Positions 1 to 64,000 of a DNA stretch of 64,000 bases are shown piece after piece; within the stretch, counting starts at the first letter, position 1; every line of letters begins with the position of its first letter. The DNA comes from Gemmatirosa kalamazoonensis. Lineage in GTDB: Bacteria; Gemmatimonadota; Gemmatimonadetes; Gemmatimonadales; Gemmatimonadaceae. The notes under the pieces are model-generated. The model saw only the letters and a program-made list of their open reading frames with translations. It ran no database searches and was not told the DNA's origin. Position numbers and translations under genes: made by a program. The stretch is taken from the NCBI RefSeq assembly GCF_000522985.1, contig NZ_CP007129.1:682001-746000 (forward strand). The letters run 5' to 3'.

Positions 1-1316
1 GGCATGAGCCGCAGCCCCACGCGCGCGATCGCGCCCGCGGCGCGCAGCCAGCGCGGGCGCGCGAGCAGACGCCCCGCGCCGTGCATCGCGACGGCCTTCC
101 CCGTCGGCGCGTGCCCCGCGGCGACGACGAGCTGCCGCCACCGGTAGAGCTGCGCGTCGAGGTCGATCTTCACCGGGCACACGGCGGTGCACGAGCCGCA
201 CAGCGTGGACGCGAACGGCAGCGTCGCGTACCGCTCGAGGTCGAGCCCCGGCGTCAGCACCGAGCCGATCGGACCGGGCACCGTGGAGTCGTAGCTGTGC
301 CCGCCGGAGCGCCGATAGATCGGGCACGTGTTCATGCACGCGCCGCAGCGGATGCACTTCAGCGAGCGCCAGAACCCCTCGCGCCCCAGCTGCGTCGAGC
401 GGCCGTTGTCGACGAGCACGACGTGCAGCGCCTGCCCTTCGCGCGGCCCGTGCACGTGCGACGTGTACACGGTCACCGGCTGGCCGGTCGCGCTGCGCGT
501 GAGCAGGCGCAGGAACACCGCGAGGTCGGCGGCGCGCGGCACGAGCTTCTCGATGCCGATCGACGCGACGTGCACGGGCGCCAGCGCGGCGCCGAGGTCC
601 GCGTTCCCCTCGTTCGTGCACACCACGAAGCCGCCCGTCTCGGCGACGACGAAGTTCGCGCCGGTGAGCGCCGCATCGGCGGCGAGGAACTTCGCGCGCA
701 GGTGCTCGCGCGCGGCCTGCGCGAGAGCCGACGGATCCGCGAGCCCTTTCGGCGTGCCGAGAAACTCGTGGAACGTGTCGCCGACGTCCTCCTTCTTCAG
801 GTGGATCGCCGGCAGCACGATGTGACTCGGCGCCTCGCCGCGCAGCTGCACGATGCGCTCGCCGAGGTCGGTGTCGATCACCTCGACGCCGCGCGCTTCG
901 AGGTACGGGTTGAGGCCGCACTCCTCGGTGAGCATCGACTTGCTCTTCACGAGCCGCGTCGCGCCCGCGGCGGCGAGGATGCCGTGCACGATGCGATTGT
1001 GCTCGTCCGCGTCGCGCGCCCAGTGCACGGTGATGCCGTTGCGCGTCGCGTTCGCCTCGAACCGCTCGAGGTACTCGTCGAGCCGCGACAGCGTGTGCTC
1101 CTTGATCGCCGACGCGAGCGTGCGGAGCGTCTCCCACTCCGGCAGCGCCTGGGCCGCGCGGTCGCGCTTCTCGCGCACCCACCACAGCGCGCCGTCGTGC
1201 CAGTCGGCGCGCGGCTCGTCGGCGAGGAACGCCGCCGCGGCCTTCGCGTGGTCCACCGCGCCGTCGCCGCGATGCGGCTCGTGCAGCACGGGAAGCTCGA
1301 ATGCGCGCCTGGTCAT
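1..1316 (-). CDS. lutB: Lactate utilization iron-sulfur protein LutB (3' end beyond window)
   Basis: This is the LutB/LldF-type subunit of the LutABC L-lactate oxidising complex, a cytoplasmic protein that carries two 4Fe-4S clusters. The N-terminal LUD domain fills about residues 60-300 and includes the stretch TEECGLNPYLEARG. A ferredoxin-like module follows near residue 320, with CIRCGACMNTCP and then CGSCTAVCP; these eight cysteines are the expected cluster ligands. I chose the ATG at 1316 because it overlaps the lutA stop in an ATGA junction, so the two genes are translationally coupled. The reading frame stays open to position 1, so the C-terminus lies outside the window. lutC is not visible and may follow. 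The sugar transporter upstream suggests that the lactate comes from sugar catabolism, for example through lactaldehyde; that is inference. Confidence 0.9.
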   Translation of the reverse strand, partial: MTRRAFELPVLHEPHRGDGAVDHAKAAAAFLADEPRADWHDGALWWVREKRDRAAQALPEWETLRTLASAIKEHTLSRLDEYLERFEANATRNGITVHWARDADEHNRIVHGILAAAGATRLVKSKSMLTEECGLNPYLEARGVEVIDTDLGERIVQLRGEAPSHIVLPAIHLKKEDVGDTFHEFLGTPKGLADPSALAQAAREHLRAKFLAADAALTGANFVVAETGGFVVCTNEGNADLGAALAPVHVASIGIEKLVPRAADLAVFLRLLTRSATGQPVTVYTSHVHGPREGQALHVVLVDNGRSTQLGREGFWRSLKCIRCGACMNTCPIYRRSGGHSYDSTVPGPIGSVLTPGLDLERYATLPFASTLCGSCTAVCPVKIDLDAQLYRWRQLVVAAGHAPTGKAVAMHGAGRLLARPRWLRAAGAIARVGLRLM

Positions 1317-2065
1317 GCTCGGCGTGTCTCATCCAGTCCAGTGGCCAGCACCTCCGCGACGTGCATCATCGGCAGCGCGACCCCCGCGCGGCGCGCGAGG
1401 CCGCCGAGGTGCATGAGGCACGACACGTCGGTCGAGACGATCGCCTCGGCGCCGTGCGCGTCGTAGTCGCGCAGCCGGTCGCGGCCCATCTTCGCCGAGA
1501 CGGCGGGCTCGGTGACCGAGAACGTGCCGCCGAAGCCGCAGCACTCGTCGCGGCGCGCGAGGTCGGCGAACGTGAGCCCGCGCACGGGGGCGAGGAGCGC
1601 GCGCACCTTGTCGAAGGGCGCGCCCTGCAGCTCCGTCGGCTTCGCGAGCCCCAGCCCGCGCAGCCCGTGACAGCCGATGTGCACCCCGACGCGTCGCGGG
1701 AGCTCGGCCCCCAGCGACGCGATCGCGTCGAGCCCGACCTCGTCGTGCAGGAACGCGCAGAACTCCGTCGTGCGCTCGGCCACCGCGCCGCCACCGACAC
1801 TGGCCGCGTGCGCGCGCACGTGCACCGCGCAGCTCCCCGACAGCACGACGACGCGCTCGTACGGCGCGAACGTGTCGACGAACGTGCGCAGCGCGCGCTC
1901 CCCGCTGTGCTCGAACCCCGCGTTCGCCGGCGGCTGGCCGCAGCACGCGGCGCCGTCCGGCACGGCGACGTCGACGCCGAGCCGCTCGAGCACCCGCAGC
2001 GCGGCGATCGCCACGTGCGGGTAGAGCTGGTCGATGTAGCAGGGGACGAACAGGGCGACGGTCAC
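1313..2065 (-). CDS. lutA: Lactate utilization Fe-S oxidoreductase LutA
   Basis: A 250-residue CCG-domain protein of the LutA/YkgE family, the likely catalytic partner of LutB in lactate oxidation. Two CCG modules are visible. The first has CYIDQLYP at the N-terminus with AACCGQPPANAG near residue 40 and SGSCAVH near 77. The second has IGCHGLRGLG and ECCGFGGTFSV. The length matches the family's usual 240-250 residues. The start is a GTG at 2065. The stop overlaps lutB by four bases, and the transporter gene upstream ends only 7 bases before this start. It is probably co-transcribed with the sugar ABC genes. It lacks a signal peptide, consistent with a cytoplasmic location. Confidence 0.9.
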   Translation of the reverse strand: MTVALFVPCYIDQLYPHVAIAALRVLERLGVDVAVPDGAACCGQPPANAGFEHSGERALRTFVDTFAPYERVVVLSGSCAVHVRAHAASVGGGAVAERTTEFCAFLHDEVGLDAIASLGAELPRRVGVHIGCHGLRGLGLAKPTELQGAPFDKVRALLAPVRGLTFADLARRDECCGFGGTFSVTEPAVSAKMGRDRLRDYDAHGAEAIVSTDVSCLMHLGGLARRAGVALPMMHVAEVLATGLDETRRA

Positions 2066-2072
2066 GCGTATC

Positions 2073-4199
2073 TCAAAAATTGAACCGGTCGATGTTGCTC
2101 TTGTTGAACACGAACGGCTGCCCCAGCAGCACCTGGTCGCCGGCGACGGCGAAGGTGCCTAACGGTCCGGCGTCGAACGACGTGTCGCCGCGCTTGAGCC
2201 GCCCGGCGGCCACCGCCTGCGCCGTGGCCACCGCGAGCGCGCCGAGGTCGCCCGTGTTCCACAGCACGATACTCTCGATCACGCCCGACTTGATGTACGG
2301 CCGGCACATGTTCGGCAGCGAGAGACCCGTGACCTTCACATCGGTGCGCCCCGACTGCTTCACCGCTTCCGCGGCGCCGGGCACCGCGGGCGCGGCGATC
2401 GCCATCACCACCTTCACGTTCGGATGCACCTTCAGCACGTTCTGCGTCTCGGCGAACGCGCGGTCGCGGTCCCCGTCGCTCGGCTGGATGGCGACGAGCT
2501 TCAGGTCGGGGTACTTCGCGGCGAGGCGCGCACGGATGTACTTGATCCACTCGTTCTGGTTCGCGGCGCTGAGGCTCGCGGTGATGATCGCGAACTCGCC
2601 GCGGCCGCCCATGATGCGCGCCGTCTCGTCGGTGAGCGTGTTGCCGATCCCTTCCGGCGTCGCCTGGTTCACGAAGAAGTCGCGCGCGTCCGGCTCGGCG
2701 TCGGCGTCCCACGTCACCACCTTGATGCCGCGCTGGCGCGCCTTCCGCAGCACCGTGGAGATGGCCTCCTTGTTCTCCACGCTGACGGCGATCGCGTTCA
2801 CGCCGCGCGTGATCCACGCCTCCACGACCTCGTTCTGCTTCGCGGGATCGAGATCCGTCGGCCCATCCCACAGCAGGTCGACGCCGAGCCGCTTCGCCTC
2901 CGCCTCGGCGCCGGCGCGCGCGCTGATGAAGTACGGGTCGCCCTTCGCCTTCGGCATGAGCGCGACGACGGCGTGCTCGGTGGGCGTCGCTACCGGCGCG
3001 GCGGCCGAGGCGTCCGGCACCGCGCGGCCGTGCAGCTCGGTGCGCAGCGAGCGCACGAGGTACCAGTTGCTGCCGGCGACGATCAGCGCTCCGGCGAGGA
3101 TGACCGCGCTCAGCGCGGCGACCTGTGAGTTCCGCACGTCGGTGTCGGCGGTGGGAGAGAGTGTCGCGGTAGCAGCAGCGGCGGTCGCGCGCTTCGGGCG
3201 TCGCGCCAGGCGGTCGAGCAGGATCGTGCCGACGAGCAGCACGCCGGTGAGGATGCCCGCGAGCTCCGCGGGCTGCCCGCTCAGCCGCAGCCCGTTCTGC
3301 AGCACCACGATGGCGAACAGCCCGAGCAGCGTGCCGAGCACCGTGCCGCGGCCGCCGAAGATCGACGCGCCGCCCAGCACGACGGCGGTGATCGCCGTCA
3401 GCTCGTAGCCGGTGCCGGCGTCCGACTTCGCCTGCCCGAGGTGCGCGACGTACACCACCGCGGCGAGGCTCGATGCCGCGCCGGAGAGCACGTACGCGAG
3501 CGCGAGGCGGCGGCGCACGGGTACGCCCGCGTAGCGCGCGCCGTCCGCCGAGTAGCCGATCGCGTAGAGCGTGCGCCCGTACGCGGTGCGCTGCAGCCAC
3601 CACCAGCACGCGAGCGCCGCGACGACGAGGATCGCGAGCTGCGCCGGCACCACGCCGCCGAGGTAGCCCTGGCCGAGAAACAGGAACGACGACGGGAACC
3701 CCGAGTAGTTCGCGATCCCGCGGGTGAGCCCTTCCGCCGCGCCGCGGAACAGCGAGAACGTGCCGAGCGTCACGATGAGCGGCGGGAAGCCGAGCCGCGT
3801 GATCATCGCCGCGTTCAGCGCGCCGCCGAGGGTGCCTAACAGCAGCGTGAGCGCGGCGGCCAGCGGCAGCGGCACGCCCGCGTCGCGCCACAGCGCGCCG
3901 AGCGCCACGGCGGAGAGGCCCATCATGGAGCCGACCGAGAGGTCGATGCCGCCGGTGACGATGATCGGCGTGAGCGCGAGCGCGAGCAGCCCGATCTCCA
4001 CCGCGAGCCGCGTGATCTCGAACGCGTTCGCCGTGCTCGTGAAGTTGTGCCCCGTGACGCCGAACACGACGCACTCCAGCGCGAGCACGGCGAGGAGCAC
4101 CCACTCGCCGTTCGGGAAGAGCCGCTCGCGGAGCGGCGCCTCCGTCTCGAGCGGCGGCTCAGCCGACAGCGGGACGCGCGCGGCCGAAGTGGCGGACAT
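2073..4199 (-). CDS. Sugar ABC transporter permease fused to its substrate-binding protein (RhaQ/RhaP-RhaS-like)
   Basis: A 708-residue fusion. Residues about 20-345 are an inner-membrane permease of the ribose/rhamnose class, with the motifs GGIDLSVGSMMGL and VLGGASIFGGRGT. A further membrane span lies at about 360-385. The last 300 residues, from about 409, are a periplasmic sugar-binding domain with DGPTDLDPAKQNEVVEAW and TWDADAEPDARDFFVNQA, which resemble RhaS and AI-2 binding proteins. The binding protein is therefore tethered to the permease instead of being free. An in-frame ATG exists at 4322, but I prefer 4199, which gives a normal permease N-terminus and overlaps the upstream permease by 41 bases. 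Rhamnose as substrate is inferred from the binding-domain resemblance and from the lutAB genes behind it. AI-2 or another sugar is possible. Confidence 0.85.
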   Translation of the reverse strand: MSATSAARVPLSAEPPLETEAPLRERLFPNGEWVLLAVLALECVVFGVTGHNFTSTANAFEITRLAVEIGLLALALTPIIVTGGIDLSVGSMMGLSAVALGALWRDAGVPLPLAAALTLLLGTLGGALNAAMITRLGFPPLIVTLGTFSLFRGAAEGLTRGIANYSGFPSSFLFLGQGYLGGVVPAQLAILVVAALACWWWLQRTAYGRTLYAIGYSADGARYAGVPVRRRLALAYVLSGAASSLAAVVYVAHLGQAKSDAGTGYELTAITAVVLGGASIFGGRGTVLGTLLGLFAIVVLQNGLRLSGQPAELAGILTGVLLVGTILLDRLARRPKRATAAAATATLSPTADTDVRNSQVAALSAVILAGALIVAGSNWYLVRSLRTELHGRAVPDASAAAPVATPTEHAVVALMPKAKGDPYFISARAGAEAEAKRLGVDLLWDGPTDLDPAKQNEVVEAWITRGVNAIAVSVENKEAISTVLRKARQRGIKVVTWDADAEPDARDFFVNQATPEGIGNTLTDETARIMGGRGEFAIITASLSAANQNEWIKYIRARLAAKYPDLKLVAIQPSDGDRDRAFAETQNVLKVHPNVKVVMAIAAPAVPGAAEAVKQSGRTDVKVTGLSLPNMCRPYIKSGVIESIVLWNTGDLGALAVATAQAVAAGRLKRGDTSFDAGPLGTFAVAGDQVLLGQPFVFNKSNIDRFNF

Positions 4200-5130
4200 G
4201 ATGCTCCAGGCGTCCGATCGCGACGTCCGAGACGAGCGCGGCGAGGATGATGCCGCCCTGGATCGCCTTCTCCCAGAACGGATTGATGCCGAGGAACGTG
4301 AGCGCCGTGCCGATGGTGCCAAGCAGCACGACGCCGAGCAGCGTGCCGCCGAGGCGTCCGCGCCCGCCGGTGATCGCCGTGCCGCCGACGACGACGGCGG
4401 CGATCGCCTTCATCTCGAGCCCCACGCCGGCATTGCTCGGCACGGACGTGAAGCGCACCGCGTTCAGCGTCGCCGCGAGGCCGACGAGCGCGCCCATGAC
4501 GACGAACACGCCGAGCACCGTCGCCGGCGGCTCGATGCCGGCGAGCCGCGCCGCCTCCGCGTCGGAGCCGACGGCGTAGAGCGAGCGACCGACGCCGAGG
4601 TTGCGGAGTCCCCACGCGAACACCGCGAGCACGCCCAACGCGACGAGCACGATGAGCCATTGCGCGGCGGCGGGGCTCAGGCCGAGCCACTGGAAGTCGG
4701 CCGGCAGGTCCTGCACCCACGCGCCCTCCGTCGCCCACCGCAGCGCGTCGCGCCACGCCACGAACATGGCGAGCGTGACGATGATCGACGGCAGCCCGAG
4801 CAGCCCGACGAGCGCCCCGTTCACGGCGCCCATCGCCGCGCCGACGACGATCACCGCCGGTGCGAGCAGCGGCACCGGCACGCCGGCCTTCGCGAGCACG
4901 CCGGCCGCCACGCTGCACACCGCGAACTGCGACGCGACGGAGATGTCGATCTCGCCGACGAGGATGACGAGCGTCATGCCGACGGCGACGAGCAGCGCGC
5001 CGGCGTTCGCGAGCGCGAGGTCGCGCAGGTTGCCCCCGTCGAAGAACGACGGCGCCGCGACCGCGACGACGAGCAGCAGCAGCGCGAGCGCGACGGCCGG
5101 CGGCAGCTCCCGCTTGTACGCGCCGATCAT
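4159..5130 (-). CDS. Sugar ABC transporter permease (ribose/rhamnose type)
   Basis: A 323-residue inner-membrane permease of the BPD_transp_2 family with about nine hydrophobic segments. It shows GEIDISVASQFAVC and VVVGGTAITGGRGRLGGT, the same signature positions as in the partner permease downstream. The ATG at 5130 overlaps the ATPase stop in an ATGA junction, which fixes the start. With the fused permease it would form the heteromeric membrane channel. The order ATPase, permease, permease-binding protein resembles rhaT-rhaP-rhaQ-rhaS loci. Substrate assignment to rhamnose is inference. Confidence 0.88.
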   Translation of the reverse strand: MIGAYKRELPPAVALALLLLVVAVAAPSFFDGGNLRDLALANAGALLVAVGMTLVILVGEIDISVASQFAVCSVAAGVLAKAGVPVPLLAPAVIVVGAAMGAVNGALVGLLGLPSIIVTLAMFVAWRDALRWATEGAWVQDLPADFQWLGLSPAAAQWLIVLVALGVLAVFAWGLRNLGVGRSLYAVGSDAEAARLAGIEPPATVLGVFVVMGALVGLAATLNAVRFTSVPSNAGVGLEMKAIAAVVVGGTAITGGRGRLGGTLLGVVLLGTIGTALTFLGINPFWEKAIQGGIILAALVSDVAIGRLEHHVRHFGRARPAVG

Positions 5131-6641
5131 GCGGCGGCCGCCGCGTGATCGCCGAGCGCCGCGGCGAGCACGCGCTCCTGCGTCGCGTCGGCGCGGTCGA
5201 GAATCTCGACGACCGTGCCCTCGCGCATCACGGCGACGCGGTCGCTCATGCCGAGGATCTCGGGCAGCTCCGACGAGATCATGAGGATCGCGACGCCCTG
5301 CTCGGCCAGCGACACCATGAGCGAGTGGATCTCCGACTTCGCGCCGACGTCGATCCCCTGCGTCGGCTCGTCCAGGATGAGCACCGCGGGGCTCGTGAGC
5401 AGCCAGCGCGAGAGCGCCACCTTCTGCTGGTTGCCGCCCGACAACGCGCCGACGCTCGTGAAGATCGACGGGGTCTTCACGCCGAGGCGGCGCACGTAGT
5501 CGGCGGCGACCGAGCGCTCGCGCTCGAAGTCGAGCGCGCCGAGCGGGCGGCCGCGCGTGAGGTCGTCGAGCGCGGCGAGCGTCACGTTCGCGCTCACCGG
5601 CATCTCCAGCACCACGCCGTGCCGACGCCGGTCCTCCGGGCAGTACGCGATGCCTAACGCGATCGCCTCGGCCGGCGCGGCGATGCGCGCCGTGCGGCCG
5701 CGCACCCGGATCTCTCCGACGTCGGCGGGCGTGAGGCCGAACACGATGCGCGCGAGCTCCGTGCGCCCCGCGCCGACGAGCCCCGCGAGCCCCACGATCT
5801 CGCCCGCGCGCACCGCGAGCGTGACGTCGCGCACGCCGCACGCCGCGCACCCGACGCCGCGCAGCTCGAGCACCGTGTCGCCGATCGGCACCGCGCGCTT
5901 CGGGAACACCGCCGAGAGCTCGCGGCCGACCATCATGGCGATGAGCTGCTCGCGCGTGACGTCGCGCATGTCGCGCGTGCCGATCGTCTGGCCATCGCGC
6001 AGCACCGTCACGCGGTCGGCGATCGCCGGCAGCTCGTCGAGGCGGTGCGAGATGTAGATCATGCCGACGCCGCGCGCCTTCAGCTCGCCGATGACGCGGA
6101 ACAGGTTGCGCGCGTCGTCCTCCGACAACGACGCCGTCGGCTCGTCGAACACGAGCACCTTCGCGTCGGCGCCGAGCGCGCGCGCGATCTCCACGAGCTG
6201 CTGCTCGGGCATGCTGAGATCGCCCGCGTCGGCGTCGGGGTCGATGCGCGCACCAACGCGGGCGAGCAGCTCCACCGCGCGTGCGCGGCGCGCCCTCCAG
6301 TCGACACGTCCCCAGGCGCCGCGCCGCTCCACGCCGATCGCGAGGTTCTCGGCCACGCTCAGCTCCGGGAACAGCGCGGGCTGCTGGTAGATCGCGGCGA
6401 TGCCGAGCGCCTTCGCGGCGCGCGGCGAGTGGTGCGCCACCGGCCGCCCCTCGACGACGATCGCGCCGCCATCGTGGCGCACGGCGCCGGTGAGGATCTT
6501 GATGAGCGTCGACTTCCCCGCCCCGTTCTCGCCGACGAGCGCGTGCACCTCGCCGGCGCGCAGCTCGAACGACGCCCCGCGCAGCGCGCGCACGCCGGCG
6601 TACGTCTTCGTGAGGTCGGAGGCGGTGAGGAGAATCGTCAT
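5127..6641 (-). CDS. Sugar ABC transporter ATP-binding protein, two ABC domains (RhaT/RbsA-like)
   Basis: A 504-residue cytoplasmic ATPase with two ABC modules, as usual for monosaccharide importers. The first has Walker A GENGAGKS, signature LSMPEQQ and Walker B VLVFDEPTASL. The second has the degenerate P-loop GLVGAGRT, then LSGGNQQK and LILDEPTQGIDVG; the degeneracy is normal in this family. I set the start at ATG 6641 (MTILLTASDLTK), not at the upstream GTG at 6683, because the family begins there. The stop overlaps the permease start by four bases. It energises import through the two permeases encoded immediately downstream. Confidence 0.9.
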   Translation of the reverse strand: MTILLTASDLTKTYAGVRALRGASFELRAGEVHALVGENGAGKSTLIKILTGAVRHDGGAIVVEGRPVAHHSPRAAKALGIAAIYQQPALFPELSVAENLAIGVERRGAWGRVDWRARRARAVELLARVGARIDPDADAGDLSMPEQQLVEIARALGADAKVLVFDEPTASLSEDDARNLFRVIGELKARGVGMIYISHRLDELPAIADRVTVLRDGQTIGTRDMRDVTREQLIAMMVGRELSAVFPKRAVPIGDTVLELRGVGCAACGVRDVTLAVRAGEIVGLAGLVGAGRTELARIVFGLTPADVGEIRVRGRTARIAAPAEAIALGIAYCPEDRRRHGVVLEMPVSANVTLAALDDLTRGRPLGALDFERERSVAADYVRRLGVKTPSIFTSVGALSGGNQQKVALSRWLLTSPAVLILDEPTQGIDVGAKSEIHSLMVSLAEQGVAILMISSELPEILGMSDRVAVMREGTVVEILDRADATQERVLAAALGDHAAAAA

Positions 6642-6701
6642 GGCTGCGTGCCGCGGGCAGATGATGCCAGTCGGAACACGCAACCGCCAGCCCTCGTGCC
6701 G

Positions 6702-8999
6702 TCAGCGACGCGCCGTCGTCACCGTCACCGTGTCGGCGAGCACGACCTCCGCGGCCGAGCGGGCGACCTGCACGCGGAAGGCGCCGCTCGGGATCCGCCA
6801 CGTCTGGGTCGCGGCGTCCCACACGCCTAACGGATGGCTCGCCGCGGCGGGGTCGATCGTGATGCGCACGCGCCGCCGCTCGCCCGGGTCGAGCCACACC
6901 TTCTCGAAGCCGACGAGGCGCTTCGGCGGCTCGCCGGCCGACGCCGGGAGGCTCACGTACACCTGCGGCACCTCGGCGCCGCGACGCGTCCCGGTGTTGC
7001 GCACCGTCAGCTCCACGGTGATCGGGCGCGTGCCGTCGCTCGCGCGCGGGCGCACGGCGAGGTCGGACATCGCGAACGTCGTGTACGACAGGCCGTGGCC
7101 GAACGGGAAGAGCGGCGCGATGCCGCGCGCGTCGAACCAGCGGTAGCCGATCGCGAGGCCCTCGGAGTACTCCACCGTGTACGGCCCACCCGCCGCCATG
7201 CCGAAGCCCGCGGCGCCGACCTTCGCCGGCGTGCCCGCCGAGTCGACGCCGGGCCACTGGCGCGGCGTCGTGACCGGAAGGTCCGCCGCGCGGCGCGCGA
7301 ACGTGACCGGCAGCCGCCCCGACGGCGTGGCGAGGCCGAACAGCAGTCGCGCGACGACGTCGCCGTCCGCCTGCCCGGGGAACCACGCCTCGAGCACCGC
7401 CGGCACCGCGTCGATCCACGGCAGCAGCGCGGACGCGTTGTCCTTCAGCACGACGACCGTGCGCGGGTTCGCGGCGGCGACGGCGGCGACGATCGCGTCC
7501 TGACCGTTAGGCAGCGCCACGCCCGGCAGGTCGCGGCCCTCTTCCGAGATGGTGCCGGCGAGGACGATCGCGACGTCGGCCGAGCGCGCGGCAGCGACCG
7601 CGTCGGCGAGGTTCGCGGCGTCGTTCGCGACGACGGTGAGCGTCGCGGTGGCGGAGCTGCCTAACGTGGCGAGGGCGCGGCGCACGCCGTCGAGCGGCAT
7701 GACCGTGGCGAACGGGATGACGTCGGAGCTGCCGCCGCAGCAGCCGGCCACCGCCTTCGTCGCGTAGTCCGCCTGGCCGATGAGCGCCACCGAGCGGATG
7801 GCCCGCGAGTTCAGCGGCAGCAGGCTGCCCGCGTTCTTCAGCAGCACGGCGGACTGCTCACCGATCTCGCGGGCGAGCCGCGCGTGGCGCGCGGTGTCGA
7901 TCGGCGCGAGCGCGACGGGTCGGTCGAAGACGCCGAGCCGGAACATCTGCCGATAGCGGCGGGCGAGCGCGGTGTCGACGTCGGCCATCGTCAGCTCGCC
8001 CCTGTCGATCGCGGCGGCGAGGTTCGCCGGCGTGAACCAGGTGCGGATCGGCGCGTTGGCCGGCGCGTTCGGGATCACGACGCCGGGCATCTCGTGGTCC
8101 ATGCCCGCCTTCAGCGCGGAGGCCGCGCCGTGGGTGGCGAAGAAGTCCGACTGCACGTAGCCGGCGAACTTCCACTGACCACGCAGCACGTCGGTGAGGT
8201 GGTGCCGGTCCTCGCACGCGTGCGGGCCGTTCACCGCGTTGTACGAGCACATCACGCTCGCGACGTCGCCGTCGCGCACCGCCATCTCGAACGGCAGCAG
8301 ATAGAGCTCGTGCAGCACGCGGTCGTCGATGATCTCGTTCACCGAGGTGCGCGCGGTCTCCTGCTCGTTCGCGACGAAGTGCTTCGCCATCGCGATGACG
8401 CCGTGCGCCTGGATCGCGCGGATCTCGGCCACGGCCATCGTGCCGGTGAGGAACGGGTCCTCGCCGAAGTACTCGAAGTTGCGGCCGCCCTGCGGCACGC
8501 GGGCGAGGTTGAGCCCCGGTCCCTCGAGCACGTGCAGCGCGAGGTCGCGCGTCTCCTGGCCGATCACGTCGCCGAAGCGGGTCGCGACGGCGCGGTCGAA
8601 CGACGCGGCGACGGCCATCCCGGACGGGAGCGCGGTCGCCTTCGGCGCGTCGCGCGTCATGAGCGCGCCGGTCGGAGCGTTCGACCCGGTCGCCGGCACG
8701 CAGTCGCTCTGCCCGACGCCGACGGGGCCGTTCGTGATGCGGAACGTCGGGATCTTCAGGCGCGGGATCCCGGGGACGTGGCGCGCGCCGTAGCACTGCG
8801 GCAGCTCGGCCACGACGCCGGGCGCGCCGACGAGCTGGGCGAACTTCTCGTCGCGCGTCATGGCGGCGAGGAGCAGCTCGGCCCGGCGCGCGGGCGGGAG
8901 CGCGGCGTTCGTCCACGGCGGCGATGACGACTGCGCGTGCGCGGCCGCGGCGGCGCCGAGTGAGAGCGCCGCCGCGGCGACGTGCCGGGCCAGCGTCAC
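6702..8999 (-). CDS. Secreted glycoside hydrolase family 3 protein (beta-glucosidase-like)
   Basis: A 765-residue GH3 enzyme exported by an N-terminal signal peptide (hydrophobic stretch ending AHAQ near residue 23). GH3 hallmarks are GRNFEYFGEDPFLTG near 172, AKHFVANEQE near 205 and the nucleophile region YVQSDFFATHG, with Asp285 as the expected nucleophile. The alpha/beta sandwich domain follows, and a fibronectin III-like C-terminus (ELTVRNTGTRRGAEVPQVY) closes the protein. The start is the GTG at 8999, which overlaps the small upstream gene's TGA by four bases. It sits directly upstream of the sugar ABC transporter, so it probably releases the imported sugar from a glycoside. The exact substrate cannot be read from the sequence. 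Confidence 0.9.
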   Translation of the reverse strand: MTLARHVAAAALSLGAAAAAHAQSSSPPWTNAALPPARRAELLLAAMTRDEKFAQLVGAPGVVAELPQCYGARHVPGIPRLKIPTFRITNGPVGVGQSDCVPATGSNAPTGALMTRDAPKATALPSGMAVAASFDRAVATRFGDVIGQETRDLALHVLEGPGLNLARVPQGGRNFEYFGEDPFLTGTMAVAEIRAIQAHGVIAMAKHFVANEQETARTSVNEIIDDRVLHELYLLPFEMAVRDGDVASVMCSYNAVNGPHACEDRHHLTDVLRGQWKFAGYVQSDFFATHGAASALKAGMDHEMPGVVIPNAPANAPIRTWFTPANLAAAIDRGELTMADVDTALARRYRQMFRLGVFDRPVALAPIDTARHARLAREIGEQSAVLLKNAGSLLPLNSRAIRSVALIGQADYATKAVAGCCGGSSDVIPFATVMPLDGVRRALATLGSSATATLTVVANDAANLADAVAAARSADVAIVLAGTISEEGRDLPGVALPNGQDAIVAAVAAANPRTVVVLKDNASALLPWIDAVPAVLEAWFPGQADGDVVARLLFGLATPSGRLPVTFARRAADLPVTTPRQWPGVDSAGTPAKVGAAGFGMAAGGPYTVEYSEGLAIGYRWFDARGIAPLFPFGHGLSYTTFAMSDLAVRPRASDGTRPITVELTVRNTGTRRGAEVPQVYVSLPASAGEPPKRLVGFEKVWLDPGERRRVRITIDPAAASHPLGVWDAATQTWRIPSGAFRVQVARSAAEVVLADTVTVTTARR

Positions 9000-9376
9000 G
9001 GCTTCGCGGGAGCGGCGGCCGTTGCGGGAGCCGGCGCGGCGGTGAACGTGCCGGTGGCGTCGAACGGCTTCACGTCGACGGTCCCCTTCAGCTCCTTCGA
9101 GGCGAGCGTGCCGGTGTAGATGATGGTGAGCGCGGTGCCCTGGTAGTCGCCGCCGTGCTGGAACGTGACCTTGCCGTCCCTCGACTCGCCGGTGAGGTCG
9201 TAGGGGCCGCCGTTCGGGTTCGTGCAGCTGCCGGTGAGGATGGTGCCGGTCTGCTTGATGGTGCACACCTCGTCGAGCGGGTTGCCCGCGACGTCGCCCT
9301 TGATCTGCCACTTGCCGGGGAGGGAGTCGGTGGGGTCGGCGTGGAGCGCGGCGATGAGGGAGAGGGCGAGCAGCAT
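8996..9376 (-). CDS. Small secreted beta-rich protein of unknown function
   Basis: A 126-residue protein with a short signal peptide (MLLALSLIAALHA) followed by a compact beta-rich domain. The motifs GKWQIKGDVAGNP, CTIKQTGTILTGSC and LKGTVDVKPFDATGTF resemble a lipocalin-like small barrel, and two cysteines (about 38 and 50) may form a disulfide. The tail is rich in Ala and Pro. It is translationally coupled to the GH3 gene (GTGA overlap) and is the first gene of the minus-strand locus, facing the TetR gene. I do not recognise a named family. Confidence 0.7.
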   Translation of the reverse strand: MLLALSLIAALHADPTDSLPGKWQIKGDVAGNPLDEVCTIKQTGTILTGSCTNPNGGPYDLTGESRDGKVTFQHGGDYQGTALTIIYTGTLASKELKGTVDVKPFDATGTFTAAPAPATAAAPAKP

Positions 9377-9430
9377 GGGGAGCCTCGTGGTTGCGCGACG
9401 GGTGGGGGGCAGCTAGGATGGGCGAGCCCC

Positions 9431-10087
9431 ATGAATGAACGATCATTCAGTCCGCGCCCAGTGTACCCGTCCTCCGTCGCGCTGTCAAGCAGACCCGCCG
9501 CCGACAAGGCCGACAAGGCCGACAAGCGCAGCGCGATCCTCGCTGCCGCGCTCCGGCTCATCGCGCGCTCCGGGCTCCACAACACCCCGATGGCCGCCAT
9601 TGCCCGCGAGGCCGGCGTCGCCGCGGGGACGCTCTACCTCTACTTCCCGAGCAAGGAGGCGATGGTCAACGCCCTCTACCTGGACCTCATCCAGGACCGG
9701 GACCGGGCCTACCTCGCCGAGCTCGATGCGATCGACGACCCGACCGCGGGCCCCGCGGAATCGACGTGGCGCATCTGGCACGCGCTCGCCCGCTGGCACT
9801 TGGACCGCCCGGACGCGTCGAACCTCATCCACCAGTGCCGCGCCTCGGGGATCCTGACCGACGAGACCCGCGCCGCCGAGGCCCGCGACCAGGCCGCGCG
9901 CCTGCCCCTCTTCCGCGACGCGATCGCGCACGGCCAGCTGCGGGAGCTGTCGCAGCAGGTGTTCTGGGCGCTGTTCGCGGGGCCGATCCTCGCCCTGGTG
10001 CAGATGCGCGACGCGGGCGAGATCGACGTGGACGACGATGTGCTGCGCGCCACGTTCGACGGCGTGTGCCGGAGCGTGCTGCCCTAG
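9431..10087 (+). CDS. TetR/AcrR family transcriptional regulator
   Basis: A repressor of about 208-218 residues. The N-terminal helix-turn-helix runs through RSAILAAALRLIARSGLH and VAAGTLYLYFPSKEAM, the TetR signature. The C-terminal ligand-binding domain is variable, and its effector is unknown. Two starts are possible: ATG 9431, which would put the operator inside the coding region, or GTG 9461, which leaves the operator upstream. I consider 9461 at least as likely. It is divergent from the secreted protein, GH3 and sugar-transport genes, so autoregulation and control of that locus are plausible. Confidence 0.88.
   Translation: MNERSFSPRPVYPSSVALSSRPAADKADKADKRSAILAAALRLIARSGLHNTPMAAIAREAGVAAGTLYLYFPSKEAMVNALYLDLIQDRDRAYLAELDAIDDPTAGPAESTWRIWHALARWHLDRPDASNLIHQCRASGILTDETRAAEARDQAARLPLFRDAIAHGQLRELSQQVFWALFAGPILALVQMRDAGEIDVDDDVLRATFDGVCRSVLP
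9432..9449. promoter_or_regulatory. Perfect inverted repeat, probable TetR-family operator
   Basis: TGAATGA and TCATTCA form a perfect 7-base dyad around a 4-base spacer. This is the classic geometry and sequence style of TetR-family operators (TGAATGA...TCATTCA). It lies in the divergent region between the small secreted gene (start 9376) and the TetR gene and covers the most upstream ATG of tetR, so it could control both directions. Confidence 0.75.
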
Positions 10088-10101
10088 AAGGAACGTCAAC
10101 G

Positions 10102-10164
10102 GCAAAGAACTGGGGATGAAAGGATCTCGAGATCCTTGGAATCCTTTCATCCCCAGTTCTTTGC
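10102..10164. terminator. Long perfect hairpin downstream of tetR
   Basis: Two 24-base arms (10102-10125 and 10141-10164) are perfect inverted copies containing GCAAAGAACTGGGGATGAAA. The 15-base loop, together with arm ends, also forms a second palindrome around CTCGAG. The stem is much more AT-rich than the surroundings. It lies 15 bases after the tetR stop and 21 bases before the GNAT start, so termination is likely. There is no clear U-tract. Confidence 0.6.
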
Positions 10165-10185
10165 TTTGAAAGAGCCAATCCACCC

Positions 10186-11013
10186 GTGCACCTCGAGCGC
10201 GCGACCGATCCCGCCACCTTCGTCGACGACGTCTCGCTGACGCTCGTCGCGAACGAGGCCGGGCACGGCCTGCTCCTCGGCCTGCTGGGCGCCGGTCGCG
10301 CCGATCCGCCGCCGACGTGGGCGTACGCGGCGCTCGTGCGCGACGGACGCGACGTCGTCGCCGTCGCGCTGCGCACGGACGACAAGCTCGTGCTCTCGCG
10401 TGCCGCGCCCGACGCGATCGCGCTCATCGCCGCCGATGCGCTCGCGGGGAACAGTGCCGCGGAGGTCCGCGCACTCGTCGGGCCGCCGGAGTCGGTGCGC
10501 GCGTTCGCGGTCGCCTCGGGACGCGCGTGGCGCACGTCGATGCGACAGGGCGTGTACACCGCGCACGCCGTCGTGCCGCCGACCGACGTGCCCGGGCGGC
10601 GCCGCGTCGCGACCGCCGCCGACCGCGACACGCTCATCGCGTGGTCGCAGGCGTTCCACGCGGAGGCGCTCGGCGAGAGGCCGGCGGCGGACGTCGTCGC
10701 GCCGGGGATCGACGCGCGGGTCGCGGCCGGCGCGATGCACCTGTGGGACGTGGACGGCACGCCCGTCGCCGCCGCCGCCGCCGCGGGGCCGACGCCGAAC
10801 GCGATCCGCGTGAACTTCGTGTACACGCCGCCCGACCGGCGCGGCCGCGGCTACGCGAGCGCGCTCGTCGCGTCGCTCACGCAGCGGCTGCTCGACGAGG
10901 GCCGCGCGTTCGTGTTCCTGCACACGGATCTCGCGAACCCCGTGTCCAATCGCGTGTACGAGCGCATCGGCTACCGGCGCGCGGCCGAGTTCGAGATGCT
11001 CGTGCCCGACTGA
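10186..11013 (+). CDS. GNAT family N-acetyltransferase
   Basis: A 275-residue protein. The C-terminal half (about 140-275) is a GNAT fold with VNFVYTPPDRRGRGYASALVASL, the acetyl-CoA binding motif A (R-x2-G-x-G/A pattern), and NPVSNRVYERIGYRR, a typical motif B. The N-terminal half is an extra domain with weak similarity to the same fold, as in two-domain GNAT proteins. The start is a GTG at 10186, right after the hairpin. The acceptor substrate is unknown. Confidence 0.85.
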   Translation: MHLERATDPATFVDDVSLTLVANEAGHGLLLGLLGAGRADPPPTWAYAALVRDGRDVVAVALRTDDKLVLSRAAPDAIALIAADALAGNSAAEVRALVGPPESVRAFAVASGRAWRTSMRQGVYTAHAVVPPTDVPGRRRVATAADRDTLIAWSQAFHAEALGERPAADVVAPGIDARVAAGAMHLWDVDGTPVAAAAAAGPTPNAIRVNFVYTPPDRRGRGYASALVASLTQRLLDEGRAFVFLHTDLANPVSNRVYERIGYRRAAEFEMLVPD

Positions 11014-11046
11014 GGGCGTGACGTCAAACCGTTAGGCACCTCGCGC

Positions 11047-11568
11047 ATGATCCGACTCATCGACTGGACCGCCCGCACGTGGACGTTCGACCTCCCGGTG
11101 GGCGCCTTCCCTGCCGTGGTCGAGCGTGTGCGGGGCACGCCGGCACGGGCCGCGGCGCTCGTCGACGGCGTGCCCGAGCACGCGCTCGGCGCGCGCGTCG
11201 ACGGCGCGTGGTCGGCGAAGGACCACATCGGCCACCTCGACGACCTGCACGACCTCGACGACCGGCGCCTAACGGAGTTCCTCGACGGCGCGCGCACGCT
11301 GACCGCGGCCGACATGACGAACCGCCGCACCCACGACGCGAACCACGCCGACATGCCGATCGCCGTGATCCTCGCGCGGCTCGTCGCGCACCGCGCCGAG
11401 CTGGTGGCGCGGCTGGACGCGCTGACGGAAGCGGACGTGGCCGCGACGGCGATGCATCCGCGGCTGCAGCGCCCCATGCGGCTCGTCGACTGGCTGCAGT
11501 TCGTGGCCGAGCACGACGACCACCATCTCGTGCGTGCGCGCGAGGCGCTGCGCGCGGCGCGGCTTTGA
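11047..11568 (+). CDS. DinB-like metal-binding four-helix protein
   Basis: A 173-residue protein of the DinB/YfiT superfamily. The fold usually holds a divalent metal with three histidines. Candidates are His in the DHIGHLDDLHDLDD segment near residue 60 and the C-terminal HDDHHL pair. The motif AWSAKDHIGHL is characteristic. Members include thiol-dependent transferases and stress proteins. The specific activity cannot be inferred. It starts 33 bases after the GNAT stop, so the two may be co-transcribed, and a CGTTAGGC word lies between them. Confidence 0.75.
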   Translation: MIRLIDWTARTWTFDLPVGAFPAVVERVRGTPARAAALVDGVPEHALGARVDGAWSAKDHIGHLDDLHDLDDRRLTEFLDGARTLTAADMTNRRTHDANHADMPIAVILARLVAHRAELVARLDALTEADVAATAMHPRLQRPMRLVDWLQFVAEHDDHHLVRAREALRAARL

Positions 11569-11633
11569 CAACGCGAGCTCCGCGCACGAGCTTGCGGCTC
11601 GGCCCTCGACCTTCCCTCGTGCGGCACTCGCCG

Positions 11634-12788
11634 ATGCGCTCTCGCTCCTCACTGCTCCTCGCGCTGCTCGCGCTCGCGGCGTGCCGCTCCGCGCCGGCGC
11701 CGGTGCCGGCCGCGCCGCCGACGGCAGCCGCCGCGCCGGCGTCGCCGGACTTCGCGCGGCTCGTCACCGAGCTGTCGGAGCCGGGCGGCTACTTCGACTC
11801 CGACAACCTCGTCACGAACGAGACGTCGTACCTGCACGTCGTCGGCGCGCTGAAGCGGCTCGGCGTGCAGGGCGGCGCGTACATCGGCGTCGGGCCGGAC
11901 CAGAACTTCTCGTACGTCGCGGCGATCCGACCGAGCGTGGCGTTCATGCTCGACATCCGGCGCGACAACATGCTCGAGCACCTGCTGTTCAAGGCGCTCT
12001 TCGCGCGCGCGCGCAACCGCGCCGAGTATCTCGCGCTGCTCACCGGGCGCCCCGTGCCGACCGACGTCGAGCGGTGGGCCGACCGTCCGCTCGCCGATCT
12101 CGTGGCGCACTTCGACACGGCGACGTCGACGCCGGCGAGCGAGGCATCGGCGCGGGAGCTGGTGATGGACGGCGTGCGCCGCACCGGCGTGCCGCTCGAC
12201 TCGTCGGACCTCGCGACGATCCGCCGCTTCCACGGCGCGTTCATCGCCGACGGCATGCAGATCCGCTACGAGAGCCGCGGCCGTCCGGGGCGCGGCTTCT
12301 TCCCATCGCTGCACGACCTGCTGCTCGCGCGCGACGTCGACGGCTCGGAGGCGGGCTATCTCGCGCGCGAGGCGGACTACCAGTTCGTGAAGGACCTCGA
12401 GGCGCGCGACCGGGTGATCCCCGTGACGGGCAACCTCGCCGGTCCCAAGGCGGTCGCCGCGGTCGGCGCGTGGGTGCGCGCGCAGGGCGAGCACGTCTCG
12501 GCGCTGTACACGTCGAACGCCGAGGACTACATCATGCGCGACGGCAGCTTCCCGGCGTTCGAGCGCAACGTCGCGGGTCTGCCGCGCGACGCGAAGAGCG
12601 TCATCATCCGCAGCTACTTCGGCGGCTTCCGCGGGCAGCACCCGTTCAACGTGCCCGGCTTCCGGTCGACGCAGCTCCTGCAGCCGATCGACGCGTTCGC
12701 GGCGACGGTCGCGAAGGGCGGCTACGGGGATTACTACCTGCTCGTGACCGACGGGGCGATCGATCCGCGGCCGCCGGTGAATCGTTAG
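11634..12788 (+). CDS. Lipoprotein, LIC_10091-like family
   Basis: A 384-residue protein with a lipoprotein signal peptide (LLLALLALAAC, lipobox LAAC near residue 17), so it is probably membrane-anchored outside the cytoplasm. The body shows YIGVGPDQNFSYVAAIRP and DIRRDNMLEHLLFKALF, which I associate with the LIC_10091 family (Rossmann-like, methyltransferase-related fold). No biochemical role is established to my knowledge. It ends with TAG inside a CGTTAGGC word. It starts 65 bases after the DinB-like gene. Confidence 0.7.
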   Translation: MRSRSSLLLALLALAACRSAPAPVPAAPPTAAAAPASPDFARLVTELSEPGGYFDSDNLVTNETSYLHVVGALKRLGVQGGAYIGVGPDQNFSYVAAIRPSVAFMLDIRRDNMLEHLLFKALFARARNRAEYLALLTGRPVPTDVERWADRPLADLVAHFDTATSTPASEASARELVMDGVRRTGVPLDSSDLATIRRFHGAFIADGMQIRYESRGRPGRGFFPSLHDLLLARDVDGSEAGYLAREADYQFVKDLEARDRVIPVTGNLAGPKAVAAVGAWVRAQGEHVSALYTSNAEDYIMRDGSFPAFERNVAGLPRDAKSVIIRSYFGGFRGQHPFNVPGFRSTQLLQPIDAFAATVAKGGYGDYYLLVTDGAIDPRPPVNR

Positions 12789-12807
12789 GCACTTCGGAAG
12801 GCATTCG

Positions 12808-12886
12808 ACCGCAGAGGACGCAGAGGGCCGCAGAGGAAACCAATAGCAACTGCTTCTCCTCTGCGGCCCTCTGCGTCCTCTGCGGT
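12808..12886. terminator. Tandem-repeat hairpin between convergent genes (AGGACGCAG family)
   Basis: Perfect 30-base arms (12808-12837 and 12857-12886) are separated by a 19-base loop. Each arm is built of short tandem units such as CCGCAGAGGACGCAGAGG. It lies between convergent gene ends at 12788 and 12903, which fits a bidirectional terminator. Related elements occur at 43728 and 59390. Translating them gives the spurious peptide SAALCVLCG. Confidence 0.65.
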
Positions 12887-12902
12887 TCCAGAACTGAAAG
12901 GC

Positions 12903-13613
12903 TTATCGGATCCACGTCCCGAGCCGCCGCCAGCGGATCTCGGTCACGGCGCGGAACCAGTCGAGGCCCGCTTCGGTGTCGTAGGAGTAGTAGACGACCG
13001 TCGGCGTGCCGCGGAGGTTCGCGCGCGGGACGGGGCCGTAGAAGCGACTGTCGACCGAGTCGTCGCGGTTGTCGCCCATCATGAAGTACATGTCGCGCGG
13101 GACGACGAGCGGCCCCCAGTCGTGCAGCGTGGGGCGCGTCGACGCCGACGACGTCTCGAGCTGGTGCTGCCAGGCGAAGATGGGCAACGGCTCGCGTGTG
13201 AAGTCGCTCGCCGGCGTGGCGCCGCGTGACTCGGCGACTCCGTTCACGTAGAGCCGGCCGGCGCGCATCGCGAGCGTGTCGCCGCCCACGCCGACGATGC
13301 GCTTCACGAGCACCGGCGTGATCTCGTCGGGCGCCATGCGGATCGACGGGTCCTGCGGCGGCGAGACGAACACCGCGATGTCGCCGCGCCGCGGCTCGGC
13401 GTAGCCCGGAAGGCTCACGTGGGTGAGCGGGACGTGCGGGCCGTAGCGGAGCTTGTTCACGAACAGCCAGTCGCCGACGAGCAGCGTCGGCTCCATGGAG
13501 CCGCTCGGGATGTGATAGGGCTCGGCGAGCGCGACGCGCGTGCCGAGCGTGACGGCGACGACGGGGAGGACGTTGCGCGCGAGCTCGCGCACGGTGTGGC
13601 GGAAACGGGACAT
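12903..13613 (-). CDS. lepB: Signal peptidase I
   Basis: A 236-residue type I leader peptidase that cleaves signal peptides at the outer face of the inner membrane. One N-terminal membrane segment (about 12-30) precedes box B, PSGSMEPTLLVGD, with catalytic Ser39. The general base is Lys104 in VLVKRIVGVGGD (box D). Box E is MMGDNRDDSVDSR. All catalytic residues are present. The gene is convergent with the LIC_10091-like gene. Other lepB copies may exist elsewhere in the genome. Confidence 0.93.
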   Translation of the reverse strand: MSRFRHTVRELARNVLPVVAVTLGTRVALAEPYHIPSGSMEPTLLVGDWLFVNKLRYGPHVPLTHVSLPGYAEPRRGDIAVFVSPPQDPSIRMAPDEITPVLVKRIVGVGGDTLAMRAGRLYVNGVAESRGATPASDFTREPLPIFAWQHQLETSSASTRPTLHDWGPLVVPRDMYFMMGDNRDDSVDSRFYGPVPRANLRGTPTVVYYSYDTEAGLDWFRAVTEIRWRRLGTWIR

Positions 13614-13667
13614 GACGGCTCAGGTCGAGGGAAGTGCACGCCCTACGCGCCGATCGCGTCGGCGGTG

Positions 13668-14282
13668 TCAACCGCCGCCCTGATCGACGAGGCCGAGCCG
13701 CGGCACCACGAGCCGCGGCCGCAGCAGCGCGCCGGGCGCGATCACCGCGTTCGCCCCGATGCGCGCGCCGTCACCGATCACCGCGCCGAACTTGCGCGCG
13801 CCGGTATCGAAGCGCCGCCCGTCCGCGTGGATCGCGATCGGCGCGTCGGGACGCTCGTTGCGGAAGTTCGCGACGATCGCGCCCGCCTCGAGGTTCACGT
13901 CCGACCCGACGACGCTGTCGCCGACGAAGTTGAAGTGCGCGAGTCGCGTGGACGCGAACAGGAACGCCGACTTCAGCTCCACGCCGGGTCCCAGCGTGCA
14001 CCGCGCATCGAGCCAGCACCCGCCGCGCACGTACGCGCCCGCGGCGATCGTGCAGTGCGGCCCGACGATCGCCGGTCCCTTGAGCGTCGCGCCGCGCTCG
14101 ACGCGCGCCGTCGCGTGCACCGCCACCTCGTCGGCGATCGCGTAACCGTCGCCGAGCGCGGCGAGCAGCCGGCGGACGACGTCTGCCGAGCGTGCCGTCA
14201 GGTCCCACGGCGCGAGTCCCGGGAACGTGGCGAGCGGCGAGGCGTCGAACGCCGCGACGTACTCGCCGATCGACATGCGCAT
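13668..14282 (-). CDS. Left-handed beta-helix (hexapeptide repeat) protein
   Basis: A 204-residue protein that is mostly hexapeptide repeats: ATARVERGATLKGPAIVG, then VVGSDVNLEAGAIVANF and GARIGANAVIAPGALL. This is the LbetaH fold of acyl/acetyl transferases, and it resembles the GlmU C-terminal domain in style (KSAFLFASTRLAHFNFVGD). No nucleotidyltransferase domain is present. The ATG at 14282 overlaps the D-aminoacylase stop as TGATG, so the two are coupled. A transferase role is likely, but the substrate is unknown. Confidence 0.75.
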   Translation of the reverse strand: MRMSIGEYVAAFDASPLATFPGLAPWDLTARSADVVRRLLAALGDGYAIADEVAVHATARVERGATLKGPAIVGPHCTIAAGAYVRGGCWLDARCTLGPGVELKSAFLFASTRLAHFNFVGDSVVGSDVNLEAGAIVANFRNERPDAPIAIHADGRRFDTGARKFGAVIGDGARIGANAVIAPGALLRPRLVVPRLGLVDQGGG

Positions 14283-15748
14283 CAGTAGCCGGCGCCGTCG
14301 ATCGGGCCGCGCTCGACGAAGCGGCCACCGCGCGCGCCGGTCGGCTGCTGGTCGCGGCTCGAGAGCACGCCGTTCACCCACACGGCCGCGATCCCCTCGG
14401 CGGCGCGCTGCGGATCGTCGAACGTCGCGACGTCGCGCACCGTCGCGGGGTCGAACAGCACGAGGTCGGCCCAGTGGCCCTCGCGCACCACGCCGCGCTC
14501 GGCGAGGCCGAAGCGGCGCGCCGGCAGCGCGGTCATGCGGTGCACGGCATCCTCGAGCGAGAACAGCCGCTCGTCGCGGCAGTAGCGGCCGAGCACCCGC
14601 GGGAACGTGCCCCACAGGCGCGGGTGCGGGCGCGGATCGTTAGGCAGCCCGTCCGACCCGACGACCGTCGCGGGGTGGCGCAGGATGCGCCGCATGTCGT
14701 GCTCCGCGATGGAGTGGTAGATCGCGCCCGCGGGCTGCAGCCTGTGCGCCGCGTCGACGAGCGTCGTACCCCACCCCGCGGCGACGTGGGCGAGCGACCG
14801 ACCGCTCGCCTCCGGGTGCGGCTCGGACCAGGTGATCGTGATCTCGACGCGCGGGTCCACCTGGCCGACGTCCAGCGTCGACGAGCCCGCGGCGTACGGG
14901 TAGCAGTCCCACCCCACGGGATGCGACGCGCGCGCGGCGTCGAGCGTCGCGAGCACCTCCTCGCTGCGCCCCCAGTTGTCGGGGCCCGCGCACTTCAGGT
15001 GCGACACGGCGACCGGCACGCGCGCGTGCCGTCCGATGCGCACGGCCTCGTCGAGCGCGTCGAGGATCTCGGCGAACTCGCTGCGCAGGTGCGTGGCGTA
15101 GAGCGCGCCCGCCGCGGCGAGCGGCTCGGCGAGCGCGACGACCTCCTCGGTCGGCGCGGCGCGCGCGTTCGCGTAGGCGAGCCCCGTGCTGAGGCCTAAC
15201 GCGCCGCGGGCGAGCGCGTCGCGCAGCTCGTCGCGCATGGCCGAGATCTCGGCGGACGTCGCGGGGCGATCGAGCCGGTCGAGGTGGTTCGCGCGCAGCG
15301 CCGTGTGCCCGACGAGCGCGGCGACGTTCACCGCGGGCCGCGCGCGCGTCACGGCGTCGCGGTACGACGCGAACGTCGGGTAGCGGAAGTCCCCGGCACG
15401 GCCGAGGAGGTTCATCGGGTCGGGCGGGTCGCCGCGCAGGCGCACGGGGGCCGCGCTGATGCCGCAGTTGCCGACGACCACCGTGGTGACGCCCTGCGAG
15501 AGCTTCGGCCACATCTCCGGCGCGCGGATCACCGTCGTGTCGTCGTGCGTGTGCACGTCGACGAAGCCCGGGGCGAGCACGAGACCGGCCGCGTCGTGCA
15601 CCGTCTCGGCGCGCCACGCGTCGAGGGCCCCGGGCGGGCGCACCGCGGCGATGCGGCCGGCGACGAGCGACACGTCGGCGGGGGTCGCGGGGGCGCCGGT
15701 GCCGTCGATCACGGTGGCGCCGCGTATGAGCGTGTCGCATCGTTCCAC
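14282..15748 (-). CDS. D-aminoacylase / N-acyl-D-amino-acid deacylase
   Basis: A 488-residue amidohydrolase-superfamily enzyme expected to hydrolyse N-acyl-D-amino acids. Metal and catalytic positions are visible: PGFVDVHTHDD (HxH at 66-68), the family Cys in VVGNCGISAAP (95), His in LYATHLRSE and in VAVSHLKCAG, and the catalytic Asp in VGSDGLPND. The length fits the family (about 480-490). I use GTG 15748, giving VERCDTLIRGATVIDG; an alternative GTG at 15763 adds five residues. It is divergent from a GntP-type permease with only about 30 bases between the starts. Confidence 0.88.
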   Translation of the reverse strand: MERCDTLIRGATVIDGTGAPATPADVSLVAGRIAAVRPPGALDAWRAETVHDAAGLVLAPGFVDVHTHDDTTVIRAPEMWPKLSQGVTTVVVGNCGISAAPVRLRGDPPDPMNLLGRAGDFRYPTFASYRDAVTRARPAVNVAALVGHTALRANHLDRLDRPATSAEISAMRDELRDALARGALGLSTGLAYANARAAPTEEVVALAEPLAAAGALYATHLRSEFAEILDALDEAVRIGRHARVPVAVSHLKCAGPDNWGRSEEVLATLDAARASHPVGWDCYPYAAGSSTLDVGQVDPRVEITITWSEPHPEASGRSLAHVAAGWGTTLVDAAHRLQPAGAIYHSIAEHDMRRILRHPATVVGSDGLPNDPRPHPRLWGTFPRVLGRYCRDERLFSLEDAVHRMTALPARRFGLAERGVVREGHWADLVLFDPATVRDVATFDDPQRAAEGIAAVWVNGVLSSRDQQPTGARGGRFVERGPIDGAGY

Positions 15749-15775
15749 CCCTTCAACTTCCACCGAGACCCCAGC

Positions 15776-17113
15776 GTGGTCCAGGGCAACCTGCTGCTCG
15801 CGTACGCCGCCGCGTCGATCGTGGCGCTCGTGCTGCTCATCGCGCGGCTCAAGCTGAATCCGTTCGTCGCGCTCGTCGTCGTCTCGCTCGCCCTCGGCGT
15901 CGCGGTCGGCATGCCGATGGGGAACATCGTGAAGGCGTTCGAGACCGGCGCCGGCGGCGCGCTCGGTCACATCGCCATCGTCATCGCGCTCGGCACGATG
16001 CTCGGGAAGATGATGGCGGAGTCGGGGGGCGCGGAGCGGATCGCGCACACGGTCATCGACGCGTTCGGGGAGCGCAACGTCCACTGGGCGATGGGGTGCA
16101 TCGCGTTCCTCGTCGGCATCCCGGTGTTCTTCGACGTCGGCTTCGTGCTGCTCGTGCCGATCGCGTTCAACGTCGCGCGCCGCACCGGCGCGTCGATGGT
16201 GCTGGTGGGGCTGCCGATGGTGGCGGGGCTCAGCGTGGTGCACGGCCTCGTGCCGCCGCACCCGGCGGCGCTCATCGCCGTGCAGGCGTATCACGCGGAC
16301 ATCGGCCGCACGATGCTCTACGCGCTCGTCGTCGGGCTGCCGACGATGGCGCTCGCGGGTCCGCTGTTCGCGCGGCTCATGGCGCCGCGCGTCGTGCCCG
16401 CCGGCAACCCGATGCTGCAGGCGGAGCTCACCGAGGAGGCGCCGGCGGCGCAGCGCGCGCTCCCCGGCTTCGGCGTGACGGTGGCGACGATCCTGCTGCC
16501 GGTCGCGCTCATGCTCGTCGGCAACTGGGCCGACGCGCTCGCGCCGGCCGGCTCGGTGCCTAACGATCTGCTGCGGCTCGCGGGCACACCGGTCGCCGCA
16601 CTGCTCATCGCGCTGCTCGTGAGCTTCGTCACGCTCGGCCGCGCGTTCTCCCGCGAGGCGATCCTCCGCTTCACGAACGAGTGCCTCGGGCCGATCGCCG
16701 GCGTGACGCTCGTCATCGGCGCCGGCGCGGGGTTCGGGCGGATCCTCATGGACGGCGGCGTGTCGGCGGCGGTCGTCGATCTCGCGACGCGCGCGAGCGT
16801 GCCGCCGCTGCTGCTCGGCTGGCTGGTCGCGGCGCTGATCCGCGTCGCAACGGGCTCCGCGACGGTGGCGATGACGACGGCGTGCGGCATTGTCGCGCCG
16901 ATCGCCGCGCAGCGCGTGTCGCCGGAGCTGATGGTGCTCGCGACGGGCGCCGGGTCGCTCATCCTCTCGCACGTGAACGACGGCGGGTTCTGGCTCGTGA
17001 AGGAGTACTTCGGCCTCACGGTGCCGCAGACGCTCGCGACGTGGACGGTGTGCGAGACGGTGATCTCCGTCGTGGCGCTCGGGCTGACGATGGCGCTCGC
17101 GGCTGTGGTGTAG
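15776..17113 (+). CDS. GntP family permease (gluconate/D-serine:H+ symporter type)
   Basis: A 445-residue integral membrane protein with about 12-14 hydrophobic segments. It shows LGTMLGKMMAESGGAERIA and VGIPVFFDVGFVLLVPI, both typical of GntP/DsdX transporters, and ATGSATVAMTTACGIVAP. GTG 15776 is the first plausible start in frame. The divergent D-aminoacylase suggests that the substrate could be a D-amino acid or an N-acyl derivative (DsdX is a GntP member that moves D-serine). Gluconate is the other option. Confidence 0.88.
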   Translation: MVQGNLLLAYAAASIVALVLLIARLKLNPFVALVVVSLALGVAVGMPMGNIVKAFETGAGGALGHIAIVIALGTMLGKMMAESGGAERIAHTVIDAFGERNVHWAMGCIAFLVGIPVFFDVGFVLLVPIAFNVARRTGASMVLVGLPMVAGLSVVHGLVPPHPAALIAVQAYHADIGRTMLYALVVGLPTMALAGPLFARLMAPRVVPAGNPMLQAELTEEAPAAQRALPGFGVTVATILLPVALMLVGNWADALAPAGSVPNDLLRLAGTPVAALLIALLVSFVTLGRAFSREAILRFTNECLGPIAGVTLVIGAGAGFGRILMDGGVSAAVVDLATRASVPPLLLGWLVAALIRVATGSATVAMTTACGIVAPIAAQRVSPELMVLATGAGSLILSHVNDGGFWLVKEYFGLTVPQTLATWTVCETVISVVALGLTMALAAVV

Positions 17114-17118
17114 CGGCC

Positions 17119-17249
17119 GGGCTCCACGTACGAGTTTGTATGGGACTGAAGAAGGACTGAAGGAGGACTGAAGAAGGAACCTTTCAAGTGTCCTTCTTCA
17201 GTCCTTTGAAGTCCTTCTTCAGTCCCACGAACACACGTACGTGGAGCCC
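17119..17249. repeat. Nested hairpin with GGACTGAAGAA tandem units
   Basis: Outer arms GGGCTCCACGTACG (17119-17132) and its inverse (17236-17249) enclose inner arms at 17142-17178 and 17191-17226. The inner arms are made of three GGACTGAAGAAGGA-like units, imperfect only in the middle. It fills the gap between convergent genes ending at 17113 and 17268, so bidirectional termination is likely. Confidence 0.6.
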
Positions 17250-17267
17250 TGCCGGGCGCACCACGCC

Positions 17268-17543
17268 TCACCCGTGCTCCGCGCCCACGCCGTGCATCGC
17301 GAGCCCGACCGCCGTCTGCTCCTCCACGGGGAAGAACTCGTTGCGGCTCACGTGCCCCACCGCCGCGTCCACGATCTCGCGCACCCGCTCCACCGACTCC
17401 GCCTGCCACAGACAGACGCCGTGTCGCCCGTCGATGCTCGGCAGCACCTGGAGGAGCCGCACGTCGTCGGGGAGCGGTGCCTGGGCCGCGGTGGGCCAGA
17501 AGACGGCGGGGTCGGTGACGGCGTGCTGCGCGACGATCAGCAT
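17268..17543 (-). CDS. Small protein, ferredoxin-like alpha/beta fold, function unknown
   Basis: A 91-residue protein beginning MLIVAQHAVTDPAVFW. The order of strands and helices (RLLQVLPSIDGRHGVCLWQ, then VERVREIVDAAVG) suggests a dimeric alpha+beta barrel like the DUF4242 or ABM folds. No signal peptide is present. It lies 80 bases downstream of the seven-gene operon on the same strand and could be its last, loosely attached member. I do not recognise a named family with confidence. Confidence 0.55.
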   Translation of the reverse strand: MLIVAQHAVTDPAVFWPTAAQAPLPDDVRLLQVLPSIDGRHGVCLWQAESVERVREIVDAAVGHVSRNEFFPVEEQTAVGLAMHGVGAEHG

Positions 17544-17623
17544 GGAGGCCTCCGAGCGGAGGTTGGACTGCCTGGGGATAGCCAAAGTGCCGCGCGCGGC
17601 TCGCGACGGCAACACGCCGCGAA

Positions 17624-19390
17624 TCACCGCGTGACCGGCTCGATCTGGTCGAACCGCAGGTCGCTGCTCCCGACCCCGCGCCCCGTCTCGCGCCGCCGCC
17701 CGATCCACACGAACGTGCGGCCGTCGTACCAGCGCGCGCGCTGGTAGCTTCGCGTCACGATCGTCCCCGAGAACGGGATCTCCTCCTCGTTCACGAACCA
17801 CGGCAGCGCGGGCTCGGTCAACAGCACGCCCTTCGCGCGCACGACGTCGCGCGGCGGGGTGCCCATCTGCGGCATCGCTGCGCGCTGGAACGCGATGTCC
17901 TGGCCGCCGACGTCGCGGCGCGCGGGGAGGAACGGGATCCAGTTCTCGGGCACCGTGGTGCCTAACAGATAGCGGATCGCGGCCGGCGAGTCGTGCACCG
18001 GCGTGGGCTCGACGCCGGTGCGGTCGGCCGCCTGGTGGCCGTCGATGCCGCGCCCCGTCGCGTCGGGGATCACGTCCTCCACCGCCCACACCATGTTCGC
18101 CATCTCGTCGCGCAGGAACTGCACGCGCTCCAGCGGGTCACTCTCGAGCGTGGCGCCGAGCGTCGCGGGGAGGAAGAGCCGCCGGGGTCCCGTCGTCGCC
18201 GCGCTCAGGTCGAAGAGGCTCCACCGCTGCCACCCCTGGTCGGGACGCTCGTTCGCCGCGCGGACGAGCGTGCGCTGCCCGAAGACGTCGGTCACCACGA
18301 GGCCGAGCACCTCGCACACCGTGTTCACCGGGAGCCGGTAGGGGACGACGTACCAGTCGTTCCCGTACACGAGCCCGAGCTCCGCGAAGACCAGCATGAG
18401 CTGGTCGGTCGTCTGCGCGTCGAGCGCGCCGAGGTTCACGAGGCGCTCCTCCATCTCCCAGAAGCGCGCGTTAGGCATCCCCTTGAACGTCACCGTCGTC
18501 GGCAGGAACGACAGCACCTCCTCGGTCGGCGCGCGCGGCGCGGGCGTACCATCGGACGGCGGCACGGGCAGCCCACCGTCCGCGGTCTGGAACGCGTCCC
18601 AGTCCAGCCGCCCGTCGGCGTAGCGCGGCGCATCGAGCCTGAGCACGCCCTCGGGCGCCGGCGCGGCGATCGACAGCGAGTAGCACAGCCGCGCGACGTC
18701 CCACACGGGAGGCGCGTCGGGCGGCGGCTGCGTGTACTGCCGGTCGAGCCACGCGACGAACGCGTCGACGTAGCCCTGGATGTCGCCCGCGTCCGTGCCG
18801 TCGACCGGCACGTCGGCGGCGAACGTGCCCGCGCGGATGGCGTCGAGCGCGCGACCGCCGTCGAACGCGAGCCGCCGAGTCGCGAGATAGAGGTTCAATC
18901 CGTCCACCTGGCCGCGGAAGTCGGCCTCGGCGTCCTGCGCGAACGCGAACGCCGCCCGGTAGCGCGGCCGGTACTTCGCGCGCAGCGCCGGCGAGTGCAG
19001 CCGCAGGAAGTACTGCGCCGCCTGCACACGCAGCGCGTGCGTGAACGGCACGCGCTCCCGCTCCACGGTCGCCTCGAGCGGCGTGGCGTCGTCGTACGGC
19101 TGCGCGGGGCCGGCGCCTAACGACACGCGGTCGGGCGTGAGCTGGCGCGTGACGAGCCGCGCGTCGATGGGCGAGCCGGCGTCCTGCGCCTCCAGCTCGC
19201 CGAGCTGCCACTGCCGCGTGAGCAGCCACATCGCGTCGCGCACCTCGGCCCGGAGACTGCGCGTGAAGTCGTGCGCGCGCGGCCGCGCCTCCAGCCGGTT
19301 GTACGCGGTGACCGCCGGCTCGCGGAACACGTCGAGCAGGAGCGTGGGGTCCGCGCGCATCACGGCACCGAGCTGCGTCAGGGGCGGCAT
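17624..19390 (-). CDS. Uncharacterised protein, last member of the seven-gene operon
   Basis: A 588-residue soluble-looking protein with no signal peptide or membrane span. Landmark segments are MWLLTRQWQLGELEAQDAGS near residue 55, LVYGNDWYVVPYRLP near 340, and RVQFLRDEMANMVWAVEDV near 420; the last reads like a family signature that I have seen only in proteins of unknown function. The start ATG at 19390 is four bases after the stop of the 1593-residue protein. It belongs to the same transcription unit as the giant proteins and the trypsin-fold proteins. I do not assign a function. Confidence 0.75.
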   Translation of the reverse strand: MPPLTQLGAVMRADPTLLLDVFREPAVTAYNRLEARPRAHDFTRSLRAEVRDAMWLLTRQWQLGELEAQDAGSPIDARLVTRQLTPDRVSLGAGPAQPYDDATPLEATVERERVPFTHALRVQAAQYFLRLHSPALRAKYRPRYRAAFAFAQDAEADFRGQVDGLNLYLATRRLAFDGGRALDAIRAGTFAADVPVDGTDAGDIQGYVDAFVAWLDRQYTQPPPDAPPVWDVARLCYSLSIAAPAPEGVLRLDAPRYADGRLDWDAFQTADGGLPVPPSDGTPAPRAPTEEVLSFLPTTVTFKGMPNARFWEMEERLVNLGALDAQTTDQLMLVFAELGLVYGNDWYVVPYRLPVNTVCEVLGLVVTDVFGQRTLVRAANERPDQGWQRWSLFDLSAATTGPRRLFLPATLGATLESDPLERVQFLRDEMANMVWAVEDVIPDATGRGIDGHQAADRTGVEPTPVHDSPAAIRYLLGTTVPENWIPFLPARRDVGGQDIAFQRAAMPQMGTPPRDVVRAKGVLLTEPALPWFVNEEEIPFSGTIVTRSYQRARWYDGRTFVWIGRRRETGRGVGSSDLRFDQIEPVTR

Positions 19391-19394
19391 CGTC

Positions 19395-22300
19395 TCACCC
19401 TCCCGGCGTGGTCGACGCGCTGGTCATGAGCGCCAGCGCCCGCGCGCGAACGTCGGACAGCACGAACGAGTAGTCGAGCGACACGCTGCCGCGGCTCGTG
19501 CTGAACTCCGCCATGACCGCCGGCAGCAGCGTGCCGATCCCGCCCAGGTCCTGGAGGCGGTCGGGCTCCACGGCGCGCAGCCGCGCGCGGCGGAACGTGT
19601 CGAGCACCGTCTCCACGAGGTCGTCCCACGCCCATCGTCCCGTCTCGTCGGGCGAGACGGCGAGCAGCAGCGCCTGCGGCGGCGCGCTGTCCGGAGCGTC
19701 GAAGTTGAACGCGAGCCCGGTCACCTCCGCGCGCGTCGGCACCGATTCGGTCCACTCGTCGAGCAGGAGCCCGCACTGCGGCAGGGACGCGTCGACGACG
19801 AAGCCGGGCGGCAGATGCCTGACGATCGACACGGTGTCGTGCACGACCTCCATCGTCGGTGGGTACTCGGCGCCGAGCCACCGGTCGCCGGCGCGGAACG
19901 GGAGCTGGATCGCGGACAGCGCGAGCGGCTCGTCGCGTGCGGCGTCGGCCATCGCGCGCGCCATCTCGAAGTCGTGCGCGAGCGGGCGCACGCACGCCAC
20001 GCCGTGCAGCCACTCCTCGAGCGGCAGCGGCACACCCACCGTGTCGCGCACGTGGGCGAGCAGCTCGTCGCGCGCGGCCTCGGCCTGCGCGAGCGCGACC
20101 GGATCGTGATACGCGAAGCGCGGCAGCAGCAGCACGTCGGCGCCCATCCACGCCTTCACCGCGTCGGCGAGCAGCGCCACGGCCTCCGCCGCCGGCGCGG
20201 CCACTGCCGCCGCGAGCTGGTCGTCGGTCGCGGGACCCAACGCGTCGGCGCGCGCGAGCACGGCGTCGGCCTGACGCGCGAGCAGGTCCAGCTCGGCCGC
20301 GGCGACGCCCGTCGCGGAGAGCGGCAGCGCGTACGAGAACCCCGTGTCGGCGACGGCGCGCAGCGCATCACGGATCGCCTCGACGTCGGTGCCGGAGGCG
20401 GCGGCGCGGAGCGTCGGGAACAGCGCGCGCACGGCGGCGATGCGCGTGCCCACGCGCGTGCGCAGCTCGGCGAGATCCACGCGTCCGGGATTGTCGGGCG
20501 GCGGCGGGGCGTCCTTCGACGCGCTCTGGAAGTGTCGAGCGTCGAGCGGGCGCGCGGTGCCCAACAGACGTCGCAGCCGGTCGGCGAGCGGCAGCACCTC
20601 GGCGAACGACCGCGCCGCGGGATCACCGCCGGCGTCGGCGAACGCGATGCGCACGACGACGTCGTCGCCTAACGAATTGTCGCGTGCGAAGCGGTCGCGC
20701 ACCCGCGCCTCCAGCTCCGCCGCGCCGCTCGGCTCCGCCTGGCTGCGCACGAGATACACGACGTCGATCGGCTGCACGCCGAGGTCCGCGAGCGTGATCG
20801 TCGTCTCCAGCACCGGCTGCTCGTCCGCGTCGAGCGCGGCGACGCGGCAGCGGATCCCGTCGGGCGCGCCGAGCAGGTCGCCGAGCCACGCGTTCAGCGA
20901 CGGCTCGAGGCGCGCGCGCTCGGTGAGCGGGATCGCGGGCCACGGGTTCGGCGCGGCGCCCGCCGCGAGCGAGACCGCGAGGCGCTGGGTGAACGCGATC
21001 CCCGTCCCGCGCGGCGTGGCGAGCACCTCGACGTCCGGCGGCACCGTGCCGCTGCCCGCGGATTGCAGCACCGCCGCCGCACGATCGAAGTTGCCTAACG
21101 CGAGCTGGTACGCCGCCTCCGACGTGAGCACGTCGCGGAGCGCGTCGAGCGTGTTCGCGACGCCGTCGCGCTCCGTGCGGAGCGCGGCCCGCTGCGCGGC
21201 GTCGAGCGCGGGGAGCCCGGGCACGCCATCGGGGAAGCTCGCCGCCGCCGCGGCGTCCATCGAGGCGAGCGTGAGCCCGTTCGTGACCTGGTGGTCCTCC
21301 TTCACCTCCGCCGCGCCCGCGCCGCCCGACGCGTCGTCGGCCTGCGGTACGCGCGTGCGCAGGATGGGGAACGCGGCGCGGAACGCGGGCTTCAGATGGT
21401 CGAGGATCACGGCACCGGGCGTACGCGTCGTCCAGTCGTGGAGCCCGCGCTCGAACTGGATGCCCAACAGCACCTCGAGCGACTGTCCGTTGCGCACGCC
21501 CTCGAGCAGGTAGCGCGCGCGCCGCACGCGCTCCGACGTGAGGTTCACGGCGAGCGCGTCGGGCTCGGACGGGGTGGCGTGCGTGAGGTAGCCGCTCCGG
21601 AGCAGCGCCGCCGCGGTCGCGTGGTTGAGCGACGGCGTGTGCACGTAGCCGCCGTTGCCCGGTGCCTCCGACACGTTCTCGACGCCGAGCCGCAGCTGCG
21701 CGGGGAGCGTGCGCTCGGGCACCGGCGTGCGTCGACCGGGCACGGGCCGCACGTGCTCGAGGTACCCGTACGCGCCGAGGTACACGCCCGTGCGCCGTTC
21801 CTTCACCGGCGCGTCGAGCCGCCGCTGGCGATGCAGCCGGCGCGCGACGAGCGACGTCTGCCACGCGTCGAGCCGGTAGCTCAGCGTGTCGACGTGCTCG
21901 ACGAGCGCGCGCTCGAGCCGCGCCGTCGGCAGCGCGCGCAGCACGGCGATCGCGTCGCGCTGCTCCCGCACCCCCTGCCCCGCGTCGCCCGCGAGCTGCG
22001 GCGCGTGCAGCACCTCGAGCAGCGGCCGGTCCGATGCCTCGGTCTTCACGATGCGGTTCGCCGGCGCGCGCAGCACCTCCCACACCGACGGCGACGCTTC
22101 GGGCCCGATGTTGAGGAACTTCCGCGAGCGAACCAGCTCGTCGCCGATCACGCCGCGGTCGCCGAGCCAGCGATGCGCGCCGCGACCCGCCTCCATGACG
22201 AGCGAGAAGTGCAGCATGAGATACAGCAGCGCGCCGGGCCGCGGCACGCCCGTGCCGAAGTCCTGCGCCTCCAGCGCCGCCGCGTCGGCGGCGTGCTCGA

Positions 22301-24176
22301 ACAGCCAGTCGAGGTACGTCGCGCCCGTCGCCGCGTCGTACGGCTTCACGAGCGCGCGCTCCGACAGCGGCTGTCCGTCGATGAGCTGCAGCGGGTCGAG
22401 CCGCGTCTGGTAGTGGCGCCAGATGAGATGGAGCAGCAGCGGCAATGGCTTCTCGGTGCCGTCCGCGCGCTGCACCGCGTAGCCGAGCTGCGTCAGCAGC
22501 GTGCGCGTGACCGAGCCCTCGATCATCAGTCGCAGCACGTCGCTGAAGCTGGCGCCGCCCCACGCGAGCCCCTCGAGGTTCTGCAGGTAGTCGTAGCTGT
22601 AGCCCACGCGCTGGTAGAACTCCGCGGACGTCGGATGCAGCGCGAGCACGTCGAGCAGCCCGGCCGCGCCCGGCGCGGAGTCGGAGACGAGCGTCGACCA
22701 CGCGGCGTCGAAGCTCGCGAGCACGCGCACGAGCGTCGGCTCGAACGGGTCGCGTCCATCTGTCGCGGTCGGCCGCCATCGCGGGAGCGCGCTCGTGGGG
22801 AGCACGCCGTACGGCTGGGCGCCGACGCGGATCGCGGCGATCGGGCCGCGGCCGGTGACGAGATCCGTGAAGTGGCGACGCAGACTGCCTGACGAACCTT
22901 CGTCGATCACCTCGTTGAGCATCTGGTCGACGTAGTAGCCGAGCGTCCCCGCGTACAGCGCGCGGTTCATCCCCACCGCCTCGGCGTGGTCGGCGCGCTC
23001 AGCGCCGGCGGCGTGCAGCAGCGGCGCGTACCCGATGCCGAGGAAGTCGGCGAGGCGCTGGCCGTCGGTGGCCACGGCGCGGTCGTCGGTGGGCACGAAG
23101 CGCGGCGGGTCGGCGCCGGGGACCGTCGCGTCGCCATCGGCGCGGTCGCCGCCGGTGAAGCCGGAGTCGCCGTCGTCGGTGTTGTTCGTCGGCGTGCCCT
23201 GGCGCAGCACCTCGAACCCCTCGCGCGCGTATCGGTGGCCGTCGATGAGCTCCTCGACGAGCGCGCGCGCGTCCTCCTCGTCGGCCGAGTGCTTGAGACC
23301 GAGGACGAGCAGCCGGTCGAAGCCCTGCGCGACGTCGTCCGCGGCGACGGGCACGCGGAACGCCATCCCCCGCTCGATCGCCTGCGCGAAGTCGCGCACC
23401 CAGGCGTACGACGTGCCTAACGTCAGCGTGCCGTCGGCCGGGTCGCGCGCGATCGACGGGTCGTCGTCGTCCGTCTCCAGCGGCGCGGGGCCGACGACCA
23501 CCACGTCGTCGAGCCGGCGCCCCACCTCGTTCACGCGCAGCGTCTCGCCGCGCCACGCGAGGAGCACGAAGCGGTCGGGGAGCACGCGGGAGTGCGGCGC
23601 CTCGGTCCACGCGTCGGGCTTCGTGAGCGGCACGTCGGGGAACTCGAGCGCGACCGACGCGTCGCTCGCCGCGAGGTCCCAGTTCGTGGGACGCGTCTCG
23701 AGCGCGACCCACGACGCGCGGTTCGCGCCGAAGCGGTCCGCGAGCGCGCGCCACGCGGCGGCCCGGCCGTCGTCGGTGCGCGCCGCGCGGTACGCGGTCC
23801 AGTACGCGCGGCCGTGCGTCACCTCGGCGTCGGTGAGCAGCCTCTCGTGCGTCGTGATCGCGACGTCGTCGGGGTAGACGCGCACCCACAGCTCCGACGC
23901 GTCCACGCTCCACCGCGTCTCCACGCGCAGCGGCAGCAGGAGGATCGGCAGACCGTCGTCCCACGCCTCGATGAGGCGTTGCGGCGGACGGTCCGCGAGC
24001 AGCCCATCGAGCGCGGCGCGCACGTCCGCCTCGCGGCCCGCGACGAGTCGACGCTGCTCCGCGAGATCGCCGTCGCTCGCGCGGCGAAGCCGCAGCGCGT
24101 GGAGCAGCGACCGCGCGTCGTCGCGTGCACGGCGTGCCGCGCGCACCGCGGCGAGCGCGTCGCGGAGTTCCGTCAT
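19395..24176 (-). CDS. Giant protein of unknown function (1593 residues)
   Basis: A very large soluble protein. An N-terminal charged helical region (about residues 1-60) looks like a coiled coil. ILLLPLRVETRW and LWVRVYPDDVAITTHERLLTD follow at about 75-120. The middle holds IRVGAQPYGVLPTSALPRW and LIDGQPLSERALVKPYD, and the C-terminal part has AEVTGLAFNFDAP and PPQALLLAVSP. These read like conserved signatures, but none belongs to a characterised enzyme family that I know. No signal peptide, membrane span or catalytic motif is evident. The ATG overlaps the preceding gene's stop by four bases, which shows strict coupling. It could be a scaffold or a structural component; this is inference. 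Confidence 0.8.
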   Translation of the reverse strand: MTELRDALAAVRAARRARDDARSLLHALRLRRASDGDLAEQRRLVAGREADVRAALDGLLADRPPQRLIEAWDDGLPILLLPLRVETRWSVDASELWVRVYPDDVAITTHERLLTDAEVTHGRAYWTAYRAARTDDGRAAAWRALADRFGANRASWVALETRPTNWDLAASDASVALEFPDVPLTKPDAWTEAPHSRVLPDRFVLLAWRGETLRVNEVGRRLDDVVVVGPAPLETDDDDPSIARDPADGTLTLGTSYAWVRDFAQAIERGMAFRVPVAADDVAQGFDRLLVLGLKHSADEEDARALVEELIDGHRYAREGFEVLRQGTPTNNTDDGDSGFTGGDRADGDATVPGADPPRFVPTDDRAVATDGQRLADFLGIGYAPLLHAAGAERADHAEAVGMNRALYAGTLGYYVDQMLNEVIDEGSSGSLRRHFTDLVTGRGPIAAIRVGAQPYGVLPTSALPRWRPTATDGRDPFEPTLVRVLASFDAAWSTLVSDSAPGAAGLLDVLALHPTSAEFYQRVGYSYDYLQNLEGLAWGGASFSDVLRLMIEGSVTRTLLTQLGYAVQRADGTEKPLPLLLHLIWRHYQTRLDPLQLIDGQPLSERALVKPYDAATGATYLDWLFEHAADAAALEAQDFGTGVPRPGALLYLMLHFSLVMEAGRGAHRWLGDRGVIGDELVRSRKFLNIGPEASPSVWEVLRAPANRIVKTEASDRPLLEVLHAPQLAGDAGQGVREQRDAIAVLRALPTARLERALVEHVDTLSYRLDAWQTSLVARRLHRQRRLDAPVKERRTGVYLGAYGYLEHVRPVPGRRTPVPERTLPAQLRLGVENVSEAPGNGGYVHTPSLNHATAAALLRSGYLTHATPSEPDALAVNLTSERVRRARYLLEGVRNGQSLEVLLGIQFERGLHDWTTRTPGAVILDHLKPAFRAAFPILRTRVPQADDASGGAGAAEVKEDHQVTNGLTLASMDAAAAASFPDGVPGLPALDAAQRAALRTERDGVANTLDALRDVLTSEAAYQLALGNFDRAAAVLQSAGSGTVPPDVEVLATPRGTGIAFTQRLAVSLAAGAAPNPWPAIPLTERARLEPSLNAWLGDLLGAPDGIRCRVAALDADEQPVLETTITLADLGVQPIDVVYLVRSQAEPSGAAELEARVRDRFARDNSLGDDVVVRIAFADAGGDPAARSFAEVLPLADRLRRLLGTARPLDARHFQSASKDAPPPPDNPGRVDLAELRTRVGTRIAAVRALFPTLRAAASGTDVEAIRDALRAVADTGFSYALPLSATGVAAAELDLLARQADAVLARADALGPATDDQLAAAVAAPAAEAVALLADAVKAWMGADVLLLPRFAYHDPVALAQAEAARDELLAHVRDTVGVPLPLEEWLHGVACVRPLAHDFEMARAMADAARDEPLALSAIQLPFRAGDRWLGAEYPPTMEVVHDTVSIVRHLPPGFVVDASLPQCGLLLDEWTESVPTRAEVTGLAFNFDAPDSAPPQALLLAVSPDETGRWAWDDLVETVLDTFRRARLRAVEPDRLQDLGGIGTLLPAVMAEFSTSRGSVSLDYSFVLSDVRARALALMTSASTTPGG

Positions 24177-26215
24177 GGCTCGCCGGCGAGCATCTCGCGC
24201 GCGTGCACGGCGATCATCACCGGCGACTGGAACAGGATGGTCGCCATGCGCGCGGAGTCGCTGCCCCACTGCGACAGGCTCTCGCCGGGCCCCGCCGGTA
24301 CGAAGCCCTGCGGCAGCACCGTCGTGTCGACGAAGCGGTGCCCGTCGGGGAACAGCGTCCACGCGAGGTCGTTCCACGTGAGCGGCGTCGCCGGATCGTC
24401 GTCGGGCGTGAACGTGACGTCCATGCCGAAGCGCGGCTCGCCCGGCAGCTGCTGAATGATGAAGAAGTAGCCCCAGTCGTCCGCATCGGTCCGCGGATCG
24501 TCCGCGCCGCGCGCCTGCTCCACGGTGAGGTCGAAGCCGAAGAAGCGGATGTCGGGATCGACCGATGCCTTGAACACCGGGAAGCGGATCTCGCGCGCGA
24601 CGTCGGCGTCGCTCGCCACCGGCACGATCACCGCGTCGAGCACCGGATCGCCTGTGAGCGTCGCCGGCGACGGCGCGGGGTGTGCCTTCTGCGCGTAGAT
24701 GAGCGTGTTCGGGTACTTCTTCAGCAGATCGCCGCGCACCGTGAGCACGAGCTGCTCGCCCGGCGGCCGCCGCGGGTTGCGGTGGGAGCCGAGCGCGGAG
24801 TCGGGGAGCCACGTGTCGAGCGGCGCGATGTCCTTGCCGCGCTCCGACGCGCTCGCCGCGCTCTCGCCCGCCGGCTCGGCCAGGATCCCGCGCACGTCCC
24901 AGAACTGGCGGAAGTAGCTGCCGCGCCGATCGGTCGGGTACTCGCGCCAGAGCAGCTCCTTGCCGAACTCGTAGTTGAGCCCCGCGAGATACGCCTCGAT
25001 GAACGGCGGGTTCGTCTCGAGCAGCGTGATGCTGTTCGGCGGGATGAGCTCGAGGTTCGGCAGCAGCAGCTCCGACGACAGATCGCGCAGCTTCTCGTAC
25101 ATCGGGTCGTCGAAGTCCGGATACGCCATCGCCGGCACGAGGTGCTCGGCCTGCAGCAGCCACGCGGGGTCGAACACCAGCCGAACGCCGGCGGCGACGC
25201 GCCGCGGGAACGCGCGCAGCGGCTCGACGGCCGCGCGCAGCTTGTCGCGCGCGACCGCGAGGTCGAACGTCGGCCGCGCGACCTCCGGGATCGTGGCGAT
25301 CGCGAGCCGCCGCTCCAGCGCCGTCGCCGCGGTGCGGAACGCGCGCGCCTCGACCGTGTCGACGCCGGCGCGCGTCGCGGTCACCGTGGTCACGCGCGTG
25401 AAGCGGACCGCGTTAGGCGAGGTCGAAGTCGCGTCGACGTCGGTGACGACCTCCGTGCCCGGGCGTGCGTCGGGCGGCACGACGGGGTCGCGCTCGACGA
25501 AGCGGAACGCGTCGCGCGCAGGCGCCAGCCGTACGGCCTCGGCAACGTCGGCCGGGCGCACGATGGCGGCCGGCGCCGTCGCCGCCGTCGCGGCCTCCTC
25601 GGCCGTCGCGATCTCCGCGAGCCGGCGCCGCGCCAGCGCGCCTAACGCGAGCACGACGGCGGTGCCCGCCACCGCGAGCAGCAGCGCGAGCATCCACAGG
25701 CCGGTGAGGAGACCGAGCACCACGAGCGCGGCGAGAAGGAGCGCGATGACGAGCCAGGCGTGCGCGAGCAGCCACGCGAGGCCCGGCGGCATCGTCGGCA
25801 CGGGCGGCGGTGGTGGGAGCTGCTGCACGGCGCCCGCGTCCGTCGGCAGGCCGGTGCCCGGCCGCTTCGGTGGCGCGGCGGTGAGCGTGCCCGCGGCGAG
25901 CCCGCGCACGAGCGTCGCGTGCGGGGCAGCGACGTCGGCGCGCCGCACCACGGGGCCGCGCGGCCGCAGCATCCGCCGCAGCGCGCCGCTCACCGCCGCG
26001 CGCGGCAGCGTGCTCGCGCCCAGCAGATGCTGCAACGTCGTCGGTGAGCCGCGCACCTTGCGCAGCACCGGCGCGAGGAACGCGATCGTGCGCGCCTCGT
26101 CGAGCCGGCCCGCGAAGTTGACGTACACCGCCTGGCTCGCGCGCATCGCGTACGCGGCGAGCCGGATCAACCGGTTCGCGGCGAGCACCTGCTGCACCTG
26201 CGTCCACGCGCGCGC
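24173..26215 (-). CDS. C-terminal part of frameshifted membrane-anchored giant protein
   Basis: This frame continues the protein that starts at 27465, after a shift in a CG repeat near 26207-26217. The upper boundary is the shift point; the first in-frame ATG is at 26146. About 681 codons encode AWTQVQQVLAANRLIRLAAY, a proline run (QLPPPPPVPTMPPG), a pair of membrane spans (WLVIALLLAALVVLGLLT and WMLALLLAVAGTAVVLALG), and then a large soluble domain with LIPPNSITLLETNPPFIEAY and LLWREYPTDRRGSYFRQF. The last two look like strong family signatures. The TGA overlaps the start of the 1593-residue protein. With one CG unit less the two parts would form a single protein of about 1096 residues. Confidence 0.75.
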   Translation of the reverse strand, partial: ARAWTQVQQVLAANRLIRLAAYAMRASQAVYVNFAGRLDEARTIAFLAPVLRKVRGSPTTLQHLLGASTLPRAAVSGALRRMLRPRGPVVRRADVAAPHATLVRGLAAGTLTAAPPKRPGTGLPTDAGAVQQLPPPPPVPTMPPGLAWLLAHAWLVIALLLAALVVLGLLTGLWMLALLLAVAGTAVVLALGALARRRLAEIATAEEAATAATAPAAIVRPADVAEAVRLAPARDAFRFVERDPVVPPDARPGTEVVTDVDATSTSPNAVRFTRVTTVTATRAGVDTVEARAFRTAATALERRLAIATIPEVARPTFDLAVARDKLRAAVEPLRAFPRRVAAGVRLVFDPAWLLQAEHLVPAMAYPDFDDPMYEKLRDLSSELLLPNLELIPPNSITLLETNPPFIEAYLAGLNYEFGKELLWREYPTDRRGSYFRQFWDVRGILAEPAGESAASASERGKDIAPLDTWLPDSALGSHRNPRRPPGEQLVLTVRGDLLKKYPNTLIYAQKAHPAPSPATLTGDPVLDAVIVPVASDADVAREIRFPVFKASVDPDIRFFGFDLTVEQARGADDPRTDADDWGYFFIIQQLPGEPRFGMDVTFTPDDDPATPLTWNDLAWTLFPDGHRFVDTTVLPQGFVPAGPGESLSQWGSDSARMATILFQSPVMIAVHAREMLAGEP

Positions 26216-27465
26216 GCGACGTAGCTCTCCTGGTGCTCGCGCACCACGCGCACGCCGAAGCCGGCCGACACGCGCGTCCGCGGGTCGCGGTTCAGCGCGT
26301 CGAGCCAGTCGCCGCGCGTCGTGTCCACCGTGTGGCGCAACGCGTGGTGCTCGCCGTAGATCGGCGGCGTGACGACCGGCAGCGTCTCGGTGGCCGGCGC
26401 GGTTCGGCGCTCCTCGGCGAAGTTGAGCGCGGCCTGCAATTGCGCGAAGAACGGACGCGTCACGTCCACCACCTCGGGGCTCGGCGTCGTGGTCGGCGCC
26501 TTCAGCGCACCCTCGAGCCCCACCACGGTCTGCTTCGCGTCGGCGGGGAGGATCTGCCCGATGTCGGTGCCTTCCGTGAGGCCCCACCCGGGCTGCTCGC
26601 CGTCCATGCCGCGCACGCCGACGCGCGGATCGGCGGCGCGCGGCACGAGGCGCTTCACCATCGACTCGAAGTCCTCGTTCTCGCCGGTGCGGAAGCGCCA
26701 CTCGTAGAGCACCGGCAGCTCCACCGCGCCGGCCGCGGCGGTCCACGCCGGCTGCTGCGCGTCGACGGCCGACGGATCCTGGCCGAGCCCCGCGAGCCGC
26801 CCGGTCTCGAACACGGGGACGACGAACGCGCCGTACGCCGTGTTGGGCAGCAGCCGACGCGGCGACGTCAGTCGGCAGACGATGCGGTCCGCGTTCGGGT
26901 GATCGGGCACGCCGAGCGACTCGAGGAACCGCTCGAACTCCGTCGCGTCGGCGAACGTCTCGTTCGTGTGCACGTGCGCCCACGCCCACGTCTGGGTGTG
27001 CGGCGGCAGCGACGCGGTCGAGCGGACGGTGATCGACGGCAAGGGATCGCGCCGCGCCGTGCGCGCGAACTCGCCCTCGTGCTCCGCGGTGTCCTCCTCC
27101 AGCACGGCGAGCGCGAGCCACGGCCGCAGCCGGTCGCCCGCGGCGCGCGCCGGCGTGTACCGCCACAGGAAGTCCTCGTCGTAGAACTCGACGAACGCGA
27201 GGTAGTTCGGCTCGAAGTCGGTGACCCAGTGGCGCGGCTCGGTGCGCACGATCGTCGCCGGGTTGATGCCGAGCACGTCGCCGGGGCCGAGCAGCGCGAA
27301 CTCCTTGTGCACCGGCAGCGTGTTCACGCGCAGATCGACCGGCACCACCGCGCGCTCCGTCGCCGCGCCGCCGCTCGCGCCTAACGTATCGGTCTCGACG
27401 ATCGAGCCCGCGATCCCCTTCCGGAGCCACGACGAGAACGTGTACCGCCCGACCGTCAGGCTCAT
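26167..27465 (-). CDS. N-terminal part of frameshifted giant protein
   Basis: It begins MSLTVGRYTFSSWLRKG, with the ATG overlapping the DUF6603 gene stop by four bases. It reads sensibly for about 417 residues (DFEPNYLAFVEFYDEDFLWRY, ERFLESLGVPDHPNADRIV, REHQESYVARA), then runs into nonsense (RGRRCSRCSPRTG) and a stop at 26167. The true continuation is the frame of the following entry, two bases out of register, so the break lies in the GCGCGCGCGCG tract. Whether it is a sequencing error, a mutation or a phase-variable tract cannot be decided here. No signal peptide is present, and the function is unknown. Confidence 0.75.
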   Translation of the reverse strand: MSLTVGRYTFSSWLRKGIAGSIVETDTLGASGGAATERAVVPVDLRVNTLPVHKEFALLGPGDVLGINPATIVRTEPRHWVTDFEPNYLAFVEFYDEDFLWRYTPARAAGDRLRPWLALAVLEEDTAEHEGEFARTARRDPLPSITVRSTASLPPHTQTWAWAHVHTNETFADATEFERFLESLGVPDHPNADRIVCRLTSPRRLLPNTAYGAFVVPVFETGRLAGLGQDPSAVDAQQPAWTAAAGAVELPVLYEWRFRTGENEDFESMVKRLVPRAADPRVGVRGMDGEQPGWGLTEGTDIGQILPADAKQTVVGLEGALKAPTTTPSPEVVDVTRPFFAQLQAALNFAEERRTAPATETLPVVTPPIYGEHHALRHTVDTTRGDWLDALNRDPRTRVSAGFGVRVVREHQESYVARARGRRCSRCSPRTG

Positions 27466-30400
27466 GCCGCACTCTCCGCGAGCTCGTGCGCCGCGACGAC
27501 CTGCAGCGTGCCGGCGAGCGTGGGATCGGCGCGCACGAGCGCGTCGCGCAGCGCGTACGCCTCGGCCTGGGTGCGCGCGGTGGCCCCCGATGCGGCCGGC
27601 GAGAGATCGACGACGCTCACGACGTGGAACTCGTCGGCCGCCACGGCGACCCCGGCGGGCCCGTTGCCGCCGCCCCGGCGCGACGCGACCGAGAGCGGGC
27701 TCTCGGCGACCGCGCCGCCGCGGCTGAACGTGTCGAACAGCGACTTGAGGATGGACACGCGTCCGCCGCGCTCGGGATGCTGGTGGCGCAGATAGCTCAT
27801 CTCGTACGTGACGTCGCGCGCCACGCTCGCGCCGCTCGCCGCGCCGTCGCCGGCGCTGAGCCGCAGCCCCGCCTTCATCTCCTCGAACGAGCGGCGCGCG
27901 AGCTTCTCGCTGTCGGTCAGGCGCACGAAGCTCGCGATCGCGAACTGCTCGCGCGCCGGCTCCGCCGCGCCGCCGTCGTCGCGCGTCACGGTGAACGTCG
28001 TCTCGCCGATCGGCCGCTTCTCGCCGAAGCGGTCGATCGCGATCTCGAGCGGCGCGATCTTCTGGGTCACCGCGAGCACGCCGAACGGGTGCAGCAGCAC
28101 CACGCCGACGGGAAGCTGCGCGCGCCGCAGCGTCACGCTCTGCGACGTGTTCCTCGGCAGCTCCGCGCGCCAGTTGCGCGCATCGTCGATCGCGGCCGCG
28201 ACGAGCGGCAGCACCTCCACGGTGTCGTCGGGAAGCGCCGGCGCGTCGTCGCCCCACGTGACGTCGAACCCGACGTGGACGCTGAAGAAGAAGAAGCTGA
28301 TGCTCGCGTCGCCGTGCGCGCGCCACGGCGTGGGCCCCGTCAGCTCGGCCGACACGTGGATGCCGCAGATCACGTCGTCGCCGCGCCGCAGCGCGAGCCC
28401 GGCCTCGAGATCGGCCACGAAGTGCAGCGGCCGCACCTGCACGAGCAGGTCGTAGCCGAGGAACCCGTAGATGTTGAAGCCCCCGCCCGACGCGTACAGC
28501 TCCACGCGCGCGCCCGACTGCACGGTGTTCGACGTGACCGCGAAGTACGTCGTCGCGACGAGGCGCGGGTTGCTGCCGGAGAGGAGCGCGATCGTCAGTC
28601 GGCGGAGCCCCGTGAGGTCCGACGGCACCTCGTGGAACGCGGGATGGAACCCGCCCACGCTGACGACGAACACCGGCTCGTCGCCCCACCCCACGCGCAC
28701 CGCCATGTCGCCGGTGAGCGTGAACGTCAGCAGGCTCGAGTCGAACAGCGACGCGTCGAACCAGATCGTGCCGCGCGCGAAGTCGATGCCGCCCGCGAAG
28801 TTCACCTGCAGCTTCAGGATCGGCGCGGCCGCCTCGGGGAGGATGCACCGCAGCACGCCCAACACGACGAGCTGCGGCGACGGGATGTCGAGCACGATCG
28901 CGAGCTCGAGCGAGATCAGCGTCGGCGTGCCCCAGCCGAGCTTCCCCATCGGCGCGACGACGAAGTGCCCGCGCGCGATGGGGAAGAACGCCTTCAGGTC
29001 GCTCACGATGCGGGTGATGTTCCCGATGACGTCGGGCGGGAACAGCACGCTCGTCACCGCGCCGGTGCGCACGCCGAGCTTGAGCGCCTCCGTGTCGAGC
29101 GAGCGCTCGAGCCCCAGCAGCCCGCCGACGCCGAGCAGCGTGAAGCCGAAGCCGAGCTGGATCGGGACGAACTCGGTGGTGACGAGGATGAGCAGCGCGA
29201 ACCCGGGCCGCCCGTCGGGCATCTTCGTGGTGACGATGCCGACCGCCTTCAGCGAGAAGATCCCCTCGAACGACAGCTCGAGCGCGCCGACGTACTCGCC
29301 CTTCGCGTCGTCGAACGCGAGGAAGCCCCCGCCGGTGATCGGCCCCGCGTCGACGCGGAGGCCCACGCCGTCGGGCGGCTTGAAGCCGATGTCGACCTGC
29401 AGCGGTCCGAGGTTCCCCGCGTCGTGCGGCGGGAACGACAGCGTCGCCGTCACGCCGACGTTCTGCACGACGGCCTCGATGGGCCCGAGCTGCGCCTTCA
29501 CGTCGGCGCCCAGGCTGAGCGGCACGCGCCCTTCGTCGAGCGCCGCGCCGATCGTCAGCCCCTCGATCGACACCGGTCCGAGCGCGATGTGCGCCGGCAG
29601 CCGCACCTCGAGTGCGCTGCTGCCGCTGAAGTAGAAGCCGCGCTCCGTCGACACGCCGGCGAGCAGCGAGAACGCGGCCTCGATGTGCGTCGTCGGAAGG
29701 ATCTTGCCGAGGAAGCCGTCGCCGTCGCGCACGTCGATGACGACCTTGCCGTCGTCGAGCGCGGCGCTGACCTCGAGCGCGCCGTGCGACGTTCCGGCCC
29801 CCGCCTCGAGCTGCGCCGTCGCGCCGACGACGAGCTGGCGGAACTCGACGCGGCTGCCGCCCGCCTGGCCGAACAGGATGAACGGATCCGGCGGCGTATC
29901 GCGCGCGACGACGAGCCGGGCGCCCAACGTGCCGGCGAGCGTGACCGGCGTGGGCGGGGTGAGCGAGACCGTGCCGTCGGTGGCGATCGTGATCGCCGTG
30001 TCGACCGGCGCGCCGACGTCCGCCCGCAGCTCCAGGCGCGCCTCGCCGCCTAACGGGATGACGACCGTGCCGCTCGTCGCCGGCAGCTCCGTCCGCAGCG
30101 CGACGACGAGACCGGCCGGCCCCGACGCCGTCGGCGTCAGCTCCAGGAACACGACGTCGAGCCGCTCGGCTCCGGGCGTCGCGTCGTGGATCACGGGCAA
30201 TCCGCTCAGCGCGAGCAGCCGCTCGAGGCGTGGGAACAGCAGGTGGCCGTCGAAGCTCGGTCCCCAGCCGTAGAGCGCCGCCGCCTTCCCCGCCGGGTCG
30301 CGCAGCCACTCCGCGATCGCCTCGAGGTGGTAGGTGTGGATCGTGAACGGCGGCTGCGCGGGATCGGTGGAGTCCTCGCGGAAGTCCTCCCGGTCGAGCA

Positions 30401-30860
30401 GGCCGGCGAACTCCATGACGTCGTTCACCTGGTCGGCGCCGTCGAGATAGCGCGCGAGCAGCAGGTCGACGATGCGCTCGGCCAGCGCGGCCGGCGGTGG
30501 CGTCGGGAGCGCCAGTGACTCGACGGCGGTGGCGAGCGCGCCGAGCGCGTCGATCACCTGGCCCACCTTCAGCGTCGCGGCGAGCGCCTGCTGCACCGCG
30601 GCCGCGCTGTCGTCCCCCTCGAGCGCGGCGACGAGCGGCGGCACGAGATCGACCAGCTCTCCGGCGCGGGCCGCCGCGGTGCCTAACGGCGCCGCGATCG
30701 CCGCCACGTCGGCGTCGGCGAGATCGAGCCCCAGCTCGGCGAAGAACGCCTTCGCGGCGGGCGCGGCCAGCTCGTCGCGCAGCGGCTCGACCAGCTTCGC
30801 GAGCTCGATGGCGACCTGACCGAGCGTGTCGTCGAACTGCGTGGGGGCGGGGGCCGTCAC
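27462..30860 (-). CDS. DUF6603-type large beta-rich protein
   Basis: A 1132-residue protein. The region around residues 590-760 (LGFGFTLLGVGGLLGLERS, GHFVVAPMGKLGWGTPTLI) matches what I know as DUF6603, a family of unknown function. An N-terminal helical part (1-150) precedes a long series of alternating beta strands, suggesting a repetitive beta structure such as a barrel or solenoid. There is no signal peptide. The start is the GTG at 30860, which overlaps the protease stop (GTGA), and the stop overlaps the next gene (ATGA). It is therefore an integral member of the seven-gene operon. Structural or membrane-interacting roles are possible but unproven. Confidence 0.8.
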   Translation of the reverse strand: MTAPAPTQFDDTLGQVAIELAKLVEPLRDELAAPAAKAFFAELGLDLADADVAAIAAPLGTAAARAGELVDLVPPLVAALEGDDSAAAVQQALAATLKVGQVIDALGALATAVESLALPTPPPAALAERIVDLLLARYLDGADQVNDVMEFAGLLDREDFREDSTDPAQPPFTIHTYHLEAIAEWLRDPAGKAAALYGWGPSFDGHLLFPRLERLLALSGLPVIHDATPGAERLDVVFLELTPTASGPAGLVVALRTELPATSGTVVIPLGGEARLELRADVGAPVDTAITIATDGTVSLTPPTPVTLAGTLGARLVVARDTPPDPFILFGQAGGSRVEFRQLVVGATAQLEAGAGTSHGALEVSAALDDGKVVIDVRDGDGFLGKILPTTHIEAAFSLLAGVSTERGFYFSGSSALEVRLPAHIALGPVSIEGLTIGAALDEGRVPLSLGADVKAQLGPIEAVVQNVGVTATLSFPPHDAGNLGPLQVDIGFKPPDGVGLRVDAGPITGGGFLAFDDAKGEYVGALELSFEGIFSLKAVGIVTTKMPDGRPGFALLILVTTEFVPIQLGFGFTLLGVGGLLGLERSLDTEALKLGVRTGAVTSVLFPPDVIGNITRIVSDLKAFFPIARGHFVVAPMGKLGWGTPTLISLELAIVLDIPSPQLVVLGVLRCILPEAAAPILKLQVNFAGGIDFARGTIWFDASLFDSSLLTFTLTGDMAVRVGWGDEPVFVVSVGGFHPAFHEVPSDLTGLRRLTIALLSGSNPRLVATTYFAVTSNTVQSGARVELYASGGGFNIYGFLGYDLLVQVRPLHFVADLEAGLALRRGDDVICGIHVSAELTGPTPWRAHGDASISFFFFSVHVGFDVTWGDDAPALPDDTVEVLPLVAAAIDDARNWRAELPRNTSQSVTLRRAQLPVGVVLLHPFGVLAVTQKIAPLEIAIDRFGEKRPIGETTFTVTRDDGGAAEPAREQFAIASFVRLTDSEKLARRSFEEMKAGLRLSAGDGAASGASVARDVTYEMSYLRHQHPERGGRVSILKSLFDTFSRGGAVAESPLSVASRRGGGNGPAGVAVAADEFHVVSVVDLSPAASGATARTQAEAYALRDALVRADPTLAGTLQVVAAHELAESAA

Positions 30861-32620
30861 ACGAGCACCTCGTCGGCCGCCCCGCGCGACTTCTCCCACC
30901 GCCGCAGCCGCGCGAGCGCATCGTCCATCGTGTCGGCGTCGCGCAGCACGTCGAGCAGCACCGCGGCGTGGGTCGCGATGGCCTCGCGCAGCGGGATGCT
31001 GCCGTGGGCGCGCAGCACGTCGCCCATGCGCAGGAGCATCGTCTCGCGCGTCACGCCCGCGATCTCGTGCGGCACCGCGTCGACGTCGCCGCGCAGGTGG
31101 TTCAGCACGTGGGCGAGGAACGCGGGCCCCTGCGTGCGGTGCCACGCGACCTTCACCGGACGGCAGTTGCGCGCGAGGTAGCCGAGCTCGCGCCGCACGA
31201 CGCCGAACGTGTGGTACAGCGTGCGGCCGAGCGCCGTCTCCAGCAGCGCGTCGCGTCGCGCGAGCAGCTCCGCGAGGCGCGCGTCGTCGAACTCCGCGAG
31301 CGGCAGCGCCGCGGGCCGGCGCGGTGTCGTGGCGTGCGTGAAGTGGAACGCGCCGGTCGGCGATTCGACGTCGACCGCCGCGGCGTGGCGCACGGTCGTG
31401 AGCCCGCTGCCGTCGGTCGCGGCGCAGCTCCCGTGCGACGTGCCGCCGTCGGTCGGGATGCAGATGCCGAGCGCGTCGAGCACGGGTACGATGTGCGACG
31501 CGTAGGCCAGGATGGTGCCGTGTTGGTCCGTGTCGATCGCGTACAGCAGCCCGATCGCGCGCCGCTGGTCGTCGACGACGATCGATCCGGAGTCGCCCTT
31601 CTCGGCGAACGACGCGCGCCCCTTGCAGTTCAGTCCCGTCGGCTCGGACGACGCGTCGAACTCGATCTCGATCACGTTGTCCGCGACGTCGAACACGGGG
31701 TGCGGATCGCCCGGGTTCCGCAGGACGGTCATCTGCGCGTTCACGTTGCGCACGATGCCGACCGTCCGGCCGGTCGTGCGCCCCGACTTGAACACGCGCG
31801 GCGACGTCGCCGTCGGCGGGCCGGCGGGCGTCACGATCGCCGAATCACGCGCCACGCTGCGCACGTCGGCCAGCGTGTCGGCGCCGTTCACCTGGAGGCC
31901 GAGGATCTCCGTCCTGTACTTGATGTCGTCGTGCGTGCAGGTGGTGATCCAGCACTTGCAGTCGATGTGCACGAGCGCGAACGCGCAGTCGAGATAGAAG
32001 CCGGTGGGGTCCGTCTCCCCGGGCAGGACCCGGTTCACCATCTTCTGGACGTGCGGGTCCTGGATCGTTCCGAGCGACTCGCCGTGCGACACCGGGTGCT
32101 GCCGCTCCACGAACGGGTGGTACACGTAGTTCCCCGCGTGCGCCTGGTTCGCGAACAGCACGTGCGCGTTGCTGAGGATGTGCACGTTCTCGCGCCCCGG
32201 ATCGCCGCGCCGGCGCACGATGCAGCCGAGCGTGCCGGCCGATTCGTCCTCCGGCGTCATCGCCGTACCCTGCGCCTGGATCTGGATGCCGCCGCGGATC
32301 GGCGAGTAGTGCTGCCGGTCGTCGCAGCGCAGCGGCGTCCCGCGCCGTACCTCGCGCACGTCGGTGCGATAGCCCTCGAACGAGCGCGGGATGCGCTGCT
32401 CCGGCGCGAGCTCCGATTCCGGACGCTTCTCGCCGACGTACACGGTGATCCCGACGTCGTCGCTGAAACGGCCACCCACCTGCTTGTGCCCGAAGCCGAC
32501 GCCCGCCACGCCCGGGATGCGGCGCAGCGTCTCGCGCGCGCGCACGTACGCGGCCATGAACGCGTCCGGGTCGGCCCGCACGTGCGCGTTGTCCTTCGTG
32601 GGCTCGCGTGGATCGCTCAT
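30857..32620 (-). CDS. Trypsin-fold serine protease-like protein (NAL1-like), paralogue 1
   Basis: A 587-residue protein. An N-terminal domain (about 30-95) has RIPGVAGVGFGHKQVGG, VYVGEKRPESEL and YRTDV. The chymotrypsin-like triad is plausible: His153 in ILSNAHVLF, Asp211 in YLDCAFALV and Ser344 in EKGDSGSIVV. A cysteine cluster (221, 223, 228) follows the Asp. The C-terminal helical domain contains VKVAWHRTQGPAFLAH and is shared with the next paralogue. No signal peptide is visible, so it is probably cytoplasmic or leaves by another route. ATG 32620 lies 7 bases after the previous stop. The NAL1-like naming rests on the N-terminal domain pattern. Confidence 0.82.
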   Translation of the reverse strand: MSDPREPTKDNAHVRADPDAFMAAYVRARETLRRIPGVAGVGFGHKQVGGRFSDDVGITVYVGEKRPESELAPEQRIPRSFEGYRTDVREVRRGTPLRCDDRQHYSPIRGGIQIQAQGTAMTPEDESAGTLGCIVRRRGDPGRENVHILSNAHVLFANQAHAGNYVYHPFVERQHPVSHGESLGTIQDPHVQKMVNRVLPGETDPTGFYLDCAFALVHIDCKCWITTCTHDDIKYRTEILGLQVNGADTLADVRSVARDSAIVTPAGPPTATSPRVFKSGRTTGRTVGIVRNVNAQMTVLRNPGDPHPVFDVADNVIEIEFDASSEPTGLNCKGRASFAEKGDSGSIVVDDQRRAIGLLYAIDTDQHGTILAYASHIVPVLDALGICIPTDGGTSHGSCAATDGSGLTTVRHAAAVDVESPTGAFHFTHATTPRRPAALPLAEFDDARLAELLARRDALLETALGRTLYHTFGVVRRELGYLARNCRPVKVAWHRTQGPAFLAHVLNHLRGDVDAVPHEIAGVTRETMLLRMGDVLRAHGSIPLREAIATHAAVLLDVLRDADTMDDALARLRRWEKSRGAADEVLV

Positions 32621-32627
32621 GTGCCGC

Positions 32628-34142
32628 TCATGTGACGCCCGCGTCGCGCGCGCGGCCCATCGCGATCTTCCCGAGCACCTCGTCGAGCGTCGCGCTGTCG
32701 CGGACGGCGGCGAGCAGCCCCTCGCGATGCGCGTCGATCGCGTCGCGCAGCGCCGCGCTCCCGTGCGCGTGCAGCGCGGCGCCGATGCGCGCGAGCGCCG
32801 ACTCGAGCGTCGTGCCGTCGGCGGGCACGGGGAGCGTCTCGCCGCCGTCGCGCAGCGTCTCCATCCCCTGCGCGAACAGCGCCGGCCCACCGGCGCGGTG
32901 CCACGCCAGCTTCACCGCCCGGTGCGTCGTCACGAGCTGCACGATCTCCTCGTAGTGCGTCTCGCCCAGCTCCCAGAGCCACGCGCCGGCGGCGTCACCC
33001 AACAGCCGCGCGCGCGCCGCGTCGTACGCCTCGATCCCGCCCCACGTCTCGGGGCGCGGGAGGAGCTGTGCACCCGCGGTCGGCGTGGTGCCGGGCGTGA
33101 GGTTGATCGTGATGCCGAGCTCCGCGCACACGTCCGCGATGTGGTTCGCGACCGATCGACCGTCCTGTCCCGGCAGGTCGTTCGCGGCGAACAGCAGGCC
33201 GACGATGAAACCGTCCTCGTCGATGATCGCCGCGCCGGAGTCCCCCTCGGTCGAGAACGCGAACAGGTCGTCGCTCGTGATGTAGATCTGCTGCTTGAAC
33301 GTGTGCGTCTTGATCGTCAGATCCGGCCCCGTGGGATCGACGACGCGGCCCTGCTGACGGCCGCTCGCGGCGCCCACCATGTAGACCGTCTGGTCCCACG
33401 TGGCCTGGCGCATGCCGAGGATCTTGTCGCTCGGCGGCGAGCCGTTCTCGCTCAGGCCGGCGATCTCGTTGCGGAAGTCGATGCCGCAGCAGCGGCAACA
33501 CGACGAGACGTCGAGGCGCGCGATCGCGCCGTCGACCTTCTCGCTGATCGCGAACTTCGCGATCTTCGCGATGGCGTCGTGCTTGTCGTGCGGGCGCACC
33601 GGCGCGTCCGCGAGGGGCACCTGGTCGAAGAACTGCGGCGGTGGCTGGTACACGCGGTTGCCCTTCTCGCCGCCGCCCGCGGAGAGGACGTGCCAGTTCG
33701 TGAGCAGCACCGGCGCGCGGTCGGACGTGCGCGTGGCCACGCAGCCGAACGTGCCCGCCTGAATGACCACCTCCGTCCCTTTGTCGTTCGCGAAGAGAAT
33801 GCGGTTGCTGATCAGGATGCCGCCCTTCACCGGGCGGTAGCGCCCGAAGTCGGTCGTGAAGCGGCCCGGCCGCACGATGTTGACGTCGGTGGGCACACCG
33901 CCCACGGCGGTCGGGATCCGCTCCGCAGGCGGCACCGTGTCGAGCGGCCGCTTCTCGCGGACGTACACGCGGATGCACCGCTCGTCGGTCACGACGTTCG
34001 CGCGCTCCTTCAGCCCGACGCTCACGTGCACCACGCCGGGGATGGCGCGCAGCTCGGCCTCGGCCCCCGCGGCCAGCAGCGCGCGGACGGCCCGCTCGGC
34101 GGCCACCAGCTCGTCGTACGTCGGTCGCGCGCGGCTCGCCAT
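32628..34142 (-). CDS. Trypsin-fold serine protease-like protein (NAL1-like), paralogue 2
   Basis: A 504-residue paralogue of the downstream protein with the same layout. The N-terminal domain has AIPGVVHVSVGLKER, VYVREKRPLDTV and GVPTDVNIV. The triad is His151 (LLTNWHVLS), Asp204 (KVDGAIARLD) and Ser302 (TEGDSGAAIID). A CCRCC cluster sits at 215-219, in the same place as the cysteines of paralogue 1. The C-terminal domain has VKLAWHRAGGPALFAQ and LHAHGSAALRDAID. It lacks a signal peptide. The start ATG 34142 is 9 bases after the first gene of the operon. Substrates are unknown, and self-processing or processing of the giant proteins is a hypothesis. Confidence 0.82.
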   Translation of the reverse strand: MASRARPTYDELVAAERAVRALLAAGAEAELRAIPGVVHVSVGLKERANVVTDERCIRVYVREKRPLDTVPPAERIPTAVGGVPTDVNIVRPGRFTTDFGRYRPVKGGILISNRILFANDKGTEVVIQAGTFGCVATRTSDRAPVLLTNWHVLSAGGGEKGNRVYQPPPQFFDQVPLADAPVRPHDKHDAIAKIAKFAISEKVDGAIARLDVSSCCRCCGIDFRNEIAGLSENGSPPSDKILGMRQATWDQTVYMVGAASGRQQGRVVDPTGPDLTIKTHTFKQQIYITSDDLFAFSTEGDSGAAIIDEDGFIVGLLFAANDLPGQDGRSVANHIADVCAELGITINLTPGTTPTAGAQLLPRPETWGGIEAYDAARARLLGDAAGAWLWELGETHYEEIVQLVTTHRAVKLAWHRAGGPALFAQGMETLRDGGETLPVPADGTTLESALARIGAALHAHGSAALRDAIDAHREGLLAAVRDSATLDEVLGKIAMGRARDAGVT

Positions 34143-34151
34143 CGCGGGTGC

Positions 34152-34823
34152 CTAACGGAGGGAGACGGGCCGCGCGTGCAGCACGTGCAGCACCGGCGCG
34201 ATGGGGCTCGCGACGCCGTCGCCGCGGGGTGCGACGCCCCACAGCAGCCCGACGATGGCGCCGTCCGCGTCGCGCAGCACGGCGCCGGAGTCGCCCGGCG
34301 CGCAGAACGGCACGCCGCGGCGGTCCGCGCGCACCAGGATCTGCGCGGGTGCCGGGCCGATGCGTCCGTCGATCAGCGCCGGCGCCGAGTACGCCACATC
34401 GACCACGACGCCCGCGGTCGTGCCCGTCGCGCCGCCCGTCTTCGTCACGCGCTGGCCGGGCACGACGCGCGCCACGAGAGCCTCGTCGCCACGCGTGGCC
34501 TCGTCCGGCAGCCACGCCTCGTCGATCGACGCGACCGCGCAGTCGACGTGGATGGCCGCGCCGTCGTACGGCACGGTGCCTAACCGGCCGTGCCGCGCGC
34601 GGCCGATCGCCGGTCCGTGCGCGAGCCGCACGGGCTGCCGCGATCGCGCGCCGGCGCCGAACAGCACGTGATGGCTGGTCAGCAGCACGAGGCGCCCGTC
34701 GTGGAGCGTGCGGGCGAGAGAGCCGAGCGTTCCCGGCACGCCGCGCGCGTTCACGATGCGCGCGTTCATCATGCGCGCGATCGTGAATCGCACGCCCGAC
34801 ACACTCGGCAGCTGCACGGGCAC
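34152..34823 (-). CDS. Trypsin-fold serine protease-like protein, paralogue 3 (first gene of operon)
   Basis: A 223-residue protein that is essentially the protease domain alone. His52 lies in LLTSHHVLFG, Asp94 in IHVDCAVAS and Ser179 in FCAPGDSGAVLRD. It lacks the extended N-terminal domain, the cysteine cluster and the C-terminal domain of its two neighbours. The start is GTG 34823, supported by a GGAG Shine-Dalgarno five bases upstream. The stop codon is the TAG of a CGTTAGGC word. The 88-base gap upstream is the most likely place for the operon promoter, but no clear -35/-10 pair can be named. Confidence 0.78.
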   Translation of the reverse strand: MPVQLPSVSGVRFTIARMMNARIVNARGVPGTLGSLARTLHDGRLVLLTSHHVLFGAGARSRQPVRLAHGPAIGRARHGRLGTVPYDGAAIHVDCAVASIDEAWLPDEATRGDEALVARVVPGQRVTKTGGATGTTAGVVVDVAYSAPALIDGRIGPAPAQILVRADRRGVPFCAPGDSGAVLRDADGAIVGLLWGVAPRGDGVASPIAPVLHVLHARPVSLR

Positions 34824-34911
34824 GGCCGCTCCGGCGAAGATCAGCGGCCAATCTCCGCCCGACCCCCGCCTCCCGCAAGGCGGTCCGGCCGTTCTCCGCG
34901 CGCGGCGCGGC

Positions 34912-35991
34912 CTAACGATTGATGTCGACGCGCTGCTCGAGCTCGGCGACGAGATCCGTGATCGACGCCTTCATTCCGGGTGGGGCCGCGGCGGCGGCAT
35001 GCTTCACCTCCGCGATCGCCGCGTCGAAGTCGCGCCGCGCCGTCGCGAGACGCGCGGCCTCCAGGTGTGCGACCCAGCTGTTCGGGTCACGCTCGATGTC
35101 GCGCCGGTAGATCTCGAGCGCGGCCTCCTGCTGTCCCAGCCGCTGCAGCCCGCGGCCGAAGTTGTAGACCTGCCACTGGCTTCCCATCGCGAGCGCCTTC
35201 GCCTGGACGGCGGGCGCGTCGGGGCGACCGAGCGCCGCGAGCGCGCGCGAACGCGTGATCTCGTTCTCGAACCGGTCCTCGATCTGGATCGACCGGTCGG
35301 CGTAGCCCAGCGCCTCCTCAGCGGACAGCCGGTGCTCGAGCAGGTAGTTCGCGGCTTCCTCCCACGCCTGCCACTCCGTCTGCACACGGCCGCGCAGCTG
35401 GTCGCGCAGCCGCTGGGCGACGAGGTGCGGCACGTCGACGTCGATGCGGACGGGGACCGCCACGCGCTCCCATCGCATCGTCATCGCGACGGAGCTGGGC
35501 GTGGGGTCGTCGAAGCCGTAGGTGAGGACCTCCTGCGGCTCGATGCGCTGCGGCCTAACGGTGACGCGGAGCGCGTCCTCGGTGGAGTCGTAGGTGAAGC
35601 TCCCCCACGACGTCGCGTTCCGCGAGAAGATCACGACCCACGACGTCTCGCCCGGGATCATGTGCAGCCCGTAGATCCCCTTCGCGAGCGGACGTCCCTC
35701 GACCGTGACCGGATCGGTGACCTCGAACGTGGTGTTGTAGTTCGCCCCGGCACGCCACACGCGCCCGTACGGCTCCACGCCGCCGAAGATCCGGCGTCCG
35801 GCGACGAGAGGCCGATGGTAGGCGACGGTGATGTCGGTGAGACCGACGCGTTGCGTGACACGCGCGCCCTGGCTCACGTCGGGCAGCACGAGCAGCGCGG
35901 ACTGCGCCGCGGCGTCCGGTGTCCACGCGGCGACGCCGACGGCCGCCAGCGTGCGGAGGATCGCGGCGCGCGGGATCGAATCGTTTCGCAT
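34912..35991 (-). CDS. DUF2911 domain protein with C-terminal TPR region
   Basis: A 359-residue exported protein. An N-terminal signal (RAAILRTLAAVGVAAWTPDAAAQ) precedes a DUF2911 domain of about 150 residues with VGLTDITVAYHRPLVAGR, IFGGVEPYGRVWRAGAN and GIYGLHMIPGE. The C-terminal half contains TPR-like helices (LEHRLSAEEALGYADRSIQ, RLGQQEAALEIYRRDIERD). The role of DUF2911 is unknown, and the TPRs suggest protein contacts. It ends with TAG in a CGTTAGGC word. It is divergent from the histidine kinase gene, with 132 bases between the starts that should hold both promoters. Confidence 0.82.
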   Translation of the reverse strand: MRNDSIPRAAILRTLAAVGVAAWTPDAAAQSALLVLPDVSQGARVTQRVGLTDITVAYHRPLVAGRRIFGGVEPYGRVWRAGANYNTTFEVTDPVTVEGRPLAKGIYGLHMIPGETSWVVIFSRNATSWGSFTYDSTEDALRVTVRPQRIEPQEVLTYGFDDPTPSSVAMTMRWERVAVPVRIDVDVPHLVAQRLRDQLRGRVQTEWQAWEEAANYLLEHRLSAEEALGYADRSIQIEDRFENEITRSRALAALGRPDAPAVQAKALAMGSQWQVYNFGRGLQRLGQQEAALEIYRRDIERDPNSWVAHLEAARLATARRDFDAAIAEVKHAAAAAPPGMKASITDLVAELEQRVDINR

Positions 35992-36123
35992 GGCACCAAC
36001 ATCGACGCCGGAATCGCGCGAGACAGCGTCGATGTGTCCACCGCTCCGCGCGGCGGGACGACCGCGCCGCGCGCGGGGACGGGCGTGTTTGCCGACGTGC
36101 GCGCACGCTCGTACGTTCGTTCG

Positions 36124-37308
36124 ATGACGACTCTCGACGTGATCTCGCTCGCCGTGCCGCCTAACGCGGTTCGCGCGACGGGCGAGCCCGATGCCGCGGC
36201 GGGCGGCTGGGACACGCCGGGCGAGTGGCTGCGGCTGTGGGGGTACGCGTTCGTCGCGTACACCGCGCTCACCATCCTCGCCACGACGTCCAGCGCGCTG
36301 AACGAGCTCCGACTCGGCGCCCCGATCGACCTGCCGCGGCTCGTCGGCCATCGCGCGCTCGAGGAGTACACGTGCGCGGTGTTCGTACCGCCGCTGTTCT
36401 GGCTCGTGCACCGCTTCCCGATCGACCGCCGGCGGTGGCGGCGCAGCGCGCCGATCCTGCTCGCGGCCAGCCTGCTGTGCGTCGTCGTGAAGTACGTCGC
36501 GGTATACCTGCCGCTCGCGCGCCTCGCCTTCCCGAGCGACCGGCCGACGCTGTCCGCGGTGCTCACGCTCTACGCCGTCGAGGTGCTGTCCGACTTCCTC
36601 GGCGTGATCGGCGTCGCGCACGCGATCGAGTACTACCGGCGCGCGCAGAGTCGCGAGCGGCTCGCGGCGGAGCTGCGCGCGCGGCTGTCGGAGGCGCAGC
36701 TCCAGTCGCTCCGGTCGCAGCTGCATCCGCACTTCCTGTTCAACGCGCTGAACGGCGTCGCCACTCTCATGCACCAGGACGTGCACGCCGCCGACCGGAT
36801 GGTCACGAACCTGGCCGGCCTGCTCCGCGCCGCGCTCGACCACGCGGATGCGCACGAGATCCCGCTCGCCGAGGAGCTCGGGCTGCTCGAGCGCTACCTG
36901 GCGATCGTCTCGGCACGCTTCCACGACCGCCTGACGGTCGCCTACCGGATCGCGCCCGACGTCTATGACGCGCTCGTGCCGCAGTTCCTGCTGCAGCCGC
37001 TGGCCGAGAACGCGGTGGAGCACGGGATCGCGCGGCGCGCCGGACCGGGCACGATCACGATCGGCGCCGAGCGGGCGGGCGACGCGGTCGTGCTCACCGT
37101 CGGCGACGACGGGCCGGGCGGGCGCGGCGATCGCCCGCGCGGCGAGCGTCCGCGCGCCGGTGGCATCGGCCTCGCCAACACGCGCGCCCGCCTCCGCGAG
37201 CTGTACGGCCCCGACTGCGCGCTCGACCTCGAGACCGCGGCCGGCCGTGGTGCGTGCGTCACGATCCGCGTGCCGTATCGCCGCGCCGGTGCGCAGGAAG
37301 CGGTATGA
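36124..37308 (+). CDS. LytS/YehU-type sensor histidine kinase
   Basis: A 394-residue inner-membrane kinase. About four hydrophobic segments (40-60, 82-95, 108-132, 145-168) precede a His_kinase domain with SQLHPHFLFNALNGV, where His203 of PHF is the expected phospho-acceptor. A HATPase_c domain then shows QPLAENAVEHGIA (N-box) and GDDGPGG with GIGLANTRARL (G boxes). The start at ATG 36124 follows from the preceding divergent gap. The stop overlaps the response regulator start (ATGA). The signal sensed is unknown. Confidence 0.9.
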   Translation: MTTLDVISLAVPPNAVRATGEPDAAAGGWDTPGEWLRLWGYAFVAYTALTILATTSSALNELRLGAPIDLPRLVGHRALEEYTCAVFVPPLFWLVHRFPIDRRRWRRSAPILLAASLLCVVVKYVAVYLPLARLAFPSDRPTLSAVLTLYAVEVLSDFLGVIGVAHAIEYYRRAQSRERLAAELRARLSEAQLQSLRSQLHPHFLFNALNGVATLMHQDVHAADRMVTNLAGLLRAALDHADAHEIPLAEELGLLERYLAIVSARFHDRLTVAYRIAPDVYDALVPQFLLQPLAENAVEHGIARRAGPGTITIGAERAGDAVVLTVGDDGPGGRGDRPRGERPRAGGIGLANTRARLRELYGPDCALDLETAAGRGACVTIRVPYRRAGAQEAV

Positions 37309-38108
37309 CGAACGCCCGCGTGCGCGTCGTGGTCGCCGACGACGAGCCGCTCGCGCGCGACCGCGTGCGCATGATGCTGGCCTCGCGGCCGGGCTACGAG
37401 ATCGTCGCCGAGGCGGGCGACGGCCCGGCGGCCGTGCAGGCCATCGTCTCCCACGCGCCGGACGTCGTGTTCCTCGACATCAAGATGCCGGAGCTGGACG
37501 GCTTCGAGGTCATCGCGGCGCTGCGCCATCTCGCGACGCCGCCCGCGATCGTGTTCACCACGGCGTTCCGCTCGTACGCGCTGCAGGCGTTCGAGGTCGG
37601 CGCGATCGACTACCTGCTGAAACCGTTCGACGCGGATCGGTTCGCGCAGGCGCTCGCGCGCGCCGAGGCGCGGCGTCCTCGCGACGCGGGCACGTCGCTC
37701 GACCCCGCTCTGGTCGCGCTGCTCGAGTCGCTGCGCGACGCCCAGCTCGCGCGCGCCGAGCAGGCGCGCGCCGAGCACGCGTATCCCGAGCGGTTCCTCG
37801 TGCGCGGCGCGAAGCGGCTGTACTTCGTGCGCACGGGCGACATCGAGTGGGCCGACGCGCAGGGCAACTACGTGCGGCTCCACGCCCTCGGCCGCAAGCA
37901 CATGGTGCGCGACACGATGGCGGCGTTCGTGGCGAAGCTGCCCGCCGACCGCTTCGTCCGCGTGCACCGCTCCATCGTCGTCAGCGTCGACCACATCCAG
38001 CACCTCGAGCCGCACGTCCGCGGCGAGTACGTCATCACCCTGCGCGACGGCACCCGCGTGACGTCGAGCCGCGCGTATGCCGAGACGCTCCGCGCGCTGC
38101 TGCGATAG
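37305..38108 (+). CDS. LytR/AlgR-type response regulator (LytTR DNA-binding)
   Basis: A 267-residue response regulator. The receiver domain has the acidic pair in VVVADDEPLARDR, phospho-acceptor Asp58 in VVFLDIKMPELDG and the conserved Lys in DYLLKPFDADRF. The C-terminal LytTR domain has IEWADAQGNYVRLH and FVRVHRSIVVSVDHI. It is translationally coupled to the kinase gene by four bases, so they form a pair. Targets cannot be seen. LytTR proteins bind paired imperfect direct repeats upstream of target genes. Confidence 0.92.
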   Translation: MTNARVRVVVADDEPLARDRVRMMLASRPGYEIVAEAGDGPAAVQAIVSHAPDVVFLDIKMPELDGFEVIAALRHLATPPAIVFTTAFRSYALQAFEVGAIDYLLKPFDADRFAQALARAEARRPRDAGTSLDPALVALLESLRDAQLARAEQARAEHAYPERFLVRGAKRLYFVRTGDIEWADAQGNYVRLHALGRKHMVRDTMAAFVAKLPADRFVRVHRSIVVSVDHIQHLEPHVRGEYVITLRDGTRVTSSRAYAETLRALLR

Positions 38109-38137
38109 CGCAGCCCCTTCATCCCTGAGAACCACGC

Positions 38138-38493
38138 ATGACGACACGCGCGGCGATCGACGAGTACTTCGAGCGGCTCCAGCGACGCGACGGCTGGGAG
38201 GCGTGCCTGGCGGACGACGTCGTGTTCACGCGCCTGACGAGCCCCCGAAGACGGTGGCCGGCAAGGCGCCGTTCCTCCAGGTGACGAGCCGCTTCTACGC
38301 GAGCATCGCGAGCGTCGAGGTGCGCGACCTTCTCGTCGACGGCGACCGCGCGTGCGCGTTCACCCGCTACACCATCGCGCCGCCGACGGGTGCGCCCGCG
38401 TTCGAGAGCGACGTGGCCGAGCTGTTCACGGTGCGCGACGGCCGGATCGTGAGCTTCACGATCTGCTTCGACACCGCGCCGTACCCGAAGTGA
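38138..38493 (+). pseudogene. NTF2/SnoaL-like protein with a single-base frameshift
   Basis: ATG 38138 gives MTTRAAIDEYFERLQRRDGW and reads correctly to VVFTRLTSP. The frame is then lost at a run of five C (38242-38246). The next frame continues properly with KTVAGKAPFLQVTSRFYASI and ends TICFDTAPYPK at 38493. One more C would restore a 119-residue SnoaL/NTF2-fold protein. Such proteins are small cone-shaped alpha+beta barrels that can be enzymes or binding proteins. The break is either a base-calling error in a homopolymer or a real mutation. It follows the response regulator by 29 bases. Confidence 0.7.
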
Positions 38494-38502
38494 CCGCCGC
38501 GC

Positions 38503-38988
38503 CTAACGGGTCGGGGCCGCGCGCGTCGAGTCGGAGAAGCCGAAGAAGCGGTCCATGCGCCACGCGCCGTCGCCGCCCCGCACGAGGTAGGTGACGTACC
38601 GGCCGTACTCCGTCTGGCGCGCGCCGCTCGAGTCGCGGTACGACTGCTCGAACGCGCCCCACTCCGTGGCGTGGTCCGCGGCGAGGCGGCGCGACGCCAC
38701 GACGAGGCGCAGGTCCATGTCGCTCAGCCCCTTCCAGTTGCCGCGCGCCATCTCGGCCATGCCGGACGGACCGCGCACGGTGGTGAACGCTGGCCACTCG
38801 AACGTCGCGCTGTCGGTCCATAGCGCGGCGTACGCCTGCGGGTCCTCCCGCCGGTAGGCCTGCACCAGGCGCGCGTTCAGCGAGTCGATGCCGGCGCTCG
38901 CGTCGCCGGTCGACGGCGCGGCGGGGCGGGCGCACGCGAGAGCCGCGGCCCAGAGCGCGGCGAGGACGACGTCGTGGAGTCGGGACAT
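38503..38988 (-). CDS. Secreted NTF2-fold (DUF4440/SnoaL-like) lipoprotein
   Basis: A 161-residue protein with an N-terminal signal and lipobox-like LAAALACARP near residue 19. The mature part is an NTF2-like domain: IDSLNARLVQAYRREDPQAY, LWTDSATFEW and AWRMDRFFGFSDS. It is typical of the DUF4440-type secreted proteins common in Gemmatimonadota and Acidobacteria. It ends in TAG within CGTTAGGC and is convergent with the frameshifted NTF2 gene, only 9 bases away. Function unknown. Confidence 0.78.
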   Translation of the reverse strand: MSRLHDVVLAALWAAALACARPAAPSTGDASAGIDSLNARLVQAYRREDPQAYAALWTDSATFEWPAFTTVRGPSGMAEMARGNWKGLSDMDLRLVVASRRLAADHATEWGAFEQSYRDSSGARQTEYGRYVTYLVRGGDGAWRMDRFFGFSDSTRAAPTR

Positions 38989-39219
38989 GGCCGGGGAAGG
39001 TGCGGCATGCAGCGCGCGCCGGCAACCCGCGGCGAGTGCCTAACGCGACGCCCGCTTGACGGCGCGCGCGCGCCGCGCGAGTCTTTCGGGGCGCCGTCGG
39101 AGCGCGCCCGGTCCGCGGAAAGGGATGGTCCCGTCCGACGCAGTCGCGGCACCCGCTCGATCACATCACCTCTTTTCGGGCCCAACACGCGGACACGGGC
39201 CACAACGAAAGGAGGCGTC

Positions 39220-41007
39220 ATGTCCGTACCCCGCCCGCTCCCCGCGCGCCCCAGTCTCGAGTACGAGCGCAAGGAAGCCAAGGCGCTCCTCCGCCGGCTC
39301 CGCGCCGCCGACCCCCGCGCGCGGCTCGCCGATGCGCAGCTCGCAATCGCGCGCGAGTACGGCTTCGCGAGCTGGCCGCGGCTCGTGCGCTACTTCACCG
39401 ACGCGGAGCGTGAGCGCGGCCCCGGGCACGACGTCCGACCGCGCGATCACTACGAGAGCTTCGTCCGCAGCCTGCTCGTCGAGCACGCGCAGCGTCGGCA
39501 GCTCGCCGCCCGTACCCTCGCCGCGTACGTGCCGCGCCTCTACCGGCGGCCGGCGTCGGAGGTGTTCGCGGCCACGGTGACCGAGGAGGAGGCACGGCTC
39601 GCGACCGCGCGCCGGCACGGCTTCCCGAGCTGGGACGTGCTGATCGAGCAGGCGTCGCGACCGCCTCGCCGCCGCCCCGACTGGGAGCGCGAACCGATCG
39701 AGCACGCGGGCCAGGCCATCGCCGCGGCCGACCTGCCGGCGCTGCAGCGCGTGGTCGAGGCGCACCCCGAGCTGCTGCACCCGTCGGATGCCGACGTGGC
39801 GATGGGACGCTCGCTGCTCCGATCCGCGCTCGCCCACGAGATGCGCGGCGCGCCCGTGCGCCACATCGTGGAATGGCTCGCCACGCAGGGCTTCGACGTC
39901 CGGCGCGATCTGAACGCGCAGCTCTGCGGCTCCATGTACATGCAGCCCGAGCACGTGCGCCGGCTGCTCGACCGCGGCGCCGACCCGGACGCGGTGATGC
40001 CTAACGGATCCACGGTGCTGGAGCACGCGCTCATCCTCTACTGGAACGGCGCGGCCGTGGACGTGCTCGTCGGGCGCGCGAGGCCGCGCGAGGCGCTGTG
40101 GATCGCCGCCGGCCTCGGCGACGTGCCGGCCGTGCGCCGCTTCCTCGACCCGGCGGGCAAGCCGACGGCGGCGGCGCGCCGCGTCGCGCCGCCGGTGGGG
40201 CTGAAGCGCAGTCTGCCGACGCATCCGGACCCAGGCGACGAGGAGCTCCTGCTCGAGGCGTTCTTCGTCGCGATGCTCAATGGCCGCACCGCGGTGACGG
40301 AGTACCTCGCGTCGCGCGGCCTCGACGTGAACACGCGCCTCTGGGACTCGCCAGTGCTCAACATCGCGGCGGGCAACGCATGGCCACCGGTCGTGGCGTG
40401 CCTGCTGCGCTGCGGCGCGGACCCCGATCTGAAGGGCTACCACCCGACGCAATCGGCGCGCGAGATCGCGCGCTGGCGGCTCGTCAACAACGACCGCGAC
40501 CCGGGCGTGCGGGAGGTCGCCGCGCTGTTAGGCATCGACGCCGACGCGGTGCTCGCCGAGCACGACGCGCGGCGCGCGCCACCCACCATCGACCCGGCGC
40601 TGCAGGACGCGCTCGCGCTCGCGGCCGACGACGCGCGCCGACTGGGCCAGACCGACGTGCGCCCCGACAACCTGCTCTTCGGCCTCCTCCGCGCCGGCGG
40701 CATCGCGCTCGCCTTCTTCACGCGGGCGAGCCGCATGGACGTCGAGCGCTTCCACGCCGACGTGGCGGAGCGCGTGCGCCCGGCGACGGAGCGGCTCGAC
40801 GGCCCCGCGCTGCCGCTGCACGCGGACGCGCAGGCGCTGGTCGATGCCGCGGTCGCCACCGCGGTCGCGCGGCGGCGCGAGCAGGTGCAGGGTCTCCATC
40901 TCCTCCATGCGCTCACGCGTGCCGAGCGGAGCACGGCCGCGGAGCTGCTCGCGCGCTACGGATCGAGCGCGGAGAAGCTGCGCGAGGAGCTGGAGAAAGG
41001 GATGTAA
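39220..41007 (+). CDS. Ankyrin-repeat protein with ClpN-like C-terminal domain
   Basis: A 595-residue cytoplasmic protein. The N-terminal part is helical and holds two similar segments, ARLADAQLAIAREYGFASWPRL and EEARLATARRHGFPSWDVL. The middle has ankyrin-like repeats (VRRLLDRGADPDAV, VTEYLASRGLDVNTR, VACLLRCGADPDLKG). Residues about 450-595 resemble a Clp N-terminal repeat domain (DALALAADDARRLGQTDVRP, NLLFGLLRAGG, GLHLLHALTRAE). The start is certain: a strong AAAGGAGG ribosome site at 39208-39215 lies four bases before ATG 39220. No ATPase module is present, so it may act as an adaptor or stress sensor; this is inference. Confidence 0.8.
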   Translation: MSVPRPLPARPSLEYERKEAKALLRRLRAADPRARLADAQLAIAREYGFASWPRLVRYFTDAERERGPGHDVRPRDHYESFVRSLLVEHAQRRQLAARTLAAYVPRLYRRPASEVFAATVTEEEARLATARRHGFPSWDVLIEQASRPPRRRPDWEREPIEHAGQAIAAADLPALQRVVEAHPELLHPSDADVAMGRSLLRSALAHEMRGAPVRHIVEWLATQGFDVRRDLNAQLCGSMYMQPEHVRRLLDRGADPDAVMPNGSTVLEHALILYWNGAAVDVLVGRARPREALWIAAGLGDVPAVRRFLDPAGKPTAAARRVAPPVGLKRSLPTHPDPGDEELLLEAFFVAMLNGRTAVTEYLASRGLDVNTRLWDSPVLNIAAGNAWPPVVACLLRCGADPDLKGYHPTQSAREIARWRLVNNDRDPGVREVAALLGIDADAVLAEHDARRAPPTIDPALQDALALAADDARRLGQTDVRPDNLLFGLLRAGGIALAFFTRASRMDVERFHADVAERVRPATERLDGPALPLHADAQALVDAAVATAVARRREQVQGLHLLHALTRAERSTAAELLARYGSSAEKLREELEKGM

Positions 41008-41026
41008 CGACTAACGAGCGGCTGGC

Positions 41027-41062
41027 GGGTCTGCGGGCCGGCCTCCACCTTCCCGCAGACCC
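41027..41062 (+). terminator. Hairpin terminator after the ankyrin gene
   Basis: An 11-base perfect stem (GGGTCTGCGGG at 41027-41037 and its inverse at 41052-41062) with a 14-base loop lies 19 bases after the stop codon. It is followed by a short C-rich stretch and no U-tract. It ends 16 bases before the next start. Confidence 0.5.
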
Positions 41063-41078
41063 CCCATCGCGCCTCGCA

Positions 41079-42215
41079 ATGCGTCCAATCGTCCCCAGCG
41101 TGCTCGCGCTCCTCGCCGCGGCCGCCGCGCCGCTGCGCGCCCAGCCCGAGGCGAACCGCTTCGAGCAGCAGGTCCTGCTCCAGGGCGTGTTCGACGAGCC
41201 CACGGAGATCGCGGTCGCGCGCGACGGCCGCGTGTTCATCGTCGAGCGCAAGGGCACCGTGCGGCTCTACGATCCACGGACCCAGGCGTCGCGCGTCGTG
41301 GCGCGCCTCGACGTCTTCCACGAGGACGAGAACGGGTTGATCGGCGTCGCGCTCGACCCGCGGTTCGACGCGAACCACTTCGTGTACCTCGCGCGCACCG
41401 TCGGCGACTCCACCCGCCCGCGCCACCGGCTCGCGCGCTTCACGTTCACGGGGGACGCGCTCCGCGACGAGCGAGTGCTGGTCGAGGTGCCGATCAACCC
41501 CGGCTGCTGCCACACCGCCGGGTCGATCACGTTCGACGGGCGCGGCAACCTTTTCGTCTCGTTCGGCGACAATACCAACCCGTTCGCCACGCCGCACGCG
41601 CCGATCGACGACGCGCCTGGGCGGCAGCTGTGGGACGCGCGGCGGTCGGCAGCGAACACGCAGGACCTGCGCGGCAAGATCCTCCGCATCACGCCGACCG
41701 CCGACGGGCGCTACACGATCCCCGCCGGCAACCTGTTCACCGACGCGCGCGAGGGGCGCCCCGAGATCTACACCATGGGGCACCGCAACCCGTACCGCAT
41801 CAGCGTCGACAGGCACACGGGGTTCCTGTACTGGGGCGAGGTCGGCCCCGACGCGCGCGAGGACAGCTCCGCGGGGCCGAAGGGCTACGACGAGATCAAC
41901 CAGGCGCGGCGCGCCGGCAACTTCGGCTGGCCGCTGTTCATCGCCGACAACAAGCCGTACCGCGACCGCGACATCGCGACCGGTGTGCAGCGCGCGCCGT
42001 TCGATCCCGCGCACCCGGTGAACGACTCGCACAACAACACCGGCGCGAAGGTGCTGCCCCCGCGCAGCCGGCGTTCATCTGGTACCCGTACGACCGGAGC
42101 GCGGAGTTCCCGCTCGTCGGCGAGGGCGGCCGCACGGCGATGGCGGGGCCGGTGTACCACGCGGCCGACTTCCCCGCCGGCGTGCGGCTCCCGGCGTACT
42201 ACGACGGGAAGCTGA
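41079..42215 (+). CDS. PQQ-type sugar dehydrogenase domain, 5' part of a frameshifted gene
   Basis: ATG 41079 opens a signal peptide (VLALLAAAAAPLRAQ) and a six-bladed beta-propeller of the glucose/sorbosone dehydrogenase (GSDH) type: TEIAVARDGRVFIVERKG, NGLIGVALDPRFDANHFVYL, GKILRITPTADG and GHRNPYRISVD. The frame is sound to NNTGAKVLPP, then lost at five C (42057-42061). The residues after that, up to the stop at 42215, are out of frame. The real protein continues in the next entry. It probably oxidises a sugar in the periplasm and passes electrons to its own cytochrome c domain. Confidence 0.8.
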   Translation: MRPIVPSVLALLAAAAAPLRAQPEANRFEQQVLLQGVFDEPTEIAVARDGRVFIVERKGTVRLYDPRTQASRVVARLDVFHEDENGLIGVALDPRFDANHFVYLARTVGDSTRPRHRLARFTFTGDALRDERVLVEVPINPGCCHTAGSITFDGRGNLFVSFGDNTNPFATPHAPIDDAPGRQLWDARRSAANTQDLRGKILRITPTADGRYTIPAGNLFTDAREGRPEIYTMGHRNPYRISVDRHTGFLYWGEVGPDAREDSSAGPKGYDEINQARRAGNFGWPLFIADNKPYRDRDIATGVQRAPFDPAHPVNDSHNNTGAKVLPPRSRRSSGTRTTGARSSRSSARAAARRWRGRCTTRPTSPPACGSRRTTTGS

Positions 42216-43711
42216 TCATCTACGAGTGGATGCGCGGCTGGATGCGCGCCGTGACGATGAACGCGCAGGGCGACTACGTGCGCATGGAGCCGTTCCTCGG
42301 CCACCTCACGTTCGACCACCCGATGGACGTCGAGCTCGGACCGGACGGCTCGCTCTACGTCCTGGAGTACGGGACGTACTGGTTCGCGAAGAACCCGAAC
42401 GCGCGATTGAGCCGCATCGTCTACCACGCCGGCAACCGTCCGCCGATCGCGCGCATCTCGGCCAGCCGCACCGTCGGCGCGGCGCCGCTCACCGTGCGTC
42501 TCTCCGCGGCTGGCTCGACGGACTACGATCCCGGCGACACGCTGCGCTACGCGTGGTCGATCGACGGGCGCGCAGTCGCGACGGGCGCCGAGGTCACGCG
42601 CACGCTCTCGGCGCCGGGCGCGCATACCGTGCGGCTCACCGTGCGCGATCCCGCCGGCGCGACGGGGACGGCCGAGCAGCGGCTGCTCGTCGGCAACACG
42701 CCTCCGCAGGTGAGCATCCGGCTCGACGGCAACCGCTCGTTCTACTGGGACTCGGCCTCGGTTCCCTACCGCGTGGAGGCGAGCGACGCGGAGGATGGAT
42801 CGTTGGGCCGCGGCATCGCGCCGTCGCGCGTGCGCGTCACGCTCGACTACCAGGCCACCGGCGTGTCGCGTGCGCCCGCGGCCGGCCACCAGGCGGAGGC
42901 GCCGGGGCTCGCGCTCATCCGGCGCAGCGACTGCCTCGCCTGCCACGGCGTCGATCAGGCGTCGTTAGGCCCGAGCTTCCGAATGGTCGCGCAGCGCTAC
43001 GCGGGCCGCGACAGCGCGCTCGACCGGCTCGTGAGCAAGGTGATCGCCGGCGGCAGCGGCAACTGGGGCAACCGCGTGATGGCCGCGCACCCGACGCTGT
43101 CGCGCGACGTCGCGCGGCAGATGGTGAGCTACGTGCTCTCGCTCGCGAGCCCGGGGACCGTGCTGCCCACGTCCGGCGCGCTCCGTCTCGACCGCCACCG
43201 CGGCGACGGCGCGGGCGCGTACGTCCTCACCGCGCGCTACGTCGATCAGGCGCGCGCCGGCGTCGGACCGTTGGAGGCCGTGGCCGAGGTGGTGCTCCGC
43301 TCGCCGCTGCTGCACGCCGGCGACGTGACCGACGTGAAGGGGATCGGCGTGTCGCCGGGCCGCGGTGCCGACGCGCAGGAGCGCCCCATCGCGACGGCCT
43401 ACGACCCCGGCGCCTGGCTGCACCTCGGCCCCACCGACCTCACCGGCGTCGGCGGCGTGAGCGTCGGGCTCCAGACGTTAGGCCACGCCGTGACCGTCGA
43501 GCTGCGCGCCGACAGCGCGGGTGGAGCGGTGCTCGGCACCAGCTCTGTTGCGCCAGCCGCGAACGAAGCATGGACGACGGCGCGCGTGCCGCTCGACCTG
43601 TCGGGTGAGCGGGACCTCTACGTCGTGCTCCGCTCCGACGCGCCGGACCTCGGCCAGTTCAACCCGATGGCGCGCGTGGACGTCGTTCGCTTCGAGAAGA
43701 GAGCTCCGTAA
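42140..43711 (+). CDS. GSDH end, PKD, cytochrome c and CBM-like domains, 3' part of frameshifted gene
   Basis: In-frame sense resumes directly after the C-run at about 42062 (AQPAFIWYPYDRSAEFP); 42140 is the first ATG in this frame. The order is the end of the propeller (DHPMDVELGPDGSLYVLEYG), a PKD-like domain (GSTDYDPGDTLRYAWSIDG), a cytochrome c site CLACH in RRSDCLACHGVDQASLGP with a later methionine (NRVMAAHPTLS) as possible sixth ligand, and a C-terminal carbohydrate-binding-like beta sandwich. With one C restored, the whole gene (41079-43711) would encode 877 residues. Confidence 0.8.
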   Translation: MAGPVYHAADFPAGVRLPAYYDGKLIIYEWMRGWMRAVTMNAQGDYVRMEPFLGHLTFDHPMDVELGPDGSLYVLEYGTYWFAKNPNARLSRIVYHAGNRPPIARISASRTVGAAPLTVRLSAAGSTDYDPGDTLRYAWSIDGRAVATGAEVTRTLSAPGAHTVRLTVRDPAGATGTAEQRLLVGNTPPQVSIRLDGNRSFYWDSASVPYRVEASDAEDGSLGRGIAPSRVRVTLDYQATGVSRAPAAGHQAEAPGLALIRRSDCLACHGVDQASLGPSFRMVAQRYAGRDSALDRLVSKVIAGGSGNWGNRVMAAHPTLSRDVARQMVSYVLSLASPGTVLPTSGALRLDRHRGDGAGAYVLTARYVDQARAGVGPLEAVAEVVLRSPLLHAGDVTDVKGIGVSPGRGADAQERPIATAYDPGAWLHLGPTDLTGVGGVSVGLQTLGHAVTVELRADSAGGAVLGTSSVAPAANEAWTTARVPLDLSGERDLYVVLRSDAPDLGQFNPMARVDVVRFEKRAP

Positions 43712-43727
43712 CGACATTGAACCGCGG

Positions 43728-43800
43728 AGGACGCAGAGGACGCAGAGGAAACCGGCAAGAATTGGTTCTCCTCTGCGGCCTCTGCGTCCTCTGCGGTTCA
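43728..43800. terminator. Tandem-repeat hairpin between convergent genes (AGGACGCAG family)
   Basis: Left arm TGAACCGCGGAGGACGCAGA... and right arm ending in CTCTGCGTCCTCTGCGGTTCA are near-perfect inverse copies, about 33 bases each with about two mismatches. Each is composed of GGACGCAGA units. It sits between gene ends at 43711 and 43804, and the right arm stops 3 bases before the stop codon of the permease gene. Confidence 0.6.
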
Positions 43801-43803
43801 AAT

Positions 43804-46488
43804 TCAAGAGGCCCGCAGCGCCTCCACCGGATCCGTGCTCGACGCGCGCCGCGCCGGCAGGTACCCCGCGAGCGCCGCGGTCGCGAGCAGCAGCGCGGCG
43901 GTGCCGACGAACGTGGGCACGTCGGCCGCGCCGACGCCGTAGAGGAGCGACCCGATGAGGCGCGCGCCCGCCGCGGCGACGGCGGAGCCGATGACGACGC
44001 CGGCCGCGGTGAGGGCGAGCGTGCGCGCGACGACGCGCCGGCGCACGCTCGCCGCGGATTCGCCGAGCGCCATGCGGATGCCGAGCTCGCGCACGCGCTG
44101 GCTCACCGTGTACGAGAGCACCGCGTACAGACCGAGCGCGGCGAGCAGCAGCGCCGTCGCGGCGAATGCGCCGAGGATCTGCAGCACGAACCGCCGCGGC
44201 GAGATCGCGCGGTCGACCACCGCGCCCAGCGGCTGGAAGTCGTCGGTCGGCATCGCCGGGTCGGCGGCGCGGATCGCGGCGGCCACGCCGGCGGCGAGCG
44301 ACGTGGCGGGGAGCGGCGACCGCACCACCATCACGAGCGTGCCGAAGTCCGGCTTCTGCGCGAACGGGAGGTACATCTCCGATCCCGCGCCCTCCTCGAG
44401 CGTCTGATGCCGCACGTCGGCGACGACGCCGACCACGCGCCACGAATCGTGGTCGCCGAGCAGCACGCTCCGGCCTAACGCATCGCGCCCCGGGAACAAC
44501 GTCTTCGCCGCCGTGCGGTTGAGGATGACGACGTGCGGCGCCGCCGCGCCGTCGGCCGCGGTGAAGTAGCGCCCGCCGACGAGCGGGATGCGCATCGCCT
44601 GCAGGTAGCGCGCGTCGACGAGGCGCGGGAACGCCTCCGGCCAGTCCTTGTCGTACGTCGCGCCCTCGGCGCGGATCGTCCAGCTGCGGTTGCGGCCGAG
44701 CGGCGGCGTGTCGGTGAGCCCCACCTCGCGCACGCCCGGCACCGCGCTCACGCGCGCGACGATGCTCTCGTAGAACGCGACGCGTGCCGAGTCGTTCGCG
44801 AACTCGCGGCTCGTGCCGAGCTGCCACGCCACCGCGCCGTCGGGCGCGAAACCGAGGTCCACGTGCATCACGCGGACGAAGCTGCGCGCGAGCAGACCGC
44901 CGCCGACGAGCAGCACGCAGGCGACCGCGACCTCCGCGACCACGAGCAGCTCGCGCGCCGCGCCGCGGCCTCTCCCCTCGCTCGAGCCGCGGGCCGCGTC
45001 GCGCAGCGTCGACGCCTCGCCGCCACGCGACACCTGCAGCGCGGGCACGATCCCGACGACGAGCCCCGTGAGCAGCGTGACCGCCACGGTGAACGCCGCC
45101 GCGCGCGCGTCGACCGCGACGCTGCCGAGCAGCGGGATGCGCACCGCGCTCGTGCCGGCCACCCACCGCGTGATCGCCACGGCGAGCAGCACGCCGAGCG
45201 CGCCGCCGGCCGTCGCGAGCACGATGCTCTCGACGAGGAGCTGTCCGAGCAGCCGCCGGCGCCCCGCGCCCAACGCGCTTCGCACCGCCATCTCGCGGTG
45301 GCGGAACTGCGCGCGGGCGAGCAGCAGGTTCGACAGGTTCGCGCACGCGACCAGCAGCACGAGCGCGGCGCCCGCGGCGAGCAGCAGCAGCGCCGGCCGG
45401 AAGTCGCCCGCGATGTGGTCCTGCAATCCCGTCACGGCAGCGGTGAGGCCCCAGCGCGCCGGGTCGGCCTGCTTCAGGCGCGTGTTGATGAGATCCAGCT
45501 CGGCCTGCGCGGTCCGCACGCTCGCGCCGGGCTTCAACCGCCCGATGATCGACAGCGTGTTCCCCCACCGGTCCGTCTCGGCCACGATCGGGAACGGGCG
45601 CAGGAAGTCCACGCGCGACGCCGGCGCGAACGTCGACGCGAAGTCGAACGAGCGCGGGAGCACGCCGACGACCGTCGTCGGCACGTTGTTCAGCGTGATC
45701 GCGCGCCCAACGATGTGCGGGTCGGCGGCGAAGCGACGCGTCCAGAAGCCGTGCGTGAGGATCACGGCGGGACGGCCGTTCCACACGCTCTCCTCCGCCA
45801 CGAAGTTGCGCCCGAGTTGCGGGCGCACGCCGAGCACGTCGAGGAAGTCCTGCGCGACGCCGACGCCGACGAGCCGCTCCGGCGGGCCATTGCCGACGAG
45901 GTTGTCGCTGCCGTACTCGAAGAACGCGAAGTACGCGGTCATCGCCTCGAACGACCGCGCCTGCGCGCGCCAGTCGCGCAGGTTGAACACGCGCGACGTC
46001 GTGCCCGAGAGCCCGGGGCCGTTCACGCCGGCGATCCATACGAGCCGCTCCGGCTCGCGGAACGGGAGCGGCCGCAGGAGCAGCGGGCTCATGACGCTGA
46101 ACACCGCCGTCGTCGCGGCGACGCCGAGAGCGACGATGAGCGTGGCGAACGTCGCGAAGCCCGGCTCGCCGCGCATGCGGCGCAGCGCGAAGCGGACGTC
46201 GTGGCGCGCGGTCTCGAGGCGTTCGCTGGCTCGCATGCGCTCCTCCCGGAGCTCGGCGGAGTGGTGGAGGCGGGCGCGGGCCTCGTCGAGCGTGGCGCCG
46301 CCCAGGCGCCGCAGGGCCTCGGCGCGCGCGTCGGCGGCGCTCATGCCGCGCGCGACGAGCTGCTCGACGCGCGCCTCCAGAAAGGCCTCGAGCTCCGCGT
46401 CGGCGTCCGCCCGCGCGCGCCTCCGGCCGCTCAGCGGCAGCCGGAAGAGGCGCCGCACGCCGTTAGGCAGCCGATCGGGGGACGACAT
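43804..46488 (-). CDS. ADOP-type permease (FtsX/MacB fold) 1
   Basis: An 894-residue inner-membrane protein of the kind called acidobacterial duplicated orphan permease. An N-terminal cytoplasmic region (DADAELEAFLEARVEQLVA, AEALRRLGG) is followed by two MacB_PCD-FtsX repeats: span 1 near 105-130, periplasmic domain to about 390, three spans, then a second periplasmic domain and three spans ending PARRASSTDPVEALRAS. No ATPase gene is adjacent, as usual for orphans. It may act in lipid, peptide or macrolide export or in cell-envelope work; the substrate is unknown. It is preceded by the GGGGTAG operator described separately. Confidence 0.88.
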   Translation of the reverse strand: MSSPDRLPNGVRRLFRLPLSGRRRARADADAELEAFLEARVEQLVARGMSAADARAEALRRLGGATLDEARARLHHSAELREERMRASERLETARHDVRFALRRMRGEPGFATFATLIVALGVAATTAVFSVMSPLLLRPLPFREPERLVWIAGVNGPGLSGTTSRVFNLRDWRAQARSFEAMTAYFAFFEYGSDNLVGNGPPERLVGVGVAQDFLDVLGVRPQLGRNFVAEESVWNGRPAVILTHGFWTRRFAADPHIVGRAITLNNVPTTVVGVLPRSFDFASTFAPASRVDFLRPFPIVAETDRWGNTLSIIGRLKPGASVRTAQAELDLINTRLKQADPARWGLTAAVTGLQDHIAGDFRPALLLLAAGAALVLLVACANLSNLLLARAQFRHREMAVRSALGAGRRRLLGQLLVESIVLATAGGALGVLLAVAITRWVAGTSAVRIPLLGSVAVDARAAAFTVAVTLLTGLVVGIVPALQVSRGGEASTLRDAARGSSEGRGRGAARELLVVAEVAVACVLLVGGGLLARSFVRVMHVDLGFAPDGAVAWQLGTSREFANDSARVAFYESIVARVSAVPGVREVGLTDTPPLGRNRSWTIRAEGATYDKDWPEAFPRLVDARYLQAMRIPLVGGRYFTAADGAAAPHVVILNRTAAKTLFPGRDALGRSVLLGDHDSWRVVGVVADVRHQTLEEGAGSEMYLPFAQKPDFGTLVMVVRSPLPATSLAAGVAAAIRAADPAMPTDDFQPLGAVVDRAISPRRFVLQILGAFAATALLLAALGLYAVLSYTVSQRVRELGIRMALGESAASVRRRVVARTLALTAAGVVIGSAVAAAGARLIGSLLYGVGAADVPTFVGTAALLLATAALAGYLPARRASSTDPVEALRAS

Positions 46489-46507
46489 GCGTGACGCCGG
46501 GGCTCTC

Positions 46508-46538
46508 GGGGTAGAGTCTACCCCTAGACGATACCCCC
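46508..46538 (-). promoter_or_regulatory. GGGGTAG-N3-CTACCCC operator upstream of ADOP 1
   Basis: A perfect dyad GGGGTAG (46508-46514), AGT, CTACCCC (46518-46524) is followed 13 bases further upstream of the gene by a half-site ATACCCC (46531-46537). The proximal edge is 20 bases from the ATG. The same dyad, half-site spacing and distance occur before ADOP 2 (53439), while the flanking sequence differs. A shared repressor is likely; PadR-family regulators often accompany ADOP genes, but none is in the window. Confidence 0.65.
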
Positions 46539-46561
46539 AGCGCCCGGGCTGTCAAGTGAGC

Positions 46562-46909
46562 TCAGCTCCGGCCGCGCGGCAGTTCGTCACCGTCCGCGGT
46601 GTACGCGGGAGGCACGTACACGTTCAGCGTCTTCAGCGGCGTGCGGCCCGTGTTGCGGATCTCGTGCGTGGTGCCCTTCTCGATGAGCACGAGCGAGCCG
46701 CCCTTGATCCGGTGCCGCCGACCGCCGAGGATCGCGACGCCGCTGCCCGAGAGGACGTACAGCCACTGGTCGGCGCCGCGGTGGCGGTTGTCCGGGCCGC
46801 CCTCGCAGTCGCCGGGCGCGATGACCATGGTCGCGGCCTGGCCGCGCGCGCTGCTCAGCGCGACCGAGAAGCCCTTGCCGAACCGGAGGTGCTTGATCGG
46901 CACGGTCAC
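46562..46909 (-). CDS. Cupin-domain protein
   Basis: A 115-residue single cupin. The barrel shows GADQWLYVLSGSGVAILGGRR (motif 1 region, with RHRGADQW before it) and GSLVLIEKGTTHEIRNTG (motif 2, His retained). The start is GTG 46909, overlapping the lipoprotein gene stop by four bases (GTGA). Cupins of this size can be metal enzymes or binding proteins, and the ligand is not evident. It is coupled to the upstream lipoprotein gene. Confidence 0.82.
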   Translation of the reverse strand: MTVPIKHLRFGKGFSVALSSARGQAATMVIAPGDCEGGPDNRHRGADQWLYVLSGSGVAILGGRRHRIKGGSLVLIEKGTTHEIRNTGRTPLKTLNVYVPPAYTADGDELPRGRS

Positions 46910-47727
46910 CCCGCGGTGCAGACGGGCGGTGCCTGCGTCGCCAGGTTGATCGTGCACCGCTCCGTCGAGCCACCGGTCGACATCGTGAGCGTCACCGTGC
47001 TCGTCCCGTTGAACGTCATCACGAGGTGCGTCGTCACCGCCGGCGCCGCCGTGCCGAACGACGACGTGCCGTCGATGGTGACCGTCCCCGAGGTCGGATA
47101 GCTCGGCGCGCCCGTGGTCGCCGCCGGGTAGACGACGTCCCGCATCGTCTGGGTCGTCGTCGCGTTCAGCGTCGTCACGCCGCTGCCCAACGTGAACGTG
47201 CCGTGTATCGTCGTCGTCGCGGTGCCGTTCAGCGTGTGCGTCGGGCCGAGGAGCCCGCTCAGCGTCATGTCCTGCTTGCCGGAGATCGTGAGCGGACCGG
47301 CGGCGGTCGTGCCGGTTCCAGGCGGCAGCGTGAGCGTGCCGGAGATCGTCGACACCGTGTGCATCGCCGCGGTCGTGCGGCGGTCGGCGCTCGCGTCCTG
47401 CGGCTTGCCTGCGGCGTCGAGCAGCTGGTACGACGTCGTGACCGTGAGCCCGTTCGACGTCACCGGCGCGCACACGAAGCTCTTCGACGCCGCGTCGTAC
47501 GGGCAGGACGCGCCGATCGCGGCGCTCGTCGCCGGCAGCGACAGTCCCGAGGAGAGCAGCAGCGCGTTCGTCGCGCCGGGCGGCGCGAGCTCGCCGAACA
47601 GCTGCGCGACGTTCACCGGCTCCCCGGACTTCGGCGCCGTGGAACCGTCGTCGGATCCGGAGCAGGCGGCGAGCAGGGCGCCCACGACGACGAGGGCGAG
47701 CGGCGAGCGATGGAAGCGGGGCATCAT
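46906..47727 (-). CDS. Lipoprotein of unknown function
   Basis: A 273-residue lipoprotein. The signal sequence ends LVVVGALLAACSGSDDGS, a clear lipobox (LAAC, Cys about 22). The mature protein is rich in Thr, Ser, Gly and Ala, with many short beta strands (SGTLTLPPGTGTTAAGPLTI, LNGTATTTIHGTFTLG), and has a few cysteines near the middle and end. Two adjacent ATG codons open the frame, and either could be used. I recognise no family. It is likely anchored to the membrane facing the periplasm or exterior. Confidence 0.7.
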   Translation of the reverse strand: MMPRFHRSPLALVVVGALLAACSGSDDGSTAPKSGEPVNVAQLFGELAPPGATNALLLSSGLSLPATSAAIGASCPYDAASKSFVCAPVTSNGLTVTTSYQLLDAAGKPQDASADRRTTAAMHTVSTISGTLTLPPGTGTTAAGPLTISGKQDMTLSGLLGPTHTLNGTATTTIHGTFTLGSGVTTLNATTTQTMRDVVYPAATTGAPSYPTSGTVTIDGTSSFGTAAPAVTTHLVMTFNGTSTVTLTMSTGGSTERCTINLATQAPPVCTAG

Positions 47728-47779
47728 GGGCGGGTCCTCGGAGTGTCCGCCCCAGTATGCGACCGCGTCCGCCCGCCGG

Positions 47780-50179
47780 CTACCTCGGCGACAGCGTCTC
47801 CAGCGGCTCGGCCCGCGCCGCGCTGCGCGCCGGCACCAGCATCGCCGCCGCGCCGATCGCCGCGAGACCGAGCGCGATGCCGGCGAACACCGGCGGGTCG
47901 GACGGGCTGACCTGGAACAGCAGGCTCGCGACGCCCTGCGCGAGCGCCGCGGCGAGCGCCGCGCCGACGCCGAGGCCTAACGCGAGCTGACCCGCGCCGC
48001 GCCGCAGCACGAGCCGCACGATGCTCCCCGGCGCGGCGCCGAGCGCGACGCGGATCCCGAACTCGCGCCGCCGCTGTCCCACCGAGAACGCCACCACGCC
48101 GTACACGCCGACCGCCGCGAACAGCAGCGCCGCCACGCCGCACACGCCGACGATGCCCGCACCGAGGCCGTAGAACCACGTGCCGTCCGCGACGACGCCG
48201 CGCATGTCGCGCACGTCGTAGATCGGCGCGTCGCGGTCCACGGCGAACACCGCCGCGCGCACCGCATCGGTGAGGGCGAGCGGCGAGCCGCCGCGCACGC
48301 GCGCCGCGACCGCGACGCCGGTGGGCGGTACCTGCGCGAGCGGCACGTACACGCCGGCGGGATTCCGGTCGGGCGACGCGTCGAACGCGCCCATCCACAG
48401 GTCGGGGACGACGCCGACGATCGTGCGCCACGCCGCCGTGTCGCCGCCGACGCGGATGCGCTGGCCCACCGGCTCGCCGCGCAGATAGCGGTGCGCGAAC
48501 CGCGCGTTCACGACGGCCACCGGCGCGCCACGGGCCACGTCCTGCGCGACGAACGTGCGCCCGCTCACCGGCGCGACGCCTAACGCGTCGAACAGCGTCG
48601 CCGACGCCGACGCGACGCGCGCGACCGGCATCTCGTCGCGCGTGCGATACGCCGCGCCCTCCACCGCGACGCGGCCGCCCGGCGCGTGCGTGCCCGGCAG
48701 ATCGCTCACGAGCCCCGCGCCGCGCACCGCGGGCAGCTGCCGCACGCGGCGCTCCAGCTCCTCGTAGAAGCGCGTGCGCGCGTCGGCCGAGGTGCCCTCG
48801 GGCGGCGCGACGCGCGCGGTGAACAGGTCGCGCGTCGGGAAGCCGACGTCGACGCGGCCCGAGTTCACGACGCTCCGCGTGAGCAGCGCCGCGGTTACGA
48901 GCAGCGCCATCGACAGCGCGAGCTCCACGACGACGAGCGACTGCATGACGCGTCCCACGCGCGTGCCGGTGGCGCCGCGCGTGTCGTCGCGCAGCACGCC
49001 GGCGGGGTCGGCGCGCGTGGCGCGGAGCGCGGGAAGCAGCCCCGCGAGCACCGCCGCCGCGCCGCCCAACATCACCGCGAACGCCGCCACGCGCGCGTCG
49101 ACCCTCGGCTCCGCCCAGTACGGGAGCCGCCCGGCGAACGCGCGCGCGAGGAGCGTGACGCCGCCCCACGCCACGCCGACGCCGAGCGCGACGCCGGCCG
49201 CGGCGAGCAGCGTCGATTCCAGCAGCACGTCGCCGACGACGCGCGCGCGGCTCGCGCCGAGCGCCACGCCGACGACGATCTCGCGCGCGCGGTGCACGGC
49301 GCGCACGAGCAGCAGGCTCGCGACGTTCGTGCACGCGACCACGAGCACGAGGAGCACCATGCCGAGCATCACGTACAGCGTGGCCGTCGCCGTCTCGCCG
49401 ATGAACCGCTCGGTGAACGGCTTCACCGTGACCTCGACGCCGCGGTTCGTCGCGGGGTACGCCTGCGCGACGCGCCGCGCCACGACGGCCAGCTCGGCGC
49501 GCGCGGCGTCGCGCGTCACGCCGCGGCGCAGCAGGCCGAACACGTCCATCGGCTCGCCGTCGGCCAGGCCGGCCGGAAGGACGAGCGGGATCCACAGCTC
49601 CTCGTCGGTCGGGAAGCGGAAGCTCGGCGGCATCACGCCGATGACGGTGCGCGGCGCGCCCTCCACCCACAGGGTGCGGCCGACGAGCGCCGGGTCGGCG
49701 CCGTAGCGGTCGCGCCAGACGCGATGCCCGAGCACGACGACCGTCGCGAGCGCCGCCGGCGTGTCGCTCGGGCCGAACGCGCGGCCCAGCGCCGGCGCGA
49801 CGCCGAGGACGCGGAACCCGTTAGGCGTCACGTACGCCGCGCGAAATCGGTCCGCGCCGTCGGTGCCGCGCACGGTCACGGTGGCCGTGCGGAACGCGGC
49901 GAGCGACTCGAACGACCGCGCCTGAGCGGACCACTCCGCATAGTCGCGCGGCGCGGCGCCGAACCCTTCCCCGCTCGCGCCGATGCGGCGCCGCTCGAGG
50001 TGCATGAGTCGGCCGCGCTCGGGGATCGGCAGGCCGCGCAGCACCGCCGCGTCGACGAGGCTGAACACCGCCGTCGGCAGCCCGACGCCGAAGCCGAGCG
50101 CGAGGACGGCGAGCAGCGAGATGCCCGGCCGCCGGCGGAGTCCACGGGCGGCGCGGCGAAGGCTCAGCGAAAGCGACAT
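47780..50179 (-). CDS. FtsX/MacB-type permease (ADOP without the N-terminal extension)
   Basis: A 799-residue membrane protein with two MacB periplasmic core plus FtsX units. The first span is at GISLLAVLALGFGVGLP near residue 20. LGMVLLVLVVACTNVASLLL marks the first triple-span block, and VRLVLRRGAGQLALGLGVG is part of the second. It lacks the 80-90 residue cytoplasmic N-terminus of the two flanking ADOP proteins and has no GGGGTAG operator. It follows the LytTR gene on the same strand. Substrate unknown. Confidence 0.86.
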   Translation of the reverse strand: MSLSLSLRRAARGLRRRPGISLLAVLALGFGVGLPTAVFSLVDAAVLRGLPIPERGRLMHLERRRIGASGEGFGAAPRDYAEWSAQARSFESLAAFRTATVTVRGTDGADRFRAAYVTPNGFRVLGVAPALGRAFGPSDTPAALATVVVLGHRVWRDRYGADPALVGRTLWVEGAPRTVIGVMPPSFRFPTDEELWIPLVLPAGLADGEPMDVFGLLRRGVTRDAARAELAVVARRVAQAYPATNRGVEVTVKPFTERFIGETATATLYVMLGMVLLVLVVACTNVASLLLVRAVHRAREIVVGVALGASRARVVGDVLLESTLLAAAGVALGVGVAWGGVTLLARAFAGRLPYWAEPRVDARVAAFAVMLGGAAAVLAGLLPALRATRADPAGVLRDDTRGATGTRVGRVMQSLVVVELALSMALLVTAALLTRSVVNSGRVDVGFPTRDLFTARVAPPEGTSADARTRFYEELERRVRQLPAVRGAGLVSDLPGTHAPGGRVAVEGAAYRTRDEMPVARVASASATLFDALGVAPVSGRTFVAQDVARGAPVAVVNARFAHRYLRGEPVGQRIRVGGDTAAWRTIVGVVPDLWMGAFDASPDRNPAGVYVPLAQVPPTGVAVAARVRGGSPLALTDAVRAAVFAVDRDAPIYDVRDMRGVVADGTWFYGLGAGIVGVCGVAALLFAAVGVYGVVAFSVGQRRREFGIRVALGAAPGSIVRLVLRRGAGQLALGLGVGAALAAALAQGVASLLFQVSPSDPPVFAGIALGLAAIGAAAMLVPARSAARAEPLETLSPR

Positions 50180-50180
50180 G

Positions 50181-50235
50181 GGCGGGCGGGTCGGAGGGAC
50201 GGTCGCGTGGACCGCTCTACGTCACCCCGCCCGCC
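50181..50235. terminator. GC-rich hairpin between the LytTR and permease genes
   Basis: GGCGGGCGGG (50181-50190) and its inverse CCCGCCCGCC (50226-50235) can form a 10-base stem. It lies after the LytTR stop (50266) and ends directly before the permease start codon, so it could terminate or limit translation initiation. No U-tract is present. Confidence 0.35.
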
Positions 50236-50265
50236 CCGGGTTTCGGCGCGGCCCGCCGGCCGTCG

Positions 50266-50625
50266 TCAGCCGGTGCGCTGGAGCAGTCGCGCCGAGTACT
50301 GGCGGCCCACCCGCAGCCGGGTGCCGTCGCGCAGCACCACCATGCGGTCGCCCGAGCGCCGCGGCACCACCGCCTTCACGACGGCGAGGTTCACGATCGC
50401 CGAGCGGTGCACGCGGACGAACCCCGCCGCCGCGAGCCGCTCCTCGAGCGCGCACATCGTCTCGCGAATCATGTACTTCCCGCTCGGCGTGTAGAGCAGC
50501 GCGTAGTTGCCGCGCGCTTCGATCAGCCGGATGTCCTCCGCGGGGATCGTGATCGTCCCGGTCCGCTCGCGCACGAGGAACCCGTCGGACGGGAGGGGGG
50601 CGGTCGGCGGCTCGTCGTGGGACAT
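50266..50625 (-). CDS. Stand-alone LytTR DNA-binding regulator
   Basis: A 119-residue protein consisting of a LytTR domain only: IRLIEARGNYALLYTPSGKY, then GFVRVHRSAIVNLAVVKAV and RDGTRLRVGRQYSARL. It has no receiver domain, so control would be by another input or by expression level. It lies between ADOP 2 upstream and the 799-residue permease downstream, all on the minus strand, and may regulate the latter. Its start is ATG 50625. Confidence 0.85.
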   Translation of the reverse strand: MSHDEPPTAPLPSDGFLVRERTGTITIPAEDIRLIEARGNYALLYTPSGKYMIRETMCALEERLAAAGFVRVHRSAIVNLAVVKAVVPRRSGDRMVVLRDGTRLRVGRQYSARLLQRTG

Positions 50626-50737
50626 GTGCTCCGCGCTCGGGACGATGGACGCTCATGAGACACGCGGAGTCTCGGGGAAGGTTGCGCCACCGGCAACGCG
50701 GTAGGGACGAGCCGTTCGTGGGCGCCGCGAGCCGCGC

Positions 50738-53419
50738 TCATTCCGCCCGCAGGGTGACGGCCGGATCGACCCGCGTCGCGCGCCACGCCGGCACCGCGCA
50801 GGCGAGCGCCGAGGTGGCCAGGAGCAGCAGGACGACCCCCACGTAGGTGAGCGGGTCGAGGCGGGAGACGCCGAACAGCAGCGTGACCAGCGCGTCGCTG
50901 GCGAGCATCGCGGCACCCACGCCGATGGCCGCGCCGGCGGCGGTGAGCGCCGTACCGCGCCCGAGCACGAGCCCCAGGAGGTCGGTGCGAGACGCGCCGA
51001 GCGCGGCACGCACGCCGATCTCGCGCACGCGCTCCCCCACGCTCGCCGAGAGCACGCCGTAGATGCCGATCGCCGCGAGCACCAGCGCGACGACCCCGAA
51101 CGCCTCGAACAACGTGAGCGCGAACCGCCGCTGCGCCGCCGATGCCGTGATCAGCGCATCCATCGTCGCGACGCGCACGATCGGCTGATCGCGGTCCGCC
51201 GACCACACCGCGCGCTTCACCGCCGCCGCCGCCGCGGCCGGGTCGCCCCGCGTGCGGACGACGAGCGACAGCACGCGGTCGGTGAACCAGCTCTGCTCCG
51301 TGGTGATGTAGACCGCGTGCGCCTGCCCCGCGGCGAGCGAGAGCTGCTTCACGTCGCCGACGACGCCGACGATCGTGTACCACGGTCCGGCGTCGGGGCC
51401 GACGCGCAGGTGGCGCCCGATCGGATCCTGTCCCGGGAACTTCTGCCGGGCGAACGACTCGTTGATGACGAGCGCGCGCGGCGCGGCGGCGCGGTCGGAC
51501 GGGGCGAGGTAGCGGCCGCGCACGAGCGGGATCCCCATCGTCTCGAAGTAGCCCGGCGTGACGGCGTAGCGGAACACGTCGCCCTCGTTGCGACCGGTGG
51601 GGCTGTCCTCGAAGTGCGCGCCGTACTGGTCGCCGTCGCCGCTCAACGGCAGCTCGCTCGTCCACGCCGCCGCGGTGACGCCGGGGACGTCGCGCACCGC
51701 GTCGAGCGCCTGCGTGAAGAAGCGGGTGACGCGCGCGTCGTCGTCGTACACGCGGCCGGCCGTCTGCACCTGCATCGTGAGCAGCCGGGCCGGCGCGAAG
51801 CCCGGCGCGACGGAGAGCAGGCGCTCCATGCTGCGGAGCAGCAGTCCCGCGCTCACGAGCAGCACGAGCGCGAGCGCCACCTCCGCGACGACGAGCGCGC
51901 CGCGGGTGACGTCGCGACGACCGGCGGTGCGGCGCGACGCCTCGCGCAGCCCGCTCTGCGCGTCGCCGCGCGAGACCTGCAGCGCCGGCACGAGACCGAC
52001 GGCGAGGCCGACGAGCGTCGTGGTGCCTAACGCGAACGCGAGCGCCGCGCCGTCGAGCCCGATCGCGTCCACGCGCGGCAGGCCGGCGGGGGCGAGCGCG
52101 ACGAGCACGCGCGCCCCGGCCGCCGCGACGGCGACACCGAGCACGCCCGCGACGCCCCCGAGCAGCAGGCTCTCGGTGAGGAGCTGCCGCACGAGGCGCC
52201 CGCGCCCGGCACCGATCGCCGCGCGCATCGCGAGCTCGCCGCGCCGCTGCGCGCCGCGCGCGAGCAGCAGGCTCGTGACGTTCACGCACGCGATCATGAG
52301 CACGAGCAGCACCGCGCCGAGCACGGCGAGCAGCGCGGGCCGCACGCCGCGCGTGAGGTCGTCCTGGAGCGACGCCGTCGTGAGCCCGCGCCGCAGCGCG
52401 GCCCACGGCGGACGCGTGAACTCCGGCACCGGGCTCGCCGCGATCGCGCCGAGCTCGCGCCGCGCGTCGTCGAGCGACGCGCCGTCGCGCACGCGGCCGA
52501 CGAGGCGGATGTTGTGTCCCCATCCCGGCCCCTCGAGATCCATCGCCGCCGGATACTGGAACGGCGTCCACAGCTCGGCGTCGGGCGCGAGCACGTTCTC
52601 CATCGCGCGCGGCATGACGCCGACGACGGTGACCGGCTCGCCGTCGAGCGTGATCTGGCGGCCGACGATCGCCGGGTCGGCGCCGAAGCGGCGGCGCCAC
52701 AGACGATCGGCAAGCAGCACGACGGCGGGCGCGTTCTCCGCCTCGTCGGCCGCGGCGAGGTCCCTGCCTAACGCGGGACGCACGCCGAGGGTGCGGAAGT
52801 AGTTCGCGGTGACGTACTGCCCGTCGAGCCGGGTGGGCTCGTCGCGGCCGGTGAGCGTGGGCTGGACGGCGCGGAGCGCGGCGAGCGCGGAGAGCGTGCG
52901 GCTGCGCGCGACGAGCTCGCGGTAGGTGCCGAACGTCGGCTCGAGGCGCGAGCCGTCGACGCCCTGGTCCCAGATGGTGAGGAGCTGTGCGGCGCGCGGG
53001 TACGGGAGCGGCGCGAAGAGGATCGGGTTGACGGCGCTGAAGATCGCGGTGCTGGCGCCGATGCCCAACGCGAGCGTGAGCGCGGCGAGGGTGGTGAAGC
53101 CGGGGGCGCGCCGGAGCTGGCGGGCGGCGAAGTGGACGTCCTGCCGGAGGCGGAGCAGGCCTTCGCGGAATCGCATGCGATCCTCCCGCCGGGTGGCGGA
53201 GTGGTGGAGTCGCTCGCGCACCTCGTCGACGGAGGCGCCGCCGAGCCGCCGCAGCGCCTCGGCCCGCGCGGCGCCCGGCTCGGCGCCGCGCGCGACGAGG
53301 GCGTCGGTGCGCGCCTCGACGAAGGCGTCGAGCTCCTCGTCGGTGTCGGCGCGGATCTGCGCGGGGGTGCGCAGCGGGAGGCGGAGGAGCCGGCGGACGC
53401 CGGCCCGGATCTCTCGCAT
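50738..53419 (-). CDS. ADOP-type permease (FtsX/MacB fold) 2
   Basis: An 893-residue paralogue of the permease at 43804. The cytoplasmic N-terminus (DTDEELDAFVEARTDALVARG, ALRRLGGASVDEVRERLHHSA) is clearly related, followed by two MacB_PCD-FtsX units (ALTLALGIGASTAIFSAV, AVLLVLMIACVNVTSLLLA, ending PAWRATRVDPAVTLRAE). It carries the same upstream GGGGTAG dyad 20 bases before the ATG. No ATPase is adjacent. The function is inferred as transport or envelope-related only. Confidence 0.88.
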   Translation of the reverse strand: MREIRAGVRRLLRLPLRTPAQIRADTDEELDAFVEARTDALVARGAEPGAARAEALRRLGGASVDEVRERLHHSATRREDRMRFREGLLRLRQDVHFAARQLRRAPGFTTLAALTLALGIGASTAIFSAVNPILFAPLPYPRAAQLLTIWDQGVDGSRLEPTFGTYRELVARSRTLSALAALRAVQPTLTGRDEPTRLDGQYVTANYFRTLGVRPALGRDLAAADEAENAPAVVLLADRLWRRRFGADPAIVGRQITLDGEPVTVVGVMPRAMENVLAPDAELWTPFQYPAAMDLEGPGWGHNIRLVGRVRDGASLDDARRELGAIAASPVPEFTRPPWAALRRGLTTASLQDDLTRGVRPALLAVLGAVLLVLMIACVNVTSLLLARGAQRRGELAMRAAIGAGRGRLVRQLLTESLLLGGVAGVLGVAVAAAGARVLVALAPAGLPRVDAIGLDGAALAFALGTTTLVGLAVGLVPALQVSRGDAQSGLREASRRTAGRRDVTRGALVVAEVALALVLLVSAGLLLRSMERLLSVAPGFAPARLLTMQVQTAGRVYDDDARVTRFFTQALDAVRDVPGVTAAAWTSELPLSGDGDQYGAHFEDSPTGRNEGDVFRYAVTPGYFETMGIPLVRGRYLAPSDRAAAPRALVINESFARQKFPGQDPIGRHLRVGPDAGPWYTIVGVVGDVKQLSLAAGQAHAVYITTEQSWFTDRVLSLVVRTRGDPAAAAAAVKRAVWSADRDQPIVRVATMDALITASAAQRRFALTLFEAFGVVALVLAAIGIYGVLSASVGERVREIGVRAALGASRTDLLGLVLGRGTALTAAGAAIGVGAAMLASDALVTLLFGVSRLDPLTYVGVVLLLLATSALACAVPAWRATRVDPAVTLRAE

Positions 53420-53438
53420 CGGGTGCGGAGCGGGTCCA

Positions 53439-53468
53439 GGGGTAGTTTCTACCCCTAGACTCTACCCC
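53439..53468 (-). promoter_or_regulatory. GGGGTAG-N3-CTACCCC operator upstream of ADOP 2
   Basis: The dyad GGGGTAG (53439-53445), TTT, CTACCCC (53449-53455) and a second CTACCCC at 53462-53468 repeat the arrangement seen at 46508: same half-sites, same 13-base step, same 20-base distance to the start codon. Repressor identity is unknown. Confidence 0.65.
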
Positions 53469-53493
53469 TTGGACTCGGACGCCGCAAGACGGC

Positions 53494-56400
53494 TCACGGT
53501 TGGCGGCCGCGGGCGAGCGCCTTGAAGTACTCGTCGACGAGCGCGCGATAGCCGGGCGGCACCTCGTCGCCGCGGCCGGCGCGCGGGCCGTCGGCGGCCG
53601 CACCGGCGAGCTTGCGCCTGAGCCCGAACTCGAACGTCTTCAGCCCCTCGGCCACGGACTGCTGCGCGGCGAGGAGGTTGTCGGTGATGTCGCCGAAACC
53701 CTGGGCCTCGAGGGCACGCATGCGCTCGAGCAGGGCGTCGAGCTCGCGCGGGTCGAGCCCCTGCGCGGCGAGGTCGCGCCGCAGCGCCTCGGCCTCGGTG
53801 CGCCGCTCGCGCAGCTCGCGACCGAGCTGACGGGCGTCCTCGGGATCGAGCCGACTGCCGTACGCCGGCGGCGCGAGCGGCCCGATGCCTAACGCGCGAT
53901 CGCCGCGCGGGCTGCCCTCGATGCGCCCGCCGCCGGGCTGCCCACCGCCCTGCCGCTGCCCGCCCTGCTGCTGCCCGCCCTGCTGCTGCCCGCCGTTAGG
54001 CGTCCCGCCGTTAGGCGTCCCGCCGTTAGGCGTCTCGTTGTTAGACGTCCCGTTGTTAGGCGTCCCGCCGTTCCCCATCGCCCCCTCCTCCCGCCGCTGC
54101 CGCAGCCGATCCGCCAGCGACGACATCCCCTGCGCCAGCGCGCGCGCCCGCTCCAGCGCGTCCTGCGTGCGCTGCCCCGCCGACGGCGTGCGCGCCGACG
54201 CCACCGCCTCCGCGACGCGGTCCCGCACGTCGTCGAGGTTCTGCTGGATCTGCTCCTCCACGTTGTGCACGTACTCCGCGGAGCCGCTCCGCACGACCAT
54301 CTTCGACGCGCGCAGCTTGTCCACGACGCGGCTGTCGCGGATCGCCGCCGCGCCCTCGCGCAGCCGTCGCGACGCCTCGGGACGGTCGGTCGCCGTCTCG
54401 CGCCCCGCGCGCTCGAGGTCGCGCTCCAGCGCGCCGACGCCGGCGGCCAGCGAGTCCTTCTGCTGCTGCAGCTGCGCCTCGGCCTCGGTGCCGCGTCCGT
54501 TGCGCGTCACGCGCTCGGCCTCCGCGCCGGCGTCGCGCTGCGCCTCGGCGAGCGCGTCGGCGCGCCGCTGCAGCCCGCGCAGCCGCTCCTCCGACTGCGC
54601 GGCGCGTCCAGCCTCGAGCGCGCGGCGCGCGGCGTCCAGCGCGCGCTGTGCGGCGGCCGCGCTCCCCGCCGCGGCATCGCCCTGCGCGGCGGCGGCGCGT
54701 CGCATCGCGTCGGCGGCCTCCTGCAGCTGCTTCGTGCTCTGCTGCAGCTCGGGCGACGGATTGTCGCGCGTCAGCCGCTCGAGCTGGCGGGCGAGCTGCT
54801 CCACCTCCTGCGCGAGCTGCCGCTGCGCCTCGCCGCCGCCGGACATGCCGCCGTTAGGCGCGCTGCTCGTCTGCGAGCCGCCGGACTGCGAGCCGCTGCC
54901 CTGCGATCCGCCGGACTGCGACCCACCGGACTGCGACCTGCCCGACTGCGAGCCGCCGCTCTGCTGGCCGCCGCCGCTGCTCTGCGTACCGCCCGACTGC
55001 TGGCCGCCCGACTGCTGGCCGCCCGACTGCTGGCCGCCCGACTGCTGGCCGCCCGACTGTTGGCCGCTCGACTGCTGCCCGCCCTGCGAGCCACTCGGCG
55101 GGATGCGATTGCGCAGCGCCTCGGCCTCGCGGCGCAGCCGCTCCGACTCGCGCTGCTGCCGCTGCGCGAGCTCGCGGAGCCGCTCCGCCGTGCGGTCCAC
55201 CTCGGCCGACGTCTGCTCGCGCTCGGCCTCGGAGCGCTGCACGGACTCGTACTGGTTGCGCAGACGGTCGGTCTGCAGGCCGAACAGGTCCGCGAGATCC
55301 TCGGGACGCTGGCCACCGCCGCCACCACCCCCGCCCCCACCCCCGCCGAAGCTCACCTGCATCTCGCGGAACGCGGCCTCGGCCCGCTGCAGCTGCTGCA
55401 GCGCGACCTGTTCCGGCGACATCGCATCCTTCGGCGCGCGACGGCCCAACGATTCCTCCGCGCCCTTCATCGCCTGCGCGGCGAGCGGCAGCGCCTCGGC
55501 GATCTGTCGCGTCGTCGAGTCGCTCGCGTTGCCGCGCTGGCGCACGCGCTGCGAGAGCTCCTCCACCTGCTGCCGCAGCCGACCCTGCGCGAGCGCGAGC
55601 GTCGCGAGGTCCTCGCGCCGCTGCTTCTGCTGCGCGGCGGTCTTCGCGAGCGCGCTGTCGCGCACGAGCTTGTAGGTCGCGGCGACGATCTCCTTCTGCT
55701 GCTCCGCGAGCTCGGTGGCCGAGCCCCCGCCGCCCCCGCCGCCACCACCGCCGCCCGACTCCGCCTGCTTGTACGCGCGGTCGAACGGCCGGATGCGCAG
55801 GAAGTAGATGTCGGTCTCCGCCGACTGCGCGCCGTCGATCGCGTCGTTGTCGAGCGCGCGCGCGTGGTACGAGATGACGTCGCCCGGCTTCAGCGGCAGC
55901 TCCTCGAGGAAGAACGTGTGCCCCGCCGTCACCTGCTCCACGCGCTTCGCGCCGTCGTGCAGCACGACGGTCTGCTCCGGGCCGCCGTTCACCGCGTACG
56001 ACAGCTCCACGCGCGCCACGCCGAAGTCGTCGTCCGCCTCGATCGACGTGAAGATCTCCTCGAGCCGAGTCGCCTGGATGTCGCGGCCCGGCTTCGCGAT
56101 GGAGATCGTCGGCGGCCGATCCGGGAGCACGTCGAGCACGTAGTCCAGCGAGCCGCGCTCCACCACGCCGTCGAGCTCCTCGAGCTCCACGTGGTAGAAG
56201 CCCGGCTTGTCGACGCGCAGCGCGCCGACGAGCGCGCCGGCACTGTCCATCGCGAGGCGCACGGTGTCGCCGCCCTCGACGATCAGCCGCCCGCCGCGCA
56301 CGCGCTTCGTCGGCGTCGCCTTCACGCGGACGACGGTGCCGCGCACCGCCGCGACGTCGCCGCCGTCGGGGACGCGCTCCACCTCGCGCCCGGTGTAGGC

Positions 56401-57300
56401 GGGATAGCGGATCTCGAGCGCGAGCGTGCGCACCGTCGCGCGGTCGGTCACGGCGATCGCGTACACGGGCGACCGCACGCCGTCGGCCTCCACGCGATAC
56501 TCGGCCGCGGAGTCGACGTCGAAGATGCGCGCGTGGAACGTCGCGGGATGCCCCGTCGCGGCCATCGGCACGCGCTCCCACTCGGTCGCCTTGCCGCGGC
56601 GCACGAACAGCTCGGCGACGTCGCCGATGAAGTTCTGCGGCGTGGCGGTGATCGCCACGTCGGCACCGCGGGCGATCGTCACGTTCCCGGGCTGCACCAT
56701 CACGGTCATCACCGGCACCGGCTCGGACGCTGCGCTCCACGGCCAGAACACGAGCCGCGCCGCGGTGCGCACCGGCAGGGGCGACGCCACGAGCAGCACG
56801 CTCGCCAGCGCGGCGATGCCCAACAGGGTCAGGCTCTCGCGCCTGAGCGCGGGCCGCTCGACGCGCGCGCCGTACTCCACCGCCCGCGCGCGCTCCGCGG
56901 CCTGCAGCACGACCTGCCGGCCCATCGGATCGGCGGCGCGTCCCGCTTCCAGTGCGCTCACGAGCGCCGCGTCGAGCGACGGCTCGTGGCGCTCCACGTA
57001 CAGCGCGACACGGTCGTCGGGAAGCTTGCGGGCGAGCGGGCGCACGAGCCATCCCGCGAGCGTGACGGCCGCGACGAGCCACACGCCGAGCCGCGCGCCG
57101 GTGATGGCGCCGTCGGCGTATTGCAGCCGCTGCATGACCCACGCGGCGACGAGCAGCGCCGCGACGGTCGCGCCGACCGCGACGGCGAGGCCGCGCAGCG
57201 CGACGCGCAGGCGCCACCGGCGGCGCGCGCGGGAGATCGTGGTCGCGAGCGTCTGCGACGCGTGCGCGGCCTGGGCGGCGAGGGCGGCGGTCGGTTCCAT
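53494..57300 (-). CDS. DUF4175 family large membrane-anchored protein
   Basis: A 1268-residue protein. Three hydrophobic spans lie in the first 180 residues (VGATVAALLVAAWVM, LGVWLVAAVTLAGWLV, LTLLGIAALASVLLVASPLP). An extracytoplasmic beta-rich region follows (to about 510), then long charged Gln/Arg/Glu helices expected to form coiled coils. Two poly-Gly runs (about 12 residues each), a QQSGG repeat block and a GTPNGG repeat block interrupt the helices. It is the last gene of the MoxR-DUF58-BatA cluster, 22 bases after the BatA-like gene. DUF4175 proteins usually occur in this setting, and their role is unknown. Confidence 0.85.
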   Translation of the reverse strand: MEPTAALAAQAAHASQTLATTISRARRRWRLRVALRGLAVAVGATVAALLVAAWVMQRLQYADGAITGARLGVWLVAAVTLAGWLVRPLARKLPDDRVALYVERHEPSLDAALVSALEAGRAADPMGRQVVLQAAERARAVEYGARVERPALRRESLTLLGIAALASVLLVASPLPVRTAARLVFWPWSAASEPVPVMTVMVQPGNVTIARGADVAITATPQNFIGDVAELFVRRGKATEWERVPMAATGHPATFHARIFDVDSAAEYRVEADGVRSPVYAIAVTDRATVRTLALEIRYPAYTGREVERVPDGGDVAAVRGTVVRVKATPTKRVRGGRLIVEGGDTVRLAMDSAGALVGALRVDKPGFYHVELEELDGVVERGSLDYVLDVLPDRPPTISIAKPGRDIQATRLEEIFTSIEADDDFGVARVELSYAVNGGPEQTVVLHDGAKRVEQVTAGHTFFLEELPLKPGDVISYHARALDNDAIDGAQSAETDIYFLRIRPFDRAYKQAESGGGGGGGGGGGSATELAEQQKEIVAATYKLVRDSALAKTAAQQKQRREDLATLALAQGRLRQQVEELSQRVRQRGNASDSTTRQIAEALPLAAQAMKGAEESLGRRAPKDAMSPEQVALQQLQRAEAAFREMQVSFGGGGGGGGGGGGQRPEDLADLFGLQTDRLRNQYESVQRSEAEREQTSAEVDRTAERLRELAQRQQRESERLRREAEALRNRIPPSGSQGGQQSSGQQSGGQQSGGQQSGGQQSGGQQSGGTQSSGGGQQSGGSQSGRSQSGGSQSGGSQGSGSQSGGSQTSSAPNGGMSGGGEAQRQLAQEVEQLARQLERLTRDNPSPELQQSTKQLQEAADAMRRAAAAQGDAAAGSAAAAQRALDAARRALEAGRAAQSEERLRGLQRRADALAEAQRDAGAEAERVTRNGRGTEAEAQLQQQKDSLAAGVGALERDLERAGRETATDRPEASRRLREGAAAIRDSRVVDKLRASKMVVRSGSAEYVHNVEEQIQQNLDDVRDRVAEAVASARTPSAGQRTQDALERARALAQGMSSLADRLRQRREEGAMGNGGTPNNGTSNNETPNGGTPNGGTPNGGQQQGGQQQGGQRQGGGQPGGGRIEGSPRGDRALGIGPLAPPAYGSRLDPEDARQLGRELRERRTEAEALRRDLAAQGLDPRELDALLERMRALEAQGFGDITDNLLAAQQSVAEGLKTFEFGLRRKLAGAAADGPRAGRGDEVPPGYRALVDEYFKALARGRQP
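53995..54069 (-). repeat. Five 15-base tandem repeats encoding GTPNG units
   Basis: The unit GTTAGGCGTCCCGCC occurs five times with small changes and encodes Gly-Thr-Pro-Asn-Gly-type pentads in the DUF4175 protein. Four of the five units carry the GTTAGGC word (Pro-Asn as CCT-AAC on the coding strand). Confidence 0.8.
54991..55080 (-). repeat. Six 15-base tandem repeats encoding QQSGG units
   Basis: The unit GCCCGACTGCTGGCC repeats six times, the last two copies diverged, and encodes the Gln-Gln-Ser-Gly-Gly block in the DUF4175 protein. Copy number could vary by slippage between strains. Confidence 0.8.
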
Positions 57301-57322
57301 GGAGCGTCCTCCCTGAATGCTC

Positions 57323-59374
57323 TCAGCGCGCGAGGCGAGGCCGCCGGCTGGCGACCACGGTCTCGGCGACGAGCAGGGCGAGCATCGCGATCAACAGATA
57401 ACGCCACAGCGACTGCCGCGCCTCGCGCTCGGCGCGGGTCTCGGCGGGCGCGGCGGCCACGGGCGCGTTGGATCCATCGCCCACGGCCGCGGCGATCTCC
57501 GCCGGCGGCACGCGGGTCGGGTCGGCCTCGGCGGGATCGACGTTCGCGGCGAGCAGCACCCCGGCGTCGTTGCGGCTGCCGTTAGGCCGCACGCGGTAGA
57601 CGCCAGGCTCCGCGAGCGTCGCGAGCCCCGGGATGCCGTCCGCGCCCACGTGCTGCCGACGCCCGCTCGGCGACTCGACGACCCACTCGGGCGCCGCGTC
57701 GTCGGAGACCGACGACGGGTCGATCGTCTGGCCGACGAGGTACGCCGGCGCGGCGGGGAGCACGCGCGCGGTGTGCGTCGCGAGCTGCCGCACGAGCGGC
57801 ACGTACACGGGGTCGAGCGGCAGGTCGGTCCACCAGTTGTCGAGCGTCGACGCCCACAGCAGCACGCGCCCCTTCCCCGCCGGCCGCTCGACGAGCGCCG
57901 GCGCGCCGTCCTCGAAGCGCGCGAGCACCTGCGCGTCGGAGGCGAGCGTGAGCGCACGCCGTCGCAGCACCCGCGGCAGCGCGAGGTCGCCGCTGTGCGG
58001 CGCGGCGAACGCGGCGAGCGCGGGATGCGTGCGCTCGTACGACGCGAGGTGCGCGCCGCCGACGTCGCTGCGATCCACCACGGCGCCGGGCCGCCCGGGG
58101 AGCAGCTCGGCGAGCGCCGGCTCCCACGCCTCGGGCGCGCTCGTCTCGCCGAGCGCGACGAGCAGCCCGCCGCCACGCCGCACCCAGTCGGCGAGCACGC
58201 GTCCGCCGGCGCCGCGCACCGGCGCGTCGTGCAGGATGACGAGCGCGTGCCCGGCGAGCGTCCCAGCGCCTAACGCCGACGGCGACGCGACGTCGACGCC
58301 GATCGGGGGCGTGTCGCCGACGCCCAACGCGCGCCGCAGGTACAGCTCGGCGTCGCCGTCGTGTCCCTCGCCACGCACCAGCAGCACGCGCAGCGTCTGC
58401 CCGCGCGCGAACGTGAAGTGGAAGCGGTCGTCGGCCGGCAGCGAGTCGGTGGGCAGCATCACCGTGCCGCTCGACCAGCCCGGCGGCACGGGGATCGGGT
58501 CGAACGTGACGCTCGCCGCGCCGCCCGGTGCGACGCGCGCGGCGATGGTCTGCGTGGGGCGGCCGTTCACGGCGAGCGACACGGGCACCGTGCGCGGCGC
58601 ACCGCCGTTAGGCAGCACGACCCGCGCGACCGGGCGCACGCGCTCCCCTTCCGGCGTCGTCTCGCGCCGCAGGTCGACGCCGGCCACCGCGACGTCGCTC
58701 GGCGCCGCGCCGCCGACGTCCGCCCACGTGAGCCGCGCGCCGTCGGGGAGCCGCGCCGCGGCGCTCGCGTGCCACCCCGCGCGCTGGAAGTCGCTCACGA
58801 GCAGCGCCTCGCGGCGGGGCAGCGGCGACGCGGCGAGGATCTGCGCGGCGCGGGCGAGCGCGGGCGCGTAGCGCGTGGGCCCGTTCCCCACGTGCGCGCT
58901 GTCGACGGCCGCACGCGCGGCGGCGGCGCCGACGTGCTCCGCCGCGACCGCCGGACCGGCGTCGAACAGCACCACGCTCGCGCGGTCGGCCGGGCCGAGC
59001 GTCGCGAGCGCGCGGCGCGCGGCGTCCTGCGCGCGATCCCAGCGGCCGGGCGTGCCCATGCTGTAGGAGCGGTCGAGCAGCACGACGAGCTCGCGTCCGC
59101 CGGCGCCCGGGAGCACGCCGCGCCGCGCGCGGTCGAGCAGCGGGCGCGCGAACGCGAACGCGAGCAGCGCGAGCGCGAGCACGCGCAGCAGCAGCAGCAG
59201 CGGGTCGCGCAGGCGGCGCCGCTTCGTCGTCGGCTGCGGCAGCCGCCGCACGAACATCAGCGACGGGAACGCCGTCGGCGTCGCGCGGTCGCGGCGCGTG
59301 AGGTGCACGAGCACCGGCACCGCGATGAGCGCGAGGCCGGCGAGGAAGAAGGGGGCGAGGAAGCCTAACGGCAT
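57323..59374 (-). CDS. BatA N-terminal domain and VWA-like domain protein
   Basis: A 683-residue membrane protein. The N-terminal BatA region (MPLGFLAPFFLAGLALIAVP, LVHLTRRDRATPTAFPSLMF) has two spans (about 6-24 and 58-78). A von Willebrand factor A-like domain follows with the MIDAS start LLDRSYSMG. The middle has beta-rich and glutamine-amidotransferase-like parts (ALVILHDAPVRGAGG, LADWVRRGGGLLVALGE). A last span (YLLIAMLALLVAETVV) is at the C-terminus. It fits the MoxR-DUF58-BatA co-occurrence. The Leu-Gly at residues 3-4 is coded TTA-GGC. Confidence 0.86.
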   Translation of the reverse strand: MPLGFLAPFFLAGLALIAVPVLVHLTRRDRATPTAFPSLMFVRRLPQPTTKRRRLRDPLLLLLRVLALALLAFAFARPLLDRARRGVLPGAGGRELVVLLDRSYSMGTPGRWDRAQDAARRALATLGPADRASVVLFDAGPAVAAEHVGAAAARAAVDSAHVGNGPTRYAPALARAAQILAASPLPRREALLVSDFQRAGWHASAAARLPDGARLTWADVGGAAPSDVAVAGVDLRRETTPEGERVRPVARVVLPNGGAPRTVPVSLAVNGRPTQTIAARVAPGGAASVTFDPIPVPPGWSSGTVMLPTDSLPADDRFHFTFARGQTLRVLLVRGEGHDGDAELYLRRALGVGDTPPIGVDVASPSALGAGTLAGHALVILHDAPVRGAGGRVLADWVRRGGGLLVALGETSAPEAWEPALAELLPGRPGAVVDRSDVGGAHLASYERTHPALAAFAAPHSGDLALPRVLRRRALTLASDAQVLARFEDGAPALVERPAGKGRVLLWASTLDNWWTDLPLDPVYVPLVRQLATHTARVLPAAPAYLVGQTIDPSSVSDDAAPEWVVESPSGRRQHVGADGIPGLATLAEPGVYRVRPNGSRNDAGVLLAANVDPAEADPTRVPPAEIAAAVGDGSNAPVAAAPAETRAEREARQSLWRYLLIAMLALLVAETVVASRRPRLAR

Positions 59375-59389
59375 CGGTGCCTCTTCATC

Positions 59390-59522
59390 GAACCGCAGAG
59401 GACGCAGAGGGCCGCGGAGGACTGCTCTCTTCTCTTTTCTCGAACCACAGAGGACACAGAGGACACGGAGGAGAACGACGCTTGTTGGTTTCCTCTGCGT
59501 CCTCTGTGTCCTCTGCGGTTCA
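59390..59522. repeat. Compound tandem-repeat hairpin between DUF58 and BatA-like genes
   Basis: A truncated copy (GAACCGCAGAGGACGCAGAG, 59390 on) precedes a complete inverted pair: the left arm begins GAACCACAGAGGACACAGAG near 59440 and the right arm ends CTCTGTGTCCTCTGCGGTTC at 59522. It has the same family as the elements at 12808 and 43728, but with a second unit type (GGACACAGA). It is between co-oriented genes and fills most of the 172-base gap. Confidence 0.65.
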
Positions 59523-59546
59523 AACGAAGAGCCATCTGCATGCGCG

Positions 59547-60476
59547 TCACCTCACCGGCCCGAGCCGCTCGCGCGCGGCGAGCACGCGGGCGAGCGCGTC
59601 GCCCGGGGGCGCGGTGGTCTCGCACAGCGCGTACGTCACGCCGCGCGTCGTGGCGAGCCGCTCGAGCTCCGCGACGTGCTCGGCCACCATGGCGCGGTAC
59701 TCGTCGCGCATGGCGCGCGCGACGACGGGGAGCGTCTCGCCGGTCTCGAGGTCCTGCAGCCCGGTGAGATCGCCCGCCGGAAACTCGCGCTCCGCGGGGT
59801 CGAGCACGTGGAGCAGCAGCAGCTCGCTGCCGCGGTTGCGAAGCTGCAGCACGGCGTCGATCGCGGCCGACGGCTCGTGGTACAGGTCGGAGATGACGAT
59901 GAGGATCCCGCGCCGCCGGAAGTGCTCCGCGGCCGCCTTCAGCGGCGCGCCGAGCTCCCCCTCGCCGCTCGGCTTCGTCTGCTCCAGCACGTGCAGCGCC
60001 ATCGGCAGGTGCTTGCCGCTCGGCGCCACGTAGTCGCGGATCTTCGCGTCGAACGTGACGAGCCCCACGCGGTCGCGTTGCTGCCGCGCGAGCCACAGGA
60101 TCGACGCGGCGAGGATGCGCGCGTAGTCGATCTTGCGGATCCGCTCGCGCGCGCCGCTGTAGTCCATCGACCGCGACACGTCGAGGAGGACGGCGACGCT
60201 CGCGTTCGAGTCGGCCTCGTACTCCTTCACGTGCAGCCGGTCGCTGCGCCCGAACAGCCGCCAGTCGACGCGGCGCGGGTCGTCGCCGGGCATGTAGCCG
60301 CGGTGCTCGGCGAAGTCCGTCGTCGAGCCGAACGTCGGGGCCTTGTGCATGCCGCCGAGGAACCCGTCCACCACCGAGCGCGCGACGAACTCCAGCCCGC
60401 CGATCCGCGACAGGACGTTCGGATCGAGCAGCTCGAGGCCGGCCTTCGTGTTGCGCTGCGGTCGTTGCGTCGGCAT
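59547..60476 (-). CDS. DUF58 domain protein (VWA-like)
   Basis: A 309-residue protein of the DUF58 family, usual partner of MoxR ATPases. It shows FGSTTDFAEHRGYMPGDDP, RRVDWRLFGRSDRLHVKEY (the DUF58 signature) and AVLLDVSRSMDYSG, a MIDAS-like motif. The upstream ATG at 60509 would translate part of the repeat hairpin, so I use ATG 60476 (MPTQRPQRNTKAG). No signal peptide or span is seen. A role with MoxR in assembling or inserting proteins is plausible from the family. Confidence 0.87.
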   Translation of the reverse strand: MPTQRPQRNTKAGLELLDPNVLSRIGGLEFVARSVVDGFLGGMHKAPTFGSTTDFAEHRGYMPGDDPRRVDWRLFGRSDRLHVKEYEADSNASVAVLLDVSRSMDYSGARERIRKIDYARILAASILWLARQQRDRVGLVTFDAKIRDYVAPSGKHLPMALHVLEQTKPSGEGELGAPLKAAAEHFRRRGILIVISDLYHEPSAAIDAVLQLRNRGSELLLLHVLDPAEREFPAGDLTGLQDLETGETLPVVARAMRDEYRAMVAEHVAELERLATTRGVTYALCETTAPPGDALARVLAARERLGPVR

Positions 60477-60504
60477 GAGGCGGCTGTGGTTTCGCTTGTC
60501 GATT

Positions 60505-60587
60505 CTCACGCGGAGACGCGGAGAACGCGGAAAGAACGAACGACAGTGTCCTTGAAGTTCTCCGCGTCCTCCGCGTCTCCGCGTGAG
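60505..60587. repeat. Tandem-repeat hairpin between moxR and DUF58 genes
   Basis: Two 27-base arms (60505-60531 and 60561-60587) with one mismatch, built of ACGCGGAG units (CTCACGCGGAGACGCGGAG...). It lies between moxR (ends 60592) and the DUF58 gene (starts 60476), which are transcribed in the same direction, so it may attenuate the operon or separate transcripts. Confidence 0.6.
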
Positions 60588-60591
60588 ACCA

Positions 60592-61632
60592 CTACATCGA
60601 GCCCGCAGGCACCGGCACGGCCTTCAGCAGCCGCTCGATGACGCTGTCGGTGGTGACGCGCTCGGACTGCGCGTGGAAGTTCATGATGATGCGGTGCCGC
60701 AGCACCGGCCGGGCGAGCGCGCGGATGTCCTCGAAGCCGACGTGGTAGCGCCCGTGCATGAGCGCGCGCGCCTTGCCCGCGAGCACGAGCTGCTGCGGCG
60801 CGCGGACGCTCGCGCCGAACGCGACGTAGCGCTTCACCTCGTCCGGCGCCGACGCCTCGGCGGGGCGACTCGCGCGCGTGAGGTTCACGGCGTAGCGCGC
60901 CACGGCGTCCGACACGGTCACGCGGCGCACGAGCTGGTGGAACGCGAGCAGCTCGTCGCCGGTGACGACGGGACGCAGCCGGCCCGCCGCGGGCGCCGTC
61001 GTCGAGCGCACCACCTGCACCTCGTCGTCCTCCGACAGGTAGTCGACGACGATCTCGAACATGAAGCGATCGAGCTGCGCCTCGGGAAGCGGGTACGTTC
61101 CCTCGAGCTCGATGGGGTTCTGCGTCGCGAAGACGTGGAACGGCTCGGCGAGCGGATAGACGCGCCCCTGCACCGTGACGCGGTGCTCCTGCATCACCTC
61201 GAGCAGCGCGGCCTGCGTCTTCGGCGGCGTGCGATTGATCTCGTCGGCGAGCACCACGTTCGCGAAGATCGGCCCCGGCGCGAACACCATCGAGCGATGC
61301 CCGGTGGCGTTGTCGATCTGCAGGATGTCGGTGCCCGTGATGTCGCTCGGCATCAGATCCGGCGTGAACTGGATGCGCGAGAACGTGAGGTCGAGCACGC
61401 GCGACAGCGTCTGCACCAGCAGCGTCTTCGCGAGCCCCGGCGCGCCGAGGATCAGGCAGTTGCCGCCCGAGAAGAGCGCGACCAGCGCCTGCTCGATGAC
61501 CTCCTCCTGGCCGACGATCACGTGCCGCAACTCGCTCATGATCGCGTCGCGCGCCGTGCGCAGTCGCTCGGCGAGGGCCACGTCGTCCTGCTGCGTCTCG
61601 AGCTTCGGTCGCTCGGCGGGGATGGTCGTCAC
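60592..61632 (-). CDS. MoxR family AAA+ ATPase
   Basis: A 346-residue cytoplasmic AAA+ ATPase. Walker A is LGAPGLAKT (63-70 region) and Walker B is VVLADEINRTPPKTQ. Sensor 1 is in FHVFATQNPIELEGTYPLPE, and YLSEDDEVQVV plus the C-terminal lid (FGASVRAPQQLVLAGKARAL) complete the MoxR signature. It is the family ATPase that works with DUF58/VWA proteins as a chaperone-like unit. The start is ATG 61632, 111 bases after the stop for DUF4159's start side; the intervening region carries another hairpin. Confidence 0.92.
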   Translation of the reverse strand: MTTIPAERPKLETQQDDVALAERLRTARDAIMSELRHVIVGQEEVIEQALVALFSGGNCLILGAPGLAKTLLVQTLSRVLDLTFSRIQFTPDLMPSDITGTDILQIDNATGHRSMVFAPGPIFANVVLADEINRTPPKTQAALLEVMQEHRVTVQGRVYPLAEPFHVFATQNPIELEGTYPLPEAQLDRFMFEIVVDYLSEDDEVQVVRSTTAPAAGRLRPVVTGDELLAFHQLVRRVTVSDAVARYAVNLTRASRPAEASAPDEVKRYVAFGASVRAPQQLVLAGKARALMHGRYHVGFEDIRALARPVLRHRIIMNFHAQSERVTTDSVIERLLKAVPVPAGSM

Positions 61633-61662
61633 TAGGTCCCTCGAAAGGAGAGTTCATTCTCT

Positions 61663-61716
61663 GCTGCGTTGCTGCGTGGCTGCGTAACGGCTCACGCAGC
61701 CACGCAGCCACGCAGC
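61663..61716. repeat. Tandem-repeat hairpin between DUF4159 and moxR genes
   Basis: Two 23-base arms (61663-61685 and 61694-61716) with one mismatch, made of GCTGCGTG units, and an 8-base loop. It lies between the DUF4159 stop (61721) and the moxR start (61632). It is another member of the pattern of hairpins inside this locus. Confidence 0.6.
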
Positions 61717-61720
61717 GTCT

Positions 61721-62518
61721 TCAGTGCGTCATGCCGTAGATCACGTAGTTCACGCCCAGCTTGTACGCCTCGTTCGACTCCGACACCGGGTACGACCCCG
61801 TCGCCGAGAACTCCCAGAAGTCGGAGACGTCGGTGTTGAAGTTCGCGATCACCATCAAGCGCTTCGTCGGGTCGTTGTCCTCGAAGATGCCGCGGAAGAT
61901 CGGCCGTCCGGCGTCGTACGACTGCGGCACGATGCCGAGCGACGGGATCTCGAAGAACGAGTGGTACACGGGCATCGACGGGTCGAGGTCGACCCACCGC
62001 GCGTCGGGGAGCACGCGCTTCATGTTCGACTCCACGTGGGCCCACCCGCCGCCGCCGCGGCCGAAGCCGCCGTCGCGGAAGTCGTCCATGATGAGAAAGC
62101 CGCCCTTCTGCAGCCACCCGCGCAGCGACACCGCGTCGCTGTCGCTCATCATCCAGAAGCCCCCCTCGGTCATGTACGCGACGGGGTACTTGAAGAACTC
62201 CGGGTCGCTCACCGCGAGCACGTTGCTCTCCTCGATGCGCGGCGCGATGTCGCTCACCTCGCCGAGGATCTGCATGAGGTCGCGCTCGGCCCGCGGGAAG
62301 CCGTGCGCCCACGCGGGCAGGCCGCGGTAGTAGTAGCCGCCGTCGCCCGTCACGTAGCGCACGCGCGCGAACGTGAAGCGGCCGTCGTACTGCACGTTGT
62401 GGATCAGGCTCTCCTCGTCGACGGGGGCGAAGCTGCCGCGGAAGCGCCCTTGCGCGAGCAGCGCGCCGCCGGCGAGCGTGAGCGCGCACAGCGCGACGAC
62501 GGTCTCGCGCATTCTCAT
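61721..62518 (-). CDS. DUF4159 family exported protein
   Basis: A 265-residue protein with signal peptide MRMRETVVALCALTLAGGALLAQ. The DUF4159 body shows FTFARVRYVTGDGGYYYRGL, YPVAYMTEGGFWMMSDSD, LRGWLQKGGFLIMDDF and YHSFFEIPSLGIVPQ. DUF4159 proteins accompany MoxR/BatA/DUF4175 clusters, and their role is unknown; the glutamine-amidotransferase-like core is typical. The ATG at 62518 overlaps the peptidase stop in an ATGA junction. Start choice is confirmed by this overlap. Confidence 0.85.
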   Translation of the reverse strand: MRMRETVVALCALTLAGGALLAQGRFRGSFAPVDEESLIHNVQYDGRFTFARVRYVTGDGGYYYRGLPAWAHGFPRAERDLMQILGEVSDIAPRIEESNVLAVSDPEFFKYPVAYMTEGGFWMMSDSDAVSLRGWLQKGGFLIMDDFRDGGFGRGGGGWAHVESNMKRVLPDARWVDLDPSMPVYHSFFEIPSLGIVPQSYDAGRPIFRGIFEDNDPTKRLMVIANFNTDVSDFWEFSATGSYPVSESNEAYKLGVNYVIYGMTH

Positions 62519-64000
62519 TGCCCGCCCCCCACGAGCTGCAGCAGCAGCTCCTGCGCCGGCGCGAACGTCGGCGCGCGCTCGAGCGACCGCAGCACCTCGC
62601 GCTTCGCCTCGTCGCGCTGGCCCGCGTCGAACAGGGCGCGCGCGAGCTGGTACCGCGCGCCGGCCACGTCGACGGGTGCGAGCGCGAGGATCGCGCGCCG
62701 CTCCCGCACCTCGCCCGCGCGGTCGCCGAGCCGCGCGGCGAACGTCGCGAGACGGTCGTGCACCGCGGCGTCGTACGGCGAGATCCAGATCGACTCCTCG
62801 AGCGCCTTCGCGGCACCCGCGGTGTCGCCCACCTGGGCGCGCAGCTCGGCGAGCTTGAGCTGCGCGGGCAGGTGCGACGCGTTGTGCGCGGTGAGCTGCG
62901 CGAGCTCCGCGGCCGCGCCTTTCACGTCCCCCTTCGCCTCGCGAATCGCCGCGATGCGCCAGTACGCGTTGTCCTCGCCCGACGCGAAGTCGGGGAAGAT
63001 CGCCTTCGCGCGCTCGAGCACGCGGAGCGCCGAGTCGGGCTGCTGCGCGCCGACGAAGGCCTCCGCCGAGTCGAGCCGCGTGACGTACGGGCCCGACGTG
63101 CCGCCGAGCGCCGCCCCGATCGCGGTCGCGAAGCGCTGCTTCACGTACTGATCGAAGCGCGCGTCGAGCGTCGGCAGGTCGACCTTGAGCGCACGCTGCA
63201 CGGCGGCCGGCGTGGCGAGGCCGTCGCGGTACGCACCGAGCAGCGCGTTCACCGCGCCGGGCCCGAAGTCGCGCTCGATGAGCTCGCACAGCAGCGACGC
63301 GGCGTAATACGAGAACAGCACCTGCTCGGGGAACGCGGGCCGCACGAACCCATCGTTCAACCGGCTCGGCGGCGGCACCTTGCCCTGCGCGTACGCGGCG
63401 AGGAACGCCGGCGTCGGGCCCTCGCCCCAGCCCGGGCGCGCCCGCCGCTCCTCGAGCGTCGAAAGCCCCTCGGAGAGCCACCGCGGCACGCGGTCCTCCG
63501 TGACGCCCAGCGTGAACGTGTGCGCGAGCTCGTGCCACGCCGTGGCGCCCCAGTGGAACTCGCCCGCCGCGCGCGCCGACGGCGCGTCCATCGCGAGCAC
63601 CGGCCCGAAGCTCACGCCCAGCGCGCCGAGCCCCGTCAGGCCCACCGAGCGCACGGAGAAGTCGGCGTGCGTGCGATACAGCTCGAGGCGCACGGGGCGC
63701 GTGGGCGTGTACGCGTAGCGCTTCGCGAACTCCGTGTAGCCGCGCTCGAGCAGGTCGCCGAGGTAGAGCGAGAGCAGCGTGGCCTCGGTGCTGTCGGCGA
63801 CGATCTCGAAGTGCGGCGTGCGGCTCGTGCGGTAGCTCTTCGCGGCGTCGAGCAGGTCGAGCGTGTTCTTCGTCCACACGTCGAAGGGGTCGCCCTTGAA
63901 CGCGACCTCGAGGCTCGCGCGCGCCGAGTCGACGTGGCCGAGCCGCAGCTGGTTGATGCCGCGCAGCGCGTGGCTGCGCCACGACGCGGAGTCGAGCGCG
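62515..64000 (-). CDS. TPR protein with gluzincin metallopeptidase domain (5' end beyond window)
   Basis: The frame is open through the right edge, so the N-terminus is missing; the first visible residues (SHALRGINQLRLGHVDSARA) are TPR-like. The peptidase domain shows TAWHELAHTFTLG, a HExxH zinc motif, and WLSEGLSTLEE with the third ligand Glu, spaced as in gluzincins of the peptidase MA type. The C-terminal half has TPR repeats (AYWRIAAIREAKGDVKGAAA, KLAELRAQVGDTAGAAKAL). It is coupled to the DUF4159 gene and heads the MoxR cluster. It is probably exported, but a signal peptide cannot be seen. Confidence 0.82.
   Translation of the reverse strand, partial: ALDSASWRSHALRGINQLRLGHVDSARASLEVAFKGDPFDVWTKNTLDLLDAAKSYRTSRTPHFEIVADSTEATLLSLYLGDLLERGYTEFAKRYAYTPTRPVRLELYRTHADFSVRSVGLTGLGALGVSFGPVLAMDAPSARAAGEFHWGATAWHELAHTFTLGVTEDRVPRWLSEGLSTLEERRARPGWGEGPTPAFLAAYAQGKVPPPSRLNDGFVRPAFPEQVLFSYYAASLLCELIERDFGPGAVNALLGAYRDGLATPAAVQRALKVDLPTLDARFDQYVKQRFATAIGAALGGTSGPYVTRLDSAEAFVGAQQPDSALRVLERAKAIFPDFASGEDNAYWRIAAIREAKGDVKGAAAELAQLTAHNASHLPAQLKLAELRAQVGDTAGAAKALEESIWISPYDAAVHDRLATFAARLGDRAGEVRERRAILALAPVDVAGARYQLARALFDAGQRDEAKREVLRSLERAPTFAPAQELLLQLVGGGQ

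Follow-up and report, generated by a model that had tools for sequence, protein, structure and literature searches.

Four adjacent genes, here called D, E, F, and G, have been passed on as a single cassette, by descent and by transfer, among bacteria and haloarchaea, and they almost certainly form the core of a widespread, undescribed system. The cassette was found in Gemmatirosa kalamazoonensis, in a stretch of 64,000 nucleotides that was analyzed as a whole and is called the window below. There it makes up the 3′ part of a seven-gene operon (17624-34823, all on the minus strand; transcription order A, B, C, D, E, F, G), preceded by three protease genes. Neighboring genes are separated by 9 (A/B), 7 (B/C), or 4 bases (F/G) or overlap by 4 bases (C/D, D/E, and E/F), and the original prediction, which had pointed to a tightly packed one-strand row, gave both its position and its spacings correctly. 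Because the last four genes hold their order across phyla, this packing is far beyond chance; the base composition of the operon is the same as that of its surroundings. All seven of the predicted genes are present, but the gene for the large membrane protein (E) is split, leaving eight ORFs for seven genes in this assembly.

A DUF2911 gene precedes A by 88 bp on the same strand (34912-35991, minus), and beyond it a divergent gene pair encodes a LytS-type histidine kinase and a LytTR response regulator (36124-38108, plus). A kinase/regulator pair is also located upstream of a locus for a long DUF6603 protein in genome G158 (L020:1-1667); regulation of the cassette by such a pair is possible, and these pairs are common. 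Elsewhere in the window, an ankyrin-repeat protein (39220-41007, plus) has a C-terminal Clp_N domain, an unusual pairing, and three large proteins are encoded near each other on the minus strand (43804-46458, 47780-50179, and 50738-53419), the first with MacB/FtsX-type permease domains and the other two with similar starts. A tRNA-Ala(CGC) prediction (58946-59045, minus) has an unusual length of 100 bases, lies within a predicted protein-coding gene, and may be false.

An alignment of E searched against about 85,000 species genomes yielded 430 relatives, and the loci of the best 80 of the 430 were fetched and annotated with their own gene calls and profiles. Among these best 80, D-E-F-G have the same order and strand in 62 of the 62 loci that hold all four genes. 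Where there is room for a neighbor, D is followed by E in 75/75 cases, E by F in 76/76, and F by G in 64/67, one of the three exceptions being a G missed by the gene caller; the median D/E, E/F, and F/G gaps are −1, 17, and 5.5 bp. The best 80 cover at least 13 phyla: Bacteroidota, Pseudomonadota, Acidobacteriota, Chloroflexota, Planctomycetota, Actinomycetota, Verrucomicrobiota, Nitrospirota, Myxococcota, Gemmatimonadota, Bacillota, Vulcanimicrobiota, and Cyanobacteriota. The E tree mixes phyla, with at least 30 phylum changes, and within the same set the nearest relative of the window's E comes from a gammaproteobacterial locus (L031) that also has the same three proteases. D-E-F-G were also found on plasmids of Salinigranum and Halobellus (haloarchaea), Streptomyces, and Rhizobium, with some core genes split or not called in the Rhizobium and Halobellus copies. 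Of 298 Gemmatimonadota genomes, 8 encode a DUF6603 protein and 4 encode E, and the E carriers with assembled neighborhoods have the core neighbors. This co-occurrence is very strong evidence for the undescribed, widely shared system that had been proposed; what travels together is D-E-F-G, whereas the proteases are not part of the travelling unit.

A second, distant locus type was observed in Gemmatimonadota (L017/L018 in genome G052, L020/L023 in G158, and L021/L022 in G285), in which DUF6603 proteins of 1663 to 3405 residues are followed by different large genes. The next gene is weakly E-like in two of these loci (1e-6 in L017, about 6e-6 in L021), and the G285 locus is preceded by a gene for a zinc-dependent phospholipase-C-like protein. 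The D-E pair may be an older unit.

The three leading genes of the window operon encode a small protease A of 223 residues (34152..34823, minus, GTG start), B of 504 residues (32628..34142, minus), and C of 587 residues (30857..32620, minus). The His, Asp, and GDSG motifs appear in the expected order in each of them (TSHHV/VDCAV/GDSG in A, TNWHV/VDGAI/GDSG in B, and SNAHV/LDCAF/GDSG in C), and all three match phrog_20754 in PHROGs (5.7e-11, 5.4e-31, and 1.8e-27, respectively). By their triads, A, B, and C are trypsin-like serine proteases of predicted catalytic activity. They share the catalytic domain and triad with the NAL1/trypsin-like proteases (PF25608, PF25819, and the phage protease phrog_20754); however, their Pfam matches are weak (Trypsin_2 and NAL1_N in B, Nal1_C at 0.0034 in C), and those to the NAL1 family (0.003 to 0.06) stay below the cutoffs (13.6 to 14.1 bits against 27 for NAL1_N, 17 bits against 26.1 for Nal1_C). 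B and C further differ from these proteases in an additional domain at the C terminus, which links them to the D-E-F-G core. A is devoid of this domain, and the same small protease is the first gene in L031.

The three proteases had been taken as part of the conserved unit, which the wider comparison contradicts: trypsin-like proteases are not core and represent one filling of a variable upstream slot. The gene upstream of D varies between loci, a downstream slot being rare. According to Pfam, the slot is occupied by S8 subtilases (L032, L042, L048, L051, L054, L070, L071, L076, L077, L084, and L110), M64-type metallopeptidases (L064, L092, and L094), PhoD-like phosphatases (L036, L061, and their relatives), or a galactose-oxidase-like protein (L104); the slot protein of L027 combines a PhoD-like N terminus with a peptidoglycan-binding domain. 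Other slots hold several proteins of no recognized family, some loci carry two to four proteases, and some have no recognizable enzyme. On the E tree, the slot class of 57 labelled leaves changes at least 23 times, compared with a mean of 33.5 and a minimum of 26 for shuffled labels (labels were taken from clustering and Pfam on representatives, and single ones may be wrong), indicating that the slot is inherited for a time yet often swapped. Three unrelated protease folds at one position argue for selection for the presence of an enzyme and against the descent of one gene.

The slot enzymes might activate or process the core, with the proteases cleaving and maturing the giant proteins of an envelope assembly. 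That the slot is most often filled by three unrelated protease classes (trypsin-like, subtilase, and M64-like), in several copies at some loci, is consistent with such a role, as are the intact catalytic motifs in the window. We nevertheless regard it as unlikely, given the PhoD-like and galactose-oxidase-like proteins in the same slot and the loci that have no recognizable enzyme. Since the slot elsewhere holds non-protease enzymes, the proposal that proteases process or regulate the assembly cannot describe the general mechanism; it could hold at loci that do have proteases.

B and C end in a shared domain of about 123 residues (32646..33017 in B and 30887..31258 in C, both minus) with the motif E...W-H/Q-R..GP (WHRxxGP in B), a candidate docking or loading domain. 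A model built from the ends of the window's B and C alone detected the same domain in nine subtilases (4e-6 to 3e-12), where it sits at the protein ends, outside the catalytic domain. The domain gave 33 matches in 25 of the 49 whole genomes scanned, and all 33 are at core loci (coordinates were compared and three unclear cases fetched); all lie directly upstream of the core, except two directly downstream of a G. The latter belong to L142 (G304:C15), a further core locus whose two domain-bearing proteases follow G and do not precede D. In the 298 Gemmatimonadota genomes, there were three strong matches, all directly upstream of D, and no other clear ones. For a domain that unrelated enzymes have in common and that is restricted to a single cassette, a coupling function is the best reading, and we infer that it binds the core. 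The domain was not found in slot proteins of the PhoD, M64, and oxidase types, so docking through it is not universal.

Core protein D (27462..30860, minus; 1132 residues) is a full-length member of DUF6603 (PF20248), scoring 445 bits against a cutoff of 27 over profile positions 2 to 501 of 502; the domain spans residues 424 to 984 (27909..29591, minus). The Pfam entry gives no function and does not describe the linked E, F, and G or the enzyme slot, and DUF6603 is not mentioned in the literature searched, a body that leaves out preprints and most subscription journals. In the AF2 model of D (pLDDT 80.3, pTM 0.50), the first ~220 residues are helical and are followed by about 40 β-strands in an antiparallel meander, with a hydrophobic/polar in/out alternation of 3.06 compared with 1.22 for shuffled strands. 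The best matches of the model in Foldseek and VIA are SlpA, LptD, FimD/PapC ushers, SprA, OprD-type porins, and ApoB100 (Foldseek, 3.7e-6 to the SlpA complex and 6.6e-5 to LptD; VIA, Z up to 13.3 with RMSD values of 8.5 to 11.4), and because the TM-scores are low (0.12 to 0.15), these matches indicate the kind of architecture only. By this model, D would be a giant amphipathic β-barrel or β-sheet, inserting into membranes or holding lipid. Among PDB chains, the matches of a D profile were to helical designs and coiled coils.

The long amphipathic meander of the model resembles the giant outer-membrane barrels (LptD, FimD/PapC, SlpA, and SprA) and ApoB100; unlike these, D has no signal peptide, and sequence similarity to them was not found. 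An outer-membrane barrel would carry a Sec signal and reside in an outer-membrane host, whereas the window's D has no N-terminal hydrophobic segment, a signal peptide is flagged in 2 of 77 D proteins, and relatives of D also occur in archaea and monoderm bacteria. As members are present in Streptomyces, Kribbella, Paenibacillus, and haloarchaea, all without an outer membrane, D is not a classical outer-membrane protein. The likeness of the model to ApoB100 and LptD as well as to porins also fits an assembly that binds or moves lipids, in which D would be an ApoB/LptD-like lipid-carrying β-structure and the slot enzymes would act on the envelope; PhoD-like slot enzymes and the phospholipase-C-like gene upstream of the related long-DUF6603 locus agree with it. 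Most slot enzymes are proteases, however, and the matches reflect overall β-topology; we consider this explanation rather improbable.

Core gene E is present in the window as two ORFs. E1 (26167..27465, minus; 432 residues) comprises the conserved N-terminal domain and matches positions 1 to 445 of the E profile, and E2 (24173..26206, minus; 677 residues) comprises a membrane hairpin, a variable middle, and the conserved C-terminal domain. The reading frame breaks at a run of CG dinucleotides (26207..26218, minus), and relatives at L031, L032, L042, and L033 read intact through the same stretch. A sequencing error, slippage, or a real mutation could each account for the break; with E frame-broken, the window copy of the system may be dead. 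Two transmembrane segments are predicted at 25634..25753 (minus; residues 152 to 191 of the E2 ORF, P0006). The membrane-anchored large protein of the original prediction does not have a single reading frame in this assembly. One or two strongly hydrophobic segments occur in 65 of 85 E proteins, and a membrane hairpin is predicted in most members. The signature singled out earlier as conserved (LLWREYPTD...FRQF) is the most conserved part of the system; it lies in E at 24902..24955 (minus) and reads LLWREYPTDRRGSYFRQF.

The model of E from L031 (1083 residues, pLDDT 84.5) begins with strands that match Ig/CopC-type sheets at weak Z, continues through a long run of helices in which the membrane hairpin lies, and ends in a mixed domain at the C terminus. 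Foldseek returned no match with an E-value under 0.4 in PDB and BFVD, and VIA matched only long helices and Ig/CopC-like sheets (Z up to 6.3), which is no evidence of a new fold. In two closely related Bacteroidota loci, a small reverse-strand ORF between E and F (L095:12129-12533 and L047:2242-2640, both minus) could reflect an insertion or an error of gene calling.

F (19395..24176, minus; 1593 residues) and G (17624..19390, minus; 588 residues) belong to no known family. Searches of the window proteins against Pfam, PHROGs, NCBIfam, and PADLOC recognized nothing beyond DUF6603 in D and the weak trypsin/NAL1 matches of A to C, and E, F, and G gave no meaningful match in these databases or, as profiles, among all PDB chains. 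For E and G, the comparison with solved structures returned nothing meaningful; the F profile (~1140-1241) matched TAL-effector repeats at 1e-9, which is probably an artefact of helical repeats or of composition. Profile comparison revealed no homology among D, E, F, and G, and an internal repeat at the profile level in the C-terminal third of G. Strongly hydrophobic segments are almost never found in F and never in G.

The original prediction had noted no phage, contractile-injection, or defense component, and none was found in Pfam, PHROGs, or PADLOC. Scans of IMG/VR for a phage origin gave no relative of E or D and a single 47-residue match to G at a contig end. A "Bacteriophage sp." record from human feces (MT835531.1, L029) carries E, F, G, and the end of D beside chromosome-like genes and is probably a mislabelled bacterial contig. 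PADLOC had no match for the eight window ORFs and showed no recurring family among 132 flanking proteins; the flanking genes are ordinary, with no recurrent defense or phage family found. Extracellular contractile injection systems, such as the Photorhabdus virulence cassettes (PVCs), likewise combine a conserved carrier with an exchangeable enzyme payload. They differ from the cassette, in which no sheath, tube, baseplate, or AAA+ ATPase was found; sheath, tube, and baseplate families remained below threshold for the window proteins in PHROGs and Pfam. In addition, the tag of the cassette enzymes is C-terminal, whereas PVC payloads use N-terminal signals (PMC11495950).

Protease genes adjoining a predicted membrane-inserting β-protein also recall bacterial gasdermins, which use caspase-like or trypsin-like proteases (PMC9079055). 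By analogy, the cassette could be an intracellular suicide or defense device, in which a sensor would activate the slot enzyme and the enzyme would open a D pore. Its patchy distribution, frequent transfer between phyla, and lack of signal peptides would suit such a device. It appears quite unlikely to us: gasdermin families gave no Pfam or PADLOC match, the flanks show no enrichment of defense genes, no sensor domain was recognized, the slot enzymes are often not proteases, and the core of four giant proteins is unusually large and constant. Gasdermins are also absent among the listed structural matches of D, a listing that is still compatible with a gasdermin-type fold.

Plausible N-terminal signals were found in 1 of 59 slot proteins and in 0 to 2 of about 300 core proteins. 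Signal peptides were flagged in 6/59 slot proteins and 37/193 flanking proteins, a difference that is not significant (p 0.12), and five of the six flagged slot signals look like false alarms; only the absolute rarity is used here. Secretion is usual for PhoD-like, M64, subtilase, and galactose-oxidase-like enzymes. Domains common on extracellular or envelope proteins sit inside members of the system: an FG-GAP domain in E and a peptidoglycan-binding domain in the slot protein of L027, and a lamin-tail domain in G of L025.

We tentatively read the cassette as an envelope-associated machine for carrying, exporting, or delivering an exchangeable enzyme cargo, a mechanism that we consider plausible rather than probable. 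D-E-F-G would assemble at the cell envelope, with E as the anchor and D as a wall or conduit that would insert into the membrane or bind lipid. The assembly would take up the slot enzyme without a Sec signal, through the C-terminal domain where this is present, and bring it to the surface, export it, or deliver it into a target. The slot enzyme would set what the assembly does, the core being the carrier. This carrier reading is favored by the constant order of the cassette, the swapped slot, the exclusive C-terminal domain, signal-less slot enzymes of typically secreted families, extracellular-type domains in members, the β-model of D, and the ordinary flanks. Against it, the core proteins, too, have no signal peptide to account for a route out, no ATPase or other motor was found in the core, the TM-scores of D are low and its pTM is 0.50, and E is frame-broken here. 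In its broadest form, put forward with somewhat more reserve, the carrier reading describes a pan-prokaryotic export or delivery machine: a membrane-associated D-E-F-G carrier that would load signal-less hydrolases of unrelated folds, those of the protease branch by means of a C-terminal domain dedicated to loading, and export them or deliver them into other cells.

Three of the four core proteins fall outside the described families, despite the number of E relatives among the species genomes searched. If the carrier reading is true, the cassette would represent a secretion or delivery system of a new type, whose C-terminal domain would be a handle to find and attach cargo. Should the cassette prove to be a pore opened by a protease or a machine for lipids, DUF6603 still gains a context. 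The conserved unit and its swappable slot make the question testable at once.
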